64,000 bases of DNA, taken from NCBI GenBank assembly GCA_014773175.1, contig VXCM01000135.1, positions 124,001 to 188,000 on the forward strand, given 5' to 3'. Both the position numbers and the translations under genes were made by a program. The notes under the pieces are model-generated. The model saw only the letters and a program-made list of their open reading frames with translations, was not told the origin of the DNA and made no database searches. Positions 1 through 64,000 of the stretch are shown here, one piece after another. Origin of the DNA: Lucifuga dentata (Eukaryota; Chordata; Actinopteri; Ophidiiformes; Bythitidae). Every line of letters begins with the position of its first letter. Position 1 is the first letter of the stretch.

Positions 1-3000
1 TCCATGTTATTTCTCAGTGTCATTTCTTTTTCTAAACAGAGCCTCTGTTGTTTTCAGTGACATGCGTGGTGTGTCGCATTCACTTAATGAAGCATGCTGA
101 CTTCCTCACTCCCCAGTGTGCCTGCATGGGCTCTCAGAAGACTGGGGAGTGTGAGGAGGAAGGAAGGAGGCTATAAAAGGACACTTAAAACACACTGCGA
201 CGGGCAAGCAGCGCCCTGCTTAGCTTGTTTACCACAGGGTCCCACTAATTTGGAACTTTTAGCTTCATTGTGGTTGATTGGCTTGGTGCACAAAAATGTG
301 TGTGAAAGCCATTGTGGTGAACATCTTCAAATTCAAAAATGAGTCTCAAATTGGACCTTGCAGAGTCTCACCAAGTGTTAACCAAAGCTTGTCTGTCTGT
401 GACTCATGTGGTCTGCTCACAATTGTGTAATTGAGTAATGGCTTTCAAGAGCCTGTTTACTTTTGAAAATTACGAGCTTCTATATTTTCCAGCGTACTGT
501 AATCTTTTATCCCTAATGTGTAATCCTTTCTTACTGTTTCTACTCAGTGTCCCTTTGCATTCCCAGCCGCATCAGTAACCGTACTTTAGTACATTTACAC
601 AAACTGGAGCTGTGTAAGCTTTAAACTTCACTGAGATGGTCTCTGATAGAGTGAAGGCATTTTCTTGTCCTGGAACCCTGATGAGAGGATGGTTTCAATG
701 AGCAGACAGGAGCAGGACCAGCAGACCACATGAGAGACTGTGATGGAAACCCCTCTGCACACACCGCGAATCAAAGCAAAGCCATGTAAGTGTTTTTCCA
801 CACGTTCAAGAGACAGGGAGGGGTCGAGCAGACACCAGTGCAGTCTGGAATTTTTGTGAGAGAAGAAACATCTTAAGGTGTTTTCAGACCTGAACCTAGT
901 TAGTTTGCATTGCAAATAATCAGAGAACGAAACAGGAAGAAGTTTAATATGCCAGGATAGCTAAAGAACACAGAACAATGACAGAATGTGCCAAAAATAA
1001 AGCAAAACTATGCCGGCAGAATAGCGAATTTGAACGCACTTCAAAACAGCATCTGGAAAGCCGCACATTGCCTCACATTATTTGAAGATGCCGAGTGCTG
1101 CCTTTAAACAGCCCAACAGGAGTATGGAACATATAAAACAACATGCTATCCATCAACATGTTATTGCAAAGACATGTTATGCAAAAGATTGCAACACATC
1201 AAATGTTATGACCTCTTCACAGCAGCCATTTGATGTTATGCTAATCAAAGATGTAATTTTCTTAACGTTAACCATGCACATCTAGCCCTCTCTGATTCTA
1301 AATATATCAAAAGATCAAAACGTACAGTAAATTGGTTCAGAACAGGTTCAGATTATGTTTACAGTTTGACACTGGGCCATGGTTGCCTCCTCTAGGTGGT
1401 GCAACTGTTTCAGAGAGGACCAGCGTGCAAATGCTGCAGTCACATGCCCAAATAAATTAAACTCAGGGGGAAACGCTCCAATGTCTGTAACAAAAATACC
1501 AAAGAACTGATAATGCATGTCCTGTGCAAGGATTAAAATAGAAGATGATACTAGAAATGTAGTGTATCTTGATATTGAAATTACATTGATGAATGTAATT
1601 TAAATTCATGGACAAGTCTGCGTCTGTACAACATGGTTTTTGAACAGGGCTGGCTTTGATACGGTGCGTAAATATTGACTTCTCCGGGATGGTTTCACTC
1701 CGGGTTGAAGGGGCACAGACCTCCTCTGCTCCCATGCAGGCTCCCCACACCTGCTGTGGTTGGCGGCCTTATTTACACGAACAGATTTTGGAAATGTTAG
1801 TATGAGGAGCAGGCAAGCCAGAGATACACAGGGCCCATAGGTACACACAAACACACACACCAACCAACACTCATCTCTGTTTCATCTCCACTCCAGGATT
1901 CTTTGGAGTCCAACAGCGGCTGCTTTCTTCATGAGGACGCCAGCAGCCTCTATAACCTGAGTTTAAATTACTTCACATACAAACAGCAACTCGTCATGCT
2001 ACAAGACCGAACTGACATTTGATATTTTTAGACATTAATATTGGGCATAACTTGACCTGCGGCAGGTTTAGAGTTTCAGAAGTGTCCAATGGATGTGGCG
2101 AGTGCAGGTATGCATGACAATGCCATTTCATGTGAGTCAACACCGATTAATAAACCTCACTATCATATATTTCAATGCTCAATGGAAGAAAGGCACCGAG
2201 ATGAGAAAACCTTTGGATAAAATCTTTCTGTGCTTTCACCAGGGCAGACAGAACAGTGTGTCATTTAGTATCATCAAAGAAAGCTCCACAGAGAAGGCAC
2301 AGTAAAGACTCACAGGACCTGCTATTTTCATGAATCATTTAATGTGGGCTCAAAAGACATTTATATGATTTATCATTCTGGAGCATCACAGAGCTGCTTT
2401 TCAACATCTTTTTTTGCAGGATGCTTAGAACCTTGTTTGTTTCCAGTTTTCCAACCCACTTTGAACCAAAAAAAAAAAAAAAAANAAAAAAAAAAAAAAA
2501 AGAAAAGAAAAAGTCCAAATAAATCGTCATTCTGAAGGATTCTGAGACCTGACCCTTCTCGTGGGGAATCCATACTGTATCAGCAGCTCACACGCATGCT
2601 GCTCTGTTTAAAATTGAAAATGTTTTTTTGCCCATCAGACCTCAGATCGTTCTGTATATATATTTGTCAAGAGGTGGACTCCAAAAAGGATGCTTCCCCA
2701 TGCTCATCATTCAAACTGCAAGAGCCTTTGAACAGGATAAAGGGAAGACTGAGCAAGAATAAATGCCTCTCATAATAAGAATAATGTCTCATAAGAGTGC
2801 TGATAAAAGACAGTTTTGCTCCTGGTTGAAATAGCCAAACATGTCTTTTATGTAGTGGTGGGCGGTTGTAAATGTGAAGGCAAGGATTTTTTGAAGAGAT
2901 AACCGCTGTCAAATTAGAGAATATTTTTGCTCCACTCGTTCTGCGCCATCGGGACTTTGAGAATGCAAGCCGGGGGAGATCTCATTGAAGAGTGCAGAGA

Positions 3001-5411
3001 GGGGAACAAAATCCTGGCAGCCAAAGTGCACACAGCAGCACAAAGAGGCGATCTGAGTGAACAATTATTCGGCTGCACCAGACTTGACTGGTTTGTGTGC
3101 ACAAGGGAATTCTTTAGCACATAACAATTAAACATGGGTGAGTTAGGAAGGGCAATGAACATGACCCAATTTTGACATCAAGAGGTGGAAAGCGGTGCAC
3201 TGTTGATGAGTTTAGTGACTTTTGCGGCTTCCAAGTAATGTGCTTCTAAAGGCAAAACTCCTAATGCATAAAATGTTCTGCATAGATTTGCATAGGACAT
3301 AACATACATGCTCAAAACCCAAATTGCCTGATATATTCATCAAATTGATACTTGTGTTATGTTAAAAATGATTCATCTTAAGTTGACTTGTTTGACAGCA
3401 GCTCTGGTGAGGCACTAGTGGTCTTGGTGAGAATGAGGGAAGTCATTTCTTCACTTCCTCCCTTGTTGATTTTGGCTAGTAAACACCAATCTCAGAAGAG
3501 GCCAGAGGAGAGCAGGCTACCGGGAGCAAAATGGCTGCAGACTATTTAATAGGTGAAGGGGTAACAGACAATTTATCTTGCTCTTTTAGCAAGCCCTCAA
3601 AAATCACCTCCCTCATTCCCAACTCAGAGTACACAGTAAAAAAGAAAACAGGTACAAGCCAAATCACAGCTTATGCTCATCACCGACACTCTTTAAGCTC
3701 GAGCGCATCATGAAATTTGTCCTGACTCAGTCGTCGCGGAAGACCCAAAATGTTCAAGCTTGATTGAAGTTATCAGCAAAAAATTTGCCCTGTAGTTTGG
3801 CCAGATCAGCTCCAAGTCCCTTATCAACAGCCAGTGAGAGTGTGAGGAGACTAAAGCAACAAAAGCAACAGCTGTTTCCTTCTTTCTTTCTGTACTAAAC
3901 AGAGCAAACACTACTTGACTGTGAAAAGCACACCAACTTCTTTAAAGTCTCGCATTCTGTTTTGCATGTTTTCACTTTTCGTGTGAGGTTTCATGGGTAT
4001 CGATTTTAGACACCAGTCATCTCCTGCAATGTGAGAGATTTCATAATCTGTGCACCTTGTCTTTGCTCAGTTGTGTAACATCATCACCACATGGAATGAT
4101 AGGAAAGATTGCTGTATAATGTGATTGGTTAAACCTGTACTGAGGTTGGCATTACCTACACAACACAATTTTGCCCCACAACCAATAGAGTGTGCTATTC
4201 TGAAAAGTCAGTGCTGTAAAATATTGTATTTAACATTTACAGCCCTCCTTCTTAGTGAGATTTAGATTTCTGTTAAACATATAGTACAGCATAATAACTT
4301 TTATACATATTACACAGGCTGCAGTGACACATTTTATTCAGCAAGGTCTACTGCTAATAAACAATGAACCTAATGCAGCAGTGTTGCAATCTTTAACCTT
4401 TGCAGCTCTGACCTCTGTCAGCGCTGCCTCAGGCGGCACCTCTCAGAAGCAGCCTCATATCCGGCCGCTCATTTTGGTCACCTTTGCTCTGCCAACAGTG
4501 CAAACACAACCTAAGAGGCTGTGGCCGCAAACGTCATCGAACACAACACCTCAAGGCAATGGAGGTTTTAGAAGGCGGTGAAGACTTTCGGTCATCTCCC
4601 ATGAAGGTGAAGTATGTTGCTGCTGGATGAGATGCCATATTAGTCTGCTGAACAGACACTTGGCATTGTAAAGTAACTATAATTTGTACATTAGCGTAGA
4701 CAAATGATGTTCAAGGCAGATTTTTAAAGCTTCATTCAACAGCATTCAGTGAAACTGCAACTGGATCTGCAGCTGACAAAATGTAGATTTATAGGTTTGA
4801 CGTTCACAAGTGCGAGTGCCTTAACTCCTGTGGGAAGCTATCCAGCCCACTGTGTCTTTGGTTTAATTCTTAAGTTCCACTGAGTTATGTTGTGTTATTC
4901 CCCTTCTCTCTCGGATGAAATCTATACCCCTATTTCACTGAAATCTGACATCTGAACTGCACAAAGTGGCAAAGCTAAAAGAGTACGAATAAATGTTTTA
5001 ACAGCACATGATCACATCTTTGTTACATTGGGAATGTGGCTGCAAACTGAGTGTAAGAGTTTCCCTCTAAGTTATTATCATAATGTACCTTACATCAAAA
5101 AGTATGCTGAGGGTGAAACCCACCAGTCAATTTTGATGTCAGTACATACATTTTATGAAATGTCTTGCACGTGTTCATTACTATGGTAAAGATATATTTA
5201 ACTGGTAACTGGTCATCAGAGCACCAGATACAAATACAAACAGCTGGCCTGTCAAGTCGTATTGAATCAGCTGAATCGTGTCATATTAAGTCACGTCTCC
5301 TCTACATAATTCTTCTCCTATGGCAATTAAAAATGTGTACAGTGGCAGCAAAGACGAGGGAGGATGCTGCAAGTTTTGAGTGACTCTGACCATCTTACTC
5401 TGTTGTTGCCA

Positions 5412-5580
5412 TAAAGGACCACACAGTGATTTTGCACGCTTGAGCCCAATAAATCTGACGTTACATGTTACATTAATAGCAACCATTTTTCAAAACATAC
5501 TACTAGAACAGGAAATATTAGAATCGTTTATCCTTCTCCACTGGTTTTCATTCCACCACCCTCCACCAAATCAGAACTCT
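5412..5580. mobile_element. Partial copy of a palindromic MITE (TAAAGGACC family)
   Basis: The stretch begins TAAAGGACC and continues with a TTTTGCACGCTTGAGCCCAA-like segment, then a TTTTCAAAACATACTACTAG-like segment. The same order of motifs occurs at 29309, 45357 (reversed) and 50145. Only one arm is recognisable here. Confidence 0.6.
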
Positions 5581-8500
5581 TTAACTGCTCACAAACAAGC
5601 AAATATGGGTGAAAACCTAACCTTCTCAGTGGAAGTAACAGAATATATAATTATACTGTGGATTTTTTCAGAACACACCTGTTTTATTATTATACAATTT
5701 CACCCTGCATATCAACAAGTGGCACGAGGCAAATACGGCCTCTGAAGAAAAACTGACACCAAGTTCCTACTTAAAATCTGGCCTCAAATCTTTTAAAAGA
5801 ACCTTCAAACAGCAAGCAAATCATTGGATATGTTAGATCTCAACTGCCAGCAGCTAGCATAAGAGTAGATGTTTCTACAGCTACACTGAATCTGATGCCC
5901 ATGTTGGATAAATCGATGCCGCTTTGGAAACACAGCACAACTGCCACAGCAGGTGGCGTAACAGATGTAAAGGTTAACAGTTTGCCGTGATGTGAAATTC
6001 GTAATGCAGCACAAGAATCTCATTAGAAGTTAAACTGCTTGAGATAGCAGGAAGGCTCATGGGAGGCGGCTTATTAACCCGGATCACAGAAAGTGTGTCA
6101 GTGCTTCTTGGTGATTGGTGGAGAGTTAGAAAGGCCAGCAGATACAGGGAAACTCAGACCGATGCCTTTGTTTCAGCTGAAACAGCTCTAGTGTGTCCAA
6201 AGCTAATCAATTCCACAAAATCTGGCTCAGATGTAAAGGAGGGGAGAACCAGGCTCTGTCAGAACTGTTAACAGACCTTACACAGGCATGAGTAACAAAA
6301 ATCATCTCGAGGCTGCTCTCTGAACTGTGTGTATGCAGAGATTAAAGTAGAATTCTGCTCTTTTAATCTGATCCAGTGATTCAGATAAACAGATCTGTAT
6401 GTTACCACAGCAGTGAGTTTGGGTCATTTTCCAAGAAAATGCAATGATCTAAATAAATGAATTCTTCAGAATCCCACAAACTCTTGACGGCTTATCAGCT
6501 GACTTTGTGTCTATGAATCATTGGAGGATATATTTAGCATACACCCGACATTATATTTTTATGTTTTTTGTGTATGTAAAATATGCATGAGCTTATTTAC
6601 AATCTCACAGCATCCCAAGCAGTAAACCTGCTTCATTAAAAACAAACTAACGTCGCTGCATGAATGCTCACAAATGACCTGAGTGAACAGCGTGGGTCCA
6701 GATGAATCGCTGTACCATCACAGATCATCTATGCTGTCTTCTAAAACCGCCTACCTTTCCTTTAACTTACTTAAAAATAGAAAGTAGACATTTCAAACGT
6801 GGTGAAAATGATCACACACTAATACACACACTCCATGCAGCCTGGCTTTTAACTTATTCAATTATCTGAACCTCCATCCTCTACCTCCACTTTCACCATT
6901 GCATCCCTAATCCTAATCCCAATTATTAACCCTGAAACAGGCACTTTTCAAAGTGAGGACAGGCTAAAACGTCATCAATTCCCCAAAGCTCTCACTTCTT
7001 ATGTCCTCAGATCAGATCTGGTTCACACAGCAAGGCAAGTACGCAGACATGCACTCATGCTACGTGCCGCAGGGTCTCAGACTAGTAATGAGAAAAATCT
7101 ATTTTCGTATGGGCTGCCATACAGAGAATCAGCACTGTTTATCATGCTAAGAAAATTACAATTTAACCAGCCGCCTAGTCTGCTCAGCCCATATCAGATG
7201 ACCGCCCCATTAAATTAAAGTGCAAAGGGTTGCTTGTCTCACTGCTGAGTTTTCCCGGCTTTAACTGTGGCTTACACAGCTGCTTCTACCCTCCTCTTCA
7301 TCAGATAGAAGGGGAGGGGCCTCTGAAAGCAAGACCATGAGGCAACTCTGCACACATCAAGTCCATTCTCAGGTATATTTAAATGCCGATACGCCACTTC
7401 CCAGGACAAGAGTGGCATTGGATTCTAAGGCAGAAAGAAAAAGAGAAATATTTAGGAAAAACACCATTACTTAAGCCTCAATTAGAAAACCATATTCCAC
7501 CATTTTTAACATCATAGCTTGTTGAGAAAATTGAGAACGATTGGCTTCAGTTCATTTGTCTATTTCATGCCTTCTCATTTTCTTTAAATAGAAAATAAAA
7601 TTAACCAAACCGCAGGAACATCAAAAAGCTTTGCCACTGCTAATTCATCAGTTTACAAATGCTAAAACGAGGGAATACAGGAGTGTCACGCATGGCTGCA
7701 TGTTTCTGTTACTAGTGTGTCTCAGTGTGAGTCTAAGTGTCGCAAGTGTGCATATTTTGTCGTCCACTTGTGCCCTTGAGAGCTCTGCAGTGTGTATGTT
7801 GGGACATGTGTGTTCATATTTTGCTTGGCGTGTTTATTTCACTTACAGATCTACATCATGACTCACATTTGATGTCGCATTTAGCACAGCTTCCAGAGCG
7901 AAGAGTTGGATGGCAAAGCACATGTCGCCTGGTGAGAGGGAAGGAGGGGGACCGGNGGGGGCCATCAAACAAACATAGGATCACGAGCCAGCTGCAAGAC
8001 ATTCTGCAAGACAAACTGTAAATGGGAGGGCACAGAGACAGTGTGGAGGTGGAGGTGGTGTCTTCTTCACAGACAAATACACTTGAAGTCTTACGGCCCC
8101 AGTATACTTGGAAAGATATAAGACAAACAACAAAATTTCAATTCTGATTCCTCCTCTGGCTGTAGCTGATCAATTGAATGATCAATTGGACAAAATAAAA
8201 TCCAGTCAGACAATTATGACAATTTTACACCTGAGTTGTTTCTGTTATTCGTCTATTCACATGTGACACATGACAATCTCAATGTGTCCATCTCAACCTG
8301 TGACTCGGAAGATGAAGAATACACACTGTGTGTGTTCTTAACGTACACTAACAGGCTGACAATATGCTATCTGCTCACTGTTTTCAAAAATTAAAGACAT
8401 GCTTTTTGGGATGTTCATGAATGGCAGCAAGGCCATATTAACCATAGTTTGCATGACAGGCCCACGTTGGCAAAATTATAGCTTCCTGCTATGGCATGTA

Positions 8501-8634
8501 TCGATGCTTTTTTTTTTTTTTTTTTTTTNTTTTTTTTTTTTTTTTTTTGCACAGCAGCCTGTTTTTATTTGTAGTGCCTGTTCTTATTAGACTGATGGAG
8601 TACAGAGCAGCAGCATCTGTGCCCCTCACCCCCA

Positions 8635-8765
8635 CCCGCTACGCCTGCACAGGCTGAAAGGCCGGGGGCACAAAGCCACAGGCTGTGGGGAGACAGAGTN
8701 CCCGCTACGCCTGCACAGGCTGAAAGGCCGGGGGCACAAAGCCACAGGCTGTGGGGAGACAGAGT
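8635..8765. other. Assembly gap (N at 8700) between two identical 65-bp copies
   Basis: Bases 8635-8699 and 8701-8765 are identical and separated by one N. The pattern is that of two contigs with overlapping ends that were scaffolded without merging, so one copy is probably artificial. Confidence 0.85.
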
Positions 8766-11700
8766 GAGGGAGTGTAGGAGAGGAGGGCCTGAGAGCACCT
8801 CAGGGGTGCCTCGTTCTTTGCCCGTTCAGAGCACAAAATTTCCATGATACGAGTGAGTACTGGCATCACTGAGCTTGCTTGTGATTTGAAATTGATGACG
8901 GACGCAGAAAATTCATTTTTGCAGAAGAAAAAAATTAGAGTTGTGTCATGGAGAGAAGCACTAAGGCAGCAGTGAGCCTCCAAATGTATAATTACTTTGC
9001 ATTTCCATGCATGCTGTATTGCTTGCACTGTGTATAAAGTGCTTCACAAACAGGAAATTCTGACTATACATCAAGTGTTTCATGTGGAGAGCTTCAATGA
9101 GAGAACTTAATAAAGGGCATGAAATTCAAATTACCATTTGTTATTAAGATCATGTCAATTTCAGATTTATGTCTCTGAAGACGCAGATAAAATCTCTTAA
9201 ATACTGCAGGGGCCTTAAATGTTTGGATTTTTTTTTCCCTGAAATCACAAAAAACATCATATTTAACAGTAGATAAGTTGTTGTAGATGGTGAACACTTC
9301 CTAGGTCTGTTAACAGAGGTGACTTGAAAGAGGCTCAAACCGAAGGAGAGAGAAGTCAACAGTGGCTATATTTTATTTAGGAGAATTTTCTGATTATTCA
9401 ACAAATGTGTTTAGACCCATTGCTCCAACAGCAGAGGGACAAGTGAATAAACCAAAAAAAATCTTATATTTGGACCAATTACATAAGGGAGAGGTATCAC
9501 AAATAGAAAAGATAAAAATTTAAACATTCTTTGAACCCTGGTGGGACAGACATGAGTCCATGGGCTCATGAAGGGAGGAAGAGAAGACATTACAAAGGAC
9601 ACTTTAGTGGGAGGATGACTGGAAATTTCAGTCCAATGTCAAAGGGCGCCCACATAAGTTCTCTTATGTGAAAGATTTGCCACCCAGCAAAGACAGAGAG
9701 GCCTAGAAGGAAAGTCACTGAATTCAAGGAGAAGGAGAATTAGGAGGGCAGTCATTTCCATCTTTCAATAGAGGTCACAGGGCAACAAGGGGAATGTTGC
9801 ATTTCTACCAAAGTGCCCCTGGAATGCCAGAACCACTAAAATAATGCGTCTTAGCCATTTAACAACAAGAAATTTTACTCTGTGAAATCATCTACATGAA
9901 CAAACTGCACTCAGATCTTCAAACACACGACAGGAAATCCATGCTGGGATCAAAGAACTTGGGTAATATTCATTTTACTAAATGCTTATTGAAGCTCCAT
10001 CCCACAAAATCCAAAAGCATAAAATCACGCTGAAATAATTCTGCTCTTCCTTTAACGGTTCAAATCTCATTACCCAAATATAGGTTTTAATAATGCAGAA
10101 ACTACAATGAATCCTGGGGGGAAAAAACATTAATTATGGTAAAACCACAAAATGAAATGCTTTTTTTGTTGGAACATTGGCACATCAAACTATAAGGGAG
10201 GGTGTGCCACATTCATCTCCAAGCAGCAACTGCAGAAATAGCCGGGGCGGGATCTCAAGCTCTGTATTCTTTTTTTATATAACAAAATGAAGATTGAAGT
10301 TCACTGCCATGAAAACCTCAAGCACACATGACACATGAACCATTAGGCATGGACATTTCAATTCTCCTCTGCTCCTTTAGCCTGGTCCCTATTCTCCCCT
10401 CCCACTGTTTTATAGCAGCCTGAGGTACTTCAATCTTCAGCGCAGCGTGCTGTTTTGACATTGCACATATAAAAATCATGTCAGCTCTCTTTTCTTGCCT
10501 CTCTATTTAGAGCATCCCCTCAGGTTAACGTATAGTAAATGGAGAGAAAGCGTGCCACCCTTCCAAACCCTGCAGTCGCAACCAGTGCACTCAGCTGGCA
10601 TCCCTCATTATCTCCTGTAAGAAGACTGCTGTGTCATATCCATTTCCCAGCATCCTGACCTTTATTTTTAAAAAAAAAAAAAACAGGTTTTAAGAATTAG
10701 GTTATCAGGACTGATGCTAAATATGTTTTTAGAAGGAGGGCCTTTCCATGCACACAATACCAATATTACATCAAGTATTGTGCTCAGAATTATTATTTTT
10801 ATATAGGTTTTTCTGAGACCTTTATCATGGCAGACTGATGTAACACTGGTGCAACAAGCGGTGTTACTAATGTACTGATGATGTCTTCCTTGTTAGTTTG
10901 AGTTGCTGGATCATAACCATCGGTAAGTTACACCTTCGCTGCTCCTCCAATGACAAACCAACAAGCAACAATCATCACCCTCATGGTTCCTCTTGGTCTT
11001 CTTGATCAACCGTTTTGCTCAGCACTAACTCTTGGCTCCCAGGCTCCATCTTACATTTCGGCCTTTTTTTGCAAAAGCAGCTTAGCAGGTTTTCCGATTT
11101 AACCAAAAGCAGCTGGTGCGATGGCTACCTGGAAGTCTGCTTCACATTCCCTTGCACTCTGTAATTTCAGGGCTGTTAGTGCGCCTCCCAGTACCAAACC
11201 ACACAGAGGGCTTAGCTCAAAACCCATCAGCGATTAATTACCAGTTTGACTTGTCCATTGAGTGGAGGATATCTGAGGAGACTGGTACAACTGTAACTGT
11301 ATCAGGCCACTGGGATCACACACACTGCGAGGTGGAAAAGGGGGGGTGAAAACCAACATGGTCACAGGGAGCTGAAAAGAAGTGATTTACCCCCCATAGT
11401 TTGAAAAGAAGGATGTGAGCCTTGTGTGTTGTTTTGTGTGTGACTGAGAATCAGTAGCAAACAGTTCAATGCAGCAGCAGGTCAATCAAACTTCAAGTAA
11501 CACTGAAAGACAAATACTGCTGCATCTGCTAATGGGTTCCTTTAGAAATCTGATGAATTAGCAGCCAGCTGATAGAACCTATTACTGGATCTTTGTAGTT
11601 TACATGCACGCTATACTATTAAGGCAAACATGCAGAGAAAGCCCTATGCATGGAATCCATTGTTCACTGAATACACGCGACTCAGTTGTTGCTGAATTGG

Positions 11701-14700
11701 CTTACAAAAGCAAGTACACTAGGTGAGGAAATGCATGTGCAGAATGCTTTCGCCAATAGACTATTAACATGCTTGAGTTAATCAACTTACAACTGCATAA
11801 TCCAGGTCTGTTACTCAAAGTTCCCCAATTTTGATTGATGCTAATTTCAGTGTGAATGATGATATTTAAAAAAAATAAATAAATAAATAAAAAAGATTTA
11901 CTGCTTTAATGATCCTACAGACTGTGATTTTGGGCTGTCACAGCCTAAAGGTAATAATAACCTGAAACGATGCTCCTTGTAGTCTTTGCAAACAAAATCA
12001 GCCTGGAACAAAATTCTAACAGTGTCAGAAATTTAGGACCAAAATTTCAATTTGACTTCTGCTGCAACCTAAGATACCACTGATATCGCACGTTGCAGAA
12101 GGCATTAATGGGGTTAGAACCTCAATTTGAATGTGCATGGAAGCATACTGAGCGCAGGGTCTTTTATATGGGAAAATGCAGCCCCACATTTACACGTTTT
12201 ATGCTGTTGGTCTGTGTTTAGCTAACAGTTTTTTGAAGCGTCGACTTCAAGCAAAACTGCAAAGCCAGTCAGAGAGAATGCCAGGAAGGGGGGGTGTGTG
12301 AGGGGAGTGGGTGAGTAAACAGGGAAATAGCAAAGCACCAATGCTTGCTGACTGCACGTTTTATTATAGTCCCATTAAACAACAGGCCCTGCTTGGAATG
12401 CAGATCCCAGGAAAGAAGAAGGTACAAAAAAAACTGAACAAGAATACAACCAGCCAGTGCTGAGGCAATTCTAAGGAGACTCACTTCACAGGGTGGCATG
12501 CTAAGCAGGTGTGACTGGAGATATTTTCACACCAGGTTTGTTTGAAAGTTTCTCAACTCAAAACCAAGCACATCAAAACGCATGTTGGTGTAAAAAACAA
12601 GAAATAAAATTGCTGTGTGGGTCCCCACTTCATGTGAAGTGAAAACACGCACATACACACACAACAACATCAGGTTTTGATCCGAGTTATCAGTCAAGGT
12701 GTGAAAATGCCTTTAGTCACTCAGAAGTTAATAACTTAGCGGCGATGCCAAACATTTTTGACAGATGGCACCACTTTGATTTACTTCAGCGCACAGAAGT
12801 TTCAAGAAAAACTCTACTGGAACCAACTTCCTCTGTTGAAGATGACACACACCCCCCTNCCCCGATTCAAGAATCGGCCAGTAAAATATCCTAAAGCCAT
12901 GGTCCATTGCTCCGTCTATGCAACCACTCCATCTTCTTTGACAGCAATAAAGTCAAGACTGTGAAAAGCACATTACAGTCTTCTCCTGAAAAAAGTGAAT
13001 CTGAGCCACGGGCGAGAGAGAAGAGAGGATAAACATTGAGTGAACCCATTCAGACATGGATAGGGAGTACAGCCAGGAAAAGGCCACAGCAGACCATTAA
13101 CCACATACGGCAGAAGTTGCATGTGCAACACAAATGACAATATAAATAGTAAATTAAAATGCTCTGCAGATGTATTCAAAGGATGGTGATTTATGCTTAT
13201 AATCCAAAAAAACAATGGAATGAGAGCTGCACATGAAGAATTTAATCAAATCTGAGAGTTTGATTTTTTGCCAGTTTCCGAGATCAATCCCAATGCCGCC
13301 TTGGTTTCAGCATTGTTGCGCTTCATTTGATGTGAAATGTTTTCATTGTTTTATTTCTGCCCTTAACAGAAATGTGGTGGGAGAAAATAAATAGCACGCA
13401 TATGATGGGGATTTAGAACAGAAAGCAGCATGATTGTCACAGTCTCATTATGGTTAATACTTCCAGTACTTCTGGCTCATTAAAGCAGACGTTCCCACTC
13501 AGCAGATGAATCATACTCAATTGATAAACTGCTTGTGAGAACTCAAGAATGTTCATGTAAGAGCAGGATTATCACTTTAATCAGTCCCGCCCCTTCTTTC
13601 ACCTATATCTTATTATAAGCGTGCGACTCAAGTTTAAACAGTAACTCTCATTCTAAGTTAAAACAGCTCCTGAGATCATTTTATAAATTTACAGGCATGT
13701 TAAAACTGTGATTCTAATCTGATTAATTCAACAAAACATCACATAAACATCATTACCGCATTGAAATTAGCACAAACTGACATTACTCTGAGTAACAGAT
13801 CTAGATTACGTGATTCTTCCCGCTTAAATAACAACTCATGCATCCTCAGCAGACGACAGATTCCTATAAATCCATCCATGTATACAGCTTACTTCGTATT
13901 TTTTTCCTTTAAATGCAGTACAGATAAAAATCTGAGTGTTGTGTTGCTGCTTTTATCCAGAAGAGGAACTCTTGCTTTCCCTTGCAGAGGTCAGAGGTCA
14001 AGATCAACAACAGAATTCAGCATCTTGCTTGAGGACGCTTCAGCCATGCAGATGTTTGCCGTCGTCTCACTCACAGATCTCACCACAAACTCGCTCTGTT
14101 TTATGTCACAACTACGACGTTTCTTGACGGTTCACCAGTGTTGATAACCAATGTTTGCAAGCTTTATGTTTAATGGCAACACTCTGAAACGTTCCGTGCT
14201 GCACAGGAGCGCAGGTCACCGTTTGTACGTTGTCTACTTTGTGGCTCAGTGGTGTCATTACACAGACAGCAGCCTGCCAAAAACAAACATAAGGTTCACA
14301 TGTGGCTCGCTAAGAGAGCTTCATGTTGCTGCCGGGTAGTTAAGAGCTAAATTCATTCATTCTGATTTCAAGGACTCCTCACTTTTATCCAAACTGACAG
14401 GCTGAGCATGTGACTACCCGTTTAGTATTCCGACACTAATGATTGTCACTGACTGTTTACAGGCATTAAGCATTCCATAACTATATTTCACATGTGCATC
14501 TGGTAACAGCGTGGAAAGCTATAAAATGCAAAGCAGGGCTTCGTTTAAGCATGTGTTTGGCAGTATCAGGAGGAAATATTGCTCCATTTATGAATTCATT
14601 GAGCTGCTCCACTGATCTATAACAGCCTAATCAATACAAGGATGAACAATTCGCCCTCAAAGCTTCAAAAAAATAAAAGCAGATCCACGGCTTTAATCTG

Positions 14701-15339
14701 AAATGTCCTTAAAATACCCTCAAAAGATGCATGCTGACATAAAGAACGTCTTAATGGAATGATAATTTGAAACGCATCACCATATGAACTTCACTTTAGA
14801 AGGAATGTCTAAAGGTAAAGCACATACACATTGCCACAAATCCTTGGGGGCTATGAGGGACATTAGTGAATTTCCATCAAAACTAAAAGACAAATGTGAT
14901 GTGCACTGAAATTCAGCAGCATTCCCTGTGGCATCCTGGACTCAGCCTCCCTCACTGATGCACTAACCAAACCTTGACTTCATCCCAAACAAATTTATCA
15001 AGGATTCTGACCCATGCTTCTGGAATAAATGTTTCCATCTGGTGGTGGGAAATGAGAATTTCAAGCAGCTTTAGGAATAGAAAGGAGCAGGCAACATCAC
15101 CAGTCAAACAACCTCTCAGCACTTCTATGTATAGACCGCTGTTTAATACCATTCTTTCTGTGAAGTGTAGTGGTCAAACAGCTGTCTGCATCCTTCACAG
15201 CCCACTTCCAGCATCACCACCATGCAAGAAAACCGTCATGTGACACTGATTATTATATGAAAACATCTGGTCAAACGTTTCATTTTATTTGTCTCATATC
15301 AACTCATATTAGTGTCAAACACAAACCTCATGCCCAGTC

Positions 15340-15472
15340 TTTCTTTCTCTCTCTCTCTCTCTCTCTCTCTCCCTCCCCTAGTTTCTTTACCTGGAGGGCA
15401 GTTGCNTTTCTTTCTCTCTCTCTCTCTCTCTCTCTCTCCCTCCCCTAGTTTCTTTACCTGGAGGGCAGTTGC
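15340..15472. other. Assembly gap (N at 15406) between duplicated flanks, with TC microsatellite
   Basis: A CT microsatellite followed by a sequence ending GGAGGGCAGTTGC is present on both sides of the N, about 65-66 bp each. The duplicated part includes the last bases and splice donor of col25a1 exon 2. The right-hand copy is continuous with the exon. Confidence 0.8.
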
Positions 15473-16029
15473 ATTCAGGTGATGTTTCTCTGGCAGTCCG
15501 AATCTTGGCATAATTTTCATAAGAATGCTGAAATGTGAACATAATATCAGTTTCAGTTATATGCACACACTATTTACCACACAAAAATTAATTATAATGT
15601 GCAATGTCCACATAGATTCCATTTACATTTCATTTGGCACATACAAAGTAATTGAAAGACTGCCCAGAACATGGCAACAAAGGGGTCAAGACAATTTACT
15701 CAATGACAGCAAGTGAAGGAGCAGCACATTACCTGGGAGAGCAGCTCATTTACTCTTTCCTGAATCAATGAATTCATATCATCCATGGAGTAGCCAGGGA
15801 CACGAATAAAGGTGTGCTCGCCATTCCCAGTCTCCAAATCCACAATCCTGTTCTTGATATCTTTTGCGTTAATGCTCAGAAGAATGCAAAAAGCAACGGA
15901 CGCCACTGAAGAGAAGAACGACATGATGTTCAGCAGTGTTGCGCGGCAATATTGTCGCTTCAGAGGCGCCACTTCTTTCTCCATCTTTTCCACGCACTTG
16001 GATGCTCCTCTCGCCTCCGCAGCCTCCAT
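15458..16029 (-). CDS. col25a1: Collagen XXV alpha 1, 5' end (coding exons 1 and 2)
   Basis: Partial gene for a membrane-spanning collagen with its N terminus in the cytosol. Exon 1 is 16029-15733: it starts at ATG and ends in CAG before a GTAATG donor, giving 99 residues in phase 0. Exon 2 is 15527-15458: 23 codons plus one base before a GTAAAG donor. The protein has a short charged N terminus, one hydrophobic helix at about residues 31-53 (LLNIMSFFSSVASVAFCILL) and a juxtamembrane stretch with IQERVNELL at the end of exon 1. Exon 2 encodes SYENYAKIRTARE, then ECNCPPG, which enters the first Gly-X-Y triplet. This closely resembles remembered mammalian COL25A1; COL13A1 and COL23A1 share the layout but not this exon 2. 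The collagenous exons must lie left of the window or hidden in the intron. An assembly gap with duplicated flanks abuts exon 2. Confidence 0.85.
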
Positions 16030-18193
16030 AACTACGATTCAACTATATGCGCTGTGGGGTGCAAACTGCATCTGACGCGGATCGCGGATCTGTGGCACAC
16101 TGTTCTGTCTGTGCGCCTCCGGCGCGACGTTCACGCGCGGTGACTTCTGATGACAGCGACAGATGAATGCGTGGAGCCCACTCCGCTCAGCCTGCAGCCA
16201 AACACACTCAAGCGTGGACCACCGCTCGCTGTGGCTCCTGCAAACTTGTTGCACCAATCCTCTCCACAGTGTAACCCGCAGAGGAAACTGCTATTATGCA
16301 CAATAAAATGCAAGTTAAAACTGTGAACACACCAGACAACGCGCAATGTAGCAAAGCCAGCAGCAGTACCACTTGGGGCAAATGCTTCCACGGTGCAGGC
16401 ATGCACCCCCTCATTATTACAAAAACACGCCTCCAAATCTGTCCGGGCTGATTAGCATAATTTATTGCGCCGTTCCTTTTGAGCTCTAGCAGTTCACTGC
16501 AATTACCGTAACTCAAGATGATCTTAAATTGTTTTGTGATCCTGAGATGTCCACTCATGGCACACCAGAACGCTGCGTAAAGACATGGTTACATTTATAA
16601 AAAATAAGATGATTCTGCTTTTATCAGCTGTTAAACCTTTTACACAACCACCATGCTGTTTAAAATTGATTAAGTGTGTTTTATACATCCAACGTACGGC
16701 AAAGTTAAGTGTTTCTTTGTGGCCATAGTGCTGCGTAAAAACGCACGTCATAACCCCACGCTGTTTTTATGCGCCTGTGTCTGCTTGCTAAGATTTGAGA
16801 ATGAAATGTCTAAATCACAATATTCACTTAGCACTCAAAATGTCAGAGAAGAGGGAAGATTATTGACTTTGTTCAACTGACCCAATGTGGGAAGAGACAC
16901 ATTCACAGACACAAATATCCTGAGCGCAGGTCTGCATCTGCTGTGGCGTCCAACCACTCCAGTCCGCTTTGGACTGTCTGAATTCTGACAAGTCAGTATT
17001 TATCTGTCGCGAATTGGTTACAACTGAATATAAAATGGCATTGTAATTGTCATTACATGACATTGTCAAAACTTCCAAAGATGTGTCTGAAGCAGTTTTA
17101 GAGAAGCTTATTTCTGTAAAATTCATATGTATCTTTTCTGAAAAAGAAAAAAAATAGATATTAAACTAAAATCTTACACTTAGCGTCTGAATGACACAAT
17201 GCTGATCTAATCCACTTACAAGCCTTTGGCACCACCGCCTGGCTTACTGTCATTAATTCCACACTGTCCAGTTGTGTTGATGTATATTTACTGTTGATGG
17301 CTACAATAAAATAATCTACTGATATACAGTAATAAAAAAATACTTAAATGTAGGCCCATTCATCTTAGATTAGTGAAATAATCCTCAAATGGTGAAAACT
17401 ATAAGAAGAGGTAAATTAACTAACACTGAACCATAGGATTATTCTTCCATTGCATTTAAACACTGATTCTCAGTTTCTAAAAACCAAAATGTTCCATTTT
17501 TGAGGTGAGCTTCTCCGACCTTTTTGCTGTTTGTGGATCCCAAAGGAGAGACGATCAATCACAACTCAACATCACTTTAAAGCCGAGAGTGCCATCTAGT
17601 GAACAAAACCCTACAACGCATGAACACCTGATGAAACAAGTTATTTTATATTATTGGGGTGTCATCAAATCACAGAATCAATTTAACAGACTTACTGGCA
17701 AATAAATGAGAATATTATGGGTCAAGATTAAAGTGTGTGAGTGTATATCAAGGCTTTGCTTTTTATTGATTTATTTATTTATTTTGGACATAAGACAAAG
17801 TGGCAGATTTTAATTTGAAGAACACAGTACATACATGACTGGATGACTTGTTTATATTTTTCTAATTGTGGCTGCTGCACTTCATGCAACATTCATAATT
17901 AGACAATCATCTTTAAACGTTAAACGGCGCAACAACAGCGCCATCCCTTGACAACTGCTCCTGCATCGCCCAGCGACGTTCAGAAATCCAGTGTTTATTT
18001 TTAGAGGTTCTCAGTCTCAATTTAACGCTTCTACAACACAAAACCCATGTTACAGCGCTAAATAATTCATGTGCTGGGCCTGGACAGAAAGCCGCAACAG
18101 GACTCCAAGGCGCACGGCGCAAAGACGCACAAGAGCCAACCGAGCGTTGGATTCCAAAACTATCCAATAAACCAGCTACCACACAATACAGCA
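16030..18193. promoter_or_regulatory. Intergenic region between divergent col25a1 and saxo1-like genes
   Basis: This 2.2-kb stretch separates two genes transcribed away from each other. Bases 16060-16220 are rich in CpG (for example GCGGATCGCGG and CGCGCGG), as expected for the col25a1 promoter or 5' UTR. A second, smaller CpG-containing patch at about 17925-18135 lies just before the SAXO-like start. The middle is AT-rich. No TATA box or other motif is convincing, and no transcript ends can be placed from sequence alone. Confidence 0.45.
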
Positions 18194-21100
18194 ATGAGGT
18201 GAGGTGATTAGTGCATTTTCTGTTAAACTATACAGGATGATACTTTTGTTAAGCTTATTCATTGCAAGGCTTTTATTTACAGAAGTGTGTAGTCAATAGA
18301 TTGTCAAATCTAAATTATTGGGGTATAACGTCTTTTCTGTGTCTTTAAATGCCATAAAAAATGCCAGTTTGGGGGGAGGCCTACCAGATTACAAAGCAAT
18401 ACAGGTTGTATTTCCCTTGGAAAAAATGACTGTCTAGTCCCTCTCTGGAGCAACTTTACCACAGAATAACTTAAAAAAAAAAAAAAAAAAATNAAAAAAA
18501 AAAAAAAAAAAATGCTATTCTTTACGTCCAGAATAACTAAAAAAAAATGCCTCTGCTTTATGTCCAGGAAACTGAGAGCCCCAACACCGCCCTACTCGAC
18601 CTCGGAGTACGCAGAGAAGTTCCGAAAGTCCCGTAACGTCTCAGCCAAAACGCAACAAAAGCACCAGCGGACGAACACTTCTAAGTAGGTTTCAGTGTAA
18701 CAAATTGCCACTACAGTAGCCTTTAATTATTTTAATCTTCATTTAAAAAATGCCAAGAAAACGTTTTGTTTACACTGTCAGTTGTAAAACGTTAGCTTAA
18801 TGTGTACTGCCAGGGAGGGGAGAAGTTCGATTAGACTGTAAAAATTGTAAACTTTGCGCACAGCTATTGGTAAATGTAGACCTCCCTTCTTTTGCTCACT
18901 TGTATTCTGTTTATATCTTTAAAGTCCTGGTATCAGTCCCTAAAATAAAATTTTAAAAAATTTTAAAACGTCATTATAAAACTATTTTGCACCTTACTTC
19001 ACGGGTCACACTGACGTTTATTCCTACCTGTAATGAACAGTCCATCATGAATTGCAGCTGGCAGCATGAGTGAACATCAGACACGGTGGTGAAAAGCATT
19101 CTGGGAAATGTAGGAAGTCGCTGATTGGGGTAGAACTTGACATTGCAAGATGAAGGACAAATACTCCAAATATGTAGGTCAAACTACAACACTGAACAAC
19201 AAGTTAATTCCTGGAATCTGTTGATGATCACTGGAACGAATGAATAACATTTTATATACATGATGTTAGCATATGATTTGTGTCAGTGATTTTCAAACTG
19301 TGAAACATGTACCACAGATGGTACTTGGAGTGGTACAGCAGCTGATACTTGAAATTTTTGAGAATCAAAATGATTGAAATTTATGAAAACAATTTAATAG
19401 TGAAAATTTATTTCAGGTAAATAGGTTTCACTATGAAATTGTTCTTCTCTTTTAATTAAGAATTCATTTGTTTTATTAAAACTTCTCTTCCAGTGTGTGC
19501 AAACTATATCCTTGGGTTGTAAGTTTGAGAAACACTGATTTCAATGTGTATATAGAAAATCTGGAATGATTTTTTCAATACTCTACCTGCAAGATTGGTA
19601 AACAAAATTGAACCAGATACTACATAAGCCAAAATAAGAGTATATAATTCATAAATCAAGTTTACCTCAGAGTCACTCATAAATTTTCTCTCCTTTATGT
19701 TCAGGAAGCCTTCTGCCTGTCAGAGAGTCCCCACACCACGTTCCCCGACCACAGAGTACCATGAGAAGTTCCGTAAGCCCCACCCCCCTTCAGCCAAAAC
19801 GCACCAGCCACAGGGGACAAACATTTTCAGGTAAGTTTCAGTGTACCATTTTATCACTAAAATCTTAAATCTTCATTTTAGAATGCCATGACAATGTTTG
19901 CTGTTTACAGTTTTAGCTGTGAAAAGTATGTTCAGTGTGTCTTAGCAAGAAGGAAAAAGTTCTGTGAAACGTAAAAATTGTTAACTTCACACACAGCTAT
20001 TGGTAAATGTAGCTTTATCTTCTTTTCATCTTTATACTTCTTTAAGGTTTGTTATCAGACCCGTAATATACAAAACATTATTATAAAACTCTTTTGTGCT
20101 TTACTTCAGAGTCACATGACAGCTAATTTATTCCCACCTGCAACTTGTAATAGTCCACAATGAATTGCAACTGGCAATATGACTCCAGATCAGAGGCTGT
20201 GGTGAAAGGCATTCTGGAAAATGTAGGAAATCGGCAATTGGATTAGAAGTTGACATCGGAAGATGGACAATAAATACTCCAAATGTAGTACAGAAAGATA
20301 ATTCCTGGAATCTGTCAATGATAAGTGGAATTAAGAATAACATTTTATATACATGAGGTTAGCATATCAGTGGTTCTAAAACTGTAGTATGTGTATAACA
20401 AATGGTACTTGAAGTGATCCCTGTACAGCAGATATTGTTTGAAATTTTTGAGAATCAAAACGTTTCAAATGTATGGAAACTTTTTAATACTGCAAAAATA
20501 TTTTCAAGGTAAACAGGTTTCACTTTGAAACACTTTTAAGTTCATTATTCTGTATTAATTAAGAATTCATTTGTTTTATTAAAACTACTCTTCCAGTATC
20601 CACAAACTATATCCTTGTGTAATTTGTTCAAAAGTTTGAGAACCACTGATTTCAATGTATATATAGAAAATTTGGACCATTTTTTTCAATTGTCTATCTA
20701 CAAGATCAGTAAACAAAATTGAATCAGATTGTACATAAACCAAATTAACAGTATACAATTTATAAAGCAACTTTACCTCAGTCACTCATAAAGTTTCTCT
20801 CCTTTATGTCCAGGAAGCCCTCTGCCTGTCAGAGAGCCCCCACACCACGTTCCCCGACCACAGAGTACCATCAGAAGTTCCGTAAGCCCCACCCCCCCTC
20901 AGCCAAAATGCACCAAAAGCACAAGCCAAAGGGGACAGACATTTTTAAGTAAGCTTCGGTGTAGCCTGTTATCACTTCAATTTTAAATCTTCATTGAAAA
21001 ATGCCATGAAAATGCTGCTGTTTATAGTATTAGTTGTGAAATGTATGTTGTGTGTCTAACAAGGAGGAAAAAGTTCTGTGAAACATGTAAAAATTGTTAA

Positions 21101-24100
21101 CTTTACACACAGGTACTGGCAAATGTAACTCTATCTTTTTTTTCCTCAATTGTGTTCTCTTTATACTTCTTTAAATTTTGGTATCAGACCCGTAATATAC
21201 CAAACTCTTTTGGACTTTACTTCACAAGTCACACTGACAACTAATTTATTCCACCTGCAACTTTTAATGGTCCATAATGAATTGCAACTGGCAACATGAC
21301 TCTAGATCAGAGACTGTGGTAAAAGGGCATTCTGGGAAATGTAGAAAATCGCTGATTGGATTAGAACTTGACATTGCAAGATGAAGGACAATAAATATGG
21401 CATTAGAGTGCTCCCTGGTGGCTTGGCAGAGATCACGTGAAATTTCTTAGAATCCAAACAATTAAAATCTATGGAAACGCCAATTGTGACAAATTATTTA
21501 CAGATTAATCGGTTTCATTAATAGTTTTGTTTGATTATTATCCTCTGTTAGTTAAGAATTTGCTTAAAACAGCTACATAAGCCAAAAAAAAAAGAGTGTG
21601 TAATTCATAAATCAACTTTACCTGAGAGTAACTAAAACATTTTCTCTCCTTTTTGTCCAGGATGCTCTCTCCCACTCAGAAAACCAATACATCGGCCCAC
21701 CTGACCACAGAGTACCAAGATAGGTTCCGTAAACCCCGTCCCAGTCCCCATTCGGTCCTCTCAGCCAAAACGTATGAGAGGTGGGTTNGTTCCGTAAACC
21801 CCGTCCCAGTCCCCATTCGGTCCTCTCAGCCAAAACGTATGAGAGGTGGGTTCCAATACTCTTTTTTGTTTCCATGTTTCCCTCACTTGCATCTTTTCCT
21901 TGCGCCTTAGTCCCACATGCTTAAGAATTGATTTGTTTAAAACAAGTCTTCCAACGCGCACACGTCCTTGTGTGTCAATAACTTCTCACACTCGTGCTAC
22001 AAACTTCTCAGTTTTCCATCACAACACATGAACTCGAGGTTTTTCTGTAGTTTTTCTGCGAGTTGGTGGCTTGTAAGTGAGGTGGTGCATAGATGTTTGC
22101 TTAGAGGTGGTAATTTGTTCAAAGAGTTTGAGAACCACTGATTTTAATTAGTAGAATTTGGGGCCAAATTTTTCAAAACCCTAGCTGCAAGATTGGTAAA
22201 CAAAATTAAACCGGATGCTGCATAAGCCAAAATAAGAATTACGCAATCAATAAAGCACAAAATGCCAAATCTCAGGTCACATTTCATTTCATATTTTTCA
22301 GATCACATTATGTGACCCAACATTCACCAATGGTCCATTTTTTGCCACCTGGAGGCCAAATGAGATGTACCAGCAGTCAAGACGATCTTGATTACACTGT
22401 GGCAAACCATATGCTATCCAAGACAGAAAAATCCCTGCAGCAACTACTTCCACCAGAAACCGTGGTTTACCAACCAGTGAACCAAGGTAAGCACCATGGA
22501 AATCACTCAAAAATAATTTGTGGCTGTAATATCATCCCATATCCAAAATGAAATTCATTCTTATGGTGTATTTTTTTTAAAGATAATTTCCAAGCATGGG
22601 ATGCACACAAACGCCAACGATACAAGCTGAGTTACAACTTGAAACTCAACCAGCATAAGCATCCTGTTAAAGTGACTGAAAACTTCAAACCAGTCCCACT
22701 GCTGAGAAAATCATTACTACCTTTTGATGGGACCACCAACTACAAATCTGATTATGATGCTGATCTGGTGCGGCTCAGGACACTCAGGGAAAAGCCTTTG
22801 AACCAGTCCACCAGCGCTTCACATAGAAGAGTCTTTAAGAGCCATGAGAACGGCAAGGGTCTTCCACAAGAACCTTCAATGCCCTTTCAAAATAAGGTGA
22901 TAAGGGATATAAACCAAGCACCTACTGATGAGATCAGTGAATTCCATGATAAATTCGAGACTTGGCCCCTTCAACAAAAGTTAGATCACAAAGTTCAGGA
23001 GTACAGCCCAAGAACAGGACACATGGAATTCCTTTCCACAACAACTGCCGACTACATGCAGCACAAGTGCAACTGCCCCATGTCAGCTCGGCCACATGTA
23101 CAAGGGGAAACAATTCAGACAAAGCCCACCATGAACGATGAATACAAAGCTTGGGACACAATCCGATGCCCCCATATTGTCCATGAAGAACAGCGAGAGA
23201 GGCCAAGGTCCTTTAAATCAGAGGTGATGCTAGAGAGAAATCAAGCCCCATCTGAAGACATAAGTGACTTCCATAATAAATTCAACACTGGGCCCCTTCA
23301 ACCAAAGTTCCATCACAAAGCTGAAGAGTACAGCCCATCTACAAGACACATGGAATTCCTTTCCGCAACACATGCCGACTACATGCCGCACCAGTGCCGG
23401 CGCCCCAAGTCAGCCCGGCCATATATAGAAGCCTGGGTGAAAAAAGAGGAACCAGTTCAGGCAAGGTCCACCATGAAGGAGGATTACAGAGCTTGGGATA
23501 CAGTCCGAAGCCCCCCTATTGTTCATACAAAACAGCTGGAGAGAAAGCCAGCACCTTTTGAGGGGATCAGTGAATACCATGATAAATTTAAGACCTGGCC
23601 CCTTCAACCCACATATCATCACAAAGCTGAAGAGTACAGCCCATCATCAGGTCACATGGAATTCCTTTCCACAACACATGCCGATTACATGCCGCACAAG
23701 TGCCAGCGTCCCAGGTCTGCCGGGCCACATCTCAAATCTTGGGTGAAAAATACGGAACCATTTCAGGCAAGGTCCACCATGAAGGAGAATTACCGAGCTT
23801 GGGATACAGTCCGAAGCCCCCCTATTGTTCATAAAGGAGAGCTGGAAAGGAAGCCAGCATCTTTTGATGGGATCAGTGAATCACATGATAAATTTAAGAT
23901 CTGGCCCCTTCAACCCACATATCATCACAAAGCTGAAGAGTATAGCCCATCAAAAGGTCATATGGAATTCCTTTCCACAACACATGCCGACCATATGCCG
24001 CACAAGTGGCAACGCCCCAGGTCTGCTGGGCCACATCTTGAAGCATGGGTAGAAAAAGGGGAACCTTTTCAGGCAACGTCCACCATGAAGGAGGATTACA

Positions 24101-27100
24101 GAGCTTGGGATACAATCCGACGCTCACCTATTATCCATAAGGGAGAGCTGGAGAGGAAGCCAGCACCTTTTGATGGGATCAGTGAATCCCATGATAAATT
24201 TAAGACCTGGCCCCTTCAACCCACATATCATCACAAAGCTGAAGAGTACAGCCCATCATCAGGTCACATGGAATTCCTTTCCACAACACATGCCGATTAC
24301 ATGCCGCACAAGTGCCAGCGTCCCAGGTCTGCCGGGCCACATCTCAAATCTTGGGTGAAAAATACGGAACCATTTCAGGCAAGGTCCACCATGAAGGAGG
24401 ATTACCGAGCTTGGGATACAGTCCGAAGCCCCCCTATTGTTCATAAAGGAGAGCTGGAAAGGAAGCCAGCATCTTTTGATGGGATCAGTGAATCACATGA
24501 TAAATTTAAGATCTGGCCCCTTCAACCCACATATCATCACAAAGCTGAAGAGTATAGCCCATCAAAAGGTCATATGGAATTCCTTTCCACAACACATGCC
24601 GACCATATGCCGCACAAGTGGCAACGCCCCAGGTCTGCTGGGCCACATCTTGAAGCATGGGTAGAAAAAGGGGAACCTTTTCAGGCAACGTCCACCATGA
24701 AGGAGGATTACAGAGCTTGGGATACAATCCGACGCTCACCTATTATCCATAAGGGAGAGCTGGAGAGGAAGCCAGCACCTTTTGATGGGATCAGTGAATC
24801 CCATGATAAATTTAAGACCTGGCCCCTTCAACCCACATATCATCACAAAGCTGAAGAGTACAGCCCATCAACAGGTCACATGGAATTCCTGTCCACAACA
24901 CATGCTGACTACATGCCGCACAAGTGGCAGCGGCCCAGGTCAGCCAGGCCTCATCTCGAAGCCTGGGTAAAAAAAGGGGAACCATTTCAGGCAAAGTCCA
25001 CCATGAAGGAGGATTACAGAGCTTGGGATACAGTCCAAAGCACCCCTATTGTCCATAAGGGAGAGCTGGAGAGGAAGCCAGCACCTTTTGATGGGATCAG
25101 CGAATCACATGATAAATTTAAAACCTGGCCTCTTCAACCCAAATTTCATCACAAAGCTGAAGAGTACCATCCATCTACAGGACACATGGAATTCCTTTCC
25201 ACCACACATGCTGACTATATGCCACACAAGTGGCAGTGCCCTATGTCAGCTAGGCCACATGTAGATGCCTGGGTGAAAAAAGAAGAACCAATTCAGGCAA
25301 AATCCACCATGAAGGAGGATTACAGAGCTTGGGATACAATCCGACGCTCCCCTATTTTCCATAAGGGAGAGCTGGAGAGGAAGCCAGCACCTTTTGACGG
25401 GATCAGTGAATCCCATGATAAATTTAAGACCTGGCCCCTTCAACCCACATATCATCACAAAGCTGAAGAATACCACCCATCTACAGGACACATGGAATTC
25501 CTTTCCACAACACATGCTGACTACGTACCGCACAAGTGGCAGCGCCCCAGGTCCGCTGGGCCACATCTTGAAGCCTGGGTAAAAAAAGGGGAACCATTTC
25601 AGGCAAAGTCCACCATGAAGGAGGATTACAGACCTTGGGATACAATCCGACGCTCCCCGATTTTCCATAAGGGAGAGCTGGAGAGGAAGCCAGCACCTTT
25701 TGACGGGATCAGTGAATCCCATGATAAATTTAAGACCTGGCCCCTTCATCCCACATATCATCATAGAGCTGAAGGATACCACCCATCTACAGGACACGTG
25801 GAATTCCTTTCCACAACACATGCTGACTATATGCCGCACATGTGGCAGCGCCCCAGGTCCGCTGGGCCACATCTTGAAGCCTGGGTGAAAAATAGGAAAC
25901 CATTTCAGGCAAAGTCCACCATGAAGGAGGACTACAGAGCTTGGGATACAGTCCCAATTCTGCCTATTGTCCATAAAGGAGAGCTGGAGAGGAAGCCAGC
26001 ACCTTTTGATGGGATCAGTGAATCACATGATAAATTTAAGACCTGGCCTCTTCAACCCAGATTTCATCACAAAGCTAAAGAGTACAGCCCATCAAAAGGA
26101 CACATGGAATTCCTTTCCACAACACATGCCGACTACATGCCGCACAAGTGGCAGCGACCCAGGTCCGCCAGGCCACATCTCGAAGCCTGGGTAAAAAAAG
26201 GGGAACCATTTCAGGCAAAGTCCACCATGAAGGAGGATTACAGAGCTTGGGATACAGTCCCAAGCCTCCCTATTGTTCATAAAGGAGAGATGGAGAGAAA
26301 GCCAGCACCTTTTGATGGGATCAGTGAATCGCATGATAAATTTAAGACCTGGCCCCTTCAACCCACATATCATCACAAAGCTGAAGAATACCACCCATCT
26401 ACAGGACACGTGGAATTCCTTTCCACAACACATGCTGACTATGTGCCGCACAAGTGGCAGCGCCCCAGGTCCGCTAGGCCACATCTTGTAGCCTGGGTGA
26501 AAAATAGGGAACCATTTCAGACAAAGTCCACCATGAAGGAGGACTACAGAGTTTGGGATACAGTTCGAAGCCCCCCTATTGTCCATAAAGGAGAGCTGGA
26601 GAGGAAGCCAGCACCTTTTGATGGGATCAGTGAATCCCATGATAAATTTAAGACCTGGCCTCTTCAACCCACATATCATCACAAAGCTGAAGAGTACAGC
26701 CCATCAACAGGTCACATGGAATTCCTTTCCACAACACATGCCGACTACATGCCGCACAAGTGGCAGCGACCCAGGTCCGCCAGGCCACATCTCGAAGCCT
26801 GGGTAAAAAAAGGGGAACCATTTCAGGCAAAGTCCACCATGAAGGAGGATTACAGAGCTTGGGATACAGTCCCAAGCCTCCCTATTGTTCATAAAGGAGA
26901 GATGGAGAGAAAGCCAGCACCTTTTGATGGGATCAGTGAATCGCATGATAAATTTAAGACCTGGCCCCTTCAACCCACATATCATCACAAAGCTGAAGAA
27001 TACCACCCATCTACAGGACACGTGGAATTCCTTTCCACAACACATGCTGACTATGTGCCGCACAAGTGGCAGCGCCCCAGGTCCGCTAGGCCACATCTTG

Positions 27101-28728
27101 TAGCCTGGGTGAAAAATAGGGAACCATTTCAGACAAAGTCCACCATGAAGGAGGACTACAGAGTTTGGGATACAGTTCGAAGCCCCCCTATTGTCCATAA
27201 AGGAGAGCTGGAGAGGAAGCCAGCACCTTTTGATGGGATCAGTGAAACCCATGATAAATTTAAGATCTGGCCTCTTCAACCCACATATCATCACAAAGCT
27301 GAAGAATACAGCCCATCAACTTGTCATATGGAATTCCTTTCCACAACACATGCTGACTACATGCCACACAAGTGCCAGCACCCCAGGCCAACTGGGCCAC
27401 ATCTGGAAGCCTGGGTGAAAAATAAGGAACCATTTCAGGCAAAGTCCACCATGAAGGAGGATTACAGAGCCTGGGATACAGTCCAAAGCCTCCCTATTGT
27501 CCACAAAGGAGAGCTGGAGAGGAAGCCAGCAACTTTTGATGGAATCAGTGAATCACATGATAAATTTAAGTCCTGGCCCCCTCAACCTAGATTTCATCAC
27601 AAAGCTGAAGTGTACCACCCATCTACAGGTCAAATGGATTTCCTTTCCACAACACATGCTGACTACATGCCGCACAAGTGCCAGTACCCCATGCCAGCCT
27701 GTCTACATGTAGGAGCCTGGGTGAAAAAACCTCAACCTTTTCAGTCTAAGTCCACCATGAAGGAGGATTACAAAGCTTGGGACACAATCCAATCCTACCC
27801 CATTGTCCATAAAGTAGAGCTGGAAAAGAAGCAAGCACCTTTTGATGGGATCAGTGAATACCATGACAAATTCCAGACCTGGTCCCTTCAACCAAGATTT
27901 CATCACAAAGCTGAAGACTACAGCCCATCAACAGCACACATGGAATTCCTTTCCACAACTCATGCCAACTACACACCGCACAAGTGCGAGTGCCCTACAT
28001 CAGCTGGACCACATTTGGAAGCCTGGGTGAACAAAACCAAACCATTTCAATCTAAGTCCACCATGAAGGAGGACTACAAAGCATGGGACACTATCCGATG
28101 TCCTCTTACTCTCTGTAAAGGACAGCCAGAGAGGCCAAGGTCCTGTAAACCAGAGGTGACATTGGAGAGAATTGCAGCACCCTTTGATGGCATCAGTGAA
28201 TACTCTGACAAATTCAAGACCTGGTCCCTTCAACTCAAGTACCATCACAATGATGAAGAGTACAGCCCACCAACAGGACACATGGAATTCCTTTCCACAA
28301 CACATGCCGACTACATGTCTCTCAAGTGCCATCCCCCCAGTTCACCCTGTCCACATGTAAAAGACTCAGTAAAAAAAAAGAAACTACTTCAGACAATATC
28401 CACTATGAAGGATTCCAAAGTTACGGACACATCCCCAAGCTCCCCTGTTGACCATAAAGAACAGCTGGAGGGACCAAACAAATACTTTGTGAAAACCACA
28501 ACCTATCGATTAGACTATACACCTAAAAATACTAAACGTGCTGTCAGCTGCAAACCCACACTAAGGCCTTTGATCTACCAGCCTATGTTCGGACAGAATA
28601 AGGTTCGGACAGAATATCAGTCTAGTTATTGCAAAAATGAGAAATTTAAGCACATCTCCACAGGCAGTGAAGGAGACAGGCTGTACAAGGAAGCCACAGG
28701 GACTCATCCAGAGTGTGGCATCTGTTAG
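18194..28728 (+). CDS. saxo1: Giant repeat-expanded SAXO1-like axonemal microtubule protein
   Basis: Proposed exons: 18194-18198, 18568-18684, 19705-19830, 20814-20948, 21661-21780, 22302-22486 and 22583-28728, ending in TAG. All junctions keep frame and give about 2,277 residues. SAXO proteins bind and stabilise ciliary microtubules through repeated Mn modules. Here modules are of the form FDGISESHDKF, MEFLSTTHADY and FQAKSTMKEDY. Residues about 342-2196 hold 18 blocks of about 102 residues, each with three modules. Single modules flank the array (FDGTTNYKSDY before, KTTTYRLDYTP after). The three-module order resembles a segment of remembered human SAXO1, a protein of under 500 residues, so this one is several times longer. 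The Cys-rich N terminus typical of the family is not seen. The start ATG, five bases before the first donor, is inferred; an upstream start exon is possible. Confidence 0.8.
18473..18512. other. Gap N at 18493 inside a poly-A run
   Basis: A single N sits in a run of A bases in the first SAXO intron. The true homopolymer length is unknown. Similar N-in-homopolymer positions occur at 2485, 8529 and 60799. Confidence 0.8.
19284..19537. mobile_element. hAT-type MITE in SAXO intron (copy 1)
   Basis: The element starts CAGTGATTTTCAAACTG and ends GTTTGAGAAACACTG, an imperfect inverted repeat of the CAGTGGTTCTCAAAC type known from hAT (Charlie-like) elements. It has no coding capacity. It was probably present before the surrounding 1.1-kb unit duplicated. 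Confidence 0.7.
20368..20648. mobile_element. hAT-type MITE in SAXO intron (copy 2)
   Basis: It starts CAGTGGTTCTAAAACTG and ends GTTTGAGAACCACTG. It resembles copy 1 along its length and sits at the equivalent place in the next duplicated unit. Part of the same element, without its ends, is visible at about 21410-21570, and its 3' end is visible at about 22110-22140. Confidence 0.7.
21724..21852. other. Assembly gap (N at 21788) duplicating 64 bp of a SAXO exon and its donor
   Basis: Bases 21724-21787 and 21789-21852 are identical. The repeated piece contains the end of the fourth small exon and its donor (GAGAG before GTGGGT), so two equivalent donors appear. The correct gene should contain only one. 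Confidence 0.85.
22918..28480 (+). repeat. Array of 18 coding repeats, 306 bp per unit
   Basis: Most units start with the codons for APFDGIS; starts fall every 306 bp from about 23554 to 27838, with longer spacing at both ends. Within the array, the region about 23600-24170 recurs nearly unchanged at 24210-24780, and about 26092-26682 recurs at 26704-27294, each a shift of exactly two units (612 bp). The first two and last two units are the most diverged. Copy number in a gapped assembly may be underestimated. Confidence 0.9.
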
Positions 28729-28813
28729 AAGACAACTCAGTTCACCAAAGTATTACCTGCATGGATGAAAGTACTTACCTGCAGATAATTTCTACCTTTG
28801 TACCAGTACAACC

Positions 28814-28819
28814 AATAAA
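28814..28819 (+). terminator. Poly(A) signal of the SAXO-like gene
   Basis: AATAAA lies 86 bases after the TAG stop codon on the coding strand, a normal distance for a short 3' UTR. Confidence 0.6.
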
Positions 28820-30433
28820 TGTTGTCGAGCAGATTATATAAAATAAGCTATTTTAAAATTAGGAGGCATCTCACTGCTGCACACAGCACATGTAATTTTG
28901 GGTTTTACATAAGCATCAATATTAACGTATGGGACATGGGTTTTAATTTTATACTTCATGAAGACTGAATATTAATGTTCACAACTGAAAATTATGTTAG
29001 TTACTGATTAAAATGTGAAACAACTGTGTCAAACTTTTATGGCTGTAGAAGGTGCTGTGCAAAGTCAGGGGAAATGATATTTATGATATCACAAGGATTA
29101 CATCCATCTCGCTATTTTCCACTTCAAGTCCCATAACTTTCTAGGAATGGCTTTAGGTTTTAAATTTATGTCTGTGGCACAAACAGGAAGTTGCCCTTGT
29201 AATATAAGGATCACATTATATCACATTTACATACACATTAACTTTGCACAGAGCCCTCACCGCCACAAAAGCCTTTATATATTACATTAACTATTTTCTT
29301 TTGACTTGTAAAGGACCATATCTTCCATTTTGCATGTTTGAGCCTAATATATTCAATTTTCATATACGTAACATTCCTGACAATCATTTCGCAAAGCATA
29401 CTATTGGAACAGTGAATTAAAAAAATTTTTTTCCTACTTCCAGACCACCAATGGTTTCAGTTCATTCTGGTACACTATTAAAATCAACTTGTTGATACCT
29501 CAAATGTTGTTGGGATAGATAATCCATCACAAAGAAGACATATATTCAGGTTTTTTCAAAGTTACGTAATTTTAGCGTTTAAGCACAATAAAAAGTGCAG
29601 AGTGATCTGAAAATACTTCCAAATGATGCATTCAAGTGCTGTAGTGAAGAAAAACCTGAATGTCTTGTTCACGATGATAGTTTACCTATCTCAAAAACGT
29701 TTCAAGTATCAACAAGGTGATTTTAATAGCGTACCAGAATGAACTGAAACCAGTGGCTGCCTAGAAGGTAGGAAATTTTTTTTTAATTCACTGTTCCAGT
29801 AGTATGCTTTGGGAAATGATTGTCAGTAACGTTACATGTTTGAAAATTGAATATATTAAGTTCAAAGTTGCAAAATGGCCAGTATGGTCCTTTAACTATT
29901 TTAACTATTTAAGTGTGTCAATTTTAAACACTTTTTTTTCCTGTTGTGAAAAGGATTGTTCTACCCAAAATGTTTTGGGTAGACCAATCCTTGGGTAGAA
30001 TTGTTTTGCATATACACAATAACAAACTTTCACTTGTCAAAAAAATAATTTTATTTAAAAAAAAAAAAAACAAAAAACTATTTTTAAACAGAAATATCAT
30101 GACTTATCCATGTGTGTTGACTGGGACAATTTCCTAATCATACGTCATATGTAGAATTTAAAAAAAAAAAAAAAGGCTAACAGTTTTAAAAGGTTGCCAA
30201 AATGTTGTTATTTTGTTCTGCATTGCAGCATTCCATACAATTTTGGGGGCTCCAGTGCAATTATAAAGGGATATTTTGCAGTTTAATTGGTTTATACTGT
30301 TTCAGCTTCTCTTTCAGTTCTCTTCCAAAAACTACATATTACAAACTAATTGTCCCCTTCAAATCACATCATGTAAATGTTTTTGAGTTAAAACATATAT
30401 GGTTGAAAAAAAAATACCAGTTTTAACCAGTTT
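28820..30433. other. Intergenic region between convergent saxo1-like and larp7
   Basis: It holds the 3' ends of two genes that run towards each other. Most of the middle is a palindromic transposon (29309-29894). A TTTATT at 30050-30055 reads AATAAA on the minus strand, about 380 bases beyond the larp7 stop, and is a candidate larp7 poly(A) signal. No other gene is visible. Confidence 0.55.
29309..29894. mobile_element. Full palindromic foldback MITE (TAAAGGACC family)
   Basis: The left arm begins TAAAGGACCATA and continues through TTTTGCATGTTTGAGCC and TTTCAGTTCATTCTGGTAC. The right arm carries the reverse complement in reversed order, including GTACCAGAATGAACTGAAA and ending TATGGTCCTTTAA. 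The arms are over 200 bp and imperfect, with a unique centre. There is no coding capacity. Confidence 0.75.
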
Positions 30434-34727
<4,294 letters not shown>

Positions 34728-34857
34728 CCTCTGAGTGCAACTGGAACAAAGCACGCAATATACATGGCACATCAGTAAGAGTGGCACCTACAACTGGTGT
34801 GTTCATCTTCAAGAGGGAGATTTTCCCTGATACATTCACGAAATCCAGTTTGAACTG

Positions 34858-34881
34858 GAAGAAGAAGAAGAAGAAGAAGAA
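34858..34881. repeat. GAA microsatellite
   Basis: About eight GAA units in the larp7 first intron. Confidence 0.9.
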
Positions 34882-35172
34882 ATAGATTTTCAAATTAAGA
34901 AATAGTTCACAGTATGTGGAGCGGTATATATATCCTTATATCCTTAACTTGCACACAATCACAGCAGCACTAAACCAAGTCACAGATGCTTGCTTTGGTA
35001 TTTAATTAATACAGTGTAGCATTAGCAAACATTTGTGGAAGTTAATAAGGCGATTCGCAGGTGATGGCATTTAAAAACAAGCTGCAGTCAAGCCCTCTGT
35101 GGTTCAAAATCCGACAAAATAACAATTATAAACAATTAAATTAACTGACACAGTAATTCAAAGAACTTACCC

Positions 35173-35340
35173 AGAAAGAAAGAAGAAAACAGTCCCGTTT
35201 AGTGCTCAGAAATCATGCTCAAAAATAATGTAAAACAACTGTTAGCTAACTTGGTGGGTTTTCATATGAATGGCGGTGTTTTGTTTGCGTCAGATGTCGC
35301 ATAATAATGTCGTCATCATAGCGCCAGGCAGCTGTTTCCT
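35173..35340 (-). promoter_or_regulatory. larp7 non-coding first exon and promoter region
   Basis: A good donor (TTTCTGG before GTAAGTTC on the minus strand) ends at about 35172-35173 and would splice to the acceptor before the first larp7 coding exon. Just upstream, the minus strand contains CCGCCATT at about 35270, a YY1-like motif common in housekeeping promoters, and a few CpGs. The exact start site is inferred. Confidence 0.45.
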
Positions 35341-35893
35341 ATAAATGTAATATAAAATGCAAGGCATCCGCAAGAATCAGTAGTTTATAAAGCAATAAAG
35401 TATCTTTTATTTTTAGTTTAATTTAAAAAATGAATATGACTTTAAAACGAATATTCTTAATGAGTAATGTTAAAGTAAAATCAATTGAAAACAAGTCAAT
35501 ATATATTGTTTGTAGGGAATAAATACGACTTCCCAATCCTCTGAGTTTTTATAAAGAGCTTGATGTCCTGAACGTGTTGTTTAATTTTAGTTTTGTAAAA
35601 TTTGAAGTTAAATGTTTTTTTGTTTGCGTTATAGTTCACCGTGTCCTTATGTTTGAATGACCGTATTTTATAAATGGTGGTGAGTTCTGGATGTCTTCGC
35701 ATAATTATCACAAAGACATCTTGATTAAAAAACACACACACAAAACACATACACACACATACGTATGCTCAAACACATTGTGTTCGGTTTGGTAATGCAT
35801 TTTCCGTTGCAAAAGTCATATTAAACACAATGAAAAAAAGTAAAAGCTGTTGAAAGTATAATTATAAATGTGTCAAAGAAGTGACAGTACCAT

Positions 35894-35967
35894 GGCCGGT
35901 TAGCTCAGTTGGTTAGAGCGTGGTGCTAATAACGCCAAGGTCGCGGGTTCGATCCCCGTACGGGCTA
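35894..35967 (+). tRNA. tRNA-Ile-AAT: tRNA-Ile (anticodon AAT)
   Basis: A 74-base cloverleaf: acceptor GGCCGGT, D arm GCTC/GAGC, anticodon stem TGGTG/CGCCA with loop CTAATAA (anticodon AAT at 35928-35930), and T arm with GGTTCGATCCC. The A and B box promoters are intact. The 3' side ends ...GGGCT plus discriminator A, so pair 1-72 is G-T rather than the usual G-C. A T6 run about eight bases downstream fits a Pol III terminator. Confidence 0.95.
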
Positions 35968-35973
35968 TGATTA

Positions 35974-35980
35974 CTTTTTT
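35974..35980 (+). terminator. RNA polymerase III terminator of tRNA-Ile
   Basis: TTTTTT follows closely after the tRNA 3' end on the same strand. Confidence 0.7.
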
Positions 35981-36412
35981 AAATTGGAAGACGTTATGCG
36001 AATAGTACACTGCTCCTCCTCAAGTTTATCCTGGAAGAAAAATGACCGAAAAATGTCCGACAACAGATTTTAACTACATTGACAGTAGTGTAGTGTGCCC
36101 GTAGATACGGTGTATCCATACTTAGTTTGTAGACAATTAGTGTCATGATATTTCATCAATGTCACTATGTCATAATACTAATATAAGCAGAGTGACAGCT
36201 GAGTAATGAAATGTTGTATTTATTAACAGCTCTGGTACCACAACAGCATTTTAAATATGCAAAGAATATGTATTTGAATACAAAATGTTTTCCACCAAAT
36301 ATTTTGTTCCCAAAAAGATGTTTTAGGTTGTTTTTTTTTTTTTTTTTGTTTTTTTTTAAATAGCTTATAATAGTTTATAGCTCAAGACTAGTGTTAAGTG
36401 AGTTACAGTCAA
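35981..36412. other. Spacer and NLR 3' UTR
   Basis: AT-rich. TTTATT at 36219-36224 reads AATAAA on the minus strand about 190 bases after the NLR stop codon and is a candidate poly(A) signal. A poly-T run lies at about 36331-36357. No gene is seen. Confidence 0.5.
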
Positions 36413-38323
36413 TCATATGTTCAAAATGCTATCAAACTTTTGGAGCTTCTTGCATATGTCATCCTCCGTGCAGTTTTCAATCCTGGCCTTGATGAGCTGT
36501 GAGAGTCTCTTGTAGAAGGTCTTTGCCCACTGAGTTTCCAAGCAGTGGACTGATACATTACACACTTTATGAAGTACCATCACAAGCTTCTCATTGCTGC
36601 TGACCTCGCATCTGTTGAAGACCCATTTCCCCCATGCTTCCCACATAATGTCATCCGTGAAGTTCACTGTAATGGTTTTTTCTGTGAAGATTGCACACAA
36701 GGACTCGGCCTCAGAGTCAGTCAAGTCATTCCATATGGCTCTGTGTGGAAAAACAAATCAAGATAATCTTCAGAAAACACTCAGAAAATGATTGCAAGTA
36801 TTAATAAAAAAGTAATTCACTCACACAATGTTTCTCAGAGGATTTGGAGTTAAATCAATGAGTGACAGCAGGCCTCCATGGCTTACTTGGTTACCCTCCA
36901 TCCTGTGAGAACACATAATAAACAATAAAAAAAAGAAAGAAAGAAAAAAAGCCCTGCATGTTGAGATGTTTCACACCCAGTGAAGTCTAAACTTTTAAGA
37001 ATACATTTTCATTATCAACGTCACCACATTTTTTGATACATTTCTTGGTAGCAAAGGCCAAGTAATTTGCTGTGACTTCATCAATTCATTTTCTTAAATA
37101 CTATCATACTTAATGTTATATTACACTGTTTCTTATATTGACAGACAATATGTGATTTTAAGTTAAGCCTGATGCCATTTTTTTGTGTCAGTGCACAGTT
37201 CTCTTACTTTAGTTACCTATGTAGTCAGCGCTAACCAAAAAAAATCATTTTAATTTCCATTCAATGACATTAAATAGAAAAAGACCTCAGTAAAGTTTTG
37301 AAAGAACATTTCAAAGGAATATTTTGAGTTTACTAGTTTACTGGTTTGTCTTTTTTAAAAAAAATATATATTTTCTTAAGTAGATCCTGCATCCATTCCT
37401 GCATCGATTACACCCTCATTGGCTCATCTTTGCCTTAGCTTTAAATGTGCATTTTCCTGACAATTGTCATCCTGCCAGTCCTGGTCATAGTGTCACATGT
37501 TTTGATAACCTTCATATGAGTTGCTTACCACAATTCTTTAAGCTTTTTTTTCACTCGTATGGCGCTAGAAAGTGCCAATAACTCATCATTGCCAATGTTC
37601 GTCCATCCGACACTAAAAATAGGGAAGAGAAAACATGAGTCACAATCTAGGGGATTTCTTTTAGATAAAATTTGTATAGTTCCTCAAATAAATAAGTTTG
37701 TCATTTGATTCCTCTAATACTTGTATTCATTGTTGCTCATTTTTAACCAAAATGTCAAATGTAATCATACCCCAGGTAGGTTAAACTATCTGACACAAGC
37801 AGCACATCAGCAACGACCTTAACTGTGTCCATATTAAGGCTGTTTTCTCCAAGCCTGAAAAGTGAAATTGTGCAGTGAGTACAAATTTCATGTAATACAT
37901 ATTCCTCAAGAAGCTTTTTTTTCACTCTTATGGTGCTGTCACTTTGCAATCAAATGTTAAAATGGGGTTTGCTGCATTTGGAGCAGCATGTTACCCACTA
38001 TACACTACAGGCCAGAAGTTTGAGGTCACCCCCAGATTTAGCATGAGCAGACTGTGTAGAAAGTTAATCCCAAAATGATGTGGGAGAAGGCAGACAGCAG
38101 TTATTGAATAGAATGCTAAAACACAACACCAAGGGAGCCGGAACACAACTGGAGTGCTAGTGCACTAATACAGACTGGGCATGCCTTCATTAAAAATCAT
38201 TTCTTAAGCCATAGTGGCTACATAATGTGCTCTTGTTGACAAATTCTTCTTGACAACTAATTAGTTACATTTCTTTTATATATTGTTGTCATTTCCTGTG
38301 CAATAAATTGTAAAAAGAGTAGA

Positions 38324-38360
<37 letters not shown>

Positions 38361-40618
38361 NAAAAAAAAAAAAAAAAAAAGTCATAGCCATGTGAGTGAG
38401 TTTTTTTATGAGAACATTGAGTTCTCATTTTAACTGGGAACTCACCAAAGTTTCTCACACCTGAGCAGGTGAGGCTGAATATCTCTCAGCGCCTCAGTGC
38501 TTACATCTGTCCTTGTCAGATCCAGCTCTGATATGCTCCCCTCTGTGAGGTTAAGGAAGTACTTGATGACATTATAATCCATAGGAGACAGAGTTTGATC
38601 GCTAACGTTTATTCGTAGTGTTTTTGGTTGCACAGCTGTGGCCAGTGAAGGGTCCTGCTGCTCAAACAGGCAGTGTAACTGATTTAACATATGGGCCCCA
38701 TCCTCACAGAGTGCTGTAAGATCGCTGATCATCTTCTGGCGATAGGAATCCACTTTATCTCTCTGGCAACACAGCCCGACCTGCCTCGACAGCAGCGCAG
38801 CATTGCGTTCAGAGAGGATTCCAGACAGGAAGCGGCTGAAAAGATCCAAGTGCCCATTACCGTTCCCCTCCCCAGGACTGGATGTGTGCTGAAGTGCAGC
38901 AGGTAATGGCTGCTCTGTTACTGCACAGTAAACTGCAGCAAAGAACTCCTGAATGGTGAGATGTGGAAAGGAATAAACATCTTCAGTGCAGCCTGGTTCT
39001 TGTGTCACCGTCTTATCGAGGAAGGTGCTGACCAGGCTGCATCCCTCTAGGATTGCAACATCTTGCTCACTGCTGTAGAATAACGTTTGGTGCTCCATCA
39101 GCTTTACAAAGGCCAGTCTACCAAGCTTCAGCACGACATCAGACAGCTGCTGCACGGCTGTGACTCGTTGGTCTTGAAGAGCTTTTTCAGCTCTGACTTG
39201 CGTATGAGAGCGAAGCAATGCCACCAAATATTGCACATAAATATCTGTCATGGTTTTAGGGCTTTCTCCACAGAGATCTTTGCTTTCTTTGAGGATGCAA
39301 CACACAATGTAGCAAAATGCAGGTATGTAACATAGTGTCAGCATCAACTCATTTGCAGTCAATACTTTGAACATCCGTTCAGCGAGGACATTGTCTTGGA
39401 AGTAACGTTGAAAGAAATCTTGCACTTCAGTTAAGGAGAAGCCAGAGATGAGCACAAAGCGATCAATGCAGCCCACAGAGATGTGACTGATAGCTGAAGG
39501 TCTACTTGTGAGCATGACAGAAGCATTTGGTAGCAGTTCACCCTGCATCAGGCTCCCAAGGACCTCAACCACCTCAGCGTCTTCTTCTGGTTCAGTCACG
39601 AATACATCCACGTCGCAGCTGGTGTAGTGCCTAAACTCATCAAAGCCATCCAAGATGATCAACAACTTGCTGTCATTGGCCAAAATGTTGTCCAGTTCCT
39701 TAGCTAGGTGCCTATTTTTACGCAAGACCAACTCTCTGAAATTTGTTGGTTCATTGATGAGATTCAGGTCTCTGAAGGTCATATGGATGATGAAGTCAAA
39801 TGTGAGATAGTCCTTGTTTCTCCCAAAATCAAAGAGCATCTTCTGCACCAGGATGGTTTTTCCAATACCAGCAACTCCTGTCACCAGCACTTTCTTGACA
39901 GGGCCATTTCCATTTGTGCTTGCAAAGAGTTCAGCTGGTGTGATCTGCTTGTGCACCGTTGACTTCTGCTGCAAAGAAAGTCGCTTTTGTCCAAAAGTCA
40001 GCACCTCATGTCTTTTTATTTCTAAGCCCTGGTGTCCATCAACTAACAGGAGATTGACATAATGTTCAGAAAAAAGGATTTTCTCTCCATGTCGAGTGTT
40101 GTAGTAGAGCATGGTCTTGCTCCTGTGTGCAAGGACTGCTTTGTGCTTTAGTTTGACTTTGTTATATTCTGAGAAAGAGATGATGACTATGTTACACTCA
40201 CACCTTTAATTCCTATAACCTCAGTACATGAATTATGCTAAACAGTTTTAGCTCACAGCATTATTCCCATTCCAAATGTCTCTTGTATGTACATGAATGA
40301 CTTACCTGTAGACTGAGGCTGATCTATGTTGTTTTCTTTGGAGTGTGTCTGTGTTTCTTGCTGATGATGACTACGAATGGAGATAAACGTCTCGGCTGCC
40401 TCCTCGCCTTTACACTCCAGGATATCCAGCAGCTTTCTTACTCTCGCCCGTGGCCCCAGATGACATAGCACGTCTTCATGATCATCACGAGTGAACACCT
40501 CTGCGTTTACCATGCTCTCCAGCAGAGAGTCGATCCAACTCTCGAGTTCATCCACAAGGGAAACTCGCAAGACCCTGATTGCCTTCAAACAAGAATTACA
40601 TCCATCTACTTCCACCAT
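36413..40618 (-). CDS. NOD-like receptor: CARD, NACHT, LRRs and an unknown C-terminal domain
   Basis: A cytosolic innate immune receptor of the NLR family. Exons: 40618-40306, 40168-38446, 37854-37771, 37612-37529, 36902-36825 and 36740-36413; phases agree and give about 869 residues. Residues 1-95 look like a CARD (NOD1-like pattern with RARVRKLLDILECKGEEAAE). Residues about 106-180 resemble the helical segment before NACHT in fish NLRs. NACHT has Walker A GVAGIGKT at 202-209 and Walker B LLIILDGFDEF at about 273-283, both intact. Two 84-bp exons and one 78-bp exon encode LRRs (for example LGENSLNMDTVKVVADVLL). The last exon encodes about 108 residues that are not LRR. It could belong to the NOD1/NLRC group, but I cannot name an orthologue. 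An LRR exon could have been missed in the introns. Confidence 0.85.
38000..38230. mobile_element. Tc1-like MITE fragment in NLR intron
   Basis: The left end reads TATACACTACAGGCCAGAAG followed by TTTGAGGTCACCC, matching the common fish Tc1-type end (tatacactac...aaaagtttggggtcac, recalled). The right end is not clear. Confidence 0.55.
38329..38380. other. Poly-T, N (38361), poly-A junction
   Basis: A long T run meets a long A run at a single N inside the NLR intron. Such an inverted homopolymer junction is more likely a scaffolding join than real sequence. Confidence 0.7.
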
Positions 40619-42911
40619 ATCTATTCTCTGCTCTCAAGTAAGCCTCTGCAAAATCTTCTCATTGTGACAATTTATATCCAAAGTTCACAGCTAATGGAGT
40701 AAAGTTTTTCGTAGTTTAGGCATGTCCTTGAATGTGTCTCTCTTGAAGTGCAGAGAAGTGTGAAGTAGTGCATGTGTAATGAAGGAGGAAGTTTGTCACT
40801 TGCTAGAACTCTGACAAAAACTTGATTATTATGTAAGTATCACAAATCAACCTTGAAGAGCTTGTTTTTCTAGTTCATGTCAGAACTTCCCTCTGCAGCT
40901 GTAACCTCCACTTCTGTTTTTCTTCTTCTGCTACACTCCTCCATTGAAACTAATGGATTATTAGATAATGACTTTGATTTCCATGTAACTGTCCTACAAA
41001 AATTAACCAACTTGAGTGCATTGACTGTGTAATTCAGTCAAATTGTTAACACAAGAAAAAAAAAAAAACAAAGATTACCAAAGGAATGTATCTTGTTTTA
41101 TTATTTTATGATCAATCAGGCATGAGCAGAGAGCAACATCAAGTCTCCAGCAGAGGGTCCCCATTGTATGCACATGAAATAGCATCAGGGCAATGAATAC
41201 TCAAATCCCGATGGAATTATTTACAAAACTATCCACAAGAACACAAATGAAAATAAATAGTTCAAAGACAAAAATATCTACATACCTTAAGAGCATATGT
41301 AGCACATTAACGTTAAATTTAATCTCATCTCACTGACTGTCAAATAACCACACTTCAATGAAAGGCCAAATAGTCTCTGGTTCAAGTACGTGTTGTACTT
41401 CATGATGTTTGCTAAGCATTATATAACCCAGAACATAATGTCTTAAGTGCAAACCCTGTCTTATCTTCCACAGTAATTACATAAATAATTATTTTAAAAG
41501 ATCCCTACTGTTTTGACCCAGATCTGAATCTTACCCAGTGACTATTTTTGGGGGGAAAAAAAAAAAAAAAAAAAAAATTAAAAGCAAGTCTGGTTCTTGC
41601 TGAAATCTCAAACTACAAGCAACATATACAAAGAAAACCTACATGTCATTTGATTGAGTGAGTTGTATTAGCAGGGGACTATTAAGCTGACCTCAAATGT
41701 GCTATAAAGTCACAAAGTGGTTAAAGGGATTTTTTTTTTTACAAATATCTTTCCAAAAATCAGAAAACCAAATATATAAACACTGAAACTTTACAAACAA
41801 GATATAGATATAAAAACTCTACAAGCCATGTTCACAACATAGACTTGGAGTTCTGAGTGCAAAATAAGTCATTTTTCCTAAAATTTGCTTCAGTCGTACT
41901 CCTCCATTAGTGCAATTCATGCAACAAAACTTTTAGTGCTGTCCTGCCATCCATCTTACTGTAGTTAAAGCTACTGGAAATCCAAATTCTTTTAGTCAAG
42001 TGAGGCATTTTTCAAATATATGTAGCTCATACCATGTTTAAATATTATACCCAGTATTTAATATAAAATTTTACCCCCAATTCATAAGTTAAACCTGCTT
42101 AACAATAATGTTTTTGGAAACCACTATTATGACAAGCAACAAATATCCAGTGGTTAGTACAAATTAGTTTCAAAAATTTTGAAAGTTTATTTTAGGAAGT
42201 GGAATGATGGCGCTACAGTAGTGTATGATGGTGCAATCCCTATTACACTGTAAAAGGTGACAAGTTGATCTTACTTTAAAAAATTCAGGAAACCAATTGA
42301 AAAAGGTAAGCAAATATAACTATTAGTCTTAAGTTATGTTTACTTTTTGTCTATTTGAACTTAAGACTATATATATATTTACTTACCCTTTTCAAGGCAA
42401 TCGGTTTCCTAAATTTTTTTGAAGTAAGATCAACTTGTCACATTTTACAGTGTATTCTGATTTCTAAGGAAAACCCCTTTGATGCAATATCTCTTTATGA
42501 ATTCCCCTTTTAGGCAGGAAACCATGATGTCACCTTATTTTACATATCTGTTTCTTATGCTTCTTTGTTGCTGAGTCATTTTTCTACAGTTTGGACAGCT
42601 GTTGACATGAACTTGATTTTCTTTTTTTTTTTAAAGTAAAACTGAAGCCTTCATTGGCAGTGATGTCCCTTCTCTGAAAACAATACTTTCAAATTCAGAT
42701 TCACCCACTGAGGAAAGTGGATCACAACCAGTCTAGTTATGACCATCTAAACATTCCTCCACACTCAGGTATCCCAATCCAAGGCTGTCTATCCAGGACG
42801 GCTGTGAGCGTTAAGAGGGAGGATAGAGGGTTTCAAGTCTCTCGTTGGCTGTCTGGGTACCTTTCCTGAACCTGTCCAGATTGTCCGTGGTCCCCCTCTC
42901 ACGTCCTCATC
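40619..42911. other. NLR upstream region and adamtsl1 3' UTR / intergenic
   Basis: This 2.3-kb stretch separates the NLR start from the ADAMTSL1 stop; both genes run leftwards. The part nearest 42911 must include the ADAMTSL1 3' UTR. It contains a Tc1/mariner-type MITE (42246-42452), an A run at about 41557-41577 and A/T-rich sequence. No open frame or RNA gene is convincing. Confidence 0.5.
42246..42452. mobile_element. Tc1/mariner-type palindromic MITE with TA target duplication
   Basis: The element starts CACTGTAAAAGGTGACAAGT and ends with the reverse complement of a closely similar sequence (ACTTGTCACATTTTACAGTG). It is flanked by TA on both sides (42244-42245 and 42453-42454). The arms of about 80 bp pair imperfectly around a short centre. 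There is no coding capacity. Confidence 0.8.
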
Positions 42912-45900
42912 TCAGGTGTTTCTGCAGGAGCGACAACAGCGGTTCTTAAACTGGGGCAGCGGGCAGAGCTCCAGCTGTCGGACCTTCTCACAGTACCTTG
43001 AGCTGTCTCGACACTCTCCCGCTACAATAAACAGATGATACCATTCACTATCACATTTACTTACAGGTTATTCAAGAGAATAAACGTTTTGAAAGCAACT
43101 TTGCTGGCCAGATACTCAAACCAAAATAACATTTGGGCAAAAAATGCACACAGTAGTAAAAAATGCACACAGCTCGAGCTGGTTTTCAGTCCCGAATTTT
43201 CTTTTAGTTCTTCCTGTCTCACTTATTCACTTGCTGTGCCTATGTGGCATTTAGGGGAAGTTGGAAATCAGAAATGTGCTTACTCCATTTCTCTTTGTGG
43301 TCATGGCATCATGTGGGACTGACAGCAACAAGCAAGTGTTAACAGCTACACAACATCCAACTCTTATTAATCAAAATTAGATTAGCATTTTGGATTTAAT
43401 CTTCCTGTTTTTACCTTTAAAGTTTGGTTGTCAGAGGAAATACAAAAAGTGCCTTTAATATTTCATAATAGAACCTCATGCTATCAACTTGCCATCAATG
43501 CATTTTTATCTCACCTCTTCCACAGGACAAAATATTACACCGCTGCCAGCTTGGTGGGCGTGGAATCCACATGCAGAGAAGTTCACGTGTGGCCTTGCCA
43601 GTTCGACGGTGCACGCAGCTCACCTGGCGCGACTGAAAACCATGCCGTCCACAGGTGGCAGTGCACTGTGTCCACGGGCCTACGTGCCAATACACAGCAC
43701 AAGCCTCTGTGGAGCAATTCTTTAGAGAGCTGGGCCTGCAAAATATGCACAACACAAATGGGTTTCAAGGTTGTCAGATGTTTTCATGGCATCCAATTCC
43801 ATTTGTCATCCAGTGTGGGTTTTTTTGTACATCATCAACGTATTCATACTCTGATATCCAGGTTCTACATTGTAAAATTGTTTACAAAATTAATAATTAG
43901 TTACTAATTATGTGCATGCAATGACCATACTTGCCTTTGGAGTCCACTGCACATTCTGTGTGGGACTTTGCTGCCATTTGTGTCTTGGCAGTAAACATGG
44001 CGGTGCTGTGTGGCCAAAATGGGACCTCCACATTGGCTGTGACACTAAAACAGAGATTTCATCATAATGAGAAGCACATTCAGTTTAATATGAATATATT
44101 TTCTTTCAAGCTACTATCAGGCTTTATCAGCAAAATAGCTTTTAGCTCGTCACTTGCAGCATGTGTATCACTACACGAGTAGTTAAATAGACAAAGAATG
44201 AGGTGTGGACGGTGAACAGCCTTGGTACTTCTACGCCTCCTGAGATTTGTTTCTGGTCAGTATTAAGTGGACTCACCAGTCCCCAGGGAGTAGTTACCCA
44301 TCTTGCACAGGGCAAAAGGTTGCATAATCTGCTGTTAGATGGTTTCTTCCCTGTACCAAGGCAGTGCCGGCTCTCCACCTCGCTGGCCCTGTGCTGTGGA
44401 CCCCTCATGCAGCTGACTCTCCTGCTCTGGGACCCACTTCCACAACTGGCAGAGCATGGCGACCAAGGCGCCACTCCCCACCTGATTTATTAACAGAGGA
44501 CAAGTGAACAATGTCACCTAAAGTTGAATAATTAAAAAAAAAAAAATTCAGTTAAGTTACTCAAGAAAGTGCAGATTCGTGATAGTCTTGAAAGAATCCA
44601 CATAGAACAACAAATCCACACAATGAAATAAAAACTTTTGATCCAAGCAAAAGATGTAGCCTGAGGGATTTTCATGGGGAAACTGGGAATGTGATTAAAA
44701 GAGAGACTGAGAGACAAGACTTGAAACTGGTCTTACCCTGCTGGCAGATGAAAGCCCCATAAAACAAGCTCACTTCACCTGCCTGCATCATTACATTTCA
44801 TGACAATGCTTAGTGCTTTTAAAGTGTCCATATGTATGTGTTATGAATTAAGAGTGTATATTAGATAGAAGGTGTGCGACAAAGTATCTGTCAGTCTGTG
44901 TTGCATATGTGCACGTAATAATTAGGAAACCCACTATTCCAGGTAACAACAGCATAAATAACAGCATAAATATGCAGTAGCAGCAAAGTACCAGAGGTGG
45001 CAGTCTTGTCCGTGGCAAAGCTCAGCTGACTGGCTGCTGTTCCTCTGCTCAGAGCAAATGGAACCACAGTTTCTTTTTTTACCACCTGAAAATACAATAA
45101 AGAGAGCATGTGGTCTATGTGGTCCTGGATATTGGCAAAAATCAAAATGGAAAACTTGCTCCAAGAAGAACCCTAAAATGAATTCTCCAACTTGTTTTAA
45201 ATACTGTGTCTTTGCAAAAACAATTGATTTTGAAAGATTAGGGGATTTTGGCAAAATAACAGGAAAACTAAAATATGGCTTTATATTTTGGAAAATGGTC
45301 AGTTGCGTTAACATGTATTAGGCTTAAACATGCAAAATCACTAGTATGGTCCTTTAAACTAATTGTTAACTCGAATTATGGTTTAGTTAAATAACATTTG
45401 CGAAAAGTTTCTGCATATGAGTATCTACCTGAAATGTGCAGCCAAGACGACAGAGCGTTGGATCCCAGACGGTTCCTGGCAGTGCAGGTGTACAAACCCT
45501 CATCCATCTTGCTTGGAGACTGGATCCTAAGTGAGCCGGTGGGCAACAGGTCTACTCTGCCGCCACAAAGACAAAACAGAATATAAGCCATTTCTTTCAC
45601 AAACAGCTCAGCTCATCAAAGTGATATGCAAGGAGTCACTCTCACCTGTTGTTATAGTGCAATTCTTTTCTATTCTTTGTCCAGGTTAGGATTGGCTCAG
45701 GGTTCCCCAACGCCTCACACCTCAGCTCCAAACTGGCAACTTGTTTCTGCAGCACAATTGGCATTCCCACATTAACGACAATCTCAGACGATGATGTCGC
45801 AATGACCTTCCTGGGTCTCTGGATTATCGCTGGACTTCTTGGCCTGCTTGTGTGGGTTTTGATGTTCGGTTTGTAAAGGAGGGGCCCTTGCATGGAAGAT

Positions 45901-48900
45901 TCTGCGCTTTCCGGAGGGTGAAGAGTAGACTCATTGTTTTCACCTTGTGTCACGGTGAGCTCATTGAGCAATTTAGCAATGAGTTGTTCAGCCTGTGGTC
46001 CTCCGAGGCCTTCGGAGAGGTTGTGTGTGATCTCATCCAGTCTGTGGGTATCGGCGATGAGTACAAGGGAGCCGGAAAGTTCTGAGCTTCCTCTCTCATC
46101 TTCCAGGGTCGACCTGTTCTTTTCACTGGAGTGTGATTTATCATTGATGTCCTTTTCATCTTGAACAGAGCCTTTGAGTTTGAGCAAACGCTCGACGATG
46201 CTGTCATATCGGTTGAGGGAGAAACGTAGCTCCTGAAATCTTTCTCCTGTTGAGGCCACATCTGGCTGGACTCCACATCTGGCTGGACTCTGTCTGTCTG
46301 GGAGGAGCCATGACTCTGCTACCTCTGGCACAGAGATCTTCTGCTTGCTGCCAATGATCTGCAGGATAAAAGTTTCCCGTGCCTGGCCTGCAATGCATGT
46401 GTAGATCCCAGCATCAGATGCGCGGAGCTGCTGAATCTTGATGTATCCTAGTGAGGTTATGGAAAGGTGTGGCAGGCTGACTAGGGGCCTCCCCTCTTTC
46501 AGCCATCGGATATGGCCCTTCCGGAAGTGGCGAGTTGGGCAGCGAAGGACCACAGTTGTCCAGGGAAGAAGATAGGCATAACCTCCCACCACCACCTGCA
46601 ACTTTTTGCCCTTCCTCCACTGGATATAAACCTTCCTTTGGGCCAATATGGTGGGGTCAGGCTTGACAACCTCTACTGTGACAGTCTCTGTAATGAAAAT
46701 GAATAGTCTAAGAGAACAGCGTCATTGTTATTTTGTACTAATTTCCTCCCCTGTGCAGTGCAGCTGAACTAAATGGAGCCAAACAGAGTGTCTCTTACTC
46801 TCACAGAGCCTGAGGGAACACGGCCGGATGCCGGTGGGCCGAGTCTTCAGGGGACAATTCTCAGGATCCATGGTCCAATATTGCCCATCCTCTCCTTGTT
46901 TCCTGCAGACCGACTGTAGTCTCTGAACGCCATGTCCACAGGTCACTGAACACTAGAAGATAAATGAACATGATATGAATATGATCAGACCCACTGGAGG
47001 AGTTACTGTAAATAAGTAGGCTGATCCCAGGTAGAAAGAAAGAAAGGCTACCTGGGACCAGTCAGTTTTAGCCCATTCAGGTGGGCACTCTTTTTTGGCA
47101 CAGGACTGCTGGTTTGCGGGTCTCTTGGAAGCGCAAAAGGTCTCAGGGAGCTCCAGCATGCTGCCGTCTGCCAGCCGCTGTTTGCACAGGACTGCCCTCC
47201 TCTGGAATCCACCACCACAGCTCTGGGAGCACTGCAGCCATAAAAAAGCCAAACATGGGTTTAGATAAGCAATGTGTACTTTGGACAATTAATCTATCTT
47301 TCCTGATGGGAGTCTTACCTGTCCCCAGTCACGTGAATCCCACGCAGGAGGGCAGTCAAAGCGGTTGCATGCTTGGACAGGACTGGGCTTGGGGGTGTGA
47401 CATTCTGTGTCTCTCAAAATCTCTGTCTGGTTGCTATCCCTAGAGGGCTGGTGGGTGCAAGCCACGGTACGGGTCATCAGTCCAACTCCACAGGTAGCAG
47501 AGCATGAACTCCATATACCTGTTTCCCACCTGTGAATATGATATTTACAATCATCTTTTATCATTTTATATCATAGCTACAGGTTTATCAAACCAGTAAT
47601 TCTGTAATCCTCAAGGCAGATATGCAATGCGAGCTTTTCTTGAGAAATGACTTCACCACCAGATTTCAGTTTGCCATTGATATATCAGTTATTATCCCTG
47701 ACAACTTCCTGACTAATCAGTGTACTTCATCATATGTATACATACTGTACACATGCAGACTATTATCTAGCCAGCAAAGAGTGCAGTCAGGAAATGCAGG
47801 CCTATTACTTGATATTTTTGTTGATCTCCTGACAGGACACTCTTACAGTTATATAAATGTGTAAATTCATGAAAGTGAATACGAGTGAAAATGAAAATTC
47901 AAGGGGCCAAAGCCAGGCAAGTTTATATTAAATCTCCTATTCAACAGTTTGATATTTGAGAAATCTCTCTGGCATACATGTCTTAACCCATATTTTCTCA
48001 TAACTCTTGGAATATAAATTAATGCATATCAATATTTTTGGTGTACTGAGTTGTTCAACATGGTTTTAAGATGATCAATCCAGCATCAAAGTTTTCTGAG
48101 AGTATTCCAATCTTGCAAATGCTGCAGCATGTATCTAAGAACATCTAAAGATGACACCCACTCTATTTCTTGCTTGACAGATTAACCAATATTTCAAAAC
48201 TATTCATATTTACACAAGGGTCCAGGGACTGAGGAGAATTTGGAATGAAGCTTGTTTCTGCACCAGTATTATACTCAAAGCCAAATCCTATAGCTGCTTC
48301 CCTTCAGAGGGAACAGTATCCAAAGAGTGTAGCTTAATATGGGAGGGTGAGGAGGCCTCTGGGAGGGAGTAAAGGGCCAAAGGAAACAAGCCCAATACAG
48401 AGTTTGTTGTGCCTGAAAACAAGACTCAAGGCCTGGAAAAACAGGCAAGGCCAGGCTGCAAGCCTCTGGGTTTTCTGACAAGAGTGTGAGTGGTGGAATA
48501 CCGACACTACGCATGGTGTTAACTTGAAACGTGTGGCCTACCGCAAAATCCACTCACCATTTCGCCACGACTCAGATGTATTAAACAACATGCTATTATA
48601 CTGTTTAATGGTATAGATATTTCATCTTAAGATTTATGTGTGTGGAATTTTAATGTTTTACACACAAAAAAATAAAGAGATGAAGAACTTCTGCTATATT
48701 TCCTGCACACTGCATGGCCCTCTCTGCACATCCAAAGTTATTCCCAATAGACGACAGATTAACCAAAGAGCTATAGAAATAATTTGATTAAAACCACAAT
48801 AATGTAGACAACTTCTTCAATAAACTAGAATCAGAATGCTGTAATAAACAGCATTTTCCAATAAATTTCAATGTTGCTTTATAATTGCTGCTGCAATTAC

Positions 48901-51900
48901 AAGGCAAGATTGAAATTTCATAAATACATATTCACAGTCTGCAGAGAATGATTTAGATATTTAAGTGACTCCCAAATTTTTGCTAGCACCATAAGGTCAC
49001 ATGATGGGCACATTTTTATTTTATATATTTTGTATTTTATATATATTTTGATGACTTCATGTCCTAGCATTTAGCATTTACAATTCTTTTACATTCTCTG
49101 GGGAACCGTGGTTGAGTCATGACTGAAAAACCTGCTTTATATATTATTCTCAAACATTCTGAAAGTATTAGTCTTGTAATGCATGACTACTAAAGGTCAC
49201 AGCTAATACAATGCTATAAGAAGGCAAAGAGATACTGTTTGCTTTAGTAGATTTCTGAGAGGAACCCTAGCTACAGCAGCAGTTGGCCTCCCACATTATT
49301 GCACTGTCAAGGCAACTAAAACTTCTTGAAAAAGTTCTTCCTCAATGCATAAGATGGACAAGGATGGTTTTATGTCTGAGCTTTGCAGTTATAACCACAC
49401 CAACATCTGATCCCTACTGTTTCTGATTCGGACTAGATTTCACAAGCTGTCCCACTGGCTTCATTTCCTGCTCCCGGTGATACAACAATCCATCTCTGTC
49501 ATTCTGTTTCAGTATCACTTGGACTCAGATGGCCTAAATGGTGATTTAATTGGCCCCAGTGGTTTAAGTTGAGAGGGATAATGTAATGGATTAGAAGGAT
49601 TTCAGTCTCTTTTGTACACAGTCAATGATTAGTAGACATTAACTGATTCAATTGGGCTGATACGTGTTTTTTGAAATGTTAAGTAGTTGCAGGTGTAGGA
49701 TACAGGCACATATACAGTATATTAGCTCTCTCAGACATACAGTTCCAGCTCCATACATCACGCATTTTCATATTTTAATATGTTCTTTTGGAGTGCAGCC
49801 AAACCTGTCTTCCAAAAAAACAAGTTTTCTCCCTCTTTTCTTTCTTCTTTATCCATCAATCAAACCCTTTATAATGTTAATGCGCAAATCATTTTAAAGA
49901 ATGACGTAGGTGTGGGTCTCACCTGGGTGGGCAGGGCTGAGTGTTGCAGTCCTGGAGAAGTTGTGGTGGCCGGCGGGAGCTGACACACATGTTCTGCTCG
50001 GCTGCCTCCCTGGTCTGCTTGTTCAGACAGATCACCACAGCTTCCTGCACCCCTGGGCGACACGGCACCATGAAGTCACATGTTACACCAAATGACTGAA
50101 TCTACTTAGAACAAATGTCTTTCAGGGCAGCAGTACAGATAAACTAAGGACCATACCGGTGATTTTTGCATGTTTGAGTCCAATAGATACTACCTGCTTA
50201 AATGCTGTTACTGACAGCCGTTTTCCAAAACATAAAACCGTATTTTAGTTTTAGTGTTATTTTGCAAAATCTACTAATCTTTCAAAATCAAATGTTCAGA
50301 TGATACACTTAAAATTCAGTGTTTCACCTGCCAACATTTACATCTGAATGTAGAAGCCAGGGTTGCTTGAATTTCTCAGTAAAAGCTGTCTTCTCCTGGG
50401 ACTATATTTCCAGGCGGAGACACACATTCTTCCATGTTAAATTAAATTAAGCAAATTCGACAAAAAAGTAAGAATGACGTTTTGTCTCGACAAGTTGATT
50501 TTTATAATGTACTGGAATGAACTGAAACCAATGACTGCCTGGAAGGTAGGAAAATCAAATCTAAAATGTGCTGCTCCAATAGTATATTTTGGAAAATGTA
50601 ACATGTACACAGGCTGTTTTTACTGGGCTCAAACATGCAAAATCCCTTTAAATGTCTGTTACTTACACATTAACACGCTCATAGAATGTTGCAAGCAGAC
50701 ATTGCATTGAAACAACCCAGATATTAATGAAAGCAGCCAGTAGATTTATCTAATGGGGCACCACGACTGACTCGAGTTCTGTCCTGAACTGTGGATAAAC
50801 TTTAAGGGTGTGATGTCAGGTCATGTTAAAAGCAATGTAACATAAATCTCTGCGTCTGCTTCTAATGTTAGCGACAATAACAGTGAAACATGCACTTCAA
50901 AAGCCATGGTGGTGTGATGGTCCACAGGAGCGCAGCCCTCAGGGTGTGTATGTGACATCTGATACTGGTTTCTAATCATCCCCGAATGGGAGTTTGTTGG
51001 GTTTGGGAGACAGAGACACACACACACACACACACACACACACAAGCCCACGCCCATGAGCTGCAATGATGTTTCACATGCTCATTGAGACATTAACACA
51101 CATACACAATGCAGGCATACAAGCTTGGATGTGGAGGTTGGGAGATTAAAGCAAGACCAAACTCATGTTGGCAGGGTGTTTAGGAAAGCCGTCTCTGCCT
51201 GGAGCGGCATTCATTGCTGCTGTGAGAGCAGGCAATGTATGACCTTTAGGGTTAAACTTGGTATTCCATCCATTATCATTTAATATCATATAACTTCTAC
51301 TTCAAAGCCCACACTGGCACGACTTGGCTTTAGTTAGTCATCCACTGACATAATATCAGCAGTTATTGCTGTTTTATTATAACAACTCACACAGTCACTG
51401 TTGCTTAAAGAGAGAGCTTTGGTTACAAGAATTATGATGTATTTAAACTAGTCAATCTGTATCAAACACGATTTTGTGATATGTATGATTTAAAATTAGA
51501 CTGGCTAGACAAGGTAGGATTACCAGCTTTTGAGCCCCAGACCCCCAGGGGCCCAAAAAGTTGTGACTTTGTTCAGAATAAGCACAACTGAATTACAGTA
51601 TCAACTACAATCATAGGTGCAATAAGAGGGACTGACATTATGATCTAGTCATGTCACTTTTATGAATCAGCAAGGCAGCAATGAGCCGTACCTCCCCTAC
51701 ATCTCTCTGAGCATTCGGTAAACCCCTCATACTCCCAGTCGTGTAGTTCCTCTCTTTGGGGTGTCTTGACCTCCTCTTCCTCCTCCTCTTCGCCTNCTCC
51801 CAGTCGTGTAGTTCCTCTCTTTGGGGTGTCTTGACCTCCTCTTCCTCCTCCTCTTCGCCTTCTCTTCCTTGAAGAGATCTTCCTTGATCTTGTGCACCAG

Positions 51901-54779
51901 AGCAAGGGGCGCGGTAGCAGGGCTGGCTCGTGGCAGGTTTGACCCCCTCGCATTCATCATCAGGAAGGTCAACCACTGTCTGGGAGAAGGACAGCAACAC
52001 CTGGCACTTGGCGGTGCGTTGCTGGATCCCGGCACCACATGTCCTGCTGCAAGCCTGCCAGGGCCCAGGGATGAACCTAGAGATGAAAACCAAGAATGTT
52101 TAGATATACAGTATCTATACATAAAGTTTACTTTACATACAAAAAAACCTAACAAATGCATATACAATCAGAAATTCTTCTGATGTGGATTTGAGACAGA
52201 ATACCTGCAAGCCTTGACTGCTGATGGGAGCATTGTGATAGCAAGTTGCAGGTTTTTAGCATTTCCCTCCGCCTGACACAGATTTTAGTCATTTGCTACT
52301 CAGTTCATAAACTGACAAAGTATTTATAAAAATCCAGTCTGGCTGCGGTTAATTGAACAGTTGAACAGCTGTGAAGCATTACAGTCAGCTATTCTTGGAT
52401 AAACGGCTTTGAAGCGCATCCTTCCTCATCTTTAGAAAGGGATCAAGAGGGGAAATACTTGCAGATCACTGGCATTGGTGAATGCCTGAAGGCCTGCTGT
52501 CATGACTGGGTGAGAGATACAGTGTCCAGAAACAGAGATGTCAGCACGTTAATAGCTTTGGGATGTATAGAATAGCATAAAAGAAATAATAAAATGGAAA
52601 ATCACGGGAGCATGAGAGAAAGAGATGTCTGAATCCTAGTTGATCTTTGTATCTTTTGGATTAAACCAATACCCTCAATGCAAAACTAACTTTATAGGGA
52701 ATAAAATCAGCTCTTTGAAGGATATAGAGCAGGAAATCTACTTCATACTCATAATGGTTCAATATTTAGATATGATTAGGCATACCATGAAAGCCCTGAA
52801 AGCTTCTGGATGGCAACCCTGGCTCAAATATCAACTTTTATAACCCTACAACTTTCAGCTTTCATGAAGCTGATGATTTGTAACAGCTGATAAATGTTCT
52901 GCTATGGGCTTTGATTTGTCATGTTTCTTTGTTGCAGATCTAGTTTTGTCTTTGGGTCAAGTTTTTCAGATATTACCCTTCCCATATTTAATAATTTTGA
53001 GGTTGTTTTTACCAGTACACCTGGTCAAATTTGGTTTCTGGAACTCTCTTTCCATGAAAACATACAAAAAAATGTCTTGAAGCTGTGGCTAATTTTAAAC
53101 GTGTTCTAAAAAGCCTTTTGAAAGATCACCATCATCATCGTTTAGACATCTGTACCCTAGAGCCATTTATTTTAGTCTTTTTCAATACAGTGTTCTGTTA
53201 TTCTCTTTTAATCCCCCTAAAAGCAGGGCATAACTTTGGTGCCGTGTTTATGACATCACTACCAAACTTAAATCATGGAATGTGAGCAAAGTTAACAAGC
53301 AAACCCACAGCAATGTTTATCTTCATGGGTATTAAAATGCATGTTACTCGTGCCAATTAAATTTCCAACAATCAAAATACATCGTTTACATATGGTGATG
53401 GGAAGGTGAAAAATGGTCAAAATGAGAAACATAACATGGATTTGTTGGGTGTAAAGGTGGGGGTACAAAAAAGTCTAAACGTGAATTTCTTTCCACATCC
53501 TTTTACATCCTTAACCTTGCTGCATATGGGAGGCAGATATTGCTGTTTGCTAGTGAGTGGCAGCTTACACAGATATTTATGTGCTTCTAGAGAAAAGACA
53601 TGCTTTTTTTCCCCACTAGAACAAAAAATCACGTTTTGGCACTGATCATCTCTCGCTCTCTCTCACTCCAAAGATAAGTCAGAGAAAGATGTTTTGACCT
53701 GGCTTACATGGTTGCTAATACAAGTCATGCAAGACAATGGGTTGAGTCCAAATGTTGTCCATCTTCATTGGACAGCCTTTATTATTCAATGCATATGTGG
53801 GGTAAAAACATCTGAGGCTTTCTGAAGTAATGCTGGTAGCCAGTGACTTAACAGTCCACTGTTTTCCAAAAGGTTTGTTTTTTTAGCTTTCATCTTCGCC
53901 TTTTACCTTAAATAACCTCAAACAGTGTAGGTCTGACATGGCAAACTTTCATTGAAGCAGTATATCTATATGACTTTACTGGGGGCTAAGAATGCTTCTC
54001 TGACTGCCTTGATAAAATTGCTCTGCCAGCACATGTGACCACCATTTGACATCTTACACAGGTGTGGAAAGAGACATGCGCATAAATCTGTGCATATTTT
54101 GACAAATGTCAAAATGAAAGGGGAGTTGCAGCTGCACATTCTGACCTCAAGTTGATGAAAATGGCTGTGGACATGAACACAACTATGATATTGTAGAGAT
54201 TTAATGGCAACACCAGGCCCTGTCTGCCTCAATTTCAGCTCCAGGTAAATCTTAAGGTTGAGATTGTGAAAGGTGTTGTTGAAAAAGCATATGAGGGACT
54301 GCCTTTTGCTTCGTTACCCCCGCAGAGTGATAGTATTNGTGTTGTTGAAAAAGCATATGAGGGACTGCCTTTTGCTTCGTTACCCCCGCAGAGTGATAGT
54401 ATTTCTGTAAAGTGGAAATCTTCTGTTGTAAATCTCCATTATTTTTCCGGGTAGTGATCCTGTAGAATCTAGGATAGCTTTAACAGTTGCTGTAGTTGTG
54501 TTTTTCCACCTAAATTACTGCAAGGCCCTAACACATGATGGTTTCAACAGAAACATTCACCTCGGACTATAAAAAACTCTTCAAACCTGGGTAACAACTG
54601 AACTGCGTGAGTATTAAGAAAAAAACCTGGCGAGAAGATTTGCAGAGAGCGAGGCAGCCGTGACTGGTTCTGCAGGTCGACAGGACAGAGGAAGCCAAAA
54701 TGTGTTTGGCTTGATATACAGTATAGTTTTATGCAATGCTCCTCTATAGCACAGTTCCTTCTCAACTCTCTTCAATACA

Positions 54780-54823
<44 letters not shown>

Positions 54824-56021
54824 TTGATACTTACATTGGTTCCTCTGTCGCAGTAATCTCTTCCTCCAGCTCTATGGCCTGTTTATGCCACAGTGGTTTT
54901 GCCTCAACTGGGAGCGTCTCTACAATGAATGAAATAGAAGAGACAGAGTTTGAACCTCACATGAAAAATACAGTATCTGTGTTTGCTTTTGTTTGGTTTC
55001 TGGCATTGACACAGACCAAAAGCTTCGAAATTAGTCTGCAGGCTATGGGAGAAATTTGTACAACTCCTTGGTGAGTCCTGAGTCCAACAAAGATCTGCTC
55101 ATTAGAAATAGAAACTACGGTGGGAACGAAAAGGTGGAAACTAAGATAATCATTACTCCTCTCTTGAATAAATGAATATTGCCACATCTGAGATTTGAAG
55201 ACAATGGAGCACAAGTTTAGTGTTTTCAACGTGAAAATCCCCAAACTAACCCACCTATAGGCTTGTAGCAGGGCACAGTGACCAGGCACTCCTCCTTGAT
55301 GTGAGGTTTGGTGGTGGGGTTGCAACCTCCAGCATGGAGTCCCCGATGATCAATGCATAACACCACCCTGTAGCGGAGACCCTGACCACAGGTCACTGTA
55401 CACTGGTGATGACAGGACAGGACAGACGATACATTAGCAGCTAAGAGAGATAGTCTATAAATGGCTGACATCGATATGACAACTGTCACACTGTCATATC
55501 GATGTCATTTCATAACATCTTTCAGAATTTGATACAAATAGTGATACAGTTTTGAAGATACCAAGACACTTCCTGATGAAGTCTTTCATGGAAAACTCAC
55601 GGCGATGTTTAGAGCCCTGTTCCATGACCTATGTCCCTGAATCTCTCAGCGATGAAAATTAAAAAAAAGAAACCTACAAAAATCCCTGCAAATCTCCTCT
55701 CTGCTCAGGGGTGAATTTTGTGTATCCTCTGCCAAAACAAACATTTAAGGGCAAGTTCACAAGAAAGAATGTGCAAGGTAAACAGCGTCCCAGGTTTTTA
55801 GGGGGCCACAAATCTGGCTCCCTGGGCCCCAGCTTCTGCCCGTATGGATAGTAAGGTTTAAACACCCCCTTAAGGAAGTTCCAATGAACATTTATGATCG
55901 GATAATCTGAATGCAACTCCACATAAGTCAAGAGTTACTATGTTGACCAGCCAGGTGCCATCTCTCTTACAGCCAGCAAGCAAGCCAGGAATGTTGATCA
56001 GATCCATGCATCGAGAGACAG

Positions 56022-56071
<50 letters not shown>

Positions 56072-59000
56072 CAGCGATTCCATATGCGCTGTTGACTTTG
56101 GGTTCTTAATTAAAGCTTTGTTTGTTTTGGATGGTGCGTTCAGGGACATAAGGACATGAGTGTTGGATGACAGTTAAATTGGGTTAGCAGGGCTACTGGT
56201 AACCACATAGGATGTTCTGTTTTAACACGTGTAGCGTTAGCAGTTACAAGTGTCGCTGTCATGTTGAGAACGCTGCTTGACGTCTGAGGGGAAGACAGAA
56301 TTACAGGTCAAACTTTGGGGCGAGTGTATTTTTTTGTTTCACCCACAGAGGGATAATGATGTTTTTAAATTTTTTTCTAACTCCATGGGTTAATTAGGGC
56401 CCACTGTGGTGAATCATAAACTATAAAGATAAATTAGCTATGTGCAAATATGTGACTGCCTGGCCAGGTGGTAACAACTACAGCCCACAAAAAAACTTCA
56501 CGTACATTTGGTTTCTGGGCATTTTAGCTCTCTCTGCCTTTCTAATTCTGTGATGTAATGCTTAATCATTAACGAGCTGCTGCTATTTTATGCAAGCATA
56601 GTTGCTTTCTTATGACGACAGTACGAAAGCTGGATTGTGAAGTAATGTTAAAATAACCATAAGGACAATAAAAAAAATACTCAAGTTTGAGCAAAATATT
56701 CAAAAACAGAGCAGAGAAGGGCACCCACAGGTGACCACTCCTGTGCCAGCCAGGTGGGGCAGTCGAAGGTGTTGCATGGCTGCAGGATCGCTGTCTTGGG
56801 GGAATAGAGACACTTCCACTCATCAGTGGGGGTCATGGTACCCTGCATGTCTTCCTCCACGCAGGATACTGAACGACTCTGGATGCCCCCGCCGCAGGAG
56901 GTGGAGCAGGCCGTCCAGGGACTGCTCTCCCATCTGATCCAATAAGATAAGTCACATCTCCAAGAAATCTGAGATATACACTAAAAGATACTTGTGTTTG
57001 CATGACCTTATGTTGCGTGTATTTTTGGGTTCAGGTGTCACTGATTTTTCCTCATACAGTACATACCGAGGTAGGGGGTGGTACAGGTCATAGGGCATGA
57101 TTTGCTTGTAGCCATCACTGAAAAGCAGAATGAATTAAAATATGAGGATTTCAGGTACAAAGCCCATAATGGAAACCTATCTTTTCTCATTTTAACATGT
57201 ATCTAACCAACTAATGATTAATAAAGATCGATTTCTAACCTGGCGAGGCAGGGCTCCATGTTACACTCCTGGAGTTTGGGTTTAGGTTTGATGTTCTCTG
57301 GGTAGTAATGGCAGTACTGGTCCACAACCACCCGATTGCTTCGTAGGTCAAAGCATTCTGCTGAGGTTAGCTGGTACCCTACAACCAAAGAAATCTCAGT
57401 CAAAAGCCACAAAGACTGACATACGTAGTGAATCAATAATTTTATCATTAAAAATGAATCAAGCATCTGAAAAAGAGGAGAAGCTGTTAACATGACAGGT
57501 TAAGTTTAATGTCTTCAGTCGCCTCATTCGTCATGAAATTAAAGTAAAGCCGAGAACAGCAAGTTCATTGCATCTCATACTGTGGGCATCTGCGTCAGAC
57601 TAAAATATTAAGTTTGATGAAGTCAAACTGTGTGATGAATGCCTGGTAAATCGTAACACTTTGCTGGCTTGTCATCCGTCTGTGCTGGAAGACGTGGGTC
57701 ATAGCAGCACTCAAATTGAGAGATTTTGGACATAAAGTTCCAACAGGCTTCTTTGGTTGCACTAAATTAGTCGTCAATGGAACTGTCTCACACTGCGATC
57801 TAGGACCACCGTTTCAGACAACCGAAGATTTCATCACGATTCTCTCACAATTAATAAAAAGCCCAAAATTACAGAGTCTGTAGGAGCCTAGAGTCTAAGC
57901 TTTCAATCAGTTGGCTAGCAATTTTGCACAACATTGAGTCTAGTTTCATAATGCCATCAGTGCAGGTCCTTTCATACCTCCACCACATGTGACAGAGCAG
58001 GGGAAGAAGTCAGTCTCTCTCCAGCGGTGGATGATGGGCTGGTAGTAGATGTGCTGGATGACGCTGTCTGCTCCACTAGCAAACTGCACCTACAGAAACA
58101 GTTTTCTGAGGTAATTATTGACTCAAATTCTGGGATATAGTAATTAGACAGAAGTATACATCATATGACAATCCCAATCCTCAAACATTCATTGACCAAG
58201 TTGTACTTGCTTTGAATAAATAAATATGGACAGATGCCATTTTTAAACTGTCATAATCATTTCAGTGAAGCAAGCCTGAAGCTTGTTTCCAGATGAATAT
58301 AGTTGTTTTCTTTTCTCATTTACAAAGGTAAGTGATCAGATACAGGCAGACACATGAGGAGTGCTACGCCTACTGAGTAATGTCTGATTTGCAATGGTAT
58401 TTAGTTTGGTTTATTTGCTGGATTAGCACCGAGGCCCAATATAAAATCGAAGTTAGAGAATATTATGCTCTCAGGAGAGAAACTTCACATGAGACATAGC
58501 TTTGGTCATGTTGCTAAGGCAAAAGTGAGGAGTGAAGTGAATAATACCTGGAATTGATGGATTAGAAGGTTTGTAAAGTTCCACTTAAGTGTTTTAGATT
58601 ATTTTCCACCAATTAGTCGCCCACATTTAAACCAAAACAATACAAAAATGATTAATGTTAATCCCTTCTCACTGTTTTTAAAGCTACCTAAAAAAAATGA
58701 TTAAAGCATCAATAGGCAAACTCAGACACTGGTGTAAATAGACAGAGCCACCACGAATGTCAGTTTCTGTATTTTCCAAAGTTCAACACCTTATTACAGA
58801 AGATAATTCATCATTTCTTGAATAAGTAGCAGATGATTTGATTAGCACAATGCATCTTAATGGAAAACAAAGCAGACTAATGTTTTTAAATGAGGCTATA
58901 AGTGTGCATAAAGTGTGCTTCGTTGATGGATTTCTAAAAGACATTTTGTAGACTTTAATAAATATTTCATCATTAAGTTTTCTTCCACACTCGTATTAAA

Positions 59001-62000
59001 GAAAAGCCCAAAGATAGATTTTTCCTACAAGGCGTATAAATAAAACTCATTCACTTTCATTTGTCTACAGTGGAAAATCTGTCTGGCAGCTTTTTAAATA
59101 TGATTTTCCTTAAGTCCACACTTTTCCAACACCACAATGTAAACTGGCTGTCTGCCTCAAAACAGATCAGCAAATGATGCATTTTCTGCACAGGCTCTCA
59201 GATTTCTGTCTCCTGCATTCCTATTTATTGTCCGATCATGACTTATGTTTAGGGTTAGAGGGTGTGTTTTCACTGGCGGTTTCCAGTCCATGGCCTGTAT
59301 AATTTCTAATGTCCACCCACTGGCTCGAAAAATCCTCTGCTAGACTACTGAACTTTTTCCAAGATGTTAATTACTGAATAGAACAATAAATAGAAAGGAG
59401 TGAACTTGATGCCTGAGTTGCATCAGAATGAAAATGTGGAGACTTAGCGCATGACTAACCAGACCCCTTGACTGCACACCTTCGGTCTGCAATCATGTGT
59501 CATCAAGAACCGCGTGTGTTTTTTCATCCTTTGCCAGACTCCAGAAGCTGATTTCAGTGATTAGCAACATGTTCAAATCCAGAGGGGGAACTAGTCAATA
59601 AAATCAGCGGGGGTGTCGTGATTGGTTGGGATAGAAATTAGCATTCGCCCACTCATAAATGGAAACCACTGTTCAACATCTTTGCCAAAAATGGGGAAAA
59701 AAGGCAGAAATTAGAATGGGGATGTTGGCAACCACGTGTCATTCCAATCACTGAACCAGGTGATTTTACAGAATATTTCCATCTCTGTGGCTAAACGTGG
59801 GATAATCAGTAAACCACCTGGTGTAAGGTTTTGCTGGAATCAAAGCCTTTGTACTCCTGACGCGACCATTTCTAGCTGCATACAGTTGGAAGGTCATATA
59901 AAAGGGTTAAACCATGCAATAATCAATTAAAGCTGCAGTTTTAATAAATGAAAATTAGTGCGGATACTCTCCAAACCTTTTCCAGAATGTAAGTGGTTGA
60001 GCTGTCCATTGGAAGCTTGTTCCTAATGAATTAGCTAAAAGCACAAAGTTACACTGAATGATGCTTGTTATGATCCATAAAGCAATACAATTACAACTTT
60101 TAAACTCTTTATAAAGTACCAAATTCTTAATAATTCTTAAAAAATGTAAGAAGTAAATGTGGTTTAATGATCAGCAGTATTACACTTTTTCGGAAAATTC
60201 AAGGCCAAAAATTCTCAAGTCCACCATCATTCAAAGATAAATTTCATGAAGGTCCATTTACACCATGGAGCTACATTAAATCAAACATGGCAGCCAAAGA
60301 CATGAAACCATTTGAATCATAACAGACGCATCATTAAGCCAAAAAACGATCACTGGCATCAGAGTCACAAATGACTCCATTTCTTTTGTTTTTATTTCGT
60401 GACATATTGCTTCAAATACACATTGTCCGTCAAAAGAGTAAATGAAACAAAAAATTATTTGCCACAAACCTGTCCAAGTATCTTAAAATCTAAACAAGCA
60501 AAATCGATTCTCCTTTGAACTCTGCATGACATGGCGAGTTCGCCAGGAGTTCATGGAAACAAGAACCTTATCCGAGGCCAGTGTGCATGGGTTATTTTCA
60601 GAGCTTTAGATAGCAAAAACTAGAGCCTTAAGTTTAGCTGCAGGAAAAACATCAAATATATCCTGGTGATGTTGACAGTACAGTAAGGCTGGTTGTGATC
60701 ATTTTTAAAGAATCAAACAAGTTCAAGCCTTTACTAATGAGTCTGAAGACTGCAGGATTAAGGTACCAGATGAGATTCAAAAAAAAAAAAAAAAAAAANA
60801 AAAAAAAAAAAAAAAAAATCAAACTTTCATTAATATTTTTGTGAGTGATGCAAAGCAGGCTAGCAACCTATCTAGTTTGTCCACCCTGAAATTTCCAATT
60901 TGGTTTGAAATATTGATTTTTCAGCTCTTACTTTGATGGTGAAGTCGGCTCCAAGTGGGCCGGTGATTCTCAGGACTTCCTTATCGGAAAGCTTCTGGAA
61001 GTCCATGGTAGTGTTTTCCAGGTGGTACTGCCCTGACTTATTCAAGACAAGTTCACCTTTCACCCCTTGTAACGTCTTACTCTCCACATCTAAAGAGGAA
61101 GGAAATTGATAGCGGTACTGATGATCATTGATTGTTGATGCCAATATTACAGATTCAGCCAAAAACAAACTCAATATAAGCAGTGCAAGTAAACCGTAAA
61201 TGTGCTGATATCATCTGTGTCAGTGATCTTTGCCAGAGCATTCTTTTGGCAGCTCAAGGTTGATATGATAGCATGTGAGATCATAATTTTTATATTTTAA
61301 ATGTAGTGTCACTGCAAATAAAAGCAGATGTAATTGAAATGTTGAAATACTGAAAAAATGACTTTTAATTTATCACAGATCCTTAAGAAATACATGTCAG
61401 ATTACTTCAGTTCCACAAGAGACACAAACTGAGTAAGTCTTCCTGCAGGCAAGCGAGCTTTTCCACTATTTGACCGCACTTCAACCTTGGCCTAACAGGG
61501 TTATGTGTGATTCCAGCACGTACGTTTAAACAAAAACAAAGAGAAGCAAAGGAACAAGCAGTAACCAGCAGCAGTCATCGTTTGTCTACCCACAGATGGT
61601 TATAATTTAGGTGCCCTCGGCCAAAAGAATGGGGGAAATGTTTAATGAAAAATCTGTCCATTCAGAAAAGAAGTATTTTTGGCCCAGATATCTGTAAACT
61701 AACTGGAGGAAAGGATAGGTACAGAGATGGAACATTTGCTATCGATTTGATCCAGCGGGGAGTCTGATGCCAATACTCTGACATCAGTGATCGTTGCCAG
61801 AAAGATTTGGAATATTGGTCTGATCGGACCAGCGCAAGGGGAAGAAATAAAAATCTCTTCTGTGTATTCTACTCCTACTACTTTATGACAGAGCCCATAA
61901 AATTTATATTTATATATATTTGGTTCAGTCATTGTTTGGAAAGAAAAAGTTTTGACAGATTATTTGGATGAGATATTTGTTAAAAAGCCATTCAGATGAC

Positions 62001-62742
62001 AGCTTGCTGGTACAAGTATATAACATTTTAAATATGATTCAGACTAGTGCAAACAAGATTATAACAATCTTTTTTGATACAATGTCAAAGTTTTGCAAGG
62101 ACTGTGAAGTCTTTAATCATATAAAGAAGAAACAAACATTTCTTTATGCATTGCAAGTCTTTCAAATATAGTAAAACTTTAAATTCAAAGACTATAAGCA
62201 GATTATTTTGTTCAGTTGTGTAAGAAGCATGGCCAAATTGATACTGTACATCATTCATATTCAGCTGTTTTGGATGGAAAGGCACCCTGGACCTACCAGG
62301 ACTTACACAAGTGATCCGGGCCTTTCAGAACCAGACGTACGTGACGACTCCTATAGGGGATGACGACAACAGTGTCCTCAGCTTTAGAGACAGACAGACA
62401 AACAAGCAGAGGGACAGACCATGAAGAGTTAAAACAAGGGAATATCCAAATATATGCAATTAAATGTCAGTAATTCAATATAATCACACCTAGCCAGTCA
62501 AAAAGAAATTGGATTAGACTAATGTAAGACAAATGTAATATAATTATAATCATGTAATTTAAAACAACTTATGGGTCAAAAGTGATCTTGTTTTCATTAA
62601 AACAGGGGAAAAATGCCTTTACTTTTTCCTGAAGTATGCTGGGATTTGTAGTGTCCCCGCACTAATCTGCAGGATGAACCGTCTCCATTGCAAACGCCGC
62701 AGTTGTCTTCCTTGGCTGTGCTCCCCAAGTCCTGATCACAGC
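42912..62742 (-). CDS. adamtsl1: ADAMTS-like protein 1, partial (5' end outside window)
   Basis: Secreted matrix protein related to ADAMTS proteases but without a protease domain. Exons: 62742-62623, 62381-62307, 61089-60932, 58089-57978, 57378-57240, 57117-57067, 56933-56729, 55402-55255, 54919-54835, 52076-51692 (65 bp artificial), 50052-49923, 47529-47319, 47231-47052, 46952-46799, 46687-45646, 45556-45429, 45085-44992, 44481-44277, 44044-43935, 43735-43515, 43021-42912. After correction the frame is continuous for 1,331 residues. Order: end of Cys-rich region ([12 protein letters not shown]), spacer, eight thrombospondin repeats (for example [22 protein letters not shown]), Ig domain, acidic/polar linker, second Ig domain, a half repeat, three more repeats (for example [11 protein letters not shown]), and a PLAC domain ([17 protein letters not shown]). 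Remembered ADAMTSL1 fits better than ADAMTSL3, for example [15 protein letters not shown] and [12 protein letters not shown]. Signal peptide and first repeat are not in the window. Confidence 0.92.
43735..43935 (-). other. GC-AG intron of adamtsl1
   Basis: The upstream exon ends CTCCAAAG and is followed by GCAAGT; the downstream exon begins after TTTGCAG at 43736. Only this GC donor joins the two in frame (LQR then PSSLKNC). The nearby GT, four bases further, would put the next exon out of frame. AG|GCAAGT is the standard consensus for GC donors. Confidence 0.8.
45190..45357. mobile_element. One arm of a TAAAGGACC-family MITE in adamtsl1 intron
   Basis: In reverse orientation it matches the arms at 29309 and 50145: it ends CATGCAAAATCACTAGTATG then GTCCTTTAAA and contains TTTTGGCAAAATAACAGG-like sequence. 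The other arm is not seen. Confidence 0.6.
47530..49922 (-). other. adamtsl1 intron, about 2.4 kb
   Basis: AT-rich, without a convincing exon, RNA gene or transposon end. A moderately GC-rich patch at 48285-48550 has no splice-bounded frame. Confidence 0.6.
50145..50652. mobile_element. Full palindromic MITE (TAAAGGACC family) in adamtsl1 intron
   Basis: It begins TAAGGACCATACCGGTGATT and ends CATGCAAAATCCCTTTAAA. Internal landmarks shared with the copy at 29309 include GGAATGAACTGAAACCA and a CCTGGAAGGTAGGAAAA-like stretch, and the two ends are imperfect inverted repeats. Confidence 0.7.
51016..51044. repeat. CA microsatellite
   Basis: About 14 CA units in an adamtsl1 intron. Confidence 0.9.
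51732..51860. other. Assembly gap (N at 51796) duplicating 64 bp inside an adamtsl1 coding exon
   Basis: Bases 51732-51795 and 51797-51860 are identical and encode the acidic stretch rich in Glu plus [13 protein letters not shown]. With both copies and the N the exon is 385 bp and out of frame; without them it is 320 bp and matches the phase of both neighbours. Confidence 0.9.
54273..54403. other. Assembly gap (N at 54338) between identical 65-bp copies
   Basis: Bases 54273-54337 equal 54339-54403. It is intronic, so the coding sequence is not affected. Confidence 0.85.
54779..54822. repeat. TG microsatellite
   Basis: About 21 TG units, within 15 bases of an adamtsl1 splice donor on the minus strand. 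Confidence 0.9.
56023..56069. repeat. GA microsatellite
   Basis: About 23 GA units in an adamtsl1 intron. Confidence 0.9.
58090..60931 (-). other. adamtsl1 intron, about 2.8 kb
   Basis: AT-rich, without a recognisable gene. A single-N gap at 60799 sits inside a poly-A run at 60779-60818. Confidence 0.6.
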
Positions 62743-62817
62743 CTACAATCTAACAAGACATAGAAATACAAAGAAAAAGCATTTAAAATGTGGGGAAACT
62801 ACTGTTAATTCTGTAAT

Positions 62818-63045
62818 CTTTTTCAAACTGTGATGCATGTACCGCTATGGTACCTGAAGTGCCGCCTGGTGGTACGCCAGATCCTTCTGGAAATTTCCAA
62901 AGGGAATCAAAACAATTGAAGTCTATGGAAATTCTGTTATTGTAACAATTTTTTTTACAAATAAAATGGCTTCCATTAAGATTTAGGTTTTAATTTAATT
63001 ATTACTCTCTTTTAACTTAAGGTTTCAAATTAAAATAGTCCAATT
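62818..63045. mobile_element. Degenerate hAT-type MITE
   Basis: The stretch starting TTTTCAAACTGTGATGCATG, then TACC...GGTACCTGAAGTG, follows the same order of motifs as 19284-19537, including AATTGAAGTCTATGGAAA-like sequence. The outer CAGTG ends are not preserved. Confidence 0.5.
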
Positions 63046-63077
63046 CCTCCCATGTGCACACTATGTATTTCTGTTTA

Positions 63078-63597
63078 ACGTGTGACGGGAGGGGTTTGGA
63101 CCCAAATGCAGCACACAGTACAACTCTGACAAGTAAAGTTCTTTAATAGAGCTCACAGTCCAACACAGAGGCAGGCAGAAAAACTGGCAGGACAAAGTGC
63201 CTACACTAACACAGTCAAACAAAGAGTCCAAACGCAGAGACTGGAATCGGAGTCGGGGACAGAAGGCAGAGGTGGTGACCAGGGGGCCAACGAGCAGAAT
63301 AGTCCAAAACAGGCCGAGTCGGTAACAGAAGGTCAGTCCACAAATGAACGCTGGAATGTCTCGCATCGGGGATGGCAAAGAACAATCTGGCAAAGGGTGA
63401 GTGTGAGACTGGGGTTTAAATCCATGCTTAATTGGTACCAAATAGGTGACAGCGTCCAAACCTGTAATGAATCAGGCTGATGAATGGAGGTGAGGAGCTG
63501 AAGACCAGGCAGGCAGAAATGGCAGGTGAGTAGCTGAGGACCAGGCATGCAGAAATGGCAGGTGAGTGGCTGACCAGACATGCAGAACTGTGACATA
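63078..63597. mobile_element. Candidate non-autonomous DNA element with internal minisatellite
   Basis: It begins near GTGTGACGGGAGG and ends near GAACTGTGACATA, suggesting a short TGTGAC/GTCACA inverted end. It is GC-richer than its surroundings. The last part has about three degenerate copies of a unit around GACCAGGCAGGCAGAAATGG. The start resembles common fish repeats (GGACCCAAATGCAG). No coding capacity is apparent. Confidence 0.5.
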
Positions 63598-64000
63598 ACG
63601 TAGGTGGTATAACCATTGCTCTAGTCCTTTAGAGCTAAGCTCTTCAATAAATCTGTTTCCCTTCAAATCATGAAAATGTTTTTATGAACACAGTGACCTG
63701 CTGACTTATTCATACCAAATCTATTCTTTGTATTTCTAAGAAAGCATTAAATGTCTCATTTGAGCTGATAATGTTTTTTCCAAAAAATGTTCCTGAGTGT
63801 TTTCTATTAAATCTCCAACCATTCGTAGTTGAGTGATGGAGTTTTTCACGTTATGTCAGTAAAAAAAAAAAAAAAAAAAAAAAAAGGCAAAACTGCAGTG
63901 TGATTCTAAGCCTGGTAAGCGGGCGGATTAAAATCCTCACGTGTCTCTGCACACACAATGCCTTGGGATGTAATTCCATTCAAGCAGGAAAAAATGTATT

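Follow-up and report, generated by a model that had tools for sequence, protein, structure and literature searches.

Proteins carrying Mn motifs are believed to hold the lattice of the microtubule together one dimer at a time, and long arrays of Mn-type or other microtubule repeats are, judged by analogy, not without precedent, as in the SPM1 homologues (5-13 copies) and MARP-1 (50). In apicomplexan SPM1 and its homologues, tandem Mn repeats of ~32 residues, varying from 5 to 13 copies by species, follow an 8-nm period along the protofilament; in the 32-residue R domain of SPM1 a short helix sits at the interface within the dimer, and localization needs four or more repeats (PMC8144581). The same source offers one module per 8-nm dimer as a prediction for Toxoplasma SPM1 and its homologues, leaves open in vivo binding by all six SPM1 motifs, and describes six Mn motifs of FAP363 that cross two protofilaments (PMC8144581). 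The trypanosome proteins MARP-1 and MARP-2, with ~50 repeats of 38 aa on cell-body and flagellum microtubules, show that such repeat lengths can work (PMC12114266). MAP6 and MAP6d1 share the Mn motif and the stabilization of microtubules, and modules MnL-1 to MnL-5 of TbSAXO suffice for microtubule binding (PMC12228683; PMC3280300). SAXO1 and SAXO2, with at least 10 Mn motifs each, are described as the most probable SPACA9 partners within the lumen of cilia, in a source that treats the assignment of the human ciliary Mn density to one or the other as not certain (PMC9564825); in a mouse sperm doublet structure an equivalent density is reported as not found, perhaps owing to resolution (PMC10663601).

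The gene described here, from the ray-finned fish Lucifuga dentata, lies in a window of 64,000 nucleotides (the whole stretch of DNA analyzed). It resembles SAXO1/SAXO2 (PF05217; structure 8ou0_D) in its family profile, block order, pitch of 33-37 residues and C-terminal modules, but differs in scale: the 23 relatives found measure 321-520 aa and 22 of them carry one strong block, whereas the block count here is 14-18 and as many as four exons encode an N-terminal module. Unlike it, SPM1 has conserved ends of its own, a much smaller number of repeats and a place on cortical rather than axonemal microtubules (PMC8144581), MAP6d1 has two Mn motifs (PMC12228683), and the MARP repeat is 38 aa long against a 102-aa unit here (PMC12114266). 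The comparisons with SPM1 and MARP concern a similar way of working.

Identity of the gene and its upstream exons

The gene is a member of the SAXO1/2 family, as the preliminary description had proposed: the main-exon protein matches Pfam PF05217 at 500.5 bits (gathering cut-off 26.5; E 7.3e-150) over 18 stretches, and with a cut-off of E 0.01 a single solved structure matches, 8ou0_D (E 7.6e-15), named 'Stabilizer of axonemal microtubules 1'. Pfam matches to KCNQC3-Ank-G_bd and DUF7753 inside the array are taken as matches to repeat composition. The locus probably represents the SAXO1 orthologue of a ray-finned fish; open reading frames on the opposite strand, at 45.6-57.0 kb of the window, encode ADAMTSL1 (PF24484), TSP1 and Ig domains, and human SAXO1 presumably adjoins ADAMTSL1. 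All 18 matches of a camel SAXO2 query to the genome fell at the present locus (11 candidates scored), and the SAXO tree places the gene with Genypterus, Scortum, Sebastes and one further row (support 99/98). A FISNA domain is encoded beside the locus and, like the homologues and the SAXO tree, points to a fish. An exon-blind genome search for SPACA9 gave no match, but none was obtained for its 14 controls either. The features of the gene are as follows.

18568..18684, + strand: N-terminal exon copy c1 (module TSEYAEKF), 117 nt, phase 2-2, acceptor TTTATGTCCAG, donor GTAGGT
19705..19830, + strand: N-terminal exon copy c2 (TTEYHEKF), 126 nt, phase 2-2, donor GTAAGT
20814..20948, + strand: N-terminal exon copy c3 (TTEYHQKF), 135 nt, phase 2-2, donor GTAAGC
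21661..21780, + strand: N-terminal exon copy c4 (TTEYQDRF), 120 nt, phase 2-2, diverged (69.5% to c3)
22302..22486, + strand: SAXO exon with an SHYVTQ... module, 185 nt, aligning to fish SAXO1/2 homologues, AG acceptor, GTAAGC donor
22583..28728, + strand: main exon (PF05217), 6,146 nt including the stop, with conserved SAXO modules, the 18-block array and a SAXO-type C-terminus
22927..28491, + strand: array of 18 blocks of ~102 aa each (54 module positions), from motif search and Tandem Repeats Finder
23560..24783, + strand: units 3-4 and their copy 5-6, a two-block 612-bp recent duplication; DNA of units 4 and 6 identical, units 3 and 5 99.0%
26008..27231, + strand: units 11-12 and their copy 13-14, a two-block 612-bp recent duplication; units 12 and 14 identical, units 11 and 13 98.0%, with a 534-bp exact repeat
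28492..28728, + strand: C-terminal modules of the SAXO type (TTTYRLDYTPK, TEYQSSY), resembling by eye the C-termini of the Centroberyx and Genypterus homologues, followed by the stop

A second expansion, absent from the preliminary description, is present upstream, where the N-terminal module exon occurs in four tandem copies (18568-21780); an ATG within the c1 acceptor may instead be the start codon. Between c2 and c3 the exon (92.9% identical over 126 aligned bases) exceeds the introns (88-89%), whereas between c1 and c2 the exon (78.4%) falls below the intron (81.0%), a mixed picture without a clear mark of constraint on these exons. Just past the c4 donor lies a single N (21788) with a 64-bp duplicated overlap, the duplicated stretch being partly inside c4. 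When the exons are joined into a six-exon model only the terminal stop is encountered, as in six tried combinations omitting N-terminal copies, and the predicted protein with all exons spliced (~2,275 aa, 266 kDa, pI 9.3, start codon left out) would be ~5x longer than known relatives. With the 23 homologues as queries, none of the tblastn matches listed upstream contained the N-terminal cysteine-cluster motif 1 (PMC3280300), in a search that a 20-aa exon can escape. The fish homologue P0022 likewise lacks the cysteine cluster, as judged by eye.

The array and its constraint

The main exon begins at the first base past an AG acceptor (22583), ends with the last base of the stop codon (28728), and lies within a stop-to-stop frame (22552-28728, + strand) of 2,058 codons. 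Delimited by motif, units 2-16 measure exactly 102 aa each, unit 1 has 109 and unit 17 has 114, and unit 18 merges into the C-terminus; Tandem Repeats Finder reports 15.8 copies of period 306 with 0% indels over 23263-28088. Each block contains three Mn-type microtubule-binding-type modules at a pitch of 33/35/34 residues, matching the earlier account of 18 blocks of ~102 residues with three modules each in one uninterrupted exon, all of which was found, with 18 understood as the assembled number. The strict motif [TS][TS]x4[YF] occurs 45 times in the protein, whereas 1,000 shuffles of it average 3.6 occurrences and never exceed 9, and the reversed protein has one; together with the stop-free frame, this excess excludes chance. 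In the first module of each block the motif is degenerate, SE or SD standing in place of the two T/S residues of the strict form. The terminal F/Y is kept at 18/18, 16/18 and 17/18 of the three positions (51/54), leaving three of the 54 modules without the final aromatic. For a pair of units, AlphaFold2 yielded no structure (mean pLDDT 33.7).

Among the 23 homologues found (321-520 aa), one strong block is present in 22, as the preliminary description had stated for mammalian SAXO1, and the module pitch is 33/34-37/34 in the six checked. An 18-block length shared by all vertebrates, which would mean that the array is ancestral, is not what these 23 homologues have. Searches for long relatives, both made without a positive control that long, gave no matches with a 2,048-aa query (2,702 candidates of 1,126-3,584 aa, E 0.001) or a 1,040-aa query (5,568 candidates of 572-1,820 aa), and may therefore overlook a long relative whose gene is unpredicted or broken into fragments. 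In the block tree, a branch supported at 95/89 has the single blocks of four other fish all to the same side, and units 2-16 form a group (87/89). From these sequence comparisons the array expansion looks lineage-specific, and no report of a comparable SAXO expansion appeared among the matches listed in the open-access literature.

The array sequence is constrained, the modules more than the linkers. Its frame has no stop over 2,048 codons, against 59, 166, 37, 131 and 86 stops in the five remaining frames, the median dN/dS between units is 0.29 (117/120 pairs, units 2-17), and pN/pS is 0.20 in modules versus 0.46 in linkers. These values bear on an unlikely but serious alternative, in which the array grew neutrally by unequal crossing-over, the protein does an ordinary SAXO job, selection acts only against poisonous broken modules, and copy number drifts between individuals. 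The divergence of edge units 1, 17 and 18 around a core of similar units is the usual picture of unequal exchange, the two recent two-block duplications, provided that they are correctly assembled, point to instability of the array, and the expansion occurs in none of the 23 homologues found. Against this stand the module-linker contrast and a module pitch without indels throughout units 2-16, which fit use of the modules, the importance of their number being unproven.

Copy number and assembly

The copy number is given as 14-18 because the two near-identical 612-bp duplications depend on a draft assembly, an uncertainty that the preliminary description does not mention. The near-identical stretches are 23534-24293 and 25963-26634, each compared with the sequence at +612; elsewhere in the main exon the longest exact repeat is 89 bp, so that no fewer than 14 units differ in sequence. 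Fourteen blocks are thus secure, and the assembly as it stands has 18. That mis-joined contigs inflated the array is improbable: imperfect merging is indicated by 5 of 12 single-N sites flanked by 64-66-bp duplicated overlaps, and the identical unit pairs and the 534-bp exact repeat would suit such an origin, but no N occurs between 21788 and 38361, the distinct units would be unaccounted for, and the protein-level matches to the genome all lie on this contig (10/10 and 18/18, best candidates scored).

Across units 2-16, units two apart in the array show high similarity (lag 2; permutation p 0.0005). This candidate higher-order two-block (48-nm) repeat vanished when units 5, 6, 13 and 14 were left out (p 0.43; 0.19 for units 3-15), and a two-block order is not claimed because the signal is gone once the recent duplications are removed.

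A putative extra-long luminal staple

On balance, and with some reserve, we favor the reading that amplification of the block to 14-18 copies and of the N-terminal exon to four has made the protein an extra-multivalent, unusually long staple inside the lumen of microtubules in cilia or sperm tails. The three-module block would have been amplified inside one exon by unequal exchange. By analogy with relatives, the short helix of each Mn module would sit where alpha- and beta-tubulin meet within a dimer, and a pitch of 33-35 residues would advance the chain by one dimer (8 nm) along the protofilament; both the binding in the lumen and the ratio of one module to each dimer we infer from the literature on those relatives. 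If all of its more than 50 modules bind, one molecule might span up to ~340-440 nm with a slow off-rate, an upper figure because binding by all SPM1 motifs is left open and FAP363 spans two protofilaments. The length of the array would then itself have a function.

A more elaborate version, which we regard as highly unlikely, has a single vertebrate microtubule inner protein forming a continuous luminal filament of ~60 tubulin-binding modules, with amplification in two-block, six-module steps of 48 nm (the axonemal repeat) keeping register with the doublet; if true, the lattice would select which duplications survive. The preliminary description had suggested a ruler running along the axoneme, but 54 modules at 8 nm would reach only ~430-440 nm and a fish sperm tail is tens of micrometers long, so that a ruler for the whole axoneme is not supported. 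A ruler whose repeat number fixes how long one particular stretch of microtubule becomes, such as a distal singlet or proximal zone measuring a few hundred nm, is very improbable, since the regular pitch, the zero core indels and the predicted span of ~340-440 nm (by the spacing given in PMC8144581) are set against a span far below the whole axoneme, an apparently recent change in copy number and a two-block (48-nm) order lost on removal of the recent duplications (permutation p 0.43, 0.19).

To our knowledge, natural variation of such size in a vertebrate has had no earlier use for the question of module number. A fish with several-fold more modules than its relatives amounts to a natural experiment, asking whether binding, cold stability or luminal occupancy increases in step with the number of modules, and up to what number of modules a protein of the lumen can still be loaded into a growing microtubule.

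Architecture and constraint of the block array

The main exon of the Lucifuga dentata SAXO1/2-family gene is open throughout 22583-28728 (forward strand), and the 18 blocks that the preliminary description placed there in one uninterrupted exon are borne out at the same positions. The exon matches PF05217 (Pfam SAXO1-2) in 18 stretches, and its array frame contains no stop across 2,048 codons versus 37-166 stops in each of the other five frames. Units 2-16 comprise exactly 102 residues each, in agreement with a 306-bp period of 15.8 copies and zero indels (Tandem Repeats Finder), while the edge units differ in length (109 and 114 aa), the last continuing into the C-terminus. Each block carries three modules, typically SESHDKF, STTHADY and STMKEDY, whose final aromatic residue is retained in 18/18, 16/18 and 17/18 copies, respectively; strict Mn motifs number 45, compared with a mean of 3.6 after shuffling. 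Successive modules are spaced 33, 35 and 34 residues apart in the core of the array and 33, 34-37 and 34 residues apart in the homologues (six of 23 checked). Median dN/dS between units 2-17 is 0.29 (117 of 120 pairs, the three without synonymous change being left out), and pooled pN/pS reaches 0.20 in modules (36 columns) versus 0.46 in linkers (66 columns). The main exon is constrained coding sequence. About 14 residues, corresponding to one module, are missing after NLKLNQ (~22645), where other fish have them after NLKxN. Among solved structures, sequence similarity identified SAXO1 in entry 8ou0 only.

Origin and number of the blocks

A 504-aa query recovered 23 homologues of 321-520 aa; separate searches in longer size ranges, run without a positive control, returned none. 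With unit 7 as probe, the window exon gives 18 matches, 22 of the 23 homologues give one strong block match (33-67% identity), and the remaining one (P0023) gives none. An additional significant match of >70 aa at 22-32% identity occurs in 13 of the 22 (two such matches in homologue P0012); we read the 22-32% matches as out-of-register alignments to neighbouring modules. The protein tree groups the window with Genypterus, Scortum, Sebastes and one further row (99/98). In the unit tree, a branch (95/89) has all four blocks from other fish on the same side; units 2-16 cluster (87/89), and the diverged units at the edges (1, 17 and 18) fall elsewhere. Since this tree is short and midpoint-rooted, it does not date the edge units. 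Block counts and trees together favour a derived expansion as the simplest reading, and it has no counterpart in the sequences that could be searched. Neutral lengthening of the array in an otherwise ordinary SAXO is a possible, though rather unlikely, account of it.

Units 4 and 6 are identical in DNA, as are units 12 and 14, and matches at an offset of +612 extend over 760 and 672 bp with six mismatches each. Because the exon's other exact repeats are no longer than 89 bp, only four blocks hang on the +612 duplications: the firm count is 14 and the assembled count 18. The window contains 12 single-N joints, five of which (8700, 15406, 21788, 51796 and 54338) are flanked by exact duplicated overlaps of 64-66 bp, probably unmerged contig overlaps that inflate the sequence locally as an assembly artefact; five others lie in homopolymer runs and two are of neither type. 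The pattern looks like that of a short-read graph assembly. No N bases occur within the array, and its inflation by assembly appears improbable. Duplication in 48-nm steps is an improbable reading: that two blocks (six modules, ~48 nm) moved in both recent duplications is suggestive, but two events are too few, both may be assembly artefacts, and the lag-2 similarity is gone once they are removed.

The N-terminal exon copies and neighbouring genes

A second expansion within the gene consists of tandem copies of the TTEYxxKF-module exon across 18568-21780, all in phase 2-2 with AG acceptors and GT donors:
start 18568, forward strand: copy c1, 117 nt
start 19705, forward strand: copy c2, 126 nt
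start 20814, forward strand: copy c3, 135 nt
start 21661, forward strand: copy c4, 120 nt

The duplicated unit takes in parts of introns (73-83% identity, blastn). Copies c2 and c3 share 92.9% identity in the exon and 88-89% in flanking introns, while c1 and c2 share 78.4% and 81.0%; as the latter exons are less alike than their intron, these figures do not demonstrate constraint on the copies. Joining the four copies, a 185-nt exon and the main exon yields 2,275 residues (start codon excluded) with the sole stop terminal, and the frame stays open in six tried combinations with N-terminal copies dropped. All but one of the four acceptors include an ATG, so the copies might serve as alternative first exons rather than being spliced together.

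The following features lie around the gene:
15700-16038, reverse strand: open reading frame similar to coding exon 1 of a transmembrane collagen
32234-34787, reverse strand: La-domain exon (La domain at 34476-34787)
38442-40633, reverse strand: NLR immune gene (CARD, FISNA, NACHT, winged helix and HD2 domains)
43495-61210 (outer limits by eye), reverse strand: ADAMTSL1-type gene (the three open reading frames scanned here carry TSP1, Ig and ADAMTSL1 domains)

The first, with zero Pfam matches, presumably resembles that of COL25A1, and the La-domain exon is probably LARP7. These TSP1, Ig and ADAMTSL1 domains are downstream of the SAXO gene, on the strand opposite to it; in human, ADAMTSL1 is the neighbour of SAXO1. 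Protein queries against the genome (598 Mb, 8,189 contigs) returned, among best candidates only, this locus in 10/10 matches for the window exon and 18/18 for camel SAXO2.

A predicted role in the microtubule lumen

For SPM1, which is related by motif, the 32 repeat residues are all described as filling one 8-nm step of density and a short helix as lying at the intradimer interface, and at least four repeats are required for correct localisation; one repeat per dimer is the authors' prediction, and in vivo binding of all repeats is left open (PMC8144581). The six motifs of FAP363 extend over two protofilaments (PMC8144581), and more than two modules might be required in TbSAXO (PMC3280300). 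SAXO1/2, with at least 10 Mn motifs, are the proteins most likely to partner SPACA9 in the lumens of human cilia, an assignment described as not certain (PMC9564825); in a mouse sperm structure the equivalent was not found (PMC10663601).

Repeat number also varies in SPM1 homologues (5-13; PMC8144581), and trypanosome MARP-1 likewise has a very long microtubule-binding array, with 50 repeats of 38 aa (PMC12114266). With these precedents, and no report of such a vertebrate SAXO1 expansion among the open-access papers listed in the searches, the array is a variant of an already known phenomenon. Under a linear rule of one module per dimer, its 42-54 modules would span ~340-440 nm, and an ordinary SAXO with at least 10 modules 80 nm or somewhat more. 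Assigning this array a ruler role, as the preliminary description proposed, seems highly improbable. The advantage of a long array would lie in avidity and continuous coverage of the microtubule, and by analogy with these proteins we somewhat favour the prediction that the expanded SAXO acts as an extra-multivalent luminal staple.
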